Part shown: positions 1 to 49,661 of the stretch, one piece after another
Position numbering within the stretch: position 1 is the first letter of the stretch
Layout: every line of letters starts with the position of its first letter
Assembly (NCBI GenBank): GCA_017450275.1
Contig: JAFSVD010000055.1
Coordinates: 1-49,661, forward strand
Reading direction: 5' to 3'
From: Desulfovibrio sp.
GTDB taxonomy: Bacteria; Desulfobacterota; Desulfovibrionia; Desulfovibrionales; Desulfovibrionaceae
DNA: 49,661 nucleotides
Translations under genes and position numbers: made by a program
The notes under the pieces: model-generated
Database searches by the model: none
Seen by the model: only the letters and a program-made list of their open reading frames with translations
What the model was told of the DNA's origin: nothing

Positions 1-130
1 ATTCCTCACGCGATCGCGATATTTCACTTGAAGGTGTCAGACTGCTTGATGGTGCCGATTCAAAATAGCACAAAAGTTGCATAGGGGATGTTTTAGAGAG
101 GAGGGAGGCCGCCCAGCCCCGACGTGGCTG
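1..130 (+). repeat. Diverged direct repeat, copy 1
   Basis: This segment aligns with 3111-3257. Both begin ATTCCTCACGCGA, share GTCAGACTGCTTGATGGT and GGGGATGTTTTAG, and after a short insertion in copy 2 both continue with GAGGGAGGC and GCCCCGA. There are scattered substitutions and one indel. The window begins inside the repeat, so it may extend further left. The two copies flank the 668-aa orphan gene at 566-2572. Both copies contain a stop at the same place in the frame reading LEGVRLLDG (TAG here, TGA in copy 2), so the segment may descend from the end of a coding sequence. Confidence 0.75.
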
Positions 131-139
131 GATATATTG

Positions 140-162
140 CTCGAATGGTAATACCATTCGAG
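140..162. repeat. Perfect inverted repeat
   Basis: The arms CTCGAATGGT (140-149) and ACCATTCGAG (153-162) are perfect complements around a 3-nt spacer. No T-run follows on either strand, so it is not an obvious intrinsic terminator. It could be a protein-binding dyad or an element end. Confidence 0.6.
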
Positions 163-565
163 ATGCTTATTGAACCAGTCGCCAGTCCAAGGCATTCTCA
201 AAAGTCTCTTAGTGAGCTCAGATAAAAACGCCCAAAAAACGTTGTTTCGCTTGAATGCCAGCCCTCTTTGCTACTTGGCAATCACACTGAAGTGAAGCAC
301 GCGAGAAAATCTTTGGTTCAAAGAATCCTCGCTCAAGCCAACAAAACGAGAGCAACCAACTCCCCTGCCTTTTGGCTTTGTTTTCGAAATGATTGTTGAA
401 CATCCCATCTCTCGCTCTCAATCCCCTGACTTTGCCGAACTATGCTTGTACGGTTCACTCTCTTCCCATGCCACACTTCCAAGGGGTTTTAGGCGGGGGC
501 ATACAATAGTGGAAGGGCATGCCAGTTTCGAAGGCTTGATTATCAGCCAAGCCCCAGAGAATTCG
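163..565. other. Non-coding stretch downstream of the orphan gene
   Basis: About 400 bp with no reading frame I can support on either strand and no RNA gene that I recognise. It separates repeat copy 1 and the inverted repeat from the stop codon of the orphan at 566. Confidence 0.4.
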
Positions 566-2572
566 CTAGGCAACCGGCTCCTGTTGCTTCATGGTGACAT
601 TCAAGGGCGTTGTCGTGACATTGCCTTCCACGTCAACGGTAGCGGTCCACTCGAAAGTGAAGGGCATAGTTGGGGATTCCTGGCTCGTATATTTGATGGT
701 GATGGCACCCGTCTGGTCGTTTTTGGTGAAGGTGAAGTCCACCGGAGAATGCTCATTGGTATGGGCGTTGACCTGGGGGATGCCGCCTAACAAGGTGGCA
801 CCGACGCCCGCTTGCGCAAGCATCATCATCACACTGTTCGCCTGGTTGATATGTACCGCGCCGCACATCTCCTCAACCTTGTCGCCAACGCGCTGTATAT
901 TGGCGACGCCCTTCGGCTTTCCGTTGGTGTAGAATTTGTCCTCGCCCGGGAAGTTGAAGCCAAAGCCATAGTTGCCCGTTGAAAAATCAGGCTTCATATA
1001 GAGTGCTCCGGTCGTTTTATCAAAGAAATTATTGAAATCCGGACGATCGAGATCCGCCTCAAGGAGATTGCGACCGGCTTTGGTGGTGCCGTCGAAGCCC
1101 GCTAAGTTCACAGTGCCGGCAGAGACGTAGGGTGCCATGGGCGGTATCTCACCTTTTTGCAGTGCCTTGATGGTTTCCGGGAAGGTGAGGCCGGTGTTTT
1201 CCATGGTCAAAAAGACATTATTGGCATTGATATTGTCGCCGTACTTCTTTGGAAGTTCGTTGGCATACTCGTCATATTGGGGTGCCAGTTCTTCTGCAAT
1301 GGTGTTAGTGAAGGTATTTATGGTCTTGTAGTTGTAGTCACCCTTGTCGCGAATGTCCGGGAAGAACTCGTTAAGGATATTCCTGGGGGTCAAGGTGCCC
1401 TGGGCGTACATGGCCTCGGCCTTGTCGAAGTTCTTGAGCAGCCGGGCTATGACCGTGGGTGCATCGCTTATATTGATCTTTGTATACTTGCCGTTGTGCT
1501 GTGTATTGGACTCCTGGACGTTGTTCGCCGGCACGGTGAAGGCGTTGATGGCCGTGTAGATCACGGCACGCTTCTCTTTCGGGATGCTGGCCATGGTCGA
1601 ATAGCACGATTTGCCAAAGCCTGTGGCGAAGAAGTACGTGGCCTGGTTGTTCTTGGCACCGAAGATATTCTCCGCACTGGTCTCATCGAGATTGGCGTTG
1701 GGATTGACGGAAAGTTCCTCAAAGATGAATTTTTCGAATCCCAGTGCGTTGCCTTGGTCTACATTGTAGGTATCAGCGTTGAGCTTGGTGAAGGTGTCGG
1801 CCGTCGCGAAATCATAATTCCCTATCTTATTGCTGGTGCAGTGCTTCGTTGTAGTAACGAGGTCATTGTACCACGTCTTGAAGGAGTTCATGAGGCGCAG
1901 GCCGTTGGCAAAGTTGTCGGGCGATTCCGTGAACCGGCCGCCGTAGCTCATGAGCCGACTTTCATTGGAGCCGGGCGTCGAGAGCCGCTTGATGGCTTCG
2001 GCTCCGTCCATACCGGTGGCAGTGCAGAGCAACTTGGCCACATGGATGAGGTTGGGGAGTTCCGTCTCCTTCCAGCCTATCTTGAGAGCCTGAGCCTTGA
2101 CGGCTCCCTCATCGAGGCTTGCGTCCATCACTTTCTCTTCCATGGCCTTCTTGACTGCCATCAATTCCTTTTCCGTGGCTCTATTGATCTGGGCAATTTC
2201 CTGGTCAACGGCCGTCTTGACCGCCAGGATGCGCCGGGCAGTCAGGGGTTTGCCCTGGCCGTAGTCCTCTTCCTTCATGACGGCTCGCACGCTTGCCGGA
2301 ATTTTGTTCTCCCCGCCGAACATGTTGGCTATGGCCTTCTTGAAGATGGCGCGGGTCTCGTTGTTCATATCCTTCACGTCCTCCGCACGCTTCCATTTCC
2401 CGACCTTGTCATCGTTGTTGGCCGTGATGGTGTGGTTGCCGAGGGACGTCTCTTCGCCCATCTTCGCCACGGACTTCTGGCCCTTGGTGGGGTTGGCCTC
2501 AACCTGCGACTGGGCAAAATCAACGAAATTCCTGAATTGCGCGTTGTATCCGTTGACATCAAAAGCGGGCAT
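566..2572 (-). CDS. 668-aa protein of unknown function, candidate secreted effector
   Basis: No family is recognised. The ATG at 2572 is chosen because AGGAG lies 8 nt upstream; an in-frame start 48 nt earlier would add an arginine-rich peptide and lacks a good ribosome site. The protein begins MPAFDVNGYNAQF. It has no signal peptide or membrane helix until a short hydrophobic, methionine-rich patch near the C-terminus (MMMLAQAGVGATLLGG). It is rich in Asn, Thr and Lys, with helical charged stretches around residues 80-165. The gene stands alone between two direct repeats. Its upstream region carries the same paired motif as the sigma54-activator/sctF promoter and the sctL-side regulatory gap. 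That predicts co-expression with the type III secretion system, so an effector or other secreted substrate is plausible. This role is inferred from regulation only. Confidence 0.75.
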   Translation of the reverse strand: MPAFDVNGYNAQFRNFVDFAQSQVEANPTKGQKSVAKMGEETSLGNHTITANNDDKVGKWKRAEDVKDMNNETRAIFKKAIANMFGGENKIPASVRAVMKEEDYGQGKPLTARRILAVKTAVDQEIAQINRATEKELMAVKKAMEEKVMDASLDEGAVKAQALKIGWKETELPNLIHVAKLLCTATGMDGAEAIKRLSTPGSNESRLMSYGGRFTESPDNFANGLRLMNSFKTWYNDLVTTTKHCTSNKIGNYDFATADTFTKLNADTYNVDQGNALGFEKFIFEELSVNPNANLDETSAENIFGAKNNQATYFFATGFGKSCYSTMASIPKEKRAVIYTAINAFTVPANNVQESNTQHNGKYTKINISDAPTVIARLLKNFDKAEAMYAQGTLTPRNILNEFFPDIRDKGDYNYKTINTFTNTIAEELAPQYDEYANELPKKYGDNINANNVFLTMENTGLTFPETIKALQKGEIPPMAPYVSAGTVNLAGFDGTTKAGRNLLEADLDRPDFNNFFDKTTGALYMKPDFSTGNYGFGFNFPGEDKFYTNGKPKGVANIQRVGDKVEEMCGAVHINQANSVMMMLAQAGVGATLLGGIPQVNAHTNEHSPVDFTFTKNDQTGAITIKYTSQESPTMPFTFEWTATVDVEGNVTTTPLNVTMKQQEPVA

Positions 2573-2701
2573 TCTTGATCTCCTGATGGTTAGGATGTGG
2601 CCTCTGTGTCTCCTTCTCAAGGAGATCGAACCAGGCTATCTATATGAACGAGGAATATTTTATATTCCTGTCACTGAATGCTGGCAAGGGCTTATCAGGG
2701 G

Positions 2702-2758
2702 GCGCTCATTTCGTCATTTTTGATGCGCAGAAGATAGATTAACCGTTCATTTTTGGTG
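2702..2758 (-). promoter_or_regulatory. Paired upstream motif (putative activator sites) for the 668-aa gene
   Basis: Read on the minus strand there are two copies: ATCAAAAATGACGAAATG (2724-2707), framed by GCGC dyad ends, and a weaker ACCAAAAATGAACGG about 33 bp further upstream (ATG at 2750). They lie 135-185 bp upstream of the ATG, a typical distance for enhancer-type sites. Similar pairs occur at 21921-21967 and 28780-28837. A GG-N10-GC pair at 2613-2600 could be a weak sigma54 promoter, giving a start near 2588 just ahead of the AGGAG, but the rest of its -24 box is poor. Confidence 0.5.
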
Positions 2759-2783
2759 TGCCTTGACACGATCCCATTCTGAC

Positions 2784-2814
2784 TTTTCCCACGGGCTAGC
2801 CCGTGCAGGGAAAA
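2784..2814. repeat. Strong palindrome
   Basis: CACGGGCTAGCCCGTG (2790-2805) is a perfect 16-bp palindrome. It is enclosed by TTTTCCC on the left and GGGAAAA on the right, so a long hairpin can form. Its function is unknown. It sits upstream of the 668-aa gene in an AT-rich intergenic region. Confidence 0.6.
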
Positions 2815-2933
2815 AGCCTTAAAGATTATAGATATAGAATATAAAAAAACTAAAAACACTTTAAAAAAAAATAAATACGCAAATCATAAGTTTATTCCCC
2901 GCTTGTTTGTCAGAATTACTCAGCCTCTATGCC

Positions 2934-2957
2934 TTGCACACTTGCACACTTGCACAT
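2934..2957. repeat. Three tandem 8-mers (TTGCACAC), followed by a G8 tract
   Basis: TTGCACAC occurs three times in tandem with one change in the last copy, and eight consecutive G lie at 2962-2969. The surrounding 2573-3110 region is intergenic and otherwise holds only the regulatory motif and palindrome listed separately. There is no sign that the repeat lies in a gene. Confidence 0.6.
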
Positions 2958-3110
2958 CCATGGGGGGGGAAGCAGCCTGTGGAAGCGTAAATACAGCCAG
3001 GCCAGCCGCTGTCGTAACAGGATCATGACTTCAGGGCTCTGGCCTCGCGTATGGTTTGAGGGATAAGACAAAGATCAATATTTATGGCATGCCTGTTCGT
3101 GAGAGGGAAA

Positions 3111-3257
3111 ATTCCTCACGCGACCGCGCTCGTGTCACTTGAAGGAGTCAGACTGCTTGATGGTAATGATTCAAAATGACACAAAAGTGGCACAGGGGAT
3201 GTTTTAGGGAGTGTTGGAAATGGCGTGCATTCTGAGGGAGGCTCCCCTGCCCCGAGA
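3111..3257 (+). repeat. Diverged direct repeat, copy 2
   Basis: Partner of the repeat at 1-130. It runs into the first codons of the AlbA_2-type gene at 3225. An open frame of about 30 codons (3084-3179) ends inside it at TGA. Confidence 0.75.
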
Positions 3258-4469
3258 TGCGGAACAAACCTTCGAATCGTCCTACACAAAACGGATTTCT
3301 CTCTGAATGAAAACGATATACGCTGCGAGGTTGCCCTCGGTGAAGATAGTTCGCGGCAGTTTAAAGAGGATATTCGAAATGCCGAGTCCCTGGCTGCCGA
3401 AATGGTTGCTTTTGCAAATGCCAGCGGCGGCATAATCTATATTGGCGTTGCAGATGACGGCTCTGTCAAAGGGCTTGATTTTGCCGATGTAAGCCGTGTT
3501 CATCAGCTTATTGGTCATGCAGCGAGCCAGCTTGTGGGGAGTCCGTTGACTGTGAGGACAGAAAATGTCCCGCTTGATACTGGTCGCGTGGTCATTGTCT
3601 TAACAGTGCCCAATGGACTAGATAAACCCTATTTTGATAAAAATGGCGTCATCTGGTTTAAGACAGGCACAGATAAACGTCGCATTAACTCCAAGGAAGA
3701 ACTCCGCCGTTTATTTCAAATAACAGGCCAGTTTTTTTCTGACGAACTTCCAACAAAAGCCTCTTTAGATGCCCTTGATCGTCTTCGTTTTCGGGATTTT
3801 CTGAAGAAAACGTACCAGATAGATATGCCAGAGACTCGCCTCAATCTGAGCAGACTCCTTGAAAATTTAAATTTGGCCATGCATGACGGCTGCTTGAATC
3901 TTGCCGGAGTCCTTCTTTTTGCAGAACACCCCGAATGGCTTGCACCCCAATTCATTGTTAAAGCGATACGCTATCCTGCTAATACTATTCATGCGACACG
4001 TTATATCGACACAGAGGATTTTTGCTGACCACTAAAAACTATTTTTGATGACACATATGCCTTTATCATGCGAAATCTTCACAAGGTTCAAGCAGGCCAG
4101 GGTGTAAACGCACCGGGACAGGTTGAAATTCCCCCAAGTGTCTTTGAGGAACTCCTCGTCAATGCCCTTGTCCATAGAGATTACATGATAAGTGCTTCAA
4201 TATGCATTTTTATCTTTGACAATCGTATAGAAATCCTTAGTCCAGGGCATCTCCCCAATAATCTTACTATTGAAAAAATAAAAAATGGTAGTGCAATCTT
4301 GCGTAATCCCATTCTCGCGTCCTTTGTGGCAAAAGGACTGCTTCCCTATCACGGTCTTGGGACAGGTATTGCTCGCGTCATGCAGATATGGCCTGATGTC
4401 GATTTTGTTGATGACAGAGATGCCTGCCTCTTCAAGGTGATAGTCCACAGACCTCCTCTGGCTGTATAG
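3225..4469 (+). pseudogene. AlbA_2 (Schlafen-type) DNA-binding/ATPase-like transcriptional regulator, interrupted by one in-frame TGA
   Basis: The N-terminal half has the AlbA_2 signature: QFKEDIRNAESLAAEMVAF, then ANASGGIIYIGVADDG, then a conserved IWFKTGTDKRR strand. The C-terminal half has the HATPase_c_4-like end with FEELLVNALVHRDY, IEILSPGHLPN and GLGTGIARVM. A TGA at 4026-4028 stops the frame after EDFC. Reading through it in the same frame continues PLKTIFDDTYAFIMRNLHK, which matches what the family has at that place, and GGA (Gly) to TGA is the likely change. No frameshift is needed. The start is uncertain: the first ATG (3225) lies in the direct repeat and lacks a good ribosome site, so the 5' end may also be altered. 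Without readthrough the product would be 267 aa, with a possible separate 133-aa piece from 4068. Proteins of this family are DNA-binding regulators. Confidence 0.85.
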
Positions 4470-4664
4470 CGAAACAGACGGGCAAAGAAGCACCTTCCTT
4501 CCCCGCCTGAAAGGATACCCACGACGCCCAATTAAGCAGTGGCCTTCTTGGGGATCGCCAAACGTTTTCAATTCCCTATTGTATGCCCAGCCTAATATCC
4601 CTTGGAATACCGGCTTTGGTATGCTATCTATTTCTACTGCCTACCTTGTTTGATCCACCAGGAC

Positions 4665-4698
4665 AAAAAAAGGTTGCTGCAATGCAACAACCTTTTTT
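4665..4698. terminator. Bidirectional terminator-like hairpin 1
   Basis: The A-run plus GGTTG pairs with CAACC plus a T-run around CTGCAATGCAA, so a U-tailed hairpin forms on both strands. It may end the interrupted regulator transcript (stop at 4469) and any minus-strand transcript. Confidence 0.6.
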
Positions 4699-4968
4699 AA
4701 TTCATATGCAATCCTACGATAGAATAGACATGTATGAGATATACGATCTTTTTTTCTAGTGCCATATCGATTCTTTAGTGCTACCCTCTCACATACATAG
4801 TTATGTTTTGTATCATATCCATTTCCACTGCCTACCTCATTGCAATAGTATCTTTTTGATGTACCATCCCTGTTTTCAATTTCGCTTTTTTTGTTTCCTA
4901 GACAACAACTATCGTATTCATGCTGTAGTATATTATATATAATGCTCTATCTTCATTCTCTTTTTGTC

Positions 4969-5013
4969 TGTCAATTTTTTCCTTGTACTCTTTATATTGC
5001 AAGCTCTGTGCCA
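4969..5013 (-). repeat. Duplicated box, copy 1
   Basis: It matches 5501-5544 over TGTCA, a run of T, CCTTGTACT and TGCAAGCTC, with TGCCA at the far end. On the minus strand this would be a leader ending in AAGGAAAAA. In this copy the start codon equivalent to the ATG of the 75-aa frame reads ATT. Confidence 0.55.
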
Positions 5014-5092
5014 AGTACGACATGACGTGTTGCAAGGAACGGTCAAGAGAAAAGCATACAGGCTGCCAGACGCAATTTCCCCATAAAAAACA

Positions 5093-5125
5093 AAAAAGGT
5101 TGCTGATATCCATCAACAACCTTTT
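5093..5125. terminator. Bidirectional terminator-like hairpin 2
   Basis: AAAAGGTTG (5095-5103) pairs with CAACCTTTT (5117-5125). The stem is the same as in hairpin 1 at 4665. It lies downstream of the small minus-strand frame at 5279-5506. Confidence 0.6.
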
Positions 5126-5278
5126 CCTATTCTTTTATGCAAAAATACGCTATCCTATTATCCTTTGCCATACAAAACTTCTTTCCGTCATAGTAGAATA
5201 AATATTTTTGATACTATCCTCGCAGAATATTTTTTAAGAAGAAAGATACGTGTCTGCTTCTATACGCTTTCTCCTTTT

Positions 5279-5506
5279 TTACACATTCGTTGAGATATAT
5301 TTTCCCTCAGCCGCTGCCACCTCGTTTTTTGCATCTGTTTTTAGCATACACTCCTTTTTTTCTGAGAGCAGCCCCAACAGTTTAATGCACCCTTTATTGA
5401 ATACATCATTGCCTAAGTTCTTGATAGCGTATTTATCGCAAACCATCATACTATCTATCAATATAGTGTACATTTGTTCTACAAAGAAAACATCATGCAC
5501 TGTCAT
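5279..5506 (-). CDS. Small hypothetical protein, 75 aa
   Basis: Possible small gene. ATG at 5506 is preceded by AAGGGAAAAA. The product begins MTVHDVFFVEQMYTIL and has no family I recognise and no clear membrane segment. Its leader is duplicated at 4969-5013, where the start codon is lost but weak protein similarity persists (LYIIYYSM against MYTILIDSM). It is AT-rich compared with the metabolic genes to the right, consistent with acquired DNA. It may not be a gene. Confidence 0.3.
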   Translation of the reverse strand: MTVHDVFFVEQMYTILIDSMMVCDKYAIKNLGNDVFNKGCIKLLGLLSEKKECMLKTDAKNEVAAAEGKYISTNV

Positions 5507-5544
5507 TTTTTCCCTTGTACTTAGTAAAATGCAAGCTCCATGCC
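5501..5544 (-). repeat. Duplicated box, copy 2
   Basis: Partner of 4969-5013. It contains the leader and start codon of the small frame at 5279-5506 and abuts the stop of the FecCD permease at 5549. Confidence 0.55.
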
Positions 5545-5548
5545 ATAT

Positions 5549-6562
5549 TCATACAGAGCCCTCTCCCCCGCTGCTTCCTCGCCCCTTCTTCCACACAAGC
5601 CACGCAAAAAAGGGACCACCCAACAAGGCTGTCACAACACCGACAGGGATTTCCTGCCCATCTGGTATGAGCGTTCTGGCTACAACATCCGCCCAGAGTA
5701 CCAGAATGCCTCCCCCAAAAAAGGCGCCTATCAGCAAGACGCCGTTTTGCACCCCAAGCAAAAGACGCACAATATGCGGAACAACGAGTCCCACAAAGCC
5801 GATCACCCCAGCCACAGCGACACAGCCTGCTGTCATAAAACTGGCAGCCACAAGCACAAGAAAACGCACCCAAGACACATTGAGGCCAATACTTTGAGCG
5901 TGTTCATCGCCAAGAGCAAAGAGATCGAGGGATCGCCACACACAGCAGAGGGTGAGGACAGCAGGCACAAAGGTGAGAACAAGCAAGGGAAGACTCTCCC
6001 AGCTCCGTCCCTGAAAGGAGCCCATAATCCAGAACACAATGCTTGCAATAGAATCTTCATGCAGGGCTTTCACCAGGGCAACCAAGGCGCCCAAAAAGGT
6101 GGCCATAGCGATCCCGGCCAACAGCACACTTGGCGCGTCAAAACGCCCGCCATGCGCCCCAAGCCAAAGCGTGCCCAGCATCGCAAAGAGTGCACCGCAA
6201 AACGATGCCAGCGCTATACCGATCATCCCCCCAAACAAGGCGGATCCAAAAAGGCTTGAGCCCACCAGACACAAACTGGCACCGCAGGCAGCTCCTTGCG
6301 ATATGCCAAGCGTAAAGGGATCTGCTAACGCGTTTTTCAAGACCCCCTGCAGACACACCCCTGCGAGCGCAAGCCCGCCCCCGCATACGGCTGCTAAAAA
6401 AACCCGCGGAATGCGCAGCTCCCACACAATGGTTGAGACCAAGGGATCGATGTCGCCAAACGCAAGCAAGGCATGGATAATCTGTGCCGCAGGAAGTGAC
6501 ACGCTGCCAAAAAAACACGCGCTGCCCACGGAACAAAGCCAGAGCGCCACAAGAAGAAGCAT
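5549..6562 (-). CDS. FecCD-family ABC transporter permease (iron-siderophore/cobalamin/heme type)
   Basis: Inner-membrane permease of the BtuC/FhuB/FepD family, about 337 aa with some nine to ten hydrophobic helices. Family hallmarks include LRIPRVFLAAVCGGGLALAG near residue 60, QGVLKNALADPFTLGIS, and the coupling-helix region GFVGLVVPHIVRLLLG near the C-terminus. The start is either ATG 6562 or GTG 6583; the GTG has GGGGGGA 9 nt upstream and overlaps the preceding gene by 8 bp. The gene is last in an operon with the YfiH protein and the 5-FTHF cyclo-ligase. The usual ATPase and substrate-binding partners are absent: downstream is the AT-rich stretch. Either the partners are elsewhere or they were lost. 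Confidence 0.9.
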   Translation of the reverse strand: MLLLVALWLCSVGSACFFGSVSLPAAQIIHALLAFGDIDPLVSTIVWELRIPRVFLAAVCGGGLALAGVCLQGVLKNALADPFTLGISQGAACGASLCLVGSSLFGSALFGGMIGIALASFCGALFAMLGTLWLGAHGGRFDAPSVLLAGIAMATFLGALVALVKALHEDSIASIVFWIMGSFQGRSWESLPLLVLTFVPAVLTLCCVWRSLDLFALGDEHAQSIGLNVSWVRFLVLVAASFMTAGCVAVAGVIGFVGLVVPHIVRLLLGVQNGVLLIGAFFGGGILVLWADVVARTLIPDGQEIPVGVVTALLGGPFFAWLVWKKGRGSSGGEGSV

Positions 6563-6575
6563 CCGTCGTTTCCTC

Positions 6576-7310
6576 TTACGCACGCCAGATAATCCCCCCT
6601 TGTCTCCCGCATTGTTTCTCCCTGCGATAGGAATAGCAGTGGGGATTGCCCATGGTACACAGATCAATCCCAAAAATATGGCGAGGCAAAAGGCCTGCGT
6701 CCACCAACTGCGCCCGTGTGAGTCCCCACAAATCCATGGTCTTTGTGGCTGGGTCAAACCACGGGGCAAAGGAGGCTCCCCATTCCTGGTCAAAATGCAC
6801 AAATTCCGCATTCAGGGGACTCAGACTGGGGCCTCGCACAGCCAAAAGGTCTTTGGGCTGAACCCCATAGCGTTGCGTCAAAGCCAAGACAGCCTTTTTG
6901 ATAAAGCCGGATCTGTTTGCCCGCCACCCCACATGCAAGGCCATAAGACAGGAGCCCACTCTGTCGGTGAAAAGGATTGCCTGGCAATCGGCTGTCTTGA
7001 TCAGCAAACCCAGCCCAGCCTCCCTGGTGGCAAGCCCATCCGCACACTGTGTTGCGCAATCGCCCACAGGATCAAAGAGAAGGGATTCCCCGTGCACCTG
7101 GTGAACCTCCACAAGGGCTTTGAGTCCATGGGCTTTTTCTTGGGCAAGCAGGCAAGCGCGTGCGGCATCCACACGCTTTGGGTCATCAGAAACATCGTAG
7201 GAGAGGTTGCCAAAGCCAAAGACATCCCCTTCCACAGGCTGTTTGAGGGTAAAGCAGCAGTGGATGTGGGGCAGGGTGGGAAATTGAAAGGCAAGAGTGG
7301 TTAGATGCAT
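6576..7310 (-). CDS. YfiH/YlmD-family (laccase-fold) purine nucleoside-modifying enzyme
   Basis: 244 aa, the usual length for the family once called multicopper polyphenol oxidase and now known to include purine nucleoside phosphorylase/adenosine deaminase activity (human LACC1 relatives). The metal-site motifs are present in order: VHQVHGE (His), KTADCQAILF (Cys) and ALHVGWRA (His). The C-terminal CYSYRRE matches the family FYSYRR motif. It overlaps the upstream cyclo-ligase by 10 bp and the downstream permease start closely, so it is translationally coupled in a three-gene minus-strand operon. A cytosolic role in nucleoside salvage is likely. Confidence 0.9.
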   Translation of the reverse strand: MHLTTLAFQFPTLPHIHCCFTLKQPVEGDVFGFGNLSYDVSDDPKRVDAARACLLAQEKAHGLKALVEVHQVHGESLLFDPVGDCATQCADGLATREAGLGLLIKTADCQAILFTDRVGSCLMALHVGWRANRSGFIKKAVLALTQRYGVQPKDLLAVRGPSLSPLNAEFVHFDQEWGASFAPWFDPATKTMDLWGLTRAQLVDAGLLPRHIFGIDLCTMGNPHCYSYRREKQCGRQGGIIWRA

Positions 7311-7888
7311 ACGAATTCATCTTCCGTACAAAGCATATCAACCCCCCTATCCCATGCTTCTCGGGGAAGGAGGGGGAGAAGTTGGCAGGAAAAACAAATG
7401 CCCATTCGCACAAAGGGAAGGGGCTCACCAAATGCCCCAAAAAAGCGATCGTACATGCCGCCCCCAAAGCCAAGACGTGTGCCTGTACGATCAAAGGCGA
7501 GTCCTGGCACAAGACAAAGAGCAAAACCAGCTCCGCTTGCAGGACCGGCTATGCCCTCTCCCTGGGGCAGGGGCTCTGCAATCCCCAAGGAACTTCGCTC
7601 ATACTGGCTCTCACTCGTTATCGGATAGAAGACAATACGCTTGTCTTCAACACGGGGCATATACACGCGCTTGTGCGCCAAAAGCGCCTGCGTACGCAAA
7701 AAATCTGTCTCCACTTCGCCGGGAAGAGCCATATAGAGAGCCACGGCACGAGATTGCTTCCAAACAGCGCTTGCCAGCACGCGATGGGCAATCCGCCTTG
7801 ATCGCTCGCTGCCATCACACAATTGCTTACGCCTGGCAAGCATCTGCTGACGAAGCGCTCGCTTCTCTTCTGAAAGCCCTTGTGCCAT
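7301..7888 (-). CDS. 5-formyltetrahydrofolate cyclo-ligase
   Basis: 195 aa. Converts 5-formyl-THF to 5,10-methenyl-THF with ATP, returning the storage folate to the one-carbon pool. Family features are the basic N-terminus (EKRALRQQMLARRKQL), VALYMALPGEVET, RVYMPRVE, and the C-terminal ATP/folate signature PGLAFDRTGTRLGFGGGMYDRFF. It is the first gene of the operon with the YfiH protein and the permease, and overlaps the YfiH gene by 10 bp. It is divergent from the DUF169 gene. Confidence 0.93.
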   Translation of the reverse strand: MAQGLSEEKRALRQQMLARRKQLCDGSERSRRIAHRVLASAVWKQSRAVALYMALPGEVETDFLRTQALLAHKRVYMPRVEDKRIVFYPITSESQYERSSLGIAEPLPQGEGIAGPASGAGFALCLVPGLAFDRTGTRLGFGGGMYDRFFGAFGEPLPFVRMGICFSCQLLPLLPREAWDRGVDMLCTEDEFVCI

Positions 7889-7973
7889 ACCTGCTCCACA
7901 CTTTTTTTGTTCAGAATTGAAGGAAAGGGCACTTTTTGCTACCGTAGAAGACGCTTACAAAAAGGAGTATGCT

Positions 7974-8774
7974 ATGCCCTATAAAGCGATGGAAACCCTT
8001 CTCATGGATGCCTTACGGCTCTACCACCACCCCATTGCCATCACCTTTCTGACAAGCGACGACGATCTTGCCCAATTTACGGCATCTGTGGACTATGTGA
8101 CCCCCATAAAACCCCTGACCTTTTGCCAATGGGAAACAGCCGCCCGCATGCAGGGCAAAACCGTGCTTGGCACAGAGGCAAGCCTCGCCTGCTCCAATGC
8201 CAAGGTCAGCTTTGGCTGGCGCGACATCGATGCCAACGAGATCAAATCCCAGGGCAAATACACAGTTGATTTGGCGCAGGCAGAACGCTTCTTACGCTCA
8301 AAACCCTCCCTGCCCAAAGGATTGAAGGCCATAGGAGTGGGTCCCTTGGGAGCCTCCACGATGGAACCCAGCTGCGTCCACTTCTATTGCGACAGTATCC
8401 AGGCCTACCATTTGGCCATCGACTATATGGCTGCAACCGACACCCATCCGCTGCACACCCAGCTTATGATGAGTTCCGCTGCCTGTGGCGGGAGCGTGTG
8501 GAGCTACCAAAACCAGGCCTTCAACTTTTCAACGCCCTGTTCAGGCTCCTACAATGCCGGGAAAACCGAACGCGGCGAAGTTTATGTCTTTATTCCAGGA
8601 TCCCAGATCAAGGCTGTCTGCGAACGCCTCCAAGCACGGATCGACAAATACGGTTCAAGCTCCATCACGCGACCTGGCGACTATTTCCCCGGCGGAGACA
8701 TCTGTAAAAACTGTCCTCTTATCGGCTTTAAAAGCCCCAAGGCCTGTGAAAGCTGTACAGCGCATACGAGCTGA
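7974..8774 (+). CDS. DUF169 family protein
   Basis: 266 aa. ATG 7974 is chosen because GGAG stands 6 nt upstream and the sequence from there (MPYKAMETLLMDALRLYHHPIAITF) starts as DUF169 proteins do. The family is widespread in anaerobes and methanogens and has no established reaction. A C-terminal cluster CKNC-x10-CESC and further cysteines (AACGG) suggest metal or iron-sulfur binding. No membrane segments. Monocistronic; a hairpin follows the stop. Confidence 0.88.
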   Translation: MPYKAMETLLMDALRLYHHPIAITFLTSDDDLAQFTASVDYVTPIKPLTFCQWETAARMQGKTVLGTEASLACSNAKVSFGWRDIDANEIKSQGKYTVDLAQAERFLRSKPSLPKGLKAIGVGPLGASTMEPSCVHFYCDSIQAYHLAIDYMAATDTHPLHTQLMMSSAACGGSVWSYQNQAFNFSTPCSGSYNAGKTERGEVYVFIPGSQIKAVCERLQARIDKYGSSSITRPGDYFPGGDICKNCPLIGFKSPKACESCTAHTS

Positions 8775-8792
8775 GTCTCGCAAACAACAGGC

Positions 8793-8829
8793 CAAGGAGC
8801 CCATCACACTGTGTGCCATAGACTCCTTG
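8793..8829 (+). terminator. Possible terminator of the DUF169 gene
   Basis: CAAGGAG (8793-8799) pairs with CTCCTTG (8823-8829), with an inner CACACTGTGTG palindrome. It is followed by TGGTCTCTTTC, only weakly U-rich. Confidence 0.4.
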
Positions 8830-8881
8830 TGGTCTCTTTCATTCACATCGGAGAAAATCCACAACCGCAGATCGCACCCAG

Positions 8882-8918
8882 TTCCTCAGCCGATAGAGTA
8901 CATCTTCCGGCTGAGGAA
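8882..8918. repeat. 11-bp perfect inverted repeat at the end of the IscB remnant
   Basis: TTCCTCAGCCG (8882-8892) and CGGCTGAGGAA (8908-8918) are perfect complements around a 15-nt loop, with no T-run. It lies just past the truncated 3' end of the IscB-like gene, where IS200/IS605-type elements carry a subterminal right-end hairpin. An element end is therefore a reasonable guess. Confidence 0.5.
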
Positions 8919-8938
8919 TTGGGGAGAACATGAATCCG

Positions 8939-9214
8939 TCATGTATGGTCAGCGAGCAGTGGGGCGCCGCGAAGAAACGGGTACAATGCACAGGCCTCTC
9001 CGTTTTTCGTAATAACGGAGATAGCTATATTCTGACGCCCAGGATCAATACCAAGGATAGTTTTTTGAGATTCCTTGGTTTGATATTTTTTCTCTTCCTG
9101 ATAAAGAAGTTGAATTTGGAAAGGTTTCTTTCGTATCACTTTTGCCTTTCCATTTTTCAAAAGCCCGCAGCCTTTTGTTGGATATAATGTGTTTACGTAA
9201 ACTTTTGTATTCAT
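8939..9214 (-). pseudogene. IscB-like (RRXRR/PLMP + RuvC-I) nuclease remnant
   Basis: 91 codons from ATG 9214. The N-terminus has the PLMP-domain layout of IscB/IsrB: MNTKVYVNTLYPTKGCGLL, then LKNGKAKVIRKKPFQIQLLY, followed by the RuvC-I segment TILGIDPGRQNIAISV with the catalytic Asp. It then stops. The arginine-rich bridge helix, HNH, RuvC-II and RuvC-III of a ~400-500 aa IscB are missing, and I find no continuation in other frames. In IscB systems this domain belongs to an RNA-guided nuclease encoded in IS200/605-like elements with its guide RNA encoded just upstream. That is where the structured RNA at 9246-9435 lies. A dead copy is most likely. Confidence 0.75.
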
Positions 9215-9245
9215 AAGGCAAAATCGTAAAATTACACACAAAACA

Positions 9246-9435
9246 CAGCACGAGAACGTGCTGGTAGCGTTGCCATAGACTGGATACGACCGATCCCAGA
9301 GCTACCAGCTTGGCATCACCGATAGCTGGTAAGGGTAAGAACACATGGTTTTGCAACCTCGCCTTACCCTGTCGTATCACGTCTTTGTGTGCCACACTTC
9401 ATCGCAACTCGCATCCAACCACAGGCTACGATGCG
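9246..9435 (-). ncRNA. Putative omega RNA (HEARO-type) upstream of the IscB remnant
   Basis: Highly structured sequence immediately 5' of the IscB-like frame. Visible pairings (plus coordinates) are CGCATC 9410-9415 with GATGCG 9430-9435; GTCGTATC 9371-9378 with GATACGAC 9283-9290, closing a large domain; GGGTAAG 9333-9339 with CTTACCC 9363-9369; TACCAGCT 9303-9310 with AGCTGGTA 9324-9331; and CAGCACG 9246-9252 with CGTGCTG 9257-9263 over an AGAA loop. An alternative helix GCTGGTAGC 9259-9267 with GCTACCAGC 9301-9309 competes with two of these. No coding frame fits. Size, position and multi-helix layout match HEARO/omega RNAs. The flank reads ATGA at its 5' side, the reported insertion context. 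Identity is inferred, not matched to a model. Confidence 0.65.
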
Positions 9436-9508
9436 GGTCATACATTTCTATTTTCTAGAATATGAATGAAATGTGACACGTGGTACAGTCTGCTCTTTGC
9501 AGCAAGAC

Positions 9509-9856
9509 TTAGTCGGAAAAAAGAATGAGGGCGAAAAAGGTGAGATCTTCGGTGCTGGCATTGATCATGCCGTGGGATTCCCCGGAATAACAAATCGTCA
9601 CATCCCCAGCAGACACTGTTTCTTCGTGCCCATTGTCGATATAGGTGCCTGTGCCTGAGAGAATGTAGTAGACCTCAAATTCCTTGGTGTGCCCGTGCAC
9701 GCCGATGGCCTCGCCCGGATGCAAAACACAGAAATTGCACAGCCGCCCCTTGCCGGCGAATTCATCCTTGGTCAAAATCTGGGTTGCATGCAGCAGACCA
9801 GGACCTCCGAACATACATGCTTCAACTTTCGGCGTATCACTGCTCCGACGAATCAT
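9509..9856 (-). CDS. Single-domain cupin protein
   Basis: 115 aa. ATG 9856 has AGGAGG 5 nt upstream. The cupin motifs are visible: first motif PGEAIGVHGHTKEFEVYYILSG (His, His, Glu metal ligands) and second motif VSAGDVTICYSGESHGMIN. Small stand-alone cupins bind a metal and serve as isomerases, dioxygenases or sensors, and the substrate cannot be told. It is divergent from the FMN-dependent dehydrogenase with about 60 bp between starts, so they may share a control region. Confidence 0.9.
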   Translation of the reverse strand: MIRRSSDTPKVEACMFGGPGLLHATQILTKDEFAGKGRLCNFCVLHPGEAIGVHGHTKEFEVYYILSGTGTYIDNGHEETVSAGDVTICYSGESHGMINASTEDLTFFALILFSD

Positions 9857-9918
9857 AAAAACCTCCTGTGGAACGGCATTGTGCCGTCCCCAAATACGGA
9901 ATGAGATAGGGAGATCGT

Positions 9919-10941
9919 ATGAGTGACGACTATAAAACAAATGCCCGTACCCTTATGCAAGGGTATTGCCGCGTCTGCCCCATCTGCAACGGTCGTGCCT
10001 GTATCGGCGAAGTGCCCGGCATGGGCGGATTGGGCACAGCAGCTTCTTTCCACAACAATATCTCGGCGCTGCAAGCTGTTACCCTCAATATGACAGCCCT
10101 GCACAGCGTCACCGCCCCCAATACAGCAACAACCTTCCTGGGCACAAAGCTTACCTTCCCGGTTCTGGCAGCCCCGATCGGCGGTGCCCAGTTTAATATG
10201 TCCAAGGGCTTTAGTGAAGAGGACTATATTGAGGCTGTTCTGGCTGGCTTTGAGGCCGAAGGCTCTTTGGGCTGTACAGGGGACGGGGTTCCTCCCTTTA
10301 TCATCGATGCAGCGGTTGCCTCCCTTGCCAAGCACAAGGGCATTCCCTTTATCAAACCCTGGGAAGGCAAAGAGCTCTATGAAAAAATCGACCGCGTCCT
10401 TGAGACCAATCCCCCGGCCATTGGCATGGATGTGGACGCGGCAGGCCTTGTCACGCTGCGCAAAATGGGGCGGCCTGTGACCCCCATGGATCCGGGCACC
10501 TTAAAAGACGTGATTGGCTACGCCCATGAGCGCAAAACGCCCTTTATCGTCAAAGGCATTATGACCCCGCTTGATGCCGAAAAAGCCATTCAGTCAGGCG
10601 CTGACGCCATCGTTGTCTCCAACCACGGTGGCCGCATTCTCGACCACTGCCCAGGCACAGCCCAGGTTCTTCCGGCAATCGCCAAAATCGTTCGCCACCG
10701 TATCCCCATTGCGGTGGATGGTGGGGTTCGCACAGGAACCGATGTGCTCAAGATGCTCGCTCTCGGCGCGGACGTGGTTCTTATTGGTCGTCCGGTCAGC
10801 GTTGCCTCGGTTGGCGGAGGCCTCCAGGCTGTGCAAAGCTATTGCCAGACCATCAAAGCCCAATTGACCCAGGCCATGCTTCTGACCGGTGTTGCAACAA
10901 TAGCCGATATCACCGAAGATATCCTCTATGCCAAGGCCTAG
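9919..10941 (+). CDS. FMN-dependent alpha-hydroxy-acid dehydrogenase family protein with N-terminal Cys cluster
   Basis: 340 aa, TIM-barrel flavoenzyme related to lactate/glycolate oxidases. The FMN/phosphate-binding end is typical: VKGIMTPLDAEKA, IVVSNHGGR with the catalytic His-Gly-Gly-Arg, IPIAVDGGVRTG and DVVLIGRP. The N-terminus is unusual for plant/animal-type enzymes: CRVCPICNGRACIGEVPG gives C-x2-C-x2-C-x4-C, which could hold an iron-sulfur cluster or zinc. Members like this occur in anaerobes, with electrons probably passed to a carrier rather than oxygen. GGGAG stands 5 nt before the ATG. Substrate unknown. Confidence 0.88.
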   Translation: MSDDYKTNARTLMQGYCRVCPICNGRACIGEVPGMGGLGTAASFHNNISALQAVTLNMTALHSVTAPNTATTFLGTKLTFPVLAAPIGGAQFNMSKGFSEEDYIEAVLAGFEAEGSLGCTGDGVPPFIIDAAVASLAKHKGIPFIKPWEGKELYEKIDRVLETNPPAIGMDVDAAGLVTLRKMGRPVTPMDPGTLKDVIGYAHERKTPFIVKGIMTPLDAEKAIQSGADAIVVSNHGGRILDHCPGTAQVLPAIAKIVRHRIPIAVDGGVRTGTDVLKMLALGADVVLIGRPVSVASVGGGLQAVQSYCQTIKAQLTQAMLLTGVATIADITEDILYAKA

Positions 10942-11090
10942 GGCTCCGTTGACAGCAAAAACAGCCTAACGTACAAACGATACACAAAAAAAAGGCGCAC
11001 GTCTTTGTAAAACCCATTTACGAACGTTCCAGATGTATTGTCCAGAAGCTCGTGTGGGTCGTTGTGCTTGTTAACTTCGAGGAGGCGCAC

Positions 11091-12392
11091 GTGCTCTTCA
11101 ATATCAGACAGGAAACTCTGCCCCGCGACGAACTGGAGGCTCTTCAACTCCGAAGATTACAGGATGTCTGTGCCAGAGTATATGCCAATGTTCCGTTCTA
11201 CAAAAAACGCTTTGACGAAGCAGGCATTAAACCGGAAACCATTCGGAGCCTCGAGGATATTCAACGGCTTCCCTTCACCGAGAAGCAGGATCTCAGGGAT
11301 CACTATCCCTATGGGCTTTTTGCTGTGCCAAGAGACAATATTGTGCGCCTGCAGGCCTCAAGCGGCACGACAGGCAAGGCTGTTGTCTTGGGCTACACCC
11401 AGCGCGATATCGACAATTGGGCAGAGCTCACCGCTCGCAGCCTCACCGCTGCAGGGGTAAGCCGACGCGATATTGTCCATATCGCCTATGGCTATGGCCT
11501 TTTTACCGGAGGCCTGGGAGCCCACGGCGGAGCGGAACGCATCGGCGCAACGGTTGTGCCAGCCTCAGGGGGCGCCACCAAACGCCAGACCTATCTGCTC
11601 CGCGATTTTGGCGCAACAGTGCTGTGCTGCACCCCAAGCTACGCGCTCCATCTCTGGGAGTCGGGCATGGAAGAAGGCATTGATTTTCGCGATCTGCCCT
11701 TGCGTATCGGCTGCTTTGGCGCCGAACCCTGGACCGAGGGCATGCGCCAGGATATGGAACAAAAAATGGGCATCAACGCCCTCAACATCTACGGGCTTTC
11801 GGAAATTATGGGACCTGGCGTTGCCATGGAATGCGTGGACGCCAAGAAGGGGCTCCATTTGTGGGAAGACCATTTCTACCCAGAAATCATCGATCCTGTG
11901 ACCGGCCAACAGCTGCCACCTGGATCCACGGGAGAACTGGTTTTGACGACCCTCACCAAGGAGGGGACACCGCTCATCCGCTACCGCACCCGCGACCTCA
12001 CCCGCCTCGATTTCACACCCTGCAGTTGTGGTCGCACCCATGTCAGAATTGCCCGTCTCGAAGGCCGCACCGACGACATGCTCATCATCCGCGGTGTCAA
12101 TGTCTTCCCCCAGCAGATCGAATCCATCATCATGGAAAACGAGGGGCTTTCCCCCAACTACCAATTGATTGTCGATCGCAAGGAAAACCTCGACACGCTG
12201 GAAATCTGCGTGGAAGTCGATGCCCAGCTGTTCTGTGACGAGATCAAGCATCTGCAGAATCTCGAAAAACGCATCCAGAAGAAAGTCAAAGAGTTTCTCG
12301 GCGTGACCACCCGCGTCCGCCTCCTTGAACCCCATTCTTTGGAACGCTCGCAAGGCAAGGCCAATCGCATCGTCGACAAACGCATACTCTGA
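11091..12392 (+). CDS. paaK: Phenylacetate-CoA ligase (AMP-forming)
   Basis: 433 aa, cytosolic acyl-adenylate enzyme that activates phenylacetate or a related aryl acid to its CoA thioester. GTG 11091 is chosen because GAGGAGG lies 5 nt upstream; an ATG 39 nt earlier has no ribosome site. The AMP-binding P-loop is [17 protein letters not shown] (about residues 85-100). Later motifs are [30 protein letters not shown], the hinge region [19 protein letters not shown] and the C-terminal AMP_binding_C_2 domain. No other paa genes adjoin. In anaerobes this enzyme usually takes up aryl acids from aromatic amino acid fermentation. A strong terminator follows. Confidence 0.93.
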
Positions 12393-12413
12393 GTGTTTGC
12401 GACTGCAGTCGCT

Positions 12414-12447
12414 ATGGGGGGTAAAAAAACGCCAGTTTTTTTACCCC
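12414..12447. terminator. Bidirectional intrinsic terminator
   Basis: GGGGGTAAAAAAAC pairs with GTTTTTTTACCCCC around GCCA. It sits between the convergent paaK and DMT-exporter genes and can serve both. Confidence 0.85.
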
Positions 12448-12457
12448 CTTCTTCTTT

Positions 12458-13309
12458 TTAGCCTTTGTTTGAGCTCACCACGATGCCGCCAATGACGAAA
12501 AGGCAGCCAACAAGCGCCACAAACCCAATGCTCTCCCCAGCCAAGACGCTGAAAAGGCCTGCCCACACAGGCTCACCGGCATAAATCACTGTTGCCCTGC
12601 TGGCCTCAACGCTTTTCTGCGCCCAGGTCAAAATGCTCTGCATAAACGCCGTCACCAAACCCAGACCGAGCGCGCTCCCATAGACAAGAAGCGAGGGAGC
12701 GGGAATGCTTTCTCCCACAAGGGGCATGGCGCAAAAACTGCATAACGACGTGCATAAAAGCTCAATCAAAACCAGCCTGCGGGCATTGCAGTCCTTGGCA
12801 ACCATGTCGATGACCAAGATCTCCCATGCAAAGACAATGGCACAGACAATGGTTTCTATCTCGCCAATACCGATCCCCATCCCCATTTCCTCAGGCCACG
12901 CGATGCATAAAACACCGGGAAACGAAAGCGAAAGCCCAAGCAATAGCCTGGCTCGCACCCTGTGGCGAAGGAAAAGCACTTCAAAAAGGGGCACTAAGGG
13001 GATATAGAAGGCGGTCAAAAAGGCCGACTTTGCCGCGGAAATCTCCATTAAACCCGCTGTTTGCAAACCAAAGCCCAAGAAAACCAGAATACCAAGAATA
13101 AGACCGCCGTAGATCTCCTTGGCCGTAAAACCCCGCATCACAGGAAGGGCAACAAGAAAGACACAACAGGCAGCGCACAAAAAGCGCAGCCCCACGAAAA
13201 AAAACGGACATCGTGCCTGCATGGCAAGGCGGATCACAAGAAAACTCACGCCCCAAATCATGGTGACAAAACACAGAGCCCATTCCTCGCGTGACGAAAA
13301 AAACCGCAT
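12458..13309 (-). CDS. EamA/DMT-superfamily transporter
   Basis: 283 aa with about ten transmembrane helices arranged as two EamA repeats. The first helix contains MIWGVSFLVIRLAM, the typical EamA opening, and the second repeat has VIYAGEPVWAGLFSVLAGE. ATG 13309 has GGGG 6 nt upstream; an ATG 6 nt earlier abuts that box. It is an inner-membrane metabolite or drug exporter with unknown substrate. It is convergent with paaK and divergent from the hybrid histidine kinase. Confidence 0.9.
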   Translation of the reverse strand: MRFFSSREEWALCFVTMIWGVSFLVIRLAMQARCPFFFVGLRFLCAACCVFLVALPVMRGFTAKEIYGGLILGILVFLGFGLQTAGLMEISAAKSAFLTAFYIPLVPLFEVLFLRHRVRARLLLGLSLSFPGVLCIAWPEEMGMGIGIGEIETIVCAIVFAWEILVIDMVAKDCNARRLVLIELLCTSLCSFCAMPLVGESIPAPSLLVYGSALGLGLVTAFMQSILTWAQKSVEASRATVIYAGEPVWAGLFSVLAGESIGFVALVGCLFVIGGIVVSSNKG

Positions 13310-13423
13310 GCCCATCCCCTGTACGGCCTACAAACGCTACCAGGCCTTGGCATTCACATTTACCACACGAAACGCTACAATCGTCCATATGGACATCAGA
13401 CACCCTCACAAACGGATATCTCT

Positions 13424-16297
13424 ATGCATACGCACCCTGAACAGACGCAGACAACGCCGTCCGTTGACACTCTCTCCCGCAAAGACGAGAAAGAATGGTG
13501 TATCCGAACACTCAAACATCTGCGGGAATCCTCGTTTCTCTGCCGCCAAAAAAACGATGGCACGTTTGCGACCATCGCTGTCTCGGAAGATCTCGCGAGG
13601 CTTCTTGAGACCACTGTTGCCCACGCTCAGGAAACACTGGCTATCAACGGTCTTTTGACGATGACCCATCAAGAAGACCGCATCTTCATCCGCCGTATGC
13701 TCAGACGCCGCGTCAACGAAGAAAACGGCTCGAATCTTATTGTGCGCGTCAAAACCATGAAGGGCAATATCCTATGGTGCGATATCCACTTTTCCTTTGT
13801 GACGGACTTTGATCATCTCTACGTCTATTGCACCTTTTTCGATATCACAACCCTCAAGGAATATGAACATCGCCTGCGCAGTGCCTACACCAATTTTGGC
13901 ACCAATTTCTATCAAAGCGATGCCACAACCCTGGGGCTCTTTCAAATCAATCTATCCAAAGACACCATTGAAAATATGCAGGGGCGGGATCTCTACGGCA
14001 CCGACTCCACCATGACCCCCTATTCGGTCTTTCTCAAAAAGCGCTCGGATAATCTCCCGATTCCGGAAGAACGGGAGCAATTGCTCGAATTGTTCGATCC
14101 CGATGAATTGCTTGTGCAGTATTTAAAAGGCTTTACCCTGGTGCAGATGACGGTCTACTCCAGACGCCCCAATGGGCAAAACCGCTATGTCACCCTCACC
14201 TCCAACACCATTCGCCATCCCTTGACCGGGGATATTATCGCGTTTTTGGCGGAAAAAGACGCCAATACAGCCAAGGTCAAGGAAATGCTCTTAAGCAAGA
14301 TACTGTCCCGACAATTTGACATGGTTGCCTGGCTCACCGAAGGCAATTACGGGGTTGTGATCGGCGATGCGGCCAATATCAAAAACGGCAGCATTTTCCC
14401 CTTGACCAGACAAGGCAACTACCAGGCCTATCTCTCCTCCCAGGTTGTGCCTGTTCTGCACGGCAGCCCAGTCGAACGCGAGACCATGCTGGCGCAACTG
14501 CGCTGGGATACGATTGCTGCCAAGATTGCCGTCCAGTCGCCCTATATTGTCAATATTGCGGTCAATGTCGATGGCGCGATCTGGTACAAGCGCTTCGACT
14601 TTTATGCTGTGGACAGCGCCGGGAGATTTTGCATTGTCCTCAAAAGCGACACAACCGACATCCAGCGCCAGCAGCGGGAAATCAACGAGCAGCTCAAGCA
14701 GGCCTTAACCGAAGCCCAGCAGGCGAGCGTGGCCAAAACCACCTTCCTCTCCCGCATGAGCCATGAGATCAGAACGCCCATGAACGCCATCATTGGGCTT
14801 GGCACCTTGGCGCTCAGAGAACCCGACATCACCCCCCATTTACGGGAATACCTGACCAAGATCGGCTCAAGCGCCCGCTATTTGCTCTCGCTGATCAACG
14901 ACATTCTCGATATGAGTCGCATTGAAAGCGGCAGGATGGTGCTCAAAAACGAGGAATTCTCCTTCCGCTCCTTCCTCGACCTGGTCAATACCATGCTGGA
15001 CGGCCAGTGCCGGGAGCGCGGCCTCACCTATTCGTGCGTGGTTGAAGGCGTCATCGACGAATTTTATATCGGCGACGACACCAAGCTCCGTCAGATTCTG
15101 ATCAACATTCTCGGCAATTCGGTGAAATTCACCAATCCAGGCGGCAAGGTGTCTCTGACAGTGTGCCGCACATCATCGCTCGAAGGCCAAGCCAATCTTC
15201 GCTTCACCATCGAAGACACAGGCATTGGCATGGATGCCTCGTATCTGCCAAAGATCTTTGAGCCCTTTAGCCAAGAGGATGCGAGCAATACCACCAAATA
15301 CGGCGGATCAGGCCTTGGGCTTGCGATCACCAAGAATATCGTGACCCTGTTGAACGGTGAAATCACGGTTGCCTCGGAAAAAGGCAAAGGAACCCGCTTT
15401 ACGATCAATGTGCCCTTGCGCGAAACCAAGCACGCAACGACAAAAAACTTTGCGATCAATCCCAAGGAGCTCACTGTTCTGCTTGTTGACCACGATCCTG
15501 CCTCAGCCAAACACACCCACGCGGTTTTAGAAGATATCGGCATCGCAGCCACCCTCAATCAATCCGGTGAACAGGCTCTGCACACCATCGCCCTGCACAC
15601 AGCCAGACGCGACCCCTTCACCTTGATCCTCCTCGATCTGCGACTGCCAGACAAAGACGCTCTCAGCCTTGCCAAGGAGATTCGGGCGCAAATTGGCGAC
15701 CAAAGCACCATTCTTTTGACAGCCTACAGTTTGGAGGGAATTGAGGAAGAGGCGAAGAAAAACGGCTGTGACGGCGTTGTGACCAAGCCGATCTTTGCCT
15801 CAGCGCTTTTAGACATTGTGCGCAAGGCGCTTGTCAAAAAAAGCAGCCAGACAGACGAGGATACAACCCCTGCTGATCTCACCAATCGGCATATTCTTTT
15901 GGCCGAAGATGTGGCGATCAATGCGGAAATCATGATCCAGCTGCTCGAAATCTTGAACATCACTGTTGAACACGCGGAAAACGGCGCCCTGGCTGTCGAA
16001 GCCTTTGCGAAGTCCGCGCCCTTCAGCTTCGACGCCATTCTCATGGATGTCCGCATGCCGGTTCTCGACGGACTCGGCGCCTGCCGAAAAATCCGTGCGC
16101 TCAATCGAGCTGATGCCAAAACCATCCCCATCATCGCCATGACCGCCAACGCCTTTGACGAAGATGTTCAGCACTCGTTGAAAGCCGGTATGAACGCCCA
16201 TTTGACCAAACCCGTGGATCCAGAGCAATTGCAGACAACACTCGCCCAACTCATCGCCGACTTTGACCACACGCACACCACTTCTCCTGACAAATAA
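13424..16297 (+). CDS. Hybrid sensor histidine kinase with two receiver domains
   Basis: 957 aa with no clear transmembrane helix, so probably cytosolic. Residues 1-430 contain PAS-like sensing regions (an ILWCDIHFSF/CTFFDITTLKEYE module near 110-145 and another before the kinase). The H-box FLSRMSHEIRTPMNAIIG has phospho-acceptor His447. The ATPase domain (about 550-670) has DTGIGMDASYLPKIFEPFSQ and GGSGLGLAIT. Two receivers follow: the first with phospho-acceptor Asp738 (LLDLRLPD), though its N-terminal acidic pair reads VDHDPAS, and the second with Asp875 (LMDVRMP) and the usual AEDVAIN. No HPt domain is visible. The stop overlaps the next gene start by 1 bp (TAATG), so the pair is co-translated. 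The output partner is unknown. Confidence 0.93.
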   Translation: MHTHPEQTQTTPSVDTLSRKDEKEWCIRTLKHLRESSFLCRQKNDGTFATIAVSEDLARLLETTVAHAQETLAINGLLTMTHQEDRIFIRRMLRRRVNEENGSNLIVRVKTMKGNILWCDIHFSFVTDFDHLYVYCTFFDITTLKEYEHRLRSAYTNFGTNFYQSDATTLGLFQINLSKDTIENMQGRDLYGTDSTMTPYSVFLKKRSDNLPIPEEREQLLELFDPDELLVQYLKGFTLVQMTVYSRRPNGQNRYVTLTSNTIRHPLTGDIIAFLAEKDANTAKVKEMLLSKILSRQFDMVAWLTEGNYGVVIGDAANIKNGSIFPLTRQGNYQAYLSSQVVPVLHGSPVERETMLAQLRWDTIAAKIAVQSPYIVNIAVNVDGAIWYKRFDFYAVDSAGRFCIVLKSDTTDIQRQQREINEQLKQALTEAQQASVAKTTFLSRMSHEIRTPMNAIIGLGTLALREPDITPHLREYLTKIGSSARYLLSLINDILDMSRIESGRMVLKNEEFSFRSFLDLVNTMLDGQCRERGLTYSCVVEGVIDEFYIGDDTKLRQILINILGNSVKFTNPGGKVSLTVCRTSSLEGQANLRFTIEDTGIGMDASYLPKIFEPFSQEDASNTTKYGGSGLGLAITKNIVTLLNGEITVASEKGKGTRFTINVPLRETKHATTKNFAINPKELTVLLVDHDPASAKHTHAVLEDIGIAATLNQSGEQALHTIALHTARRDPFTLILLDLRLPDKDALSLAKEIRAQIGDQSTILLTAYSLEGIEEEAKKNGCDGVVTKPIFASALLDIVRKALVKKSSQTDEDTTPADLTNRHILLAEDVAINAEIMIQLLEILNITVEHAENGALAVEAFAKSAPFSFDAILMDVRMPVLDGLGACRKIRALNRADAKTIPIIAMTANAFDEDVQHSLKAGMNAHLTKPVDPEQLQTTLAQLIADFDHTHTTSPDK

Positions 16298-17964
16298 TGG
16301 ATTGTTCCATGGATACCAATCGCTATCAATTTCTCGACGACACCTTTCTGGCCTTCTCGATGCTTGCAGAGACCCACTTTGTCACCCTCTACGACACCCA
16401 GCTCAAACTCTCCCGCTATTCGCCGGCAGCGGTCAAAATCTTCAATTTGCCGGGTGAATACGTGGAAGACGGCATGCACTCGTGGGAGCAGTTTATCCAT
16501 CCGGAAGACCGATCGCGCTTTGTCTCAACCACCCAAAAGCTCATGAATGGCACCCTCTTAAGCTACGATCTCACCTATCGGTGCAAAATCTGGGATGGCA
16601 GCTATTCGCTCTTCCGCTTTATCGGGGCGGTGATCCGCGACCACGAAGGCAAGCCAGGCCTGATCGGAGGCCTTATTATCAACGAAGGCCGTCTTGAGCT
16701 GACCGATTCCACAACCATGCTGAACAATAAGGACAGCTTCTTCAAGGATCTCGCTGCCCTCAAACACGCCAACCAGCCCTGTTGCATCCTGTTGCTGGGC
16801 ATCAATGAGCTCACGGAACTCAATCGCAAATACACCTACAGCTTCGGCAATCTCGTGCTGCAGCAGGTGGCGTGGCTGATCCAAGAAGCGGTTGGCACCC
16901 AAGGGGTTGTCTACCGCATGGAGGGCAAACGCTTTGCCATCCTGAGCAAGGAACTCAATGAAAAAGGCATGCGCAGGCTCTACAAGCACATCACCAAGCA
17001 ATTGCGCATCGGCGTGCATGTCGGCGAGACACGGCAAACGCTCTCAACGAGCGGTGGCATTTTCCAGGTTCGGGACTATAGTTTGTCCGAACACCTTATC
17101 TACGATTGCCTGCAAAGCGTGTACAAAGACTCGCGCTTTTTTCAGGACGGCGCCCTTGTCCCCTTTTCCCTGAGCGACACCGACCATACCGAAAACCTTC
17201 TCTCTGTTCTCGAACATATCCGCTACGCCATGAGCGACGACTGCGCCCATTTCTATCTCGAGTACCAGCCCGTGCTTGCCAAAAACAGCAAGACTGTTGT
17301 GGGATTCGAAGCTCTTTTGCGCTTCAAGGAGCAGTCAACCGGTTTTGTCCCAACCAAAACCTATATCACCATCCTGGAACAGGATTTTGCCTTTGAAGAG
17401 CTTGGCATATGGATTTTACGGCAGACCATGCTGGAAACCCTGCCCATCTTGGCCAAACACCCCAATCTCATCATCGGCGTCAACATCGCCCACACCCAAA
17501 TCCGCGACGTCTTTTTCCCGGAATCGCTCTCGCTGCTCTTGGAACAAACCGGTTTTCCGCCCAACCGCCTTGTGCTCGAATTGAACGCCCAATGCCGGAA
17601 TCTTCCTCTCACCACCATCGAGCACAGAGCCAAAGCCATCGTGGAAACAGGCGTACGCCTGTGCTTGGACGATTTTGGCGTGGGCAACTTCGCCCTTGAG
17701 ATTCTCCAAAACATCCCTGTCCAGCTTCTCAAAATCGATGCCCAGCTTTTGCGCTCAAGCTGCACAACCGAGATGGCCAAAAATGATCTCCACAATCTCT
17801 GCTCAATAGGCACAAGCCACAATACCCGTGTCTGCCTCAAATGCATCGAAACCCAGGCCATGGAAAAGGCTGTCAACGATGTGGCCTTTGACTATGCCCA
17901 GGGCTTTGCCTTTGCCTATCCCATGAAAGCAGACCACATTCTCACCTATCTCAACACCCAATAA
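16297..17964 (+). CDS. PAS - degenerate GGDEF - degenerate EAL protein
   Basis: 555 aa. A PAS domain occupies about 25-130 (WEQFIHPEDRSRF, RDHEGKPGLIGG). The GGDEF-like domain (about 150-290) has EGKRF where the catalytic GGDEF belongs, so it should not make cyclic-di-GMP. The EAL domain (about 310-550) keeps VGFEALLRF, LDDFGVGNFALEIL, LLKID and YAQGFAFAYPM. However, ELTE is ELNA and the AEGVE loop reads LKCIE, losing a catalytic glutamate, so phosphodiesterase activity is doubtful. It more likely binds a nucleotide or a protein partner. It is coupled to the upstream hybrid kinase (1-bp overlap), suggesting one signalling unit. A second start at 16309 is possible. Confidence 0.88.
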   Translation: MDCSMDTNRYQFLDDTFLAFSMLAETHFVTLYDTQLKLSRYSPAAVKIFNLPGEYVEDGMHSWEQFIHPEDRSRFVSTTQKLMNGTLLSYDLTYRCKIWDGSYSLFRFIGAVIRDHEGKPGLIGGLIINEGRLELTDSTTMLNNKDSFFKDLAALKHANQPCCILLLGINELTELNRKYTYSFGNLVLQQVAWLIQEAVGTQGVVYRMEGKRFAILSKELNEKGMRRLYKHITKQLRIGVHVGETRQTLSTSGGIFQVRDYSLSEHLIYDCLQSVYKDSRFFQDGALVPFSLSDTDHTENLLSVLEHIRYAMSDDCAHFYLEYQPVLAKNSKTVVGFEALLRFKEQSTGFVPTKTYITILEQDFAFEELGIWILRQTMLETLPILAKHPNLIIGVNIAHTQIRDVFFPESLSLLLEQTGFPPNRLVLELNAQCRNLPLTTIEHRAKAIVETGVRLCLDDFGVGNFALEILQNIPVQLLKIDAQLLRSSCTTEMAKNDLHNLCSIGTSHNTRVCLKCIETQAMEKAVNDVAFDYAQGFAFAYPMKADHILTYLNTQ

Positions 17965-17968
17965 AAAA

Positions 17969-17989
17969 GGCGGCATCAAGCCGCCTGCT
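17969..17989. terminator. Intrinsic terminator hairpin
   Basis: AGGCGGC and GCCGCCT around ATCAA, between convergent genes. On the minus strand the stem is followed by the U-run opposite AAAAAA at 17963-17968, so it can end the minus-strand operon. Confidence 0.75.
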
Positions 17990-17992
17990 CGT

Positions 17993-18274
17993 CTACGGAG
18001 CTTTTTTCGCATACACCCACCAAAAGACGCAACTGACAAGCGTTGGAAGCAGCCAGTCAAGCAGACTTTTTTGGTTCCAGACAATCGGATAGAAGCCCGC
18101 AAAGGTGGGCATGTCCGCAAACGACCCGTGTGCGTACCGGAGAACATAGCGGTATTCGGCCTGGGCGAATTCCCTGCTCACATAAAAAACCGCTGGCCAC
18201 AGGCAGAGCCATGCACGCCCTCGCAGCACGACCACGCAGACGCAAAAAAGCGCAGCCAAGCCCGCATGGATCAT
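17993..18274 (-). CDS. Small membrane protein, 93 aa
   Basis: No family recognised. Three hydrophobic segments are visible (about residues 1-16, 20-34 and 70-88), so it is an inner-membrane protein. AAGGAG lies 7 nt before ATG 18274. It starts 11 nt after the flavodoxin stop and probably forms an operon with it. Function unknown. Confidence 0.7.
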   Translation of the reverse strand: MIHAGLAALFCVCVVVLRGRAWLCLWPAVFYVSREFAQAEYRYVLRYAHGSFADMPTFAGFYPIVWNQKSLLDWLLPTLVSCVFWWVYAKKAP

Positions 18275-18285
18275 CGATCCGCTCC

Positions 18286-18768
18286 TTAGGCCTTTGCAAG
18301 CTGGGTATACATATCGACCAAGGCCTGCACATCGTCTGATCCCCGGAGTACCGCGCCCTCAAGGAAAGTTGCCTTTGGTGCCGATGCCTGGAGATGCTCC
18401 TTGGCCTTGCCAAAACCGCTCCCCCCGGATGTGGCAAACAAAATCACGGTCTTGCCCGAAAAATCGTAGTGTTCCAAGAAGGTATTGATAATGGTTGGGG
18501 CAATATACCACCAGATGGGAAAGCCCAGGAAAATGACATCGTGGTCAGCAATGGGCGCATTGGTGTCAGCGAGATCGGGACGCGATGCAGGATTATGCAT
18601 CTCAACCGACGATCTCGAGTGGGCATTGTTCCAGTCAAGGTCAGCCGCTGTATAGGGCTCTTTGGCCTTGATGGCGTACAAGGGGCAAGACAATTTCTCT
18701 GCCAGCTTTTTCCCAACCTTCATGGTGTTTCCCTGGGCAGAAAAAACAGCAATCAATGGTTTACGCAT
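18286..18768 (-). CDS. Flavodoxin
   Basis: 160 aa, low-potential one-electron carrier or quinone-type reductase of the short flavodoxin family. The FMN phosphate loop is FSAQGNTMKVGKKLAE near the N-terminus. GFPIWWYIAPTIINTFLE and LFATSGGSGFGKAKEHL are the loops that hold the isoalloxazine in Flavodoxin_4-type proteins. ATG 18768 has AAGGAG 5 nt upstream. The next gene downstream is the small membrane protein. It is divergent from the DJ-1-like gene, about 60 bp between starts. Confidence 0.92.
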   Translation of the reverse strand: MRKPLIAVFSAQGNTMKVGKKLAEKLSCPLYAIKAKEPYTAADLDWNNAHSRSSVEMHNPASRPDLADTNAPIADHDVIFLGFPIWWYIAPTIINTFLEHYDFSGKTVILFATSGGSGFGKAKEHLQASAPKATFLEGAVLRGSDDVQALVDMYTQLAKA

Positions 18769-18828
18769 ATTTACTCCTTGCGATTGGCTTTGACTCCGTA
18801 TTCCCTCACCACAAACAGCGAGGATTCC

Positions 18829-19389
18829 ATGAAAAAAGCACTGCTCATCTACGCGAATGGCAGCGAAGATTTGGAAATAACCGCAACCGCCGATATTCTC
18901 AATAGAGGTGGCATACAAGTCACTCGTGCTGCTGTCAACGAAGAAGGGACAAAGAATGTCCTTCTCGCCCACGGCACAGCCGTTGTCTGCGATGCCAATT
19001 TGAACGATATCGACGACACCTTTGATATCATCGTGATTCCAGGAGGCCTTGCAGGATCAGAACATTGCCGCGACAGCCATATTCTGATTGAGAAATTGAA
19101 ACAGCAAAAAGCCGAAGGCCGCTGGATTGCAGCCATCTGCGCTGCACCGGGTTTTGTTCTGCAAACCCATGGCTTGCTCGCTGGCGGTGTTATGGCAACC
19201 TGCTATCCTGGCTGCAACGACAGCGCTATCGAAGGCCTCAAAAGCGATGGCGTCGTTCTCGACCAAAACGCCAAGATTATCACCGGCAAAGGACCTGGCT
19301 TTGCCATCGCCTTTGCGCTTTGCATTCTGGAAACCCTTATGGGAAAGGATGTACGATCCAAGGTCGCCAAAGGCATGCTTCTCGAGTGA
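18829..19389 (+). CDS. DJ-1/PfpI/YajL-family protein
   Basis: 186 aa, class I glutamine amidotransferase-like fold. The nucleophile elbow AAICAAPGFVLQTHGLL carries the conserved Cys. The N-terminal glutamate region ANGSEDLEITATADIL and FDIIVIPGGLAGSEH match YajL/DJ-1 chaperone-type proteins, and TGKGPGFAIAFALCILE is the family end. Members act in oxidative or carbonyl stress as chaperones, glyoxalases or proposed deglycases. GAGGA precedes ATG 18829. It is divergent from flavodoxin, perhaps a shared stress response. A terminator follows. Confidence 0.93.
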   Translation: MKKALLIYANGSEDLEITATADILNRGGIQVTRAAVNEEGTKNVLLAHGTAVVCDANLNDIDDTFDIIVIPGGLAGSEHCRDSHILIEKLKQQKAEGRWIAAICAAPGFVLQTHGLLAGGVMATCYPGCNDSAIEGLKSDGVVLDQNAKIITGKGPGFAIAFALCILETLMGKDVRSKVAKGMLLE

Positions 19390-19406
19390 CGAAAGAAACC
19401 AACAAA

Positions 19407-19433
19407 AAACCCCCTCGCTTTGAGGGGGTTTTG
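19407..19433. terminator. Bidirectional intrinsic terminator
   Basis: AACCCCCTC and GAGGGGGTT around GCTTT with flanking A- and T-runs, between the convergent DJ-1-like gene and sctF. Confidence 0.9.
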
Positions 19434-19439
19434 TTTGGT

Positions 19440-19685
19440 CTAGCCTGTACGCTGAGCCAAAGACTTCAGCATGTCTTGGAGACTCTTTGTGATGGATGAG
19501 ATCATCTCCATCTTCGCATTATATTGTCCCATGGCAAATTGCACCTTGAGCATTTCCGCTTGGTCAATCGTGCCATCCTTGTTAGAACTCAGGTTCTTGA
19601 TCTTTTCCTGTAAACTCTTGCCATCGGCTTGAATACTATTCAAACCGTTTTGGAACATTGTTCCGATACTCAATCCGTCAGCCAT
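19440..19685 (-). CDS. sctF: Type III secretion needle protein SctF
   Basis: 81 aa, all-helical subunit of the extracellular needle (YscF/PscF/MxiH family). Shown by size, a helix-turn-helix layout and the C-terminal signature VQFAMGQYNAKMEMISSITKSLQDMLKSL. The mid-region NKDGTIDQAEML replaces the NP-containing turn of YscF. ATG 19685 has AAGGAG 6 nt upstream. Notable location: it is 20 bp behind the sigma54 activator gene and about 25 kb from its likely chaperone pair at 44641-45239, whereas in Yersinia-type clusters yscE, yscF and yscG are contiguous. It is the last gene before a terminator, so it should share the sigma54-type promoter at 21819. Confidence 0.9.
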   Translation of the reverse strand: MADGLSIGTMFQNGLNSIQADGKSLQEKIKNLSSNKDGTIDQAEMLKVQFAMGQYNAKMEMISSITKSLQDMLKSLAQRTG

Positions 19686-19705
19686 ATGGTTCTCCTTCAT
19701 CCGCA

Positions 19706-21799
19706 TCAGGGGGTATCTCCCATCCGCGATTGCAATATATTCTGTACCGTTAACCCTAAACGTTTCATTCTCGAATTCAACGTCGTCCGATTCACCCCGA
19801 GCATGGCCGCAGCCCCTCTGGATCCTGCGATCACCCCATTGCACACACGCACAGCGTGGGTGATGGCCTTGATCATGGCTTCATCGGATTCTTTCTTGGG
19901 AAGACGGGGCGCATCGGGTTCTTGAACCGTTTGGACGCGCTGTCCCTGAAAAACGCTCCCGTCAAGACATAGGCTTGTTCCCTGCGTCAATATCACCGCC
20001 CGTTCAATGACATTGGCCAATTCGCGTACATTGCCAGGCCAAGGCTGTGAGCACAGCCAATCGATGCCGCTTTGCGGAATCGATGTGATCGTTTTCTTCA
20101 TCCTTTTTGCGTGTTCCTGCATAAAATGCAGGGCAAGAAGGGGAATATCTTCGCGCCGTTCCCTGAGAGGAGGAAGACGAATGGGAAAGACATTCAGGCG
20201 ATAGTAGAGGTCGTCGCGAAAACGCTTTTGCTGCACCATGGCCAAAAGATCTTGATTGGTGGCAGCCACAAGGCGCACATCGATCGGAATCACACTCTGC
20301 CCACCCAGCCTCTCCAGTTCCCTGGACTGCAGGATGCGAAGCAGCTTGGGCTGAAGAGCCAAGGGCATATCGCCCACTTCGTCGAGCAGAAGGGTACTGC
20401 CATTGGCAATCTCAAAACGCCCTTTGTGCTGGCGATTCGCTCCGGTAAAGGCGCCTTTCTCGTAGCCAAACAATTCGCTCTCAAGCAAGGTTTCCGGCAC
20501 AGCAGCGCAATTGATCTTCACCATCCGCTGCTCTTTTCGTTGGCTTGCCATGTGGATGGCTTCAGCCACCATCTCTTTGCCCGTGCCTGTCTCCCCAAGG
20601 AGGAGCACCGTGCTGTCGCTCTTTGCGACCATGGAAACCTGGTATAAAACGTGTTCTATGGCCGGACTCTGGCCGATGATGGTGCCGCCCCCCCATTGCT
20701 GGGCGATTTCCGACGAAAGATAGGCGTTTTCCTCAAAGAGTCGTTCGGCCTTCAGTCGTACACTGGCGTATTCGGTGGCGTTGCGGACAGCCAAGGCAAC
20801 GGCATGGCCGATTTGCAACAAAAGACTGACGGCATCTCTCGTAAAACTTTCGATCGCTGTGTGCGCCAAGGCAAGAACACCCAAGACGTTTTCCTGAAAA
20901 ATCAGCGGTATCGCACACACAACACGGTTGTTGGCTGCCAAAAAATTCGCGACAAGCGGATCGTGGGCTGCCATATCCACAAGCTGCGCGTGTTGCAGGA
21001 TGTGGGGGCTCTCCAGGGGAGCCAGCGCCTGGCAAAGACTTGCTGTACGGGCAATACGGCGCTCTCCTGTGCCCAAACTCGCTTGCCCAGACTTCGCACA
21101 CAAGACAAGAACCTGTTCGCCGTCAAAGAGCTCCAAGCCCACATCGTGCAAGGCAAAAAAGCGTCGAATGTCCAAGGCGAGCATATCGAGCATGGCCTGG
21201 GTGTGCAAAGAACTCATCGCCACATTGGTCACAGCCACCAGGATGTTCAACTGATCGCGTTCCTTGCGCAAGGCATCGCGCTCAAGCTGCGCTTCTTCCT
21301 GCTGCAAAAACTGCGAAACCTGGGCTGTCACAAATCCCCGCAAGAGGCGACAAAACGGCAATGCTTGGGTATCAAAGGCCTGCTCACTGGTGCGGATAAC
21401 CATCAAGACCGCGTAGTAGCCAGGCACTTCCACAGGCAAGGGCAAGAGCAAGATATGGCGGGCGTCTTGGGGAATGACGCGTTTTGCCACCTGGAATGCT
21501 TCCAAAAAACGCTCTTTGGTGAAGATCGCAGGCTCTTGCTGACGAAACAAGGCGTATTTGCCCTCGAGCAAACGATCGATGGGCGTGCAATCGCAACTTG
21601 TTGCTGTCGTATCGAGTGAATAGATTCTGGCGTGCTCCTGTAAGGGGGTCTCTATCATGAGAAGAACCCGTTCAAAAGGAAGCAGCGGCGTACAACAGAA
21701 TTTGAGCAGACGCAACAGTTCCGGAATATTCTTTTGCAGCGGAAACAAATGGGATGCGGCTAAAACAGCATCCACGCCGCTTGCGTCGTGTGTTTTCAT
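19706..21799 (-). CDS. Sigma54-dependent transcriptional activator (FhlA-like, GAF-AAA+-Fis HTH)
   Basis: About 697 aa. A GAF-like region occupies about 20-165 and a second GAF 185-340. The AAA+ domain follows with Walker A GETGTGKE at 402-409, the sigma54-contacting GAFTGA at 449-454, LLLDEVGDMPLALQ and the RFRDDLYYRLNVFP region. A Fis-type helix-turn-helix closes it (RGAAAMLGVNRTTLNSRMKRLG). GAFTGA intact means it should open sigma54 promoters. It has no receiver domain, so control is by ligand or protein contact. Candidate starts are ATG 21799 or ATG 21805. A near-consensus -24/-12 promoter (21819-21834) lies right before them, with two motif copies upstream, suggesting autoactivation. sctF follows 20 bp downstream. 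Confidence 0.95.
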   Translation of the reverse strand: MKTHDASGVDAVLAASHLFPLQKNIPELLRLLKFCCTPLLPFERVLLMIETPLQEHARIYSLDTTATSCDCTPIDRLLEGKYALFRQQEPAIFTKERFLEAFQVAKRVIPQDARHILLLPLPVEVPGYYAVLMVIRTSEQAFDTQALPFCRLLRGFVTAQVSQFLQQEEAQLERDALRKERDQLNILVAVTNVAMSSLHTQAMLDMLALDIRRFFALHDVGLELFDGEQVLVLCAKSGQASLGTGERRIARTASLCQALAPLESPHILQHAQLVDMAAHDPLVANFLAANNRVVCAIPLIFQENVLGVLALAHTAIESFTRDAVSLLLQIGHAVALAVRNATEYASVRLKAERLFEENAYLSSEIAQQWGGGTIIGQSPAIEHVLYQVSMVAKSDSTVLLLGETGTGKEMVAEAIHMASQRKEQRMVKINCAAVPETLLESELFGYEKGAFTGANRQHKGRFEIANGSTLLLDEVGDMPLALQPKLLRILQSRELERLGGQSVIPIDVRLVAATNQDLLAMVQQKRFRDDLYYRLNVFPIRLPPLRERREDIPLLALHFMQEHAKRMKKTITSIPQSGIDWLCSQPWPGNVRELANVIERAVILTQGTSLCLDGSVFQGQRVQTVQEPDAPRLPKKESDEAMIKAITHAVRVCNGVIAGSRGAAAMLGVNRTTLNSRMKRLGLTVQNILQSRMGDTP

Positions 21800-21818
21800 T
21801 CGCATTTGCCCCTTATTC

Positions 21819-21834
21819 AGCAAAAACAGTGCCA
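21819..21834 (-). promoter_or_regulatory. Sigma54 (-24/-12) promoter of the activator-sctF operon
   Basis: Read on the minus strand the sequence is TGGCACTGTTTTTGCT, matching TGGCACRNNNNTTGCW at every position but one, with the correct GG-N10-GC spacing. The predicted start (about 21808) is only 3-9 nt before the candidate ATGs, and the AAGGGG box would lie upstream of it. Either the message is nearly leaderless or translation starts further in. Confidence 0.7.
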
Positions 21835-21920
21835 CACAGAAAAAAGCCTTTCCATACGCCTGTATGCCCTGTCTTCTTCCCTTTATCCCAGACAAAGACG
21901 CCCAGACGCCCTGCTATTTC

Positions 21921-21967
21921 ATCATTTATGACGAATCGCTTCTCCACAGCAATCCAAAATGACGATA
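21921..21967 (+). promoter_or_regulatory. Paired upstream activator motif, activator/phosphatase intergenic region
   Basis: Two copies lie 31 bp apart: ATCATTTATGACGAA (21921-21935) and CCAAAATGACGATA (21954-21967). They are about 105-140 bp upstream of the -12 element at 21820, a usual enhancer distance. The rest of the 362-bp gap to the phosphatase gene (22162) shows no good sigma54 promoter in the plus direction. Confidence 0.6.
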
Positions 21968-22161
21968 CCATAGCCTTCCGTAGACGAACTTGGCAAAATT
22001 TGCGAAAAGAGAGCTAGGCATCAACGTTTCCTGCCCTGTTTTTTTCGAGAAAGTACGCAGAACCCAAGCGTCTGTAAATATCCCGGATTCGATCGAGTCA
22101 GTCTCCACCAGGGAGCATCTCAAAGACAGCCACGCGTAACCAAGCTATTCTAAGGCCGACC

Positions 22162-24150
22162 ATGACCCTTCAAACCAAACTCTCTCTCTCTGTTGCGACA
22201 GCTGTTGCCTTGAGCATTCTTCTCACGCTCATTCTCACATGGAGACAAGTCTCAACCGTCACCATTACAAAAGAAGAAGAGCATTTTGCGTCATTGGGAA
22301 AAACAATCGAACAAAACCTTGAGGCGACCTTCCACGAATACCTGGCAGCACGGGTTCGCATCGTGCTGGCAACCAAGGAGCTTCTCCGTTCAAGCAGCAC
22401 CGACGCCAAGCACGATATCGCGGTGATTGAACACCATATCCCTCCCTCTCCTGAACAAAACACCTTGCGCCTCGAATTGCTCTCCAACCACACAAACACC
22501 CAACAGATATCCCAATCGCCCCCTTGCGAGCTCTTTCTCTCCACAACAACCGATCTCATAACACATGGCCTTCCTGCCCTCCATATTCCCCCGCAAGCGT
22601 ACGATGCCTACGATTTCTATCTCGGCGACACCGTGGCACTGATCCCCGCAAAAGGCTCCTTTTCCATCATTACCACAAATCAGTCGAATAACCCTATCCT
22701 GCTCTTCATGCTGCCCATCGAGCCTGGCTCAATCGATGAGAGCCAAACAATCGTCTACGACCGCCTCATCGTGGCAGGAACCCCCTTGCGCAGCCTTTTC
22801 AAGGAAGCGGAAGAACTGTTGCGCGAACGCATCGACACAGCCAAGATCAATTTTGAAAACATCACGTTTTACGATCAGGGCTGCCTTTTGCTGAAAAGCA
22901 ATACGGGCGAAGATCTGATCGACAGGGGCGAAAGCGCAGCCATACGCGATCTTCTCCCCGATCTCTGTGGCATGGCCAAGGAAGACGACAACGTGACCGA
23001 GCATGTGCAAACCGAAGCCGGCACCTATCTCTGCCATGTGGCCTGGATTCAATGCTACGACTATTACCTGATCATGGCTGTGCCCATCGACGTCTTGCGC
23101 GCAACCACCAAGGAATTGATCAAACGCCTCATCGTCACCTCTGTTGCCTGTCTGCTTTTGGCCTGCCTCTCAACACTCTGGATGCTCATCCAAAGCCTGC
23201 GCCCGTTCGGCGTCCTGGTTGCCTGCACCAAGGAAATGGCAGGGCTCAATCCCTCGGTATCCACGGAATTGGACGCCATGGAGACCATGGTGAGCGAGCG
23301 CCTCGATGTGCATCGCCACGACGAGCTGGGGGATCTGGCACGCTCCTTTGCCGCGATGAGCAAGGAATTGGCGAACAATATCCGCACCTCCCTCGAGGTG
23401 ATGACAGCCCAAAAACGGCTTGAGGGTGAATTGTCCGCAGCCAGGGATATTCAAATGAGTATCCTGCCCACCCTGGATGACTCCTCAACCGAAGAAAATT
23501 TTGCTGTGGCTGCCTTTCTTGAGCCAGCGCTCGAGGTCGGCGGGGATCTCTACGACTGCTTTCCGATTGAGGATGGACGCAAGGCCATTGTGATTGGCGA
23601 TGTCTCGGGAAAAGGCGTGCCGGCGTCGCTCTTTATGACCATGTCTGTCACCTTGATCCGCTTTGCCCTGCGCTCCACCCCCTCTCCAGCCCAAGCCATG
23701 ACCCACGTCAACACCCTCCTGGAGGAACACAATTCAGGCAGCATGTTTGTCACCCTCTTTATAGGGCTCTTTGATCCCCAAACCGGCGATCTCCACTATG
23801 CCAATGGCGGCCATTGCCTGCCCTATATCCTGGCGCAAGACGGAAGCATCAGACAGCTTGAAAACCTAAGCGGCCCCTTGGTCGGCGCCATGCCAGGCCT
23901 CGTCTACACCGACTTCCACGATACCCTACAAATTGGCGATCGCTGTTTTCTCTATACCGATGGCCTCACTGAGGCCATGAACGCCAACAAAGACCTTTTC
24001 GGCGATGCCAACGTGGCTGCCTCCCTCACCAAACACGCGACCCTTTCGCCAAGCCTCCTCGAAAAAGCCGTGTTTGAGGATATCTGCCAATTCAGAGGAA
24101 CAGAGCCACCCTCAGACGATATCACCATGCTCACCATCGCCCGTCTTTGA
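22162..24150 (+). CDS. RsbU-like membrane PP2C (SpoIIE-type) serine phosphatase with HAMP
   Basis: 662 aa. A helix at about 9-27, a periplasmic sensing region to about 310, and a second helix at about 325-345 lead into a HAMP-like segment and coiled coil. The SpoIIE phosphatase domain (about 420-660) keeps the metal-binding motifs: VGGDLYDCF, VIGDVSGKGVPASLFM, ANGGHCLPYIL, LYTDGLTEAMN and PSDDITML. Enzymes of this type dephosphorylate an STAS anti-anti-sigma protein in partner switching. The STAS and kinase genes lie 1.1 kb downstream on the other strand (25262-26045), so this is their likely phosphatase. Bordetella BtrU is a precedent controlling a T3SS. It is divergent from the sigma54 activator. 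Confidence 0.93.
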   Translation: MTLQTKLSLSVATAVALSILLTLILTWRQVSTVTITKEEEHFASLGKTIEQNLEATFHEYLAARVRIVLATKELLRSSSTDAKHDIAVIEHHIPPSPEQNTLRLELLSNHTNTQQISQSPPCELFLSTTTDLITHGLPALHIPPQAYDAYDFYLGDTVALIPAKGSFSIITTNQSNNPILLFMLPIEPGSIDESQTIVYDRLIVAGTPLRSLFKEAEELLRERIDTAKINFENITFYDQGCLLLKSNTGEDLIDRGESAAIRDLLPDLCGMAKEDDNVTEHVQTEAGTYLCHVAWIQCYDYYLIMAVPIDVLRATTKELIKRLIVTSVACLLLACLSTLWMLIQSLRPFGVLVACTKEMAGLNPSVSTELDAMETMVSERLDVHRHDELGDLARSFAAMSKELANNIRTSLEVMTAQKRLEGELSAARDIQMSILPTLDDSSTEENFAVAAFLEPALEVGGDLYDCFPIEDGRKAIVIGDVSGKGVPASLFMTMSVTLIRFALRSTPSPAQAMTHVNTLLEEHNSGSMFVTLFIGLFDPQTGDLHYANGGHCLPYILAQDGSIRQLENLSGPLVGAMPGLVYTDFHDTLQIGDRCFLYTDGLTEAMNANKDLFGDANVAASLTKHATLSPSLLEKAVFEDICQFRGTEPPSDDITMLTIARL

Positions 24151-24157
24151 GCGAATA

Positions 24158-24186
24158 AAAAACCCACCAAAAGGTGGGTTTTTTTA
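24158..24186. terminator. Bidirectional intrinsic terminator
   Basis: AAAACCCACC and GGTGGGTTTT around AAAA with A- and T-tails, between the convergent phosphatase and lytic transglycosylase genes. Confidence 0.9.
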
Positions 24187-25272
24187 GTGGCGCTTTTTTT
24201 TTGCTTTTGGCTGCATCACTGTGGCGTGTTTGCGCTGCAGACGTTTGGGCGCTTTTTTGGGATGATGCCGAAGCAGCGGTTTTTGCTCGTTTTTTCCCTC
24301 AGCGCTTTGCTGCCAAAAACCCACAACCCGCTGCACAAAATTTTGGGTCTCCCGATAGGGCGGAATCCCCTTGTATTTGTCCACAGCCCCCATCCCCGCG
24401 TTATACGCAGCCAAGGCGAGTTCAGGAGAACCATAGCGGGTGAGCAGTATTCGGAAATAGGCTGCTCCGGCCATGATATTGGCCTTGGGGTCAAAGGGGT
24501 CTTTCAGACCAAGATCCTGTTGCGTGGCTGGCATGATCTGCATAAGCCCTTGAGCGCCCACAGGGGAGACGGCCTTGGGATCAAAATTGGATTCAACTCG
24601 AATCACCGCCCATATCAAGTGGGGATCGAGCCCATAGGTCTTGGCCGCATTCTCAATCATCGCTTCAACATCTTTGTTGGAGGATAGAAAACGAGAACGC
24701 CCGCCCCCACGCGGCCACCTGCCAGAAGATCGAAGCCTGAGCAGATGCGCTGAAGGGGACAGGGCGTAGAGATCGGTTATGCCAAGCTGCGCTAAATAGG
24801 CACGCGCTGAGAGTTCCGCCTGGTCTTTGTGCGGCATGGTGTTGGGCTGTTTGGCCTCACGGATCACAAAAACACGACGCGCGGATTTTGGTTTTTGCTG
24901 GGTGCTTCGCCAGGCATGAACAAGGCTGGCAACAATCGATTCCTGCTCAGTGGCTTCCGCAGGATGCAAATGGATGCGTGTTGGAAGCACATTGTTCGTT
25001 TCACTCGTATGCCATAGAATCCTGGGTCCCAAGGCACCTTTCCCGTATCGATCGTCGATTACGGGGTGGGAGGAAGCCTTTTGCGCAAGCGATGCCTTCT
25101 CGTTTTTTTTCAAAAGCGAGACAAAGGACTCATCCACAATCAAGGCAACCGTGGTTACGGTCTTGACAACGTCCTTCGGAACCTCTCGCTCAACAGGCTT
25201 TTTGGCACAGCTCACAAGCCCCAGAGCCACCAGAAAGGAGACGAGGATCCTGTGGCTCCAATCAGTCTTCAT
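24184..25272 (-). CDS. Lytic transglycosylase lipoprotein (SLT family), T3SS-linked
   Basis: 362 aa. The start at ATG 25272 gives a lipoprotein signal (HRILVSFLVALGLVSC) with Cys at the lipobox. The N-terminal 190 residues are unassigned. The C-terminal SLT domain (about 205-315) has the catalytic Glu227 in WAVIRVESNFDP, followed by GAQGLMQIMPAT and LALAAYNAGMGAV. A basic Lys/His-rich tail ends it. It cleaves peptidoglycan glycan strands, and such enzymes (IpgF, EtgA type) open the wall for T3SS assembly. It overlaps the anti-sigma kinase by 11 bp and so forms one operon with the STAS and kinase genes. No independent ribosome site is seen. Confidence 0.9.
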   Translation of the reverse strand: MKTDWSHRILVSFLVALGLVSCAKKPVEREVPKDVVKTVTTVALIVDESFVSLLKKNEKASLAQKASSHPVIDDRYGKGALGPRILWHTSETNNVLPTRIHLHPAEATEQESIVASLVHAWRSTQQKPKSARRVFVIREAKQPNTMPHKDQAELSARAYLAQLGITDLYALSPSAHLLRLRSSGRWPRGGGRSRFLSSNKDVEAMIENAAKTYGLDPHLIWAVIRVESNFDPKAVSPVGAQGLMQIMPATQQDLGLKDPFDPKANIMAGAAYFRILLTRYGSPELALAAYNAGMGAVDKYKGIPPYRETQNFVQRVVGFWQQSAEGKNEQKPLLRHHPKKAPKRLQRKHATVMQPKAKKKRH

Positions 25273-25699
25273 GCACGGAAAAATACACTTCGACGGTATT
25301 GCTGCCGTCTGACCCACTGTAGGCGTAATGACTCGTGATGTGCTTCACTAAATGCACACCAAGCCCCCCTATCTCCCGTTCCTCAACGCTAAGGGATGTG
25401 TCTGGCGTTGCTATCTGACGAAACGGATCAAAGGGGCGCCCCCAATCCTTGATCCACACACCAAATTGATCCTCGCCATCCAAATTGACCCAACGACAGC
25501 CTAAGAGAAAAACAGGAGGGTCGGTTTGTTTGGCACTGATGTCTGGATAGGCATAGTTCACAATATTGATCAGCAATTCCTCAACCGCCAACTCGACATG
25601 GGAGGCTAAAGCAGCATGCTTCTCGCCAAGTTGGGAACGCAAAAAGTCCATTGCCTTTGGAATAAAATCCATGCTTGCCGTAAAAGTCTGCTCAGGCAT
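25262..25699 (-). CDS. RsbW/BtrW-like anti-sigma factor serine kinase
   Basis: 145 aa, HATPase_c GHKL domain. The N-box is HVELAVEELLINIVNYAY and the ATP lid region is KDWGRPFDPF plus EIGGLGVHLVKHI. In Rsb/Btr systems such a kinase binds a sigma factor or other target and phosphorylates the STAS protein. It overlaps the STAS gene by 8 bp, so the two are made together. No sigma factor gene is adjacent, and the target is unknown. Confidence 0.92.
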   Translation of the reverse strand: MPEQTFTASMDFIPKAMDFLRSQLGEKHAALASHVELAVEELLINIVNYAYPDISAKQTDPPVFLLGCRWVNLDGEDQFGVWIKDWGRPFDPFRQIATPDTSLSVEEREIGGLGVHLVKHITSHYAYSGSDGSNTVEVYFSVHED

Positions 25700-26045
25700 T
25701 GCCGCCTCCTGTCTGGAGCGCGGCTATCCCCGCATTGCGATCGGCAAAAACCTTGAGCATACGGTCAAAACCAGAAATACGAAAGACTTCGGTGACCATG
25801 GGCTGCAAACTGCAAAAGGCCAAGCCGCCCTTCTTTGCCATAGCTTTCTTGGCGAGCCCAAGAAGGCTTCGAAGGCCTGCTGAGCTGATATAAACCAAAT
25901 CGGTCATATCAACTAAGATACGGTTTTCCCCTTCTTGCAAAATTTTTTGCGCTTTTTCGTCAAAGTCTGCGGTTGTGGTGGCATCCATTCTGCCACTCAA
26001 GGCCATAACCGTGCACGCCGTATCCTTGCTGACCGTAATATCCAT
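25692..26045 (-). CDS. STAS anti-anti-sigma factor (RsbV/BtrV-like)
   Basis: 117 aa. ATG 26045 is chosen (GGGGGAG just upstream) since the STAS fold begins MDITVSKDTACTVMALSGRMDA. The phosphorylation site region is DLVYISSAGLRSLLGL, with two consecutive serines as in RsbV-type proteins. It is first in an operon with the kinase and the lytic transglycosylase, and is a likely substrate of the phosphatase at 22162 and the kinase at 25262. Confidence 0.92.
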   Translation of the reverse strand: MDITVSKDTACTVMALSGRMDATTTADFDEKAQKILQEGENRILVDMTDLVYISSAGLRSLLGLAKKAMAKKGGLAFCSLQPMVTEVFRISGFDRMLKVFADRNAGIAALQTGGGNA

Positions 26046-26137
26046 TTCTCCCCCGTGAGTATCGAGATAGACGCATTGGGCATTATTCAAGAGCGTATGC
26101 ATACGCAACGCTTCCCCAATGCGTATATCGCCTGCTA

Positions 26138-27724
26138 TCACGAAATGTCAAAATATTCGAGTCCTCGAGAACGCCGTTGCTGATCCCCGGACTCCTGGCC
26201 GGAATTTTCCACCGTCACACGCACCCGCTCTCCCCGCGTCTCTAACGCAGCCACAAGCGATTGCTGCCCTTGCACGGCTGTCTGGAAGGCCTGGGCATTG
26301 GCGCAGAGCACTTTCACGGCCAGCTGCCCATCGTTCCCCCGAACAATCGAAAACTCCGTTCCCTTCAAGGTTCCTTCGCCAAGCGTGATCCGAACTTCCT
26401 GCTCACCGTTCTTGCTTTCAGACACTAAAATTTGCGAAGCGATCTTTTCCGCCATATCGACGAGATTGTTCGCAGCAGGTGCTTGTGGGGGTGGCGGCGG
26501 TGCTGCCGCTTCCATGCGATTGGCAAAAAGATTGTCGATCAAGGATGTGTTGGATGGCATGGTGTGCAACGGCAGCCCATCCTCCCCTTCGAGCGTCTCA
26601 ACGTATTCTGCCATACGCACATTGGCCTGCTCGCTTGAGACTCCCTCGGGCTTCCTTGTCCCAGCCATAGCAAAGGCATGCGATGTCGTCTTTTCTGTGC
26701 TTGCCTGCATCGCGTTGCCCACTGCCTCAAACGGGCTCTGTCTTGTCTTTTCTGCAGCCAGCTGCCCTGCACTCTCAAAGCCCATTTGTGCCTTGTTTTG
26801 CCCTGCCTCAAACGGACTCTGTATTGTCTTTTCTGCTGCCAGCTGCCCTGCTCTCTCAAAGCCCGTTTCTAGCTTGGTTTGCCCTGCTTCAAAGGGACTC
26901 TGTGTCGTCTTTTCTGCAGCCAGCTGTCCTGCACTCTCAAAGCCCATTTGTGCCTTATTTTGCCCTGCCTCAAACGGGCTCTGTATTGTCTTTTCTGCTG
27001 CCAGCTGCCCTGCTCTCTCAAAGCCCGTTTCTAGCTTGGTTTGCCCTGCTTCAAAGGGACTCTGCGTCGTCTTTTCTGCTGCGGGCTGTGTCTGGGTCAA
27101 GAGCTGCGATGCTTTGCCCGCTGCTTCAAAGGGATTTTGCGTTGTCTTGTCTGCTGCGGGCTGCGTCTGGGTTAAGAGCTGCGATGCCTTGCCCGCTGCT
27201 TCAAAGGGGCTCTGTGTCGTCTTTTCTGCCACAAGCTGGCCTGCTTCAAACGGCCTTTGCTCTCCCTTGAAAACAGCTGTGTCAGGGGCACCAGCTTTGG
27301 CGCGTTCGGAAGCAAGAGACACAGAGGATGCATCAAAACCTCCTGCTGAATCTGCCTGCTTTGCTGAAAAAGCCCCCCGATCAAGACGACACATGCCATC
27401 CTGGCAGGATGCTTCGGCAAAAAGCGTATGAGAGGCGCTCTGTGGTGCATCGGAAGGGGCTGCTTGATGCGATTGGGTATCTCTCTGCTTTGCCCCCAAA
27501 TCAAGACGACACATCCCATCCTGACAGTGTGCGCCTTCATGTGGCTTGGGTAAAAAAGGAAGGGACATGCCTTCGTCATTTTCTGCCAAAGGATTGTTCT
27601 GCCCCTCAAACAAGGACGAAAAGTGCGCTACCTCCTCAGGAGAAGGATTGATGGCCTGGCTTGGGATGGCGTCCCTGAGACCTTGGCCTACCTGAGAGGG
27701 GCGATTGGCTGTATCGATTTGCAT
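26138..27724 (-). CDS. sctP: Needle-length/switch protein SctP (YscP-like) with internal ruler repeats
   Basis: About 528 aa. ATG 27724 begins MQIDTANRPSQVG, and upstream in-frame codons are unlikely starts. The N-terminal part has a duplicated CQDGMCRLD motif. Residues about 166-348 are tandem repeats: two 25-residue units then four 27-residue units (pattern AEKTxQSPFEAGQ...GFExAGQLA) plus a partial. A Pro-rich stretch (PPPPPQAP) precedes the C-terminal FliK/T3S4-like domain (about 420-510: EVRITLGEGTLKGTEFSIV and SLVAALETRGERVRV). FliK/YscP proteins set needle length and switch substrate class. Location next to sctL and the repeat architecture support this. It is 80 bp downstream of sctL. 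Confidence 0.85.
   Translation of the reverse strand: MQIDTANRPSQVGQGLRDAIPSQAINPSPEEVAHFSSLFEGQNNPLAENDEGMSLPFLPKPHEGAHCQDGMCRLDLGAKQRDTQSHQAAPSDAPQSASHTLFAEASCQDGMCRLDRGAFSAKQADSAGGFDASSVSLASERAKAGAPDTAVFKGEQRPFEAGQLVAEKTTQSPFEAAGKASQLLTQTQPAADKTTQNPFEAAGKASQLLTQTQPAAEKTTQSPFEAGQTKLETGFERAGQLAAEKTIQSPFEAGQNKAQMGFESAGQLAAEKTTQSPFEAGQTKLETGFERAGQLAAEKTIQSPFEAGQNKAQMGFESAGQLAAEKTRQSPFEAVGNAMQASTEKTTSHAFAMAGTRKPEGVSSEQANVRMAEYVETLEGEDGLPLHTMPSNTSLIDNLFANRMEAAAPPPPPQAPAANNLVDMAEKIASQILVSESKNGEQEVRITLGEGTLKGTEFSIVRGNDGQLAVKVLCANAQAFQTAVQGQQSLVAALETRGERVRVTVENSGQESGDQQRRSRGLEYFDIS
26675..27229 (-). repeat. Tandem coding repeats in sctP
   Basis: Near-identical DNA repeats with a 162-bp superunit (two 81-bp units) present twice, preceded by two 75-bp units. 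They code for the ruler-like region. The high DNA identity, including silent sites, suggests recent expansion and allows length change by recombination. Confidence 0.9.
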
Positions 27725-27804
27725 ACAAATACTTCCTCTTGAGTACAAAAAACCAAGACATAACCGTCCACAGGCAAAAGATGTGTGCAGAACACAGAGA
27801 AAGC

Positions 27805-28425
27805 TTAGCCCTCGCCAATCTTGGCATGCAAGGCGTGCTCAATCGCAGCGAGCTGGACAGAAAGGCTGGCATCAACCACCCCCATCTCGCTCTCAAGCAC
27901 GCAGTCACCCTCGGAAAGATGCGTATCAGCAACCAGTTCAATGCCTCGTGCTGAGGACACACGAGCCAGCATCGGAGCAAGCGCCTCCCGCACATTCGGT
28001 TCATCAGAAGGGCAGACTCTGATCACAACCCGCTGCCGCCCGCGCACCTGGTCGAGCGCTGTTCGCACAACACCGACAATCCGTTCTTTGGCATCGATAT
28101 CGCCAATAATTTTCCGCACAGTGCTTGTCACCACATCCACGATCTGCTGTTCCAATCCCTGGAGGTATTCCACGGCCTGCATGCCGGTTTCAAGCATCTT
28201 TTCCGCCTGCTCCATACGGCCTTCGATTAAGCCGTCTTCATAGCCTTCTTTGTGGCGTTCCTGATACACGCGCTCAGCGTCCTCTTTGATGGCTTGCGCC
28301 TCCTCGCGGGCATGGGCGAGCAAATTGTGCGCCTCAATGAGCTTTGCGTACTCTTCGGCTTTGAGTATGCGCGTTCCAGGGGCTGGCGCAAGGGTATCTC
28401 CAAGAGCGTGAAAGACATTTCCCAC
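27805..28425 (-). CDS. sctL: T3SS stator protein SctL (YscL/FliH family)
   Basis: 206 aa. GTG 28425 is chosen (GGGAGG 7 nt upstream); a TTG 15 nt earlier is also possible. The middle is a charged coiled coil (AREEAQAIKEDAERVYQER, GYEDGLIEGRMEQAEKML) with the GxxxG-like spacing of FliH/YscL. The C-terminal domain (VVDVVTSTVRKIIGD, VVIRVCPSDEPNV, LVADTHLSEGDCVLESEMGVVDASL) is typical. It holds the SctN ATPase at the cytosolic sorting platform with SctK and SctQ. sctP follows downstream. A weak sigma54-type promoter may lie at 28664-28680. Confidence 0.92.
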   Translation of the reverse strand: MGNVFHALGDTLAPAPGTRILKAEEYAKLIEAHNLLAHAREEAQAIKEDAERVYQERHKEGYEDGLIEGRMEQAEKMLETGMQAVEYLQGLEQQIVDVVTSTVRKIIGDIDAKERIVGVVRTALDQVRGRQRVVIRVCPSDEPNVREALAPMLARVSSARGIELVADTHLSEGDCVLESEMGVVDASLSVQLAAIEHALHAKIGEG

Positions 28426-28663
28426 CAAAAAACCTCCCAATCGACGAATGCCGTAACCGTTTTATTGTATGCCAATTTGAGTACAACTCTCAAAATCGAA
28501 GCAAGCGTCCTGCTTACGCCACAGAGTCAGCGGCCATATTCCTTACAGTGGCATAATTCGAGCTTGCCAATACCTGCCAACGCCTTTGCTGCTTCACCGA
28601 TTCGTACTCTGAGCACAGTTTTGGCATGGTCACACCTTCGACAAACAAAGCCATAGCCCTTTC

Positions 28664-28680
28664 TGCAAAAACTATGCTTT
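28664..28680 (-). promoter_or_regulatory. Weak sigma54-like promoter toward sctL
   Basis: The minus strand reads AAGCATAGTTTTTGCA. It matches the -24/-12 consensus except that the critical GG is AG. It would face sctL about 240 nt ahead, with the paired motif at 28780-28837 suitably upstream. Confidence 0.35.
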
Positions 28681-28779
28681 ATACAGAAAGACCTTCTCCC
28701 CTCCCCATTTGCTGCGTCCCTTTCAATGCCCTCTCCCCTCAGCACGCACAATACCAATATTGAAAACAACATTCAAATT

Positions 28780-28837
28780 CATTTGTGACGAAAGCACAAC
28801 AAAAACGTCATCAGAGCTCATCATTAATGACGAAATG
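28780..28837 (+). promoter_or_regulatory. Paired upstream activator motif in the sctL / plus-operon gap
   Basis: Copies are CATTTGTGACGAA (28780-28792) and ATCATTAATGACGAAATG (28820-28837), 42 bp apart. The second lies in a dyad framed by GAGC and GCTC. They sit 80-125 bp upstream of the -12 of the strong promoter at 28895 and could also serve the weaker divergent one. Confidence 0.6.
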
Positions 28838-28894
28838 CTCCGCACGCTTTCCGCAAATATCCTATATACTGCCCGTCTTCAAACGAGCGCGCCT

Positions 28895-28910
28895 TGGCAT
28901 ACGCTTTGCT
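28895..28910 (+). promoter_or_regulatory. Sigma54 (-24/-12) promoter
   Basis: TGGCATACGCTTTGCT matches the consensus TGGCAYRNNNNTTGCW fully, with GG-N10-GC spacing. The predicted start is near 28921. An intrinsic terminator lies about 110 nt on, before the first T3SS gene of the plus strand at 29290. Confidence 0.7.
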
Positions 28911-28920
28911 TTTCCTGTGA

Positions 28921-29032
28921 CGAGCATGCGAACGCAAAAAAAAGAATCGCCGCTTGAGCATTTTTGCAAAAAACGCTACTTTTCATACATATCAATTTGG
29001 TTGAAACCGCGCCCCTTTATGGGGCGGTTTTT
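28921..29032 (+). ncRNA. Candidate sigma54-dependent small RNA or attenuated leader
   Basis: It runs from the predicted start of the promoter at 28895 to the end of a terminator hairpin, about 112 nt. A frame beginning MRTQKKESP starts only a few nt in and reads through the terminator; it has no ribosome site and is not supported as a gene. It may be a free sRNA or a leader whose terminator is sometimes bypassed to reach 29290. Confidence 0.4.
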
Positions 29033-29036
29033 AGCA
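29004..29036 (+). terminator. Intrinsic terminator / attenuator
   Basis: AAACC(GC)GCCCC pairs with GGGGCGGTTT around TTTAT with a 2-nt bulge, followed by a T-run. A second inverted repeat (GCCGGGTATAT with ATATCCCGGC, about 29043-29094) follows. From 29095 to 29289 I see no gene or clear promoter. Confidence 0.7.
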
Positions 29037-29289
29037 TATTTCTGCCGGGTATATCCTGGCGGAACTAAAAAACGGGCTTCGTCAATATCCCGGCGATGCG
29101 GTCATAGGCACACTGTACCGTGTGTATGCGTTTCTATAAGCGCACAGCGAAGGAGCATGCTATCGCATGACGTCAGGACTTCGTGGGTGAACTGCAAGCC
29201 TCGTCCCCTTGTGGGTCGGGGTGATTGACAGTGTTGCATGCCATTGTCTCTTTTTGGCCATACACCAATTTTAACGCAGGAAGCAACCA

Positions 29290-29517
29290 ATGAGTCCATC
29301 CAATATCGAAACCCAGAATGCATCCCTTGACCGCATCAAACAAGAGATTTCCCACCTGGAAGAACAAGAAAAACAGTTGCGCAAGACGCTGAATCTTGCT
29401 GACGGTGAGCCTCTCCCTGATGTCACCATGACACCTGAACTGGCCGCGATGCTCGCTCAGTCAAAGGCCAACGCAGCCAAGGCTGGGGCAGACCGTGCAG
29501 CCAAAACGCTTCAATAG
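29290..29517 (+). CDS. Small helical T3SS-island protein A (75 aa)
   Basis: Unknown function. AGGAAG lies 6 nt before the ATG. An N-terminal charged coiled coil (HLEEQEKQLRKTL) is followed by MTPELAAMLAQSKANAAKAG. It is clearly paralogous to the next gene at 29555: EKQLRK, a Pro-turn, MTPE/LTPE and an Ala-rich tail align. It is the first gene of the plus-strand T3SS run. Size and helicity would suit a small chaperone, an early substrate or a structural adaptor. Confidence 0.7.
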   Translation: MSPSNIETQNASLDRIKQEISHLEEQEKQLRKTLNLADGEPLPDVTMTPELAAMLAQSKANAAKAGADRAAKTLQ

Positions 29518-29554
29518 CCTGTGACAATCTTTGTAGAGGAAAAGGATAATCTCT

Positions 29555-29851
29555 ATGTTTACAGAAGAAGATCTTAAACGGCAAAATGAAGAGTTCGAAA
29601 AAATTCAAGAAGAATTTGCTCGACTCCAAGAAATGGAAAAGCAGCTCCGAAAGAACATGGGTCTCCCCGAAGAGGGAGGCATTCCTGAGGCGACACTGAC
29701 CCCTGAAATCGAAGCCACCTTCGAAGAGGCCAAGGCCAGAGCTGCTCGGGAAGGAGCTGCCCGTGCCACGCAATTCCAAAGTCAGGCACAAACAACCACA
29801 GCTGCTCCTCTTCATCCTGGAAGACGCCGTGCGGGTATTGTTCGGTTATAA
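29555..29851 (+). CDS. Small helical T3SS-island protein B (98 aa), paralogue of A
   Basis: Unknown function. AAGGA lies 8 nt before the ATG. It has an acidic coiled coil (EEFEKIQEEFARLQEMEKQL), then LTPEIEATFEEAKARAAREGAARA, and a Gln/Thr- and Arg-rich tail absent from protein A. The 37-bp spacing shows it arose by tandem duplication in the same operon. A hairpin follows. Confidence 0.7.
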   Translation: MFTEEDLKRQNEEFEKIQEEFARLQEMEKQLRKNMGLPEEGGIPEATLTPEIEATFEEAKARAAREGAARATQFQSQAQTTTAAPLHPGRRRAGIVRL

Positions 29852-29864
29852 ATTGACGGCGAAA

Positions 29865-29889
29865 AACCCACACTCAAGAGTGTGGGTTA
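29865..29889. terminator. Hairpin, terminator-like mainly on the minus strand
   Basis: AACCCACACT and AGTGTGGGTT around CAAG. The T-run is on the minus-strand side; on the plus strand AAAAGC follows, so plus-strand termination may be weak. Confidence 0.5.
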
Positions 29890-29992
29890 AAAGCATCTTT
29901 GATTTGACAAATATGCGAAATAAAAATGTTTTAATAACAATTAAGGCGAATCCGTTCTTGCTCAAAAACAGAAAAGAGCGGAGTATCATGTA

Positions 29993-30532
29993 ATGACCCT
30001 CCAAGATACCGCCACTCTTTGCGCAAAGCACGACGAAGCATCCGTCTTGTCGGCCATTGCCCAACTCTCAGGTCTCCCCCTTGAAGAGGTCAAAGCCCTG
30101 TATGCCAAGGCCATCAAGGAAGCCAGTTTGGCAAAAACCTTCAATATCCCGGAGCAATCGCTTGAAACAGGCTATACAATGGCCTGCAACCTTCTGGCGA
30201 GTGGACGCTACCACGATGCCCAGACGATGTTTCGTGCCCTGTGCCAATACAAGGTGACGGTTCCAAAATTCTGGTTGGGTCTTGGGTCTTGCCTGGAAAA
30301 ACTGGGTATTTTTCGGGAAGCCGTTTTTTGTTTTGCTCATGCAGCGGATTTGGGAGAACCACTGAACCCAAAACCCCTGTATCTTTTAGCGCAATGCTGT
30401 TTTTCCATGCAGGATGTTGATGCCGCAAAACGAGCGCTTGAGCTGGCCGTTGTCGCTGGTTTGACCAACGATACCGAACATCAGCACTACCGAACCCTCG
30501 CCAAGGAAATGTTGCAGCAACTTCCTGCGTAG
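29993..30532 (+). CDS. SycD/LcrH-like TPR chaperone 1 for translocators
   Basis: 179 aa, class II T3SS chaperone. TPR-type helices run from about residue 60: YTMACNLLASGRYHDAQTMFRALC, FWLGLGSCLEKLGIFREAVFCFAHAADLG and PLYLLAQCCFSMQDVDAAKRALELA match the LcrH/SycD pattern. GGAG stands 9 nt before the ATG. It lies just upstream of the two translocator genes, as chaperone genes usually do, and should hold SctE and/or SctB in the cytosol before export. Confidence 0.9.
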   Translation: MTLQDTATLCAKHDEASVLSAIAQLSGLPLEEVKALYAKAIKEASLAKTFNIPEQSLETGYTMACNLLASGRYHDAQTMFRALCQYKVTVPKFWLGLGSCLEKLGIFREAVFCFAHAADLGEPLNPKPLYLLAQCCFSMQDVDAAKRALELAVVAGLTNDTEHQHYRTLAKEMLQQLPA

Positions 30533-30599
30533 CTGAATACAAAAAAGACACCCCATATACGGAGGATGACGCAGAAAACCCTCTGCGTTCAAAACGACT

Positions 30600-31634
30600 A
30601 TGTCACAGATTCAAAATACGACCGATGCGGCCTCATTAGCAGAACAACTCCAACAACTTCTCAACCTCACAGATACAACAGAGGTCGCCTTAAAGGAGTT
30701 GCAGTCAAAGACGAACACATCCGAGCTTCCTCCCGATATCAAGGAGGCTATGGAGAAGCTCCAAAAACAATTCGCAGACCTACCACAGCTCAAAGAGCCA
30801 GGCATGTATGCGGGAAATACTGTCTTGGATCTTGAGATATTGATCAAAGCGATCGGCGATCAAGTACGACAATCGGAGACAAAAAGCGGTATTGCCTCAA
30901 TCAAGGCCAATACCCAGCAAATGGAAATAAAAAATCAGGAAAAGCTCGAAAAAGTTCAAGAACAGTTGGAAAAGACCAAAAACGCCAGCATCTGGGACAA
31001 AATCGCAACGGTCTTTAAGGCTATTGCCGCTGTTGCCACCCTGATTGCCGGGGCAGTTATGATCGCAACGGGCGTTGGCTCTATCGGCGGCGCGGCCATG
31101 ATTGCCGTTGGTATATCGCTCGCCGACAACCTCCTCAATACGATCGGGGAAATGACAACAGGCCATGGCTTTGGCATATCAGGTTTCATCGCATGGGGCG
31201 TTGGTGCCATATCAGGCAGCGAGGAGGCTGAATCGTGGACACGACTGGGGCTTGGACTCGCCATAGGAATCGGATGCGCTATTGTCACGTGTGGCGCAGG
31301 GGCTGCGTCGCAGGCTGACAAGATAGCCAAGATAGCCACGATCGTGCAAAAGGCTGCTGCCATAACCCAGACAACAGCCGGCGCTGCCGGCGCGGTGTCG
31401 AGCGCGGTCAGTGCGGTCTATACCTATGAGGGTTCAAAGGCTGTTGCTGAGCAGAAGCGCTTGGAAGCTATTTTGGAAAATATGAATATGATGAACGAAC
31501 TGATCAACAAGCATTTGAAAGCAGTGCTTGAAGACAGCCAGAACGTTGCCAACAGCGTGAAGGAAATCATCGACAATAATGTCGAGGCGCAGACAGCGAT
31601 CATCACCGGCGGTGGCGGAGCAGCTATGGCCTAA
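30600..31634 (+). CDS. sctE: Major hydrophobic translocator SctE (YopB/IpaB-like)
   Basis: 344 aa. An amphipathic N-terminus and a coiled coil at about 100-128 (EKLEKVQEQLEKTK) lead to a long hydrophobic region at about 137-175 (AAVATLIAGAVMIATGVGSI) and a second at about 191-237 (GLGLAIGIGCAIVTCGAGAA). A C-terminal helical part ends in GGGGAAMA. Two membrane segments with this layout are typical of the pore-forming translocator inserted in the host membrane. It lies between a SycD-like chaperone and the SctB gene. The ribosome site is weak. Confidence 0.88.
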   Translation: MSQIQNTTDAASLAEQLQQLLNLTDTTEVALKELQSKTNTSELPPDIKEAMEKLQKQFADLPQLKEPGMYAGNTVLDLEILIKAIGDQVRQSETKSGIASIKANTQQMEIKNQEKLEKVQEQLEKTKNASIWDKIATVFKAIAAVATLIAGAVMIATGVGSIGGAAMIAVGISLADNLLNTIGEMTTGHGFGISGFIAWGVGAISGSEEAESWTRLGLGLAIGIGCAIVTCGAGAASQADKIAKIATIVQKAAAITQTTAGAAGAVSSAVSAVYTYEGSKAVAEQKRLEAILENMNMMNELINKHLKAVLEDSQNVANSVKEIIDNNVEAQTAIITGGGGAAMA

Positions 31635-31692
31635 ATCTGTACATCTGACACAACGAGCCAATCAACCGCATTACCTGCCAAAGGAGAAAACC

Positions 31693-32439
31693 ATGTCCCA
31701 GGTTAACAATAATTCCCAGATCCCCCAGAATTTCCCCTTCTTCGACAACAACCCAATCGAAAACAAAAAAATTCAAGAGCAAATTAAACTTTTCTACCAG
31801 CAGGCATCCGATGTTCCGAAAGAAGGCACAAAGGGGTCAGATTCCGCAGATAAAGGTTTTACGCCGGATCTCCCGAAGACGACCAATCCGGCGTCTATTC
31901 AAGATTTGATGCTTGCCAATCTGTCGCCAGCAGCGCAGCTAGCAGCCATGTATGTCCAAGAATCTGCCAAACAAAACGAATTAAATCAAAAATTGCTGTT
32001 GGAACAATCAAAAGATGTGCAAGCCAACATGGAAAAGCAGGCGGAAAACATCGAAAAGGGTGCCATGCGCCAGATGGTGACCGCTATGGTCGGGGCTGGG
32101 GTATCGCTGGCTGGTTGTGCTATCAGTGCCGTTCAAATTGCCAAGATACCCAACAACCTCAGCTCCGAGCAATTTCAAAAGGCCATGAACGTCCCCAACT
32201 TAACTCAGAAAATAGGGCAATCGCTCGATACAACTATCTCAAGCGGTGGTGTCTATGGCAATGCCCAGACACAAAAAGACAATAAGAAATTGGATGCGAC
32301 CATAGAACAACATCGAACCAATATGGAGGCTCTGCGCAACTCCATGCAGGCACAACGTGACCTGATTGGGAAATCCATCGACTTCATGAACTCCATGCAA
32401 TCGAGCATGAACCAAACTCGGGCACGGATTTTAGGCTAA
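31693..32439 (+). CDS. sctB: Minor translocator SctB (YopD-like)
   Basis: 248 aa. ATG 31693 has AGGAG 6 nt upstream. The polar, Asn/Gln-rich N-terminus precedes a single hydrophobic segment at about 127-151 (TAMVGAGVSLAGCAISAVQIAKI), and a C-terminal amphipathic coiled coil (ATIEQHRTNMEALRNSMQ) follows. This is the one-helix architecture of YopD/IpaC-class translocators, and the gene directly follows SctE. Confidence 0.85.
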   Translation: MSQVNNNSQIPQNFPFFDNNPIENKKIQEQIKLFYQQASDVPKEGTKGSDSADKGFTPDLPKTTNPASIQDLMLANLSPAAQLAAMYVQESAKQNELNQKLLLEQSKDVQANMEKQAENIEKGAMRQMVTAMVGAGVSLAGCAISAVQIAKIPNNLSSEQFQKAMNVPNLTQKIGQSLDTTISSGGVYGNAQTQKDNKKLDATIEQHRTNMEALRNSMQAQRDLIGKSIDFMNSMQSSMNQTRARILG

Positions 32440-32742
32440 ACAATCTGGGGGGATTGCTCTGTCCCCCCAAAACGTTCAACAAGCTGAACAGCGCGTTGCT
32501 TCCTTCTACATGGATGCGGCGGCAAGGACTGCGTACTGTAATTCGTACCATCCGATGCGGTGGGTTTACTATACCGATTACGTTAGTCGGGAATTGACGT
32601 CCCCGGAGCGTTATACCAAACGAAAGTAGCTACGGCAAAATCGGACGCGAAATCTCAATTTTTGAGAAGAACGGGAAAGGAAACATAAAGATTTACGATC
32701 TTTTGTAAGTTTTCCATAACGGTTTACAAGTAAAGGACACTT
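32440..32742 (+). other. Intergenic region between sctB and the second chaperone
   Basis: 303 bp. GGGGGG (about 32449) and CCCCCC (about 32465) can form a hairpin just after the sctB stop, not followed by a T-run. The rest shows no gene. A TGGC-type box near 32633 (CGGCAAAATCGGACGC) has the wrong -12 doublet for sigma54. Confidence 0.4.
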
Positions 32743-33285
32743 ATGAAAAAAGACATACGAGAAGAAATTCTGCAGCAACTCCTCGACTCCGTCAATAAAA
32801 CCGTGGAAGAGCTTGTCGGATCAATCGGCTTTACGCCTTCCCAGTATGAAGAGGTGCGCGAGGCTCTGTTGAAAGGAGTTCCCCTCTACCAGATCATGGG
32901 CATTGCGGATAGTGTGATGGATGCCCGTTACGCCGTTGCCTATCGTTGTTATACGACAGGGAACTTCGCCGATGCGGAAAAAATCTTCCAATGGCTTTGC
33001 TCCTACAATACCGGCTCTTCCACCTATTGGATGGGGCTTGGGGCTACGAGACAAGCTCTTGCCGAGTACGACGCAGCCGTCGACGCCTACCAATACGCTG
33101 CGATCAACAGTGCCTTGGAGGATCCGGCGCCGTTCTATTATTCCGCCATGTGCTTTGTGAAGCAGAAAAAAGGCGAAGAAGCCAAGGTAGCGCTTCAGAC
33201 GATTCTGACCTTGGCTGATCCCAAGAATCCGGAACACATTCCCTTTATCGCCAAAGCAAAAGCCGCCCTTGAAGGGCTCAAATAA
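32743..33285 (+). CDS. SycD/LcrH-like TPR chaperone 2
   Basis: 180 aa. It has the same architecture as the chaperone at 29993: helical N-terminus, then TPR-like AVAYRCYTTGNFADAEKIFQWLC, YWMGLGATRQALAEYDAAVDAYQYAAI and PFYYSAMCFVKQKKGEEAKVALQ. AAGGA lies 5 nt before the ATG. Two class II chaperones flank SctE and SctB, perhaps one for each. The next gene begins 3 nt after its stop. Confidence 0.88.
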   Translation: MKKDIREEILQQLLDSVNKTVEELVGSIGFTPSQYEEVREALLKGVPLYQIMGIADSVMDARYAVAYRCYTTGNFADAEKIFQWLCSYNTGSSTYWMGLGATRQALAEYDAAVDAYQYAAINSALEDPAPFYYSAMCFVKQKKGEEAKVALQTILTLADPKNPEHIPFIAKAKAALEGLK

Positions 33286-33287
33286 AT

Positions 33288-33782
33288 ATGCCAGCAATGC
33301 AAATGCATATACAGGCCTTAGCCCAGGCCATGGACTGGACACAACTTGCCGCGCAACATCCAGGACCATTGTGGACTGTGGCCTTAGAGAACGATCTGGA
33401 TGCTGTCTTTTTTGCCTTAGACGATCGTACAGCGGTTATGCGGGGCGTTGTTTGCGATCTTCCTGCTGATCTTTCCGATCAACAAGGCCTCCTTGCCAAG
33501 GCAGCACAGCTCCAAGTTGCCTCGATACGCAATACCCCAACCATTCTTGCTTGCGAAAAAGAAGGGCAAAGCCTGGCAGATCTACCGGATACACCAATCT
33601 ATCCATGCCTGATTTGCTACCGATTCTTTACGCTCAACAATCCGGTGACAGTCTTTGTGCGGGAAGTCCAAGATTGGCTCAACGATTTCGCCTGGATGAA
33701 GGACACCCTTTCCGGAACCGATACGCTGCAAAGCCCTCAAACCGCCTCGTTTTCGGATATCTTTTCTGGAATCAAGATCTGA
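33288..33782 (+). CDS. CesT/SycE-like class I T3SS chaperone (putative)
   Basis: 164 aa, acidic, single alpha/beta domain. A central strand AVFFALDDRTAVMRGVV, a helix and a LAKAAQLQVASIRNTPTILACEKEG segment look like Tir-chaperone (CesT) proteins that bind the N-terminal domain of effectors. It begins 3 nt after the preceding stop, so it is probably translationally coupled. The cargo could be the 875-aa protein further on. Family assignment is by pattern only. Confidence 0.6.
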   Translation: MPAMQMHIQALAQAMDWTQLAAQHPGPLWTVALENDLDAVFFALDDRTAVMRGVVCDLPADLSDQQGLLAKAAQLQVASIRNTPTILACEKEGQSLADLPDTPIYPCLICYRFFTLNNPVTVFVREVQDWLNDFAWMKDTLSGTDTLQSPQTASFSDIFSGIKI

Positions 33783-33869
33783 TCTCTTTCCACTTTTTAC
33801 GTGCGGCTTTTCCTCAATGACTTTTGTTATTGAGCTGGGTCGCATTTTTTGATCAAGGGAGAGGCTTCT

Positions 33870-34430
33870 ATGCTCGATATTGCAGTGAGCCAGACGATGA
33901 CCCAGCCATCGTACAGAGACCTTATGGATGTTCTGGGAAAGCTGGATGCCTGGGTTGAGCAACAGCAAGAATCCCAAGCGATCCAAGCAGCACCACCACC
34001 CCAAGACCTTGTCACGGCTTTCAACAATGCCCTTGAAAAGCCCCAAGGGCAGGTTGTGGAAAATGTCCAGGCCGAACAACTCCCATCTCCTGAATCCATT
34101 CTGCAATCGCAGCAAATCCACTCTGACCCCACACAGCCTCAAACACTCACCCTTGCCCAAGAAGTCAATCTCGATCGCGGGATGGGAACGATCGATCAGG
34201 TGGGGGCTCTCAATACGAATACGGCAAACAATGTGTATCCGACCGAAAATGTGCAGGAAATTTTGCAGAACCTTCTGGACATCATCAACAAGGATGCCAT
34301 GTCTATTCCTCCTGCTGACATCCTCCATGCGCAGCGACTGGTTGGTCTTTTGCGCGTGCATGCCGAATCGGGGAAAAAGGTTTCCGAAGGGGTCAGTGAT
34401 ACCCTTGAACAGGTTCTGGAAAGTCAATAA
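33870..34430 (+). CDS. sctI: Inner rod protein SctI (YscI/HrpB family)
   Basis: 186 aa. ATG 33870 has GGGAGAGG 5 nt upstream. The N-terminal part is Gln/Pro-rich and variable. The C-terminal ~60 residues carry the conserved rod signature: ENVQEILQNLLDII, ADILHAQRLVGLLRVHAESGKKVSEGVSDTLEQVLESQ. The rod connects the export gate to the needle and interacts with SctP in length control. It lies in the plus-strand run, away from sctJ, which usually follows yscI. Confidence 0.88.
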   Translation: MLDIAVSQTMTQPSYRDLMDVLGKLDAWVEQQQESQAIQAAPPPQDLVTAFNNALEKPQGQVVENVQAEQLPSPESILQSQQIHSDPTQPQTLTLAQEVNLDRGMGTIDQVGALNTNTANNVYPTENVQEILQNLLDIINKDAMSIPPADILHAQRLVGLLRVHAESGKKVSEGVSDTLEQVLESQ

Positions 34431-34507
34431 GCGTTGGGTGCAATCGCTGGCACGTTTTTTCCCAAGCACAACAAACCATCTGCCTGCATCTTTTTTGGGG
34501 GTTGGCC

Positions 34508-34885
34508 ATGGCTTCTACAATCAATACGGATATCCATCTTCTTGATCCGAATCTGGGGATATCGAGCGTCCAAGATGCGCAAGAAATGCCCCATATGCCG
34601 GAAGCCCAGTTGCTTCCATCGACAAACCTACGCGAAGCCGGTTTGGAAGAACTCTACAGTGCAAAGACAACCGACAAGATGCTCGAACAGGCGCTCTGCC
34701 CCTCTGTAGGCGATGGCACCATCCTGCAGCCGGCTGTCTTCAGCACTGCCTTGCGAGAGAGCCTGGATGTGTTGAAAAATGTGAACCACACGGATGTCAA
34801 ATCCTTTGTCAGCGGGGAATTGTCACCGCTCATCGAAAACGAATCCCTGTTACAGGCCTATTCCGGTCTTCTCATCGGTGGCTAA
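34508..34885 (+). CDS. Putative YscX-like T3SS component
   Basis: 125 aa. GGGGG lies 6 nt before ATG 34508. The pattern of an N-terminal variable part, GLEELYSAK near residue 45, a Pro-containing middle and a helical end (LRESLDVLKNV, LSPLIENESLLQAYSGLL) resembles the YscX family, secreted early and needed for export with YscY and SctV. Similarity is judged by eye and is weak. The alternative is an unassigned secreted T3SS protein. Confidence 0.5.
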   Translation: MASTINTDIHLLDPNLGISSVQDAQEMPHMPEAQLLPSTNLREAGLEELYSAKTTDKMLEQALCPSVGDGTILQPAVFSTALRESLDVLKNVNHTDVKSFVSGELSPLIENESLLQAYSGLLIGG

Positions 34886-34926
34886 GCCGCTCTTCCCCCA
34901 CATTGTCTCAACCAAAAGACATCCCT

Positions 34927-37554
34927 ATGCCGCAAATACCCATCCTCGCTCAATCATGCCCTGACACGGTGATTGCCCAAAACGACGATCTTCCCCCTGC
35001 TGCCCAGCAAAAAAGCACGATCGTCCCCCAACGGGTCAACACGGCTTTTCAACACCAGCTCGACGTTTCCAAGCCGCTTTCTTCCTATTCGGCCACGCCA
35101 AGCCCAACGCCCCCAGAGAGCCGTCTTGCCCATATACCCAGCAAGACACAGACAAAGAGCGATATCGTCAAGACCTTCATCCACACGCCCAACACCCTTC
35201 CGGATCCCTGGAAAGGTGTTCTCCATAACGTGCAGGAAACATTGGCGAAAAACTTTGGCGCAAAGGCCTTCCAAAGCATGGACGATCGGATGCGTGTGGG
35301 GAAGATGCTTTCGCAACAAAAGGGAGCACTCACACCAGCCCAGCTTAAAAAGCTGCTCACAAACGCTGGCAAAACAACGTGCGCAGTACAGGCCTTTGCG
35401 CGTCTTTGCGAAAACCACGGCCTGCATCTGCCAGAGCAGACGCTGCGCGATATCATGAGAGCCCACGATCTTCCTGAGCAAATCCAAGCGTGCGCCACAA
35501 AGAAGGATCTCGATGCCCTTGTGGAAAAACACAAAGCATCGATTGTGGCCGATGCCACCTCTCTTGCAACGATCGAAAACGAAAAAAGCCATTGCGTGGA
35601 TACGGCAAACGCCATGCTCGCCAATGTCACCCATCTTCCGCAAACACTGATTGCGCAGACTGTCCAGTGGGGGGATTTGGCATCGCAGGCAAGCATGTTG
35701 GCTGCTTCGATGGCCAAAAACCCGCTCCCAACGCCAAGCGAAATCAAGTCGCAGTTCCACGATCTGGCTCAACAATCTCTCTTGACTCGTTCTGCTGTGC
35801 TCGATGCTGTTGACACCTTGGATCTCTCGCCTCAATGCAAAGAAGCATGGAAAGAAGCCTTTCTCACAAACGGCCTTCCTGCGGGTCTATCCCTTGATAC
35901 GCTCGAATCCCTTGTAGCGCTTGCGAAAAAGCACGATGTGCCAACAGAAGCTCCCACATCGCAAAACCTTGATCGCCTTGCCCAGGATCTCAATGCAGCG
36001 ATCGCTTTGCGTTTTGGCGAACACAACAAGGCCTTTTTGCTCAATCTGGCCTGCCAAGTCGTGCTCGACGCCCATCCCTCCTTTGCCAAAGCGATCCAGG
36101 AGCGCACGGATCTCACCGGCGTCATGGAAGCCTTTATCGCGCCAGACACCCATCCATGCCACCCGCTTCTGGCAAACGCGCTTCCGCAGAAGATGGCCAA
36201 TACCCGCATGGTGCTTTCGCTCTTTGCCAAAGACTTGGGGCACCCCATGCCCTTAGGGACAGCCAAGGCACTGTGTCTGCCTGTGCTCACCGTGAACGCC
36301 GCCTTCGGAACAAACTTTTCCACCTCCATTGCCGACATCCTTGCCCTCTCAAAGGACGGCCTCACACTCCAGGATGCGCTCCGGGATCAGATTCACCAGG
36401 CCACAACGCCTGTCGGGGACGACGAGCTTGCAGCCATGGTGAAAGACTTCCTCACCCCGCTTGCGCAAAAAGAGGCTCTGGCACATATTCTCCACGATGT
36501 TGATCCAACATCCCCCCCCAAGGAACGCTCTCTTGCTGTTGACATCCTCGCCAAAAACACCCCTCTTGCCTCGGCCAAAAACCGGGAGGACATCCTTGCA
36601 GCCTTTGATGCGAAAAAGGCGCAAGAAGTTCTGACAGGCCTTCAAGAGTGCAACCGTGTGTGGGAGAATGCCTTGCCGTCCTTGGCCACGGATTTTGCGT
36701 CCCGCTACCATATACCGGCACAGCTTTTCACCGATCACGCGAAAGGGGCGACCGTTCTCTCCGACCGCTTTGCCGAAGAGTACCAGAACAAACAAACACC
36801 CCCTTCTCGGGAGTGGTACGCAAAGACCTTGGACGCTTTTGTGCAGGAAAAAAAGGCCTGCCTTGCTCAGCTCCGCGATGGAGAGAACAACGACCAAAGA
36901 GCGCAGATGATTGCGCGTATTCTGGCGGATACAACCATCACTCCCACGGATCTCCACAACGCCTTTGCTCTCGCTGATCACATCGCAGAAAACCTCGACA
37001 CAAGCGCGCTTGGCGAGGCTCTGGCATCTCCTCTTTCTGACCATGCCCTGGTGCAGGCTTTGACATCGTTTGGTGCATCGATCCGGATGATCCTCCCGCA
37101 CGATCAGACCCAACAGGTGGTGAAAGAGCGCCTCTTCTCAAACATCCTTTCCCAAAATCGGGAGACTCTTTTCACCCCTATGGCCACCTTGCCCCCAACA
37201 AGCCTCAAAAATCTCAAGACCTTGATACAGCATATGCCCGATTCCGCCGATGCCTCGCTCGGTCTTGAGCTGCTCAGCCAGGCACGAGGCATGGCAGCGA
37301 GACCCTGGCTACCTGAGAACATGACACAGGCCATTGCGCGTGGGACGGCCAGTCTTTCGGAAGAAAACCATCTCCAAAACGCCTTGACCGTTGGAAAAGA
37401 GCTCTTTGAGCGCTACGCGCCCTTTGTGCCGGAAGAAAAATATTCTTCGTTGCGCCACACAATCGGCAGTCTCAATGCGACAAAAGACAATCTGCTGTGG
37501 GCAGAAAACCAGATTGCCCAAAAAGCGCACGAACTTGCTGGTGATTTTAGCTGA
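34927..37554 (+). CDS. 875-aa protein of unknown function in the T3SS operon, candidate effector
   Basis: No family recognised. A polar, Pro/Gln/Ser-rich, probably disordered N-terminus (about 1-80) fits a secretion signal. The rest is predicted all-helical with many regularly spaced Leu/Ala helices and repeated motifs of the kind LARLCENHGLHLPEQTLRDIM, ALxLPVLTVNAAFG and ADTTITPTDLHNAFALADHI, perhaps divergent helical repeats. No signal peptide or membrane segment. ATG 34927 lacks a clear ribosome site; a TTG 24 nt earlier is the alternative. It is in the same strand run as SctI, the YscX-like gene, the L,D-transpeptidase and SctU, with a CesT-like chaperone nearby. An effector or large accessory protein is plausible. 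Confidence 0.75.
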   Translation: MPQIPILAQSCPDTVIAQNDDLPPAAQQKSTIVPQRVNTAFQHQLDVSKPLSSYSATPSPTPPESRLAHIPSKTQTKSDIVKTFIHTPNTLPDPWKGVLHNVQETLAKNFGAKAFQSMDDRMRVGKMLSQQKGALTPAQLKKLLTNAGKTTCAVQAFARLCENHGLHLPEQTLRDIMRAHDLPEQIQACATKKDLDALVEKHKASIVADATSLATIENEKSHCVDTANAMLANVTHLPQTLIAQTVQWGDLASQASMLAASMAKNPLPTPSEIKSQFHDLAQQSLLTRSAVLDAVDTLDLSPQCKEAWKEAFLTNGLPAGLSLDTLESLVALAKKHDVPTEAPTSQNLDRLAQDLNAAIALRFGEHNKAFLLNLACQVVLDAHPSFAKAIQERTDLTGVMEAFIAPDTHPCHPLLANALPQKMANTRMVLSLFAKDLGHPMPLGTAKALCLPVLTVNAAFGTNFSTSIADILALSKDGLTLQDALRDQIHQATTPVGDDELAAMVKDFLTPLAQKEALAHILHDVDPTSPPKERSLAVDILAKNTPLASAKNREDILAAFDAKKAQEVLTGLQECNRVWENALPSLATDFASRYHIPAQLFTDHAKGATVLSDRFAEEYQNKQTPPSREWYAKTLDAFVQEKKACLAQLRDGENNDQRAQMIARILADTTITPTDLHNAFALADHIAENLDTSALGEALASPLSDHALVQALTSFGASIRMILPHDQTQQVVKERLFSNILSQNRETLFTPMATLPPTSLKNLKTLIQHMPDSADASLGLELLSQARGMAARPWLPENMTQAIARGTASLSEENHLQNALTVGKELFERYAPFVPEEKYSSLRHTIGSLNATKDNLLWAENQIAQKAHELAGDFS

Positions 37555-37567
37555 TGAAAGGATTTTT

Positions 37568-38272
37568 ATGACCATTCTTCAACGTTTTGTTCTTCTGTGC
37601 CTTTGTCTTCTTCTTGCCTGTTGTGCAAAACCGGTTGAGACCCCTATGGTCTCTCTTGATCCCAAGGAGATTGCCAAACTCGATGTTGCCAAAACCACTG
37701 ACCAGCTGGTTGTGGTTGGCGCAAAGGGTGGATCGAAGGCTGTTGTCTTTTTCTTTGAAAAGGAAGGAGACACGTGGAAAAAGGTCTTCCAAACCGATGG
37801 CTTCGTCGGCAAAAATGGTATTGGAAAGACCATGGAAGGGGATGGCAAAACCCCAACAGGTGTCTTTTCCTTCACCAAGGCCTTTGGTATTGCTAAGAAC
37901 CCCGGAAGCATCATGCCCTATACCCAGGTGAATTCCTCCCACTATTGGGTTAGCGATGTAAATTCCAAGTACTACAATCAATTTGTCAGTATCAAGGATA
38001 CCGGCTCCACCTTCTCCACCGAGAAGAGCGAACACCTCATTGACTATAAAGCCTATCAGTACTGCCTCAACATCGGCTACAACAGCGAAAATAAACCGAA
38101 CCTGGGCTCTGCCATCTTTCTCCACTGCTTTTCCGACAAGCCCTATACCCTGGGCTGTGTCACTGTCGATCAATCGATCATGGAACTTTTGCTGCGCCGT
38201 TGTAAGGTCGGCTCTAAAATCTACATAGATACCTTTGACTCTATCAAGTCTGCCTGCGCAAACGCCCTCTAA
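37568..38272 (+). CDS. L,D-transpeptidase (YkuD-type) lipoprotein
   Basis: 234 aa. ATG 37568 has AAGGA 5 nt upstream. Lipoprotein signal LLCLCLLLAC with Cys18. The catalytic domain (about 50-230) has GDGKTPTGVFSF and the active site AIFLHC...YTLGCVTV, keeping the conserved His and the Cys nucleophile of the HxxxxxxxxxTxGCV pattern. Such enzymes make 3-3 peptidoglycan cross-links or attach proteins to the wall. It lies 9 bp upstream of sctU and 13 bp after the 875-aa gene. Together with the lytic transglycosylase at 24184 it gives the island both wall-cutting and wall-sealing enzymes. Confidence 0.88.
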   Translation: MTILQRFVLLCLCLLLACCAKPVETPMVSLDPKEIAKLDVAKTTDQLVVVGAKGGSKAVVFFFEKEGDTWKKVFQTDGFVGKNGIGKTMEGDGKTPTGVFSFTKAFGIAKNPGSIMPYTQVNSSHYWVSDVNSKYYNQFVSIKDTGSTFSTEKSEHLIDYKAYQYCLNIGYNSENKPNLGSAIFLHCFSDKPYTLGCVTVDQSIMELLLRRCKVGSKIYIDTFDSIKSACANAL

Positions 38273-38281
38273 CGTGCTGCC

Positions 38282-39322
38282 ATGGCCGACGAAAAAACAG
38301 AACAACCTACAGCAAAACGTCTCAGGGATGCTCGCCAGAAGGGGCAAGTCGCTAAAAGCCAAGATGTGCCCTCGGCGCTTTCCGTGCTCGCTGTTGCCCT
38401 CTATTTTCTTGCAATGGGCTCGAGCATCCTTGAGATCCTGCTTGCCTTAACTGAAGCCACCATACAAAAAATGACACTGCCCTTTGACGAGGCCATTGTC
38501 GAGATAGGCGCCATGTTGTGGCAAGGCTCGCTCAGGGTCTTTCTGCCCCTCTTCGCCGTTGTCATGGGCGTTGTCTTACTCTCCAATCTCGCCCAGGTCG
38601 GCGTGCTTTTTTCCTTTGAAGCGGCAAAACCCAATCTCGGAAACCTCAGCCCGTCCAAATGGTTTAAAAAAGTCTTTTCCCTCAAAAACGGCTTTGAACT
38701 TTTCAAAAATCTTCTTAAGGTCACAGTTCTCTCTGTTGCCGTCTATATTATTTTTAAAGACTACATTCCTACCTTATTTCGAATTCCCAAAAGTTCAATC
38801 AATTCCATGTGGGTAGTCCTTGGCGATGCCTCATTGAGCTTAATTCTCACTTCTGCCTGCATGTTTTGTGTCTTGGCTGCCCTTGATTTCTTCTTTCAAA
38901 AATGGCAGTTTATGAAGCAAAACATGATGTCCAAGGATGAAATCAAACGGGAATACAAGGAGAGCGAAGGCGACCCGATGATCAAGGGAAAACGCAAACA
39001 GCTGCATCGGGAGCTTTTGAGTGAAAATAAGGCAAACAAGGTGCGAAAGGCAAAGGTGCTTATTGTGAATCCGACCCATATTGCTGTTGCCCTGGATTAC
39101 GACAAAGAAAAGACCCCGCTCCCTGTCATACTGGCTAAGGGAGAAGGGTATCTGGCCAATCGGATGATAGCTATAGCCAAGGAAGAGGGGATTCCTATTA
39201 TGCGCAACGTGCCTCTGGCTCGATCCCTCTATACAGACGGCGCGGAAGACAACTATATCCCCAAAGAGCTGATAGAGCCTGTTGCCGAGGTTTTGCGCTG
39301 GGCGCGTGACCTCACCCCCTAA
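38282..39322 (+). CDS. sctU: T3SS export apparatus switch protein SctU (YscU/FlhB)
   Basis: 346 aa. Four transmembrane helices lie in residues about 30-205, followed by a cytosolic domain with the autocleavage motif NPTH at residues 263-266 (LIVNPTHIAVALDYD). The N-terminus ADEKTEQPTAKRLRDARQKGQVAKS is the classical YscU/FlhB opening. Cleavage at NPTH switches specificity from needle/rod to translocators together with SctP. It is the last gene of the plus-strand run and a strong terminator follows. Confidence 0.95.
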   Translation: MADEKTEQPTAKRLRDARQKGQVAKSQDVPSALSVLAVALYFLAMGSSILEILLALTEATIQKMTLPFDEAIVEIGAMLWQGSLRVFLPLFAVVMGVVLLSNLAQVGVLFSFEAAKPNLGNLSPSKWFKKVFSLKNGFELFKNLLKVTVLSVAVYIIFKDYIPTLFRIPKSSINSMWVVLGDASLSLILTSACMFCVLAALDFFFQKWQFMKQNMMSKDEIKREYKESEGDPMIKGKRKQLHRELLSENKANKVRKAKVLIVNPTHIAVALDYDKEKTPLPVILAKGEGYLANRMIAIAKEEGIPIMRNVPLARSLYTDGAEDNYIPKELIEPVAEVLRWARDLTP

Positions 39323-39369
39323 AAAGGAAGCGGTCGTCAGCTTGCAGGCCAAAACTTGCTGTTCCAAAA

Positions 39370-39413
39370 AACCTACGCCTAAAAGGGCTCCCCTTTTAGG
39401 CGTAGGTTTTTTT
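39370..39413. terminator. Bidirectional intrinsic terminator
   Basis: CCTACGCCTAAAAGGG and CCCTTTTAGGCGTAGG around GCTC with A- and T-runs, between convergent sctU and sctR. Confidence 0.93.
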
Positions 39414-39446
39414 CTTCTTGCACCAATTCGCTGAGATCGTACAAGA

Positions 39447-40106
39447 CTAATGGTAACTCAACAAAAGACCCTGGCTTATTTTCAACCACCCATCCAAGGT
39501 GACAAAGAGCAAGAGTTTGAAGGGGAGCGAGATGGTCATAGGGGAAACCATCATCATGCCCATGGCGAGCAAGATATTGGAGATGATCAAGTCAATAGCC
39601 ACAAAGGGCAAATACAAGAGAAAGCCCATCTGAAACGCACGCGTCAGTTCCGTTATGGTAAAGGCCGGTACGAGAATGAGCAGATTTTCCTTGGTGATGG
39701 TTTCACGCATGTTTTCTGGCCACATCCGTTTTGCCGTGCCCAAAAAAGCGTTGAAAATAACAGGCGATGTATTGTCTTGGAGAAATTTTCGAAGCGGCGG
39801 CGAACACCGTTCTGCCGCGCCAAGGATTTCCTGGGGGGTTGGATGCGACCAGATCCCCAATTCCCTCTGCAACAAGTCCTTTGTCGCGTACATGGTCGGT
39901 GCCATGATAAAGATTGTCAAAATGATCGCCAGCCCGTTCATCACCATAGCCGGCGGAACCTGCTGAACACCGAGCGCATTACGGATCAAGCTCGTCACAA
40001 CCACGATCTTCACATAGGAGGTGACAAGCATAAGAACAAAAGGAGCCAGCCCAAGAAGAGCCAGCCCGACAATGAGATACAGCGGGTTAACCCCAGAGAT
40101 CCCCAT
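39447..40106 (-). CDS. sctR: T3SS export gate protein SctR (YscR/FliP)
   Basis: 219 aa from ATG 40106 (AAGG 8 nt upstream); a GTG 9 nt earlier is the alternative. Family features are LVTSYVKIVVVTSLIRNALG, PPAMVMNGLAIILTIFIMAP and LVPAFTITELTRAFQMGFLLYLPFVAIDLIISNILLAMGM. It is a core inner-membrane ring component of the export gate. Unusually it is last in its operon: sctS and sctT, which normally follow, are absent, and a terminator comes within 80 bp. Confidence 0.95.
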   Translation of the reverse strand: MGISGVNPLYLIVGLALLGLAPFVLMLVTSYVKIVVVTSLIRNALGVQQVPPAMVMNGLAIILTIFIMAPTMYATKDLLQRELGIWSHPTPQEILGAAERCSPPLRKFLQDNTSPVIFNAFLGTAKRMWPENMRETITKENLLILVPAFTITELTRAFQMGFLLYLPFVAIDLIISNILLAMGMMMVSPMTISLPFKLLLFVTLDGWLKISQGLLLSYH

Positions 40107-40117
40107 GACGTTCACCT

Positions 40118-41188
40118 TCAGGAATGATTGCCACTATCGTTTTTCACGCGAACAACTTGAACGCCGATCGTCCCACCCACATCGACCAGCCGACCTTGGG
40201 CTATGCATTTGCCTGCACACACAACATCTATCGGCAGATCCTGGATCGAATTGGCCAAAGAAAAGGTCATGCCCGGAGCGATGTTGGCGCAATCGACAAC
40301 AGGCATATGCAGGGTTGGCAAGGTAAAGCAGACATCCAATTCCAATGTTTCGAGATCCTCTGTGGTCACAAGAGACTCTTGTTCGGACATACTCCCCCCT
40401 CCAAACAAAGCGTGAAAATCGTGCAGAGCTCGACCAGTGACAGTCAGTGTCTGCTCAGCTGTCTCAGTCGTTAACAGGCAGTCTTTGTGCACAAAGAGCA
40501 AGGGACTCTCAAAGACCTGTGTCGGCAAAATCACATCCCCATCGCCAAGCGAGGACACTTCCGCACACGACATGCGCATCACCGCGATGATGGGCACAAG
40601 GGTACAGGATGCATGGACGACTGAAGACAAAAGGTTGCGTTTGGGCAAGGCTTCAATCGTCTCAACCAAGGGAAGCAAGGTCGCATGATCCTGCCATCCA
40701 AGAACAACGGTGGTTGTAAAGGGATAGTCCCCCTCACCGGTGAGCTGGAAGGTGATGGATTCGGCGAACATCGGGCGCACACTTTCTCTGGGCTTGCCGA
40801 CAAAAAAGCCCGGAATGTTCGAGTGAATCGAAAGAAGGTCTTTGACAGGCAAAAAAAGCCGCTCAATCACTGCCCGAAGCAAGGGATTTGGCAAATTGGC
40901 AAAGGTCTGTGAGGGATTGGCTGCAAGCCATTGAGCGAATTCAGGTCGCAAGGCCAAAAAATCGAGATTGGAAAAAAGCACCCGCCACAAGCCGTTGATA
41001 TTGAAAAAGAGCGTCCAGGCAGGATCCGCGATGGGTTCAGCATCCAAGACCATATCCAGATGCAAGGATCCATCGACACCAGCGCCGAGATCGAGGGGAA
41101 GATCCACAGGCAAAAGACGTGAGATAAGCGCGTTTTGAAAACGCACAATATCGGGTTTCAAAGCAAGGGGCGTGAGACAATCACTCAT
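40118..41188 (-). CDS. sctQ: T3SS sorting platform/C-ring protein SctQ
   Basis: 356 aa. The N-terminal ~270 residues are divergent, and the C-terminal SPOA domain (about 280-350) has DVCFTLPTLHMPVVDCANIAPGM and GRLVDVGGTIGVQVVRV. It forms the cytosolic pods with SctK and SctL. ATG overlaps the sctO stop by 4 bp (ATGA). It is followed 11 bp later by sctR. Confidence 0.92.
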   Translation of the reverse strand: MSDCLTPLALKPDIVRFQNALISRLLPVDLPLDLGAGVDGSLHLDMVLDAEPIADPAWTLFFNINGLWRVLFSNLDFLALRPEFAQWLAANPSQTFANLPNPLLRAVIERLFLPVKDLLSIHSNIPGFFVGKPRESVRPMFAESITFQLTGEGDYPFTTTVVLGWQDHATLLPLVETIEALPKRNLLSSVVHASCTLVPIIAVMRMSCAEVSSLGDGDVILPTQVFESPLLFVHKDCLLTTETAEQTLTVTGRALHDFHALFGGGSMSEQESLVTTEDLETLELDVCFTLPTLHMPVVDCANIAPGMTFSLANSIQDLPIDVVCAGKCIAQGRLVDVGGTIGVQVVRVKNDSGNHS

Positions 41189-41706
41189 GATATGCTTCCG
41201 TCTTCATCTTGAACCTCACACTCGCTCTCATCGTTCTCACGGGCAGGACCTCGCGACTCTTCCATTTCCAAATCACTCAGCCGTTCAGCTTCCTTGCGCT
41301 GTTCCGTCTGCCAAATTTCTCGGTGTTCTTCCAATTTCAGCGTTGCCTTGCGGGCAAGAATACTCGCTTGCCTGGCCTTGGCCAAATTGTCTTCTTCCTT
41401 GGCCACCAGGGATTCTTTTTGATCAACATCGTCTTGCCGCGTTATTTCGCCTTCCGCAAGCAAGGCTAAGCCCTCACGAAACGTCGCGAGAGCATCGGCA
41501 TCCATTGCCTTGCCCAAAATGGCCGCAAAACGTCGATCTTCTTCCTCCGGTCTCCAGGCCTGATAGCGGGTCAATTCCTGCTGCGAGGCATCCCGGGCTT
41601 TTTTCGCCAGAGCAAGCTGCTCTTCACAATCTCTGATCTTGCGCTTGCACGCATCCTCGTGGAGTCTGCGGACACGCAGCATGGGATCCAAGGGATAGCC
41701 GCCCAC
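41185..41706 (-). CDS. sctO: T3SS central stalk protein SctO (YscO)
   Basis: 173 aa, almost entirely a two-helix coiled coil: LHEDACKRKIRDCEEQLALAKKARDASQQEL and, after a turn, VDQKESLVAKEEDNLAKARQA, typical of YscO/FliJ stalks that link the SctN ATPase to SctV. GTG 41706 touches the sctN stop (TAGTG). ATG 41682 is possible. Confidence 0.88.
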   Translation of the reverse strand: MGGYPLDPMLRVRRLHEDACKRKIRDCEEQLALAKKARDASQQELTRYQAWRPEEEDRRFAAILGKAMDADALATFREGLALLAEGEITRQDDVDQKESLVAKEEDNLAKARQASILARKATLKLEEHREIWQTEQRKEAERLSDLEMEESRGPARENDESECEVQDEDGSIS

Positions 41707-43022
41707 TAGCCAACAACCTTCATGAGCGCAGCCACGGTCTCATCGAACGTGCTCTTCTCATCCTGCTTTTGACACAAAAAGGCGTTGACCGCGCTCATCC
41801 GAGCTAAGGCATTATCGGCCTCGGCATCAGCCCCTTTCTTGTATTCACCGATCTGCACCAAGAGCTCGATTTCCGCAAATTTTGCCAAAATGGCGCGGAG
41901 TTTTTGCGCTGCCTGCTTGTGTTCCTTGGTCACAATCGCGTTCATCACACGGCTCACACTCGCCTGGATGTCGATGGCCGGATAGTGGTTGGCAGCAGCG
42001 AGTTTTCTGGACAAAACAATATGGCCGTCCAAGATCGATCGGGTTTCGTCGGCCACGGGTTCTGTCATATCGTCGCCTTCCACAAGCACGGTATAGAGCG
42101 CTGTGATAGAGCCTTTGTCTGAATTCCCGGCGCGTTCCAAGAGTTTGGGCAGCTCAGAAAAAACCGAGGGCGGGAAACCACGCCGTGTCGGCGGCTCCCC
42201 TGCTGCCAAGCCGATTTCACGCTGGGCTCTGGCAAAACGGGTGACTGAATCCATCATCAGCAAAACACTCTTGCCCTGATCCCGAAAATATTCAGCAATA
42301 GCGGTTGCGGTATAGGCTGCTTTTAAGCGTTCCATACTCGAGCGATCCGAGGTGGAAACCACAAGCACGGCCTTGGTCAAGCCATCAGGACCGATATCGT
42401 GCTCAATGAATTCCCGCACCTCTCTGCCTCGCTCGCCAATGAGCGCCAAGACACAGACTTCGGCGGAACAGCCTTTTAAGATGCTCGAGAGCAAGGTACT
42501 CTTACCACCACCCGCTGCAGCGAACACGCCCATACGCTGGCCTTCGCCGCAGGTCAAAATCCCATCCAAAGCGCGAAGCCCAAGGGTGATCGGATGATCG
42601 ATGATGCGCCGCGTCATGGGATTGGGCGCTTCGGCAAAAATGGGATAGCGGTTGCGGGCTTTTATTTCAGGCCCGCCGTCGATGGGAATACCAAGACCAT
42701 CGACCACGCGTCCCAAGAGTTCTTCACCAACAGGCACGGATAAGATTTCTCCGGTGGGGATCACTTCCGTTGCCGGCGATATGCCCTGCATACTGCCAAG
42801 GGGGGACAAGAGCGCAATATTTTTGACAAAACCAACCACTTCAGCTTTGAGCTGCCAATGTTCCCAGGGATTGCGCAAAATACACAATTCCCCCATGCAC
42901 ACCCCTGGAACAACGGCTCTGATAATGGTGCCCACCACCTGCTCAACACGGCCACGCACTTCGACCGCGTTGACGTTGCGTATGGTCTCCTCCAAAAGAT
43001 TGCCGATATACTCAAAAGCCAT
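41706..43022 (-). CDS. sctN: T3SS ATPase SctN
   Basis: 438 aa, F1-beta-like hexameric ATPase that strips chaperones and unfolds substrates. Walker A is [14 protein letters not shown] at about 165-178, followed by [11 protein letters not shown]. Walker B is [27 protein letters not shown]. The N-terminal beta-barrel and C-terminal helical part are complete. An AT-rich 89-bp gap separates it from sctK and may hold an internal promoter (TATTAAAT/TATAGC-like boxes at 43040-43080), but this is not clear. Confidence 0.96.
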
Positions 43023-43111
43023 GCATCCTATCCTATAATCGCAATCATGCTATAGTAATCTATCTATTTAATACTATTAGCACAGTTTTGCGCAGACTGC
43101 AAACACCTCAC

Positions 43112-43807
43112 CTATGCAAAGAAATCCGCACACTGCGGCGAAACTTCGCGAACAAGGCATTTTTTGATCAAGCCCCACAGAAGACGCCAGGAGGGGATCG
43201 TGAGTCGTTCAACAGGCTCCATCGATTCCCCGGCTTCTTCCCAAAGCCAGTCACAAAAGCGATCTTTCACCTCGCGCGGCCACTCCTGCGCACACAATGC
43301 CAAAGCAAGCCAGCCATGGCGCACACAGCGACGCGCTATGGGAAGATCGCATTCCCGGTCTCGAAAGAGCGCCCCAACAGAGCCCGCAAGATACTGGCCT
43401 CGCTGCAAAGCGTAGGTAAAGCGTTCTTTCCCAAGCACCTCGATAGCCTGGCTGCGCTCCTCTCTTGTCACAAGAAGGGCAAGTTCGCCTGCATGCACCG
43501 TCACCCCAAGCACTGCGGCCAAATCCCGCAAAAGGGCGGAATCGAGCAAGGCGAGCTTCCGAGATTCCTCTTGAAAATTCCAAAATAAGCCCTGAATCGC
43601 ATCGACCCCTTCCCGCATACTATCCGGTCGACCACAAAGCCATGGCACAAGCTGGGCACATTGCTCTTCGGTAAAAAGCGTCTGCGCGTGCGCGAGAATC
43701 TCGCTTTCGCGGCACAAAGCGGCGTTGTAGGCCATGATCTTGGCAAAAAGCGCAGGGGTATTCTCGATCAGGGAGGCAAAAAACGGGGTATCTTCGCCAG
43801 AGGCCAT
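43112..43807 (-). CDS. sctK: T3SS sorting platform protein SctK (YscK-like)
   Basis: 231 aa. ATG 43807 has AGGG 5 nt upstream. Its position between sctJ and sctN and motifs such as LLRDLAAVLGVTVHAGELALLVTREE, ALQRGQYL and the C-terminal WEEAGE/RLTIPSWRLLW fit YscK/OrgA proteins, which join the basal body to the SctQ pods. Sequence conservation in this family is low. The gene overlaps the sctJ stop region. Confidence 0.8.
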   Translation of the reverse strand: MASGEDTPFFASLIENTPALFAKIMAYNAALCRESEILAHAQTLFTEEQCAQLVPWLCGRPDSMREGVDAIQGLFWNFQEESRKLALLDSALLRDLAAVLGVTVHAGELALLVTREERSQAIEVLGKERFTYALQRGQYLAGSVGALFRDRECDLPIARRCVRHGWLALALCAQEWPREVKDRFCDWLWEEAGESMEPVERLTIPSWRLLWGLIKKCLVREVSPQCADFFA

Positions 43808-43809
43808 AC

Positions 43810-44571
43810 TCACCCTTTCTGTTCTTCTTCAGCGGCTTCTGCTTTCTTTTTTTGCCTGCGCTGCCACAGATACTGTCCACCCATGGCAATGGTTGTAAAC
43901 ACAAGCGCCAAGGCAACGGTCTGCAAAAGGAGCGGCAAAGAAAGACGCTCTCCCAAAAGCGAAGGAGGCGGCGGTGGCGCTTGGGGGATGGTCACCGATT
44001 CACGCACCGGCACAAGCATGACAGACACATGGTCGTAGGAAAGCGCTGGCACAGCGCCGGCCGTTGCCTTGCGTATGTCTGTCACCAAGGTCGTCACAAT
44101 GGATTCTGGGGTATGCCGAAGAAAAACGGTGGCAGAGGGTGGTATTTTCACATTGTTCACAGCATCGTTGATGCCCAGAACCACATGCACACGAGATGTC
44201 AGCACGCCGTCGATACGGGAAAAGGTGTTGGACAACTCCTGCGATAGCGCCCATGTCAGCTTCGCCTGCTCTTCCGAGGCTGAGCTGATCATGCCCCCTC
44301 CGCCAAAAACAGTGCCTAACGATGCAAACGAATTCCTGGGCAGCCCGTGCTGCGCAAGAATTTGCAACGCCATAACAACCTGCTGCTCTTCAACGGCTAT
44401 AGCGTAGCCGGCTTTTCCCGCGGCGATTTTCTCAGCTTGAATGCCGCGCTTCATAAGAAGGGCGAGCATGATATTGGCCTGCTCTTCGTCAAGACCTGTA
44501 TAGAGCTGTGTTTGACAGCCGACAAGCAAGAGAAGCAGGGGCAATAGCAAAACGAAAAGGCGCGTTTTCAT
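43810..44571 (-). CDS. sctJ: T3SS inner-membrane ring lipoprotein SctJ
   Basis: 253 aa. Lipoprotein signal FVLLLPLLLLLVGC. The conserved opening QTQLYTGLDEEQANIMLALLMKRGI and RNSFASLGTVFG, plus ELSNTFSRIDGVLTSRVHVVL, are PrgK/YscJ hallmarks. The C-terminal transmembrane segment is at about 210-230, followed by a basic tail. It forms a ring with SctD. Confidence 0.95.
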   Translation of the reverse strand: MKTRLFVLLLPLLLLLVGCQTQLYTGLDEEQANIMLALLMKRGIQAEKIAAGKAGYAIAVEEQQVVMALQILAQHGLPRNSFASLGTVFGGGGMISSASEEQAKLTWALSQELSNTFSRIDGVLTSRVHVVLGINDAVNNVKIPPSATVFLRHTPESIVTTLVTDIRKATAGAVPALSYDHVSVMLVPVRESVTIPQAPPPPPSLLGERLSLPLLLQTVALALVFTTIAMGGQYLWQRRQKKKAEAAEEEQKG

Positions 44572-44640
44572 AGAACTTTCCCCCTGCCTATCAAGGCTCA
44601 GCGGAACAAGAAGTAAAACACCAAAAACCTCATGCGAGGT

Positions 44641-45012
44641 CTACATCGCCCGAACAAGCTCTTCAGCTAATGACTTCTGCGGAACGCCATCAGGGATCGC
44701 GGCAAAAGCGGTCGCAGCCTCGTCGTTTCGTTTTGCCAAAAGCAATGTCAGACCTTGCATCAGTCTGGCATCGGCGTCCGTTGGCGAATGGGCAATGATG
44801 GGATCCAAAATATCGAGTGCCATGTTGAATTCATCGACAACTAAATGCGAATAGGCGAGCGTTATTTTCGCGGGAATAAAATCCGGTTTTATCGCAAGCA
44901 CGCCATCAATAATCGTCCGTGCTTCACCGGGATATCCCCTGTGGCAAGCCATATTCGCGATATCCAACAGCAATGACACATCATCTTCCTGAATAAATGT
45001 TTTCATACCCAT
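44641..45012 (-). CDS. YscG/PscG-like TPR needle chaperone (putative)
   Basis: 123 aa with TPR helices: ANMACHRGYPGEARTIIDGVLAIKPDFIPAKITLAYSHLV and MALDILDPIIAHSPTDADARLMQGLTLLLAKRNDEAATAFAAI. AGGGG stands 6 nt before ATG 45012. Size, fold and position after a YscE-like gene match YscG/PscG, which with YscE/PscE wraps the needle subunit before export. A YscY-type role is the alternative. Here sctF is 25 kb away. Confidence 0.7.
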   Translation of the reverse strand: MGMKTFIQEDDVSLLLDIANMACHRGYPGEARTIIDGVLAIKPDFIPAKITLAYSHLVVDEFNMALDILDPIIAHSPTDADARLMQGLTLLLAKRNDEAATAFAAIPDGVPQKSLAEELVRAM

Positions 45013-45023
45013 ACATCACCCCT

Positions 45024-45239
45024 TTAGTTCGTGCGTAACTGGAGAAGGACACTTTCTGCCGCCTCCACAGCCGCAAGGAGACGTTTGGCCACAGAAAAAT
45101 CATCTGGATCAAGTCCTTTATCCATACAACGTCGAAGATTTGTTCGCATATCCACAAGTCGCTCTTGTAATTTCTTCAAGCCTTGTCCGGATAAATCGTC
45201 TTCCAACAAATCGAAGGCCGAAATTGGCGTTTCACTCAT
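45024..45239 (-). CDS. YscE/PscE-like needle co-chaperone (putative)
   Basis: 71 aa, two predicted helices: GLKKLQERLVDMRTNLRRCMDKGL and AKRLLAAVEAAESVLLQL, the helical hairpin of YscE/PscE. ATG 45239 overlaps the sctD stop by 8 bp. It lies 11 bp upstream of the YscG-like gene, matching the chaperone pair of Ysc-type systems. Confidence 0.7.
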   Translation of the reverse strand: MSETPISAFDLLEDDLSGQGLKKLQERLVDMRTNLRRCMDKGLDPDDFSVAKRLLAAVEAAESVLLQLRTN

Positions 45240-46962
45240 GAGAACCTCTCAATCTATAGGTCAAAACAGTATTCCCCTTTCGCAGGAGAAGGGCGTCGGT
45301 AGAAATCCCCTCGAGGATATACCCGCTTGGCAGTGTCGACCCCAGAAAGAAACGACGTCCATCTTGGGTCGTCACAAAATTCAATGGTGCGCGAAAAACG
45401 CCTGTCACAGTCATCCCCTCAAGCGGCTGCTCCACCAAGGCTTTTCCTCCCCCTTTCTCAGAAACCGCCAGCTTCTCGTCTTTCATGGGCAAGGAAAGCG
45501 CTTTGCCCCTGTTCGGGACAGCGACATTCTTCCCATCGAGCGCTCTCTGCAGCACATCCTGATCCGCATTCTGATCCCGCCTCGACCAGCGGAACAAATC
45601 CCCTTGCTTCAAATTCTTGGTGTAGCTGACAAGACCCGATACACGCGATGTTCCCTGGGAGGAACCAATCTTGGCTGTTCGAAGGATGGAGGAGATTTTG
45701 GCAACCGTTCTTGAGGCTGACGCGCTTTTTGGCGCTTTAGTACCATGTCTCAGGAAATTGCCTTCGCCAAAAAGCGGCACGCCAAAACGCTGGCTGAGCG
45801 AAGTAGACACCCGAAGCAGACGGGCGTTTTGATCCTGCGCCACATTGCCGGTCAGGACAATGCGATTTGGCAAATAGACAGGAGATACGTCGTCGCTCAA
45901 GCCTTCTTCCTGCAAAACACGCAGAACCTCGGAGGCGACATCGTCTTGGCTTATGATTCTGCGCACAATCTCCACGGGGAGGGGCACTTCCTTGGCAAGA
46001 CCCGCAAAGGCGTCTGCCTCCACCAAGCGATCCCGCATAAAGCAGGTAACTGTGAGTACCGGAAGGGATTGAGGCCGCGTCATCCTGACAATCGGATAAA
46101 AGCCGCGCACTTCGAGCGCATTGCGTACAGCCCGGACAGCATCGTCCTCAACACTCACATCGAGAAAGACCGGAAACGATAACTCCTGCACCAAGGTCTG
46201 CACCCGTTCGAGATCCTGGGGATCCTCCAGGCTCCCGCTGACAACCACACCCGGCCATTTGGACTGGATGGCAAAGCCCGTAAAGCCTTCTTTCGCCAAA
46301 ACATCCTGCACAAGCGCAGGATACTCATCAAACGAGGGTCCTGTTGTGACAAACACAGACAGTCCCCCCAAAAGCAAGGCCAAGACAAGCAAAAGAAGCG
46401 GACGCCGATATTTTTTCAAAACGCTCTCAGGAGCTTTTTCCTTTGATTCTTCCTCCATACGAAGAGGCTCTTGTTCAGGCAATTCCTCTTCTTGGACTGG
46501 CTTGGACGCATCCGCTCCCCCAGCTTCCCCAGCTTCTTCAGTCTCCTGAGATTGTTCTGCGCTCTCTGGCTCCTCTGGCGTGGGTTCGCTTGCCGGTACA
46601 TCCTCGTCTTTGTCTTTTTGTTCGGCGTAAAAGGCCTTTGGGACAATCGGCTCCTGCTCAACCCCTGGAAGATTCCAGGCAAGACAGGTGTCCCCCAGAT
46701 ACCAGGCCTCTCCCACAGGAACAGAAGTCTCTTCCGAGACAACGCTGCCCGCAACTAAAACAGCGCCATCCAGGGGCAACACAGAGACAGAAGGACTTTC
46801 CCCTTCCCCAACAGTCAGTTTGGCATGATGGGGAGCAAGTCCCTGCAGGATGAGATCACACGCATCGTCTGCGCCTATCTCCCACTCACCTGGCTGCAGC
46901 GAAAGACAGGCGCCCAAATGCACACCGGAAAAGACCCGAAGGACAATCGCGCCGGGGATCAT
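45232..46962 (-). CDS. sctD: T3SS inner-membrane ring protein SctD
   Basis: 576 aa, longer than the ~420 aa of YscD. A cytosolic FHA-like domain occupies about 1-100. A very acidic Glu/Pro-rich linker spans about 112-180 (EPTPEEPESAEQSQE), then a single membrane helix at about 188-206 (LLLLVLALLLGGLSVFV), then a periplasmic domain with several BON-like ring-building modules. The linker may account for part of the extra length. Its start overlaps the sctC stop by 4 bp (ATGA). The C-terminus carries the YscE-like gene overlap. Confidence 0.92.
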   Translation of the reverse strand: MIPGAIVLRVFSGVHLGACLSLQPGEWEIGADDACDLILQGLAPHHAKLTVGEGESPSVSVLPLDGAVLVAGSVVSEETSVPVGEAWYLGDTCLAWNLPGVEQEPIVPKAFYAEQKDKDEDVPASEPTPEEPESAEQSQETEEAGEAGGADASKPVQEEELPEQEPLRMEEESKEKAPESVLKKYRRPLLLLVLALLLGGLSVFVTTGPSFDEYPALVQDVLAKEGFTGFAIQSKWPGVVVSGSLEDPQDLERVQTLVQELSFPVFLDVSVEDDAVRAVRNALEVRGFYPIVRMTRPQSLPVLTVTCFMRDRLVEADAFAGLAKEVPLPVEIVRRIISQDDVASEVLRVLQEEGLSDDVSPVYLPNRIVLTGNVAQDQNARLLRVSTSLSQRFGVPLFGEGNFLRHGTKAPKSASASRTVAKISSILRTAKIGSSQGTSRVSGLVSYTKNLKQGDLFRWSRRDQNADQDVLQRALDGKNVAVPNRGKALSLPMKDEKLAVSEKGGGKALVEQPLEGMTVTGVFRAPLNFVTTQDGRRFFLGSTLPSGYILEGISTDALLLRKGNTVLTYRLRGSHE

Positions 46963-48857
46963 GGATGTTCCCCAACCGATTTCAACGGCGTTGCTGGTTC
47001 ACCCATGGGTACCGGATGCTCAGGCTTTCCCTTGTCTGCCGGATAATCGGGGGTAGAGGCATAGTCGAGTCTGCGGCGTGTGCAGCCACCAACCGGCTGT
47101 GCCTTGGGCACCCGTTCTTCAAAGGTCGCTGCGTCAGGCGCTTGGCTAAACCGGGGATCGTCCACGCGCTTTGGCACCAAGGGCAAATCGTCGATGTCGA
47201 GAATTCTGGGGGTAATCAAGATAAGACGCTCCATCCGAACGTGTTCCTTGCTCTTTGTTTGAAAAAGCCGCCCGATCAAGGGGATGTTTTTCACCCCAGG
47301 AATGCCTGAGGAGGTGTCGGATTGCGTCTCATGGTAGTAGCCAGCGATCAAGAGGCTCTGGCCTTCATTGACAATAGCCTGGGTATTGATCTTTGTCTGA
47401 CGCAAAGGCTGGGGATTGGTGCCGCTCACCGTAAAGGTCTGGGTTCCGCTGTCTTGATTGTCCTCTACAGTCACAATGAGCTTGATGGCATCGGGCAAAA
47501 GCGTTGCATCAGGCAGACGCCTGCCAGGAATAATGTGCGGGGTGACCTTGAGCACGGTCCCTGTCTCAACCCGGTACAAATCCGAGGCTTGGTAGCCAGA
47601 AATCGGGATATAGTAGGTACTGGTGTTTTCGAGCGTTGCCATCACATTGTCGGTTGTCAACACAGACGGTTTACCCAGCATGCGCGCAACACCATCTTTT
47701 TCCAAGGCGTTCACACGGGTTAAAAAGAAATCCGTCCCCCGCGTATAGAGTGTTGAAAACGAAAGCCCTGAATCTGAGGCCGCCCCCACAGACGGCAAAG
47801 TTCCTTGCACAGCACTGGCTCCTCCAGCGCCGCCGAGACGCCAGCCATTGCCGAGCTCCGCTGCCCCTTGGAAGTTGATCCCCAACTCGCGTTGGAAATT
47901 GCTGTCGATATCCACAATGGCTGCATGGATTTCAACCAGACGCAGGGGTTTATCAAGATCGGCGATCACGCGGGCGTAATAGTCCATGCGGTATTCGGCA
48001 TCCGTCACCACCACGGCGTTCATACGCGGGTCAGCAACGATATTGACCGGTCCCTGCTCACTCTTTCCCCTCTTGCCTTCGCCTTTTTCCGGCTTTGCGC
48101 CCAAGCCATGGCCTAACAAGCCCTGCTGCACCGAAGGCGAGGTTGTCACAACACTTTGCCCGGTTCCTCCCGAGACAATGCCCCGCAAAATCGTGGCAAT
48201 GCCAGGGATGGTCACCTGGGTATTGGAACTGCTGTTCACTTGCTTATCCTCAGCCCAGGCGTGCTTCAAGGGAAAAACGCGCATCGTTACCCTATTGCTC
48301 TGCGCCTGCTCAAAGGAAAGCATGGCCTGCCTGAGCTGGTCGATGTAATAGCCAGGCCCTGTCACAAACAGGACTTGATTGCCCTGCAAGAGTTTATGCG
48401 AGAGATTCGGCGATAAAATGCCCGCCTCGCGAAACAGGGAGTACAGGGTTTTCGCATTCACAACCGAAGGCGTTAAAAAGGCCTGTTGCAATTCAGACTG
48501 GGAAAAGAAATTGATCGTATGGTTCTGGTAATACCACTGCACCTGATAGGCTGCCTGCATGCTCTGCAAAAAAGCGTAGGGGTCGATCATCTCAAACGAA
48601 CCATTGATCGTCCCATTCAATTGCGGGCTCACAACCGCCCGATACCCTTGGATTCGAGCAAATTCAACCAAAACAGTGGCAATTTGTTCATTGTTCGCAA
48701 CGTGGGTAAAGGGCACGGTAAAAAGACGCGTAGGTGCCGCCTTTTTGGGGGCTTTTTTCGCCTCTGCGGGCGCCTGCATGGCCACAAGGACAAAAACAAC
48801 AAGCAGCGTGATCAAAAAGGAGCCGATCGACCGTATCACAATGAACACCCTCAGCAA
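46959..48857 (-). CDS. sctC: T3SS outer-membrane secretin SctC
   Basis: 632 aa. Signal peptide in about 1-33 (SFLITLLVVFVLVAMQAPAEA). N-domains (about 45-240) include FTHVANNEQIATVLVEFARIQGY and RVTMRVFPLKHAWAED. A low-complexity Lys/Gly segment (EKGEGKRGK) follows, then the N3 region ADPRMNAVVVTDAEYRMDYYARVIADLDKP and the secretin barrel with TGTVLKVTPHIIPG, NEGQSLLIAGYY and GIPGVKNIPLIGRLFQTK. The C-terminal tail carries Pro-rich residues and a GGCTRRR segment, possibly for a pilotin. It is first in the operon sctC to sctR. No sigma54 promoter is seen upstream. Confidence 0.96.
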   Translation of the reverse strand: MLRVFIVIRSIGSFLITLLVVFVLVAMQAPAEAKKAPKKAAPTRLFTVPFTHVANNEQIATVLVEFARIQGYRAVVSPQLNGTINGSFEMIDPYAFLQSMQAAYQVQWYYQNHTINFFSQSELQQAFLTPSVVNAKTLYSLFREAGILSPNLSHKLLQGNQVLFVTGPGYYIDQLRQAMLSFEQAQSNRVTMRVFPLKHAWAEDKQVNSSSNTQVTIPGIATILRGIVSGGTGQSVVTTSPSVQQGLLGHGLGAKPEKGEGKRGKSEQGPVNIVADPRMNAVVVTDAEYRMDYYARVIADLDKPLRLVEIHAAIVDIDSNFQRELGINFQGAAELGNGWRLGGAGGASAVQGTLPSVGAASDSGLSFSTLYTRGTDFFLTRVNALEKDGVARMLGKPSVLTTDNVMATLENTSTYYIPISGYQASDLYRVETGTVLKVTPHIIPGRRLPDATLLPDAIKLIVTVEDNQDSGTQTFTVSGTNPQPLRQTKINTQAIVNEGQSLLIAGYYHETQSDTSSGIPGVKNIPLIGRLFQTKSKEHVRMERLILITPRILDIDDLPLVPKRVDDPRFSQAPDAATFEERVPKAQPVGGCTRRRLDYASTPDYPADKGKPEHPVPMGEPATPLKSVGEHP

Positions 48858-49400
48858 GCAAAAAGAACAAACAGGAAGAAGAACATCGACGCAATCACCG
48901 TAAATTGATCGCGGAGTTCATTACGATCATGCTGCTCCAATGAGAACACGTCTCTGACTTGAGTGGAACACATCTTGGAGCTTGGGAAGCTGCACCGATG
49001 CGAGATGCTTTGGACTCCATGCCGCATACGTTTGAATTCTCAATGCCGATACCATCTCGTACTGCGTTTTCTCGGTTCGTGTGTAAAAATACGATTTCTC
49101 AAGAACGTTCTGCGTAAAAGATACATATGAACCTAAAGAAGTCAGTACGGATACGCGCAATGCGTGCAGCTTGGCACGATTTTTTGAGCCTTTTTCCTTG
49201 CGGGACAGGGAGCGAGAAAGACGGCGTATGCTTACGAGCCTTCTTGTGCGAGCTGGCTCAACCTTTTCCCCGATGCTGACACAAGAGCGATCAGCCTCGC
49301 GTCGTTGCCGACATGATCTTCCCGCTCAAACACAAGTTCTCAGTCATAAAAGATGGGGAATGCGAATTTCCCCATCTCGTACCCGTTTGATGGCATTCAG
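48858..49400. other. Region upstream of sctC
   Basis: About 540 bp with no convincing gene and no clear -24/-12 promoter or copies of the paired motif. A TTGGCACG at 49170 has the -12 element shifted by one base and faces away from sctC. The sctC promoter was not found. Confidence 0.4.
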
Positions 49401-49661
49401 TTGAGTTCAATTTTGTGTGCAATTTAGCAGAGGTAAATGCTCCCTCTATTGTATAGCACTGGATAAATCCATATGGCGACAAGAAACTTAAAATACTTTC
49501 ATGAGTTATGCTGCAAACTCTCATTGTAGGAAAGATGTGTTCTCATTCCAATTGGGGCAAACCCCTTCTTACGATGTCCGCGCAATGTGCTCGTCTCATC
49601 AGCATAGACGAGAATACGCCCCTCAGCGAGGGCTCTCCGGCAAATATCCTTGTGGCGCCGC
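49400..49661 (-). pseudogene. IS630-like transposase fragment, frameshifted and cut by the window edge
   Basis: On the minus strand from 49660 a frame reads RRHKDICRRALAEGRILVYADETSTLRGHRKKG and FAPIGMRTHLSYN before TGA at 49499-49501. It fits the second catalytic block of IS630/Tc1-type DDE transposases (hydrophobic strand, DE, then KKGFAPIG for the usual WAPKG). Similarity continues in a second frame with ILSFLSPYGFIQCYTIEGAF (49524 to about 49400), so a frameshift has occurred. The N-terminal part lies outside the window. Confidence 0.6.

What the first reader, a model, noticed from the sequence alone, without database searches (positions are those of the whole stretch)
28780..28910. Shared paired motif marks a T3SS sigma54 regulon, with members at three loci in the window
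Seen: a motif with core CAWWWATGACGAA occurs in pairs upstream of the activator-sctF operon (ATGACG at 21928 and 21959), in the sctL gap (28785 and 28827) and upstream of the 668-aa orphan (minus strand, ATG at 2717 and 2750). Pair spacings are 31, 42 and 33 bp, about 3-4 helical turns. I found no other pair when scanning ATGACG/CGTCAT sites by eye. Two of the three loci also have strong -24/-12 promoters. Inference: these are the enhancer sites of the activator at 19706, and the motif defines its regulon.
Basis: partly seen in the sequence, partly recalled or inferred. Interest (0 to 1): 0.8.

Follow-up and report, generated by a model that had tools for sequence, protein, structure and literature searches.

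The report
FhlA-type enhancer sites controlling type III secretion
A DNA motif next to a bacterium's protein-injection machine looks like the landing site of a relative of FhlA, the formate-responsive activator of E. coli, which suggests that a regulator of fermentation was rewired to switch on type III secretion.

Summary
The motif is real but is an inverted repeat, TCGTCA-N4-TGACGA. Recovered de novo from relatives' promoters without the window, it ranks the window's sites 21918 and 28817 first and second of 49,644 positions, and 2710 third. The first two lie 92 and 70 bp from -24/-12 promoters: of the activator gene, and of the translocon operon (SycD-SseC-SctB, + strand). Control of sctL is not excluded but has only a weak promoter. 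The third locus has one weak site, no sigma54 promoter, and 0 of 7 homologues share it. The activator at 19706 is an FhlA-family protein, and the same matrix finds E. coli FhlA targets (3 of 5 regions) and formate-hydrogenlyase promoters of relatives. Of 17 genomes with an FhlA-type gene, 11 have a close type III secretin and no close HycE; the other 6 have HycE and no such secretin (one has a SctN-like ATPase). Best reading: an FhlA-type activator and its enhancer were rewired between formate hydrogenlyase and type III secretion. Binding is untested and formate as signal is open. The D. vulgaris precedent, DVUA0100, appears to be a different activator.

The parts
21918..21935 (+). enhancer palindrome TTCATCATTTATGACGAA upstream of the activator gene, centred 92.5 bp from the -24 element
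   Evidence: rank 1 in the window with a matrix from relatives; distance
   Evidence: score 5.3, rank 24
21819..21834 (-). sigma54 -24/-12 promoter TGGCACTGTTTTTGCT of the activator gene
   Evidence: 15 of 16 consensus positions
19706..21895 (-). FhlA-family sigma54 activator: GAF, AAA+ with GAFTGA, Fis-type HTH; the true start is probably at or after 21805
   Evidence: Pfam, FhlA as best NCBIfam model but below its cutoff, tree
19440..19844 (-). needle/inner-rod subunit (SctF/SctI-like), same strand, overlapping the end of the activator ORF as listed
   Evidence: weak NCBIfam hits below cutoff; homologues beside the activator in 6 relatives
28817..28834 (+). enhancer palindrome CTCATCATTAATGACGAA upstream of the translocon operon, centred 69.5 bp from the -24 element
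   Evidence: rank 2; distance
28775..28792 (+). weaker second site AAATTCATTTGTGACGAA
   Evidence: score 9.7, rank 6
28895..28910 (+). sigma54 -24/-12 promoter TGGCATACGCTTTGCT pointing into the translocon operon
   Evidence: 14 of 16 consensus positions; promoters at orthologous places in G162 and G246
28741..28756 (-). weak sigma54-like element TGGTATTGTGCGTGCT facing sctL, its -24 end also 69.5 bp from the centre of the 28817 site; may be chance
   Evidence: 12 of 16 positions; 59 such on the minus strand of the window
29010..29035 (+). terminator-like hairpin with T-run inside the about 370-nt leader
29290..29517 (+). 75-aa small ORF, first of the translocon operon
   Evidence: sequence
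29555..29851 (+). 98-aa small ORF, resembles by eye the first protein of the relatives' translocon operons
29993..30532 (+). SycD/LcrH-type translocator chaperone
   Evidence: NCBIfam TIGR02552 just above cutoff
30600..31634 (+). SseC-like translocon protein
   Evidence: Pfam PF04888
31579..32439 (+). SctB-like translocon protein
   Evidence: NCBIfam NF038055, below cutoff
2710..2727 (-). weak single site upstream of the 684-aa orphan; not supported by a promoter or by homologues
   Evidence: score 16.6, rank 3; homologues; no element of 11 or more facing the orphan
566..2620 (-). 684-aa orphan protein, doubtful regulon member

Best explanation
The motif is an upstream activating sequence of the FhlA type (TCGTCA-N4-TGACGA). 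The FhlA-family activator encoded at 19706-21895 binds it as a dimer through its C-terminal Fis-type helix-turn-helix (inferred), assembles its AAA+ ring, and opens sigma54 promoters about 92 bp away (its own gene) and about 70 bp away (the translocon operon 29290-32439). This gives autoactivation plus coordinated expression of translocators. The regulator family and its site are shared with formate hydrogenlyase control; in this lineage the activator goes with type III secretion, and a close HycE is absent. Shown by computation: the palindrome, its conservation, the spacing, promoter-like elements and the regulator's family. Inferred: binding, direction of control, autoactivation. Open: whether the ligand is still formate, and which setting came first.
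For: De novo search of all 6-mer half-sites with gaps 0-12 in four relatives' promoters (window unused) gives TCGTCA-N4-TGACGA with 2 mismatches in total; runners-up at 5-6 are shifts or outward arrangements of the same half-site, and the first unrelated ones score 7. A matrix from relatives ranks 21918 and 28817 first and second in the window; none of 100 simulated windows reached them. Seven of 7 further relatives' activator promoters have a site of 18.5-25.2, each above 300 of 300 simulations; an eighth, G228, has no upstream DNA held. A site is centred 91.5-92.5 bp from the -24 element in 6 of the 7 activator promoters where a -24/-12 was recognised; spacers are barely alike (30% identity, 27% shuffled). 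E. coli: hycA-hycB 19.9, fdhF 18.6, hydN 18.4; 0 positions at or above 16 in 150 kb of control DNA. Formate-hydrogenlyase-linked promoters of G154, G190 and G200 have the site 76.5-77.5 bp from the -24 element, E. coli fdhF 78.5. Tree: both kinds of activator join apart from four other family activators, 97/97. Secretin at 65-100% identity in 11 of 11 and HycE at 77% or more in 0 of 11 type III-linked genomes; the reverse, 0 of 6 and 6 of 6, in the others. Type III loci without the activator (G126, G232; 35 kb each): 0 sites at or above 15 though sigma54-like elements are present.
Against: No binding or expression data. The 12 training sites, from two relatives, were picked partly with the window's consensus; only one search is free of this. 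E. coli hycA and hypA upstream regions gave no site (4.1, 9.0), one E. coli hit of 16.7 lies inside hycE, and the E. coli consensus in a review, CATTTCGTACGAAATG (PMC4987338, passages), is not this palindrome. No -24/-12 at threshold in 3 of 7 further activator promoters (G218, G266, G277) nor at the G266 translocon promoter. In G246 and G264 the site at the fixed distance is a weaker one (15.5), and promoters with several sites give several chances to fit; G260 is at 58.5 and 80.5. Strict sites also occur in genomes without the gene (44 in 63, against 28 in 16 with it; my sums). G123, formate-linked, also has a SctN-like ATPase (72%). Two of the 11 (G260, G265) have only the SpoIIE gene, not sctF, recognised near the activator. 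In G228 gene order differs and its place in the tree is unsure.
Confidence: 0.87

Rival explanations
1. The sites belong to a D. vulgaris DVUA0100-type regulon, the known Desulfovibrio type III sigma54 activator.
For: Kazakov et al. 2015 (PMC4641369, outline and passages) predict that DVUA0100 controls two divergent type III operons with sigma54 promoters; SctN of the D. vulgaris RCH1 plasmid is 84% identical to the window's.
Against: The RCH1 activator next to sctU (575 aa, GVATG; taken as DVUA0100's counterpart) aligns with the window's only around the AAA+ region (43% over 303 aa). The D. vulgaris sctW-translocon gap has no site scoring above 6.1. Two type III loci without the FhlA-type gene lack the motif.
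Confidence: 0.05
2. A different dimeric regulator encoded elsewhere binds the palindrome, and the FhlA-type activator binds other sequences.
For: Binding was not tested; palindromes with GTCA/TGAC halves are reported for another activator, the yGTCA-N6-TGACr repeat predicted for DVU2894 (PMC4641369, passage).
Against: The motif goes with the FhlA-family gene in type III clusters, formate clusters and E. coli targets; in 10 of 16 genus genomes with the gene a strict site lies within 25 kb of it on the same contig (my distances). HTH segments of the two groups are 52% identical on average.
Confidence: 0.08
3. Chance matches near type III genes.
For: ATGACG alone is not clearly enriched (26 against 19.9; 9 of 100 shuffles as many), and the third locus is weak.
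Against: Exact palindromes occur twice in the genome held, both here, in front of sigma54 elements; conservation and spacing.
Confidence: 0.01

Closest known systems
FhlA / formate hydrogenlyase regulon of E. coli
   Same: Regulator family (42% over 578 aa), GAFTGA, HTH, residues E183 and E363; enhancer palindrome at fdhF, hydN and hycA-hycB; sigma54 element 78.5 bp away at fdhF
   Different: Target genes are type III secretion; no close HycE in the genome held; N-terminal region only 26% alike between the groups; below NCBIfam's FhlA cutoff (517 of 830 bits)
DVUA0100 regulon of Desulfovibrio vulgaris (PMC4641369)
   Same: sigma54 activator encoded in a type III cluster, predicted to control type III operons and a candidate effector
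   Different: Different activator (similarity found only around AAA+, GVATG); palindrome absent from its sctW-translocon gap
HrpR/HrpS of Pseudomonas syringae and the Chlamydia sigma54 regulon (search listing and abstract starts only)
   Same: sigma54 linked to type III secretion, with enhancer-binding proteins
   Different: HrpR/HrpS control hrpL; that neither uses an FhlA-type sensor is recalled

Membership tests
FhlA family of sigma54 activators | Similarity beyond AAA+, including the N-terminal region | tested here: met
   Aligns with E. coli FhlA 119-686 (42%) and Yersinia frederiksenii FhlA over 93% of the query; groups with FhlA/HyfR in the tree
FhlA family of sigma54 activators | Intact GAFTGA loop and Fis-type HTH | tested here: met
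   GAFTGA and C-terminal segment by sequence and alignment
FhlA family of sigma54 activators | Curated FhlA equivalog model above cutoff | tested here: not met
   PRK15429 is the best model, 517 bits against cutoff 830: kin, not an equivalog
FhlA family of sigma54 activators | Formate-linked residues E183 and E363 | tested here: met
   E183 in 11 of 11 and E363 in 10 of 11 type III-linked activators (gap in G228); no proof of the ligand
FhlA family of sigma54 activators | Binds formate | not testable with these tools
   reported for E. coli FhlA (PMC11291172, abstract and passages)
FhlA-type enhancer (UAS) | Same palindrome at E. coli FhlA targets | tested here: met
   3 of 5 upstream regions: fdhF, hydN, hycB; not hycA or hypA
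sigma54-dependent promoter | GG-N10-GC -24/-12 element at enhancer distance | tested here: met
DVUA0100 regulon | Orthologous activator and shared motif | tested here: not met

The most novel reading that the evidence does not exclude
Type III secretion in this group of Desulfovibrio relatives is directly switched on by formate through an FhlA-type sensor. The regulator passed from formate hydrogenlyase, in lineages without that enzyme, together with its enhancer grammar, and in relatives it recruited scattered chaperone-effector genes.
Probability: 0.4. Interest if true: 0.86.

Novelty: new variant of a known kind. Interest (0 to 1): 0.74.

Why it matters
It gives a concrete, testable case of a metabolic sigma54 activator and its enhancer shared between, and exchanged across, fermentation and a host-contact machine, with the two settings exclusive in the 17 genomes tested (apart from a SctN-like ATPase in one). 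It predicts a signal, formate (abundant in guts: recalled), for type III secretion in sulfate-reducer relatives, whose type III function is little known (recalled). It also offers an FhlA enhancer form that unites E. coli and Desulfovibrio-type promoters.

Tried and rejected
Third locus (2710): kept only as doubtful. In 7 homologue upstream regions (own C46, three of G228, two of G204, the N-terminal copy of G246; 121-400 bp each) no site scores above 2.6; one of them (G228 C17, second copy) has a 13 of 16 sigma54-like element. A further G228 copy (C235) was not tested.

sctL as target: not excluded. An element of 12 of 16 (28756-28741) faces sctL, its -24 end also 69.5 bp from the 28817 site; such elements occur 59 times on the minus strand of the window. 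A better one (14 of 16, 29208-29193) faces sctL from beyond the site.

A stand-alone small RNA from 28895, because of the terminator-like hairpin: not excluded; the promoters at the orthologous place in G162 and G246 lead to the translocon operon with a short leader.

DVUA0100 as the same regulator: rejected. Fixed pair spacing as a signature: rejected; spacings range from 20 to about 92 bp.

Other sites in the own genome: of 20 places with at most 1 mismatch, four are in the window; C41 68/86 is a tandem pair at a contig end; C46 2208/2239 has a second site and a sigma54 element but no clear gene downstream; C63 scores 15.6; the remaining 13 outside the window score under 15. In one search the rows for G154, G190 and G200 show no site because the ORF taken as gene start lies too far downstream; their sites are. 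Rfam at gathering thresholds found nothing in the window.

Not-in-print: full-text searches (listings and abstract starts only) showed no paper whose title or abstract start links FhlA to control of type III secretion; one search found no paper with all its terms. The library lacks most subscription journals.

Full report
Observation. The window is a whole contig (C37) of an unnamed 1.84 Mb, 74% complete genome. The conserved unit is an 18-bp inverted repeat: TTCATCATTTATGACGAA at 21918 and CTCATCATTAATGACGAA at 28817, with a weaker TTCGTCATTTTTGATGCG at 2710.

Independent recovery. In four promoter regions of two genus mates (activator and translocon promoters of G162 and G246), an exhaustive search of 6-mer inverted repeats with gaps 0-12 found TCGTCA-N4-TGACGA as best, with 2 mismatches over the four regions. 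Runners-up at 5-6 are shifts or an outward arrangement of the same half-site; the first unrelated ones score 7 (the four best per gap were kept). A symmetric matrix of 12 sites from these genomes ranks 21918 (22.2), 28817 (21.7) and 2710 (16.6) first to third in the window. In 100 simulated windows none reached 21.7 (highest 20.8), and 0.04 positions per window reached 16.6. The 12 training sites were picked partly with the window's consensus; one search is the test free of that. In the genome held, the exact form TCRTCA-N4-TGAYGA occurs twice, both here.

Promoters and targets. -24/-12 elements lie at 21834-21819(-) and 28895-28910(+). The first precedes the activator gene, with an SctF/SctI-like gene beside it on the same strand. 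The second points to + strand genes: a 75-aa and a 98-aa ORF, a SycD-type chaperone, SseC- and SctB-like proteins. In G162 and G246 sites lie between SctW and the corresponding small ORF-SycD-SseC operon, with a sigma54 element 85.5 bp from the site centre. So the 'sctL gap' site most clearly serves the translocon. A weak element (12 of 16) faces sctL at the same 69.5 bp from the site, so divergent control of the sctL operon is not excluded.

Architecture. Activator promoters of seven further relatives (G218, G248, G260, G264, G265, G266, G277): 7 of 7 have a site of 18.5 or more, each above 300 of 300 simulations; a sigma54 element was recognised in 4 of 7. With window, G162 and G246 that makes seven promoters with both. 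In six a site is centred 91.5-92.5 bp from the -24 element (in G246 and G264 a weaker site, 15.5); G260 has 58.5 and 80.5. Spacer identity over the six is 30% against 27% for shuffled spacers, so distance is kept while sequence is not.

What the activator is. It has GAF, sigma54 AAA+ (GAFTGA) and a Fis-type HTH-like C-terminus. Its best NCBIfam model is FhlA, below cutoff. In the genus 16 of 79 genomes hold a match at E <= 1e-110. Seven have an SctF-like gene beside it (own, G162, G246, G228, G264, G266, G277); G218 and G248 have other type III genes on the same contig; in G260 and G265 only the SpoIIE gene was recognised near it. All 11 have a secretin 65% or more identical to the window's (100% is the own). 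Of the other five, G154, G190, G200 and G275 lie with FdhF, FdhD, MoeA or Hyc genes; G176's surroundings were not read, but its HycE lies about 8 kb away.

Exclusive settings. Among these 16 plus G123: secretin (E <= 1e-40) in 11 of 11 type III-linked and 0 of 6 others; HycE at 77-100% identity in 0 of 11 (best 36-38%; 9 of the 11 are at least 90% complete) and 6 of 6 (the query is G154's own HycE). G123 does have a SctN-like ATPase, 72%. In a tree of 23 proteins both kinds of activator group together against four other family activators (97/97). The formate group is one side of a branch (99/97); the type III group needs one extra step because of the long G228 branch. The tree warns of long branches in the outgroup, and its root is a midpoint.

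The enhancer is FhlA-type. The matrix from type III relatives picks out E. coli hycA-hycB (19.9), fdhF (18.6) and hydN (18.4). In three 50-kb control stretches none reached 16 (maximum 11.9); one hit of 16.7 lies inside hycE. hycA and hypA upstream regions gave no site. At G154, G190, G200 and E. coli fdhF the site-to-promoter distance is 76.5, 77.5, 77.5 and 78.5 bp. A review lists CATTTCGTACGAAATG as the FhlA consensus (PMC4987338, passages); that is not what is found here.

Controls against the reading. Type III loci of G126 and G232, without the activator, have 0 sites at or above 15 in 35 kb each, though sigma54-like elements stand upstream of a translocon operon in each. Strict TCGTCA-N4-TGACGA sites: 28 in 16 genus genomes with the gene (1.75 each), 44 in 63 without (0.70 each); my sums. 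Single hits in coding DNA mean little. In 10 of the 16 a strict site lies within 25 kb of the gene; the own genome has none of the strict form, only the two in which one arm reads TCATCA.

Wider regulon in relatives. In G246, sites precede two CesT-type chaperone plus about 1,166-aa gene pairs and a 778-aa gene. In G162, sites precede two small paralogous proteins and a 678-aa protein; in G265 a site precedes a relative of the 778-aa protein. Only the 778-aa gene of G246 has a fitting sigma54 element above threshold. Several other exact sites in these genomes lie inside ORFs. These look like chaperone-substrate sets; function untested.

Precedent. Kazakov et al. 2015 (PMC4641369; outline and passages read) predicted sigma54 control of type III secretion in D. 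vulgaris by DVUA0100. The counterpart read here, from strain RCH1, resembles the window's activator only around AAA+ and has GVATG, and the sctW-translocon gap there lacks this motif. So sigma54 control of type III genes is known in the group; control by an FhlA-type activator through an FhlA-type enhancer was not seen in the listings of searches.

Formate. E183 and E363, on which formate binding by E. coli FhlA partly depends (PMC11291172, abstract and passages), are kept in 11 of 11 and 10 of 11 type III-linked activators. But the N-terminal region is only 26% alike between the groups, and E363 is kept in HyfR too, so this does not settle the ligand.

The statement that no promoter faces sctL was withdrawn, and the secretin test was added.

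Noticed in passing
window 28922-29035: A terminator-like hairpin with T-run lies about 90-110 nt after the predicted translocon start site, inside a leader of about 370 nt; G162 and G246 have much shorter leaders there: attenuator or small RNA?
   Followed up: partly
G000 C46 (L105) 2089-2260: A site pair 31 bp apart (2208, 2239) with a sigma54 element TGGCATATCTTTTGCT on the minus strand, but no clear gene downstream before an IS66 transposase.
   Followed up: partly
G000 C41 (L128) 68-103: Two tandem 18-bp sites TTCGACAAAAATGACGAT / TTCGACAAAAATGACGTC at a contig end; the target, if any, may be off the contig.
   Followed up: no
window 22162-26141: Partner-switching set (HAMP-SpoIIE phosphatase, HATPase, STAS) inside the type III cluster; the SpoIIE gene lies beside the activator in 6 of the 11 type III-linked genomes as fetched. 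It may add post-translational control.
   Followed up: no
window 566-2620 and homologues L102-L108: The 684-aa orphan has long homologues (own C46, G228, G204), and in G246 only about 68 N-terminal residues are shared, as if the N-terminus were a module.
   Followed up: partly
window 4998-5013 and 5530-5545, minus strand: Two similar sigma54-like elements (15 of 16) without the palindrome nearby.
   Followed up: no
L217 3693, L218 9808: Type III loci of G126 and G232 have sigma54-like elements (15 of 16) upstream of the translocon operon but no FhlA-type gene or site: perhaps a second activator type in the same genus.
   Followed up: no
window 28741-28756, minus strand: A weak sigma54-like element facing sctL mirrors the translocon promoter at the same 69.5 bp from the palindrome.
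   Followed up: partly
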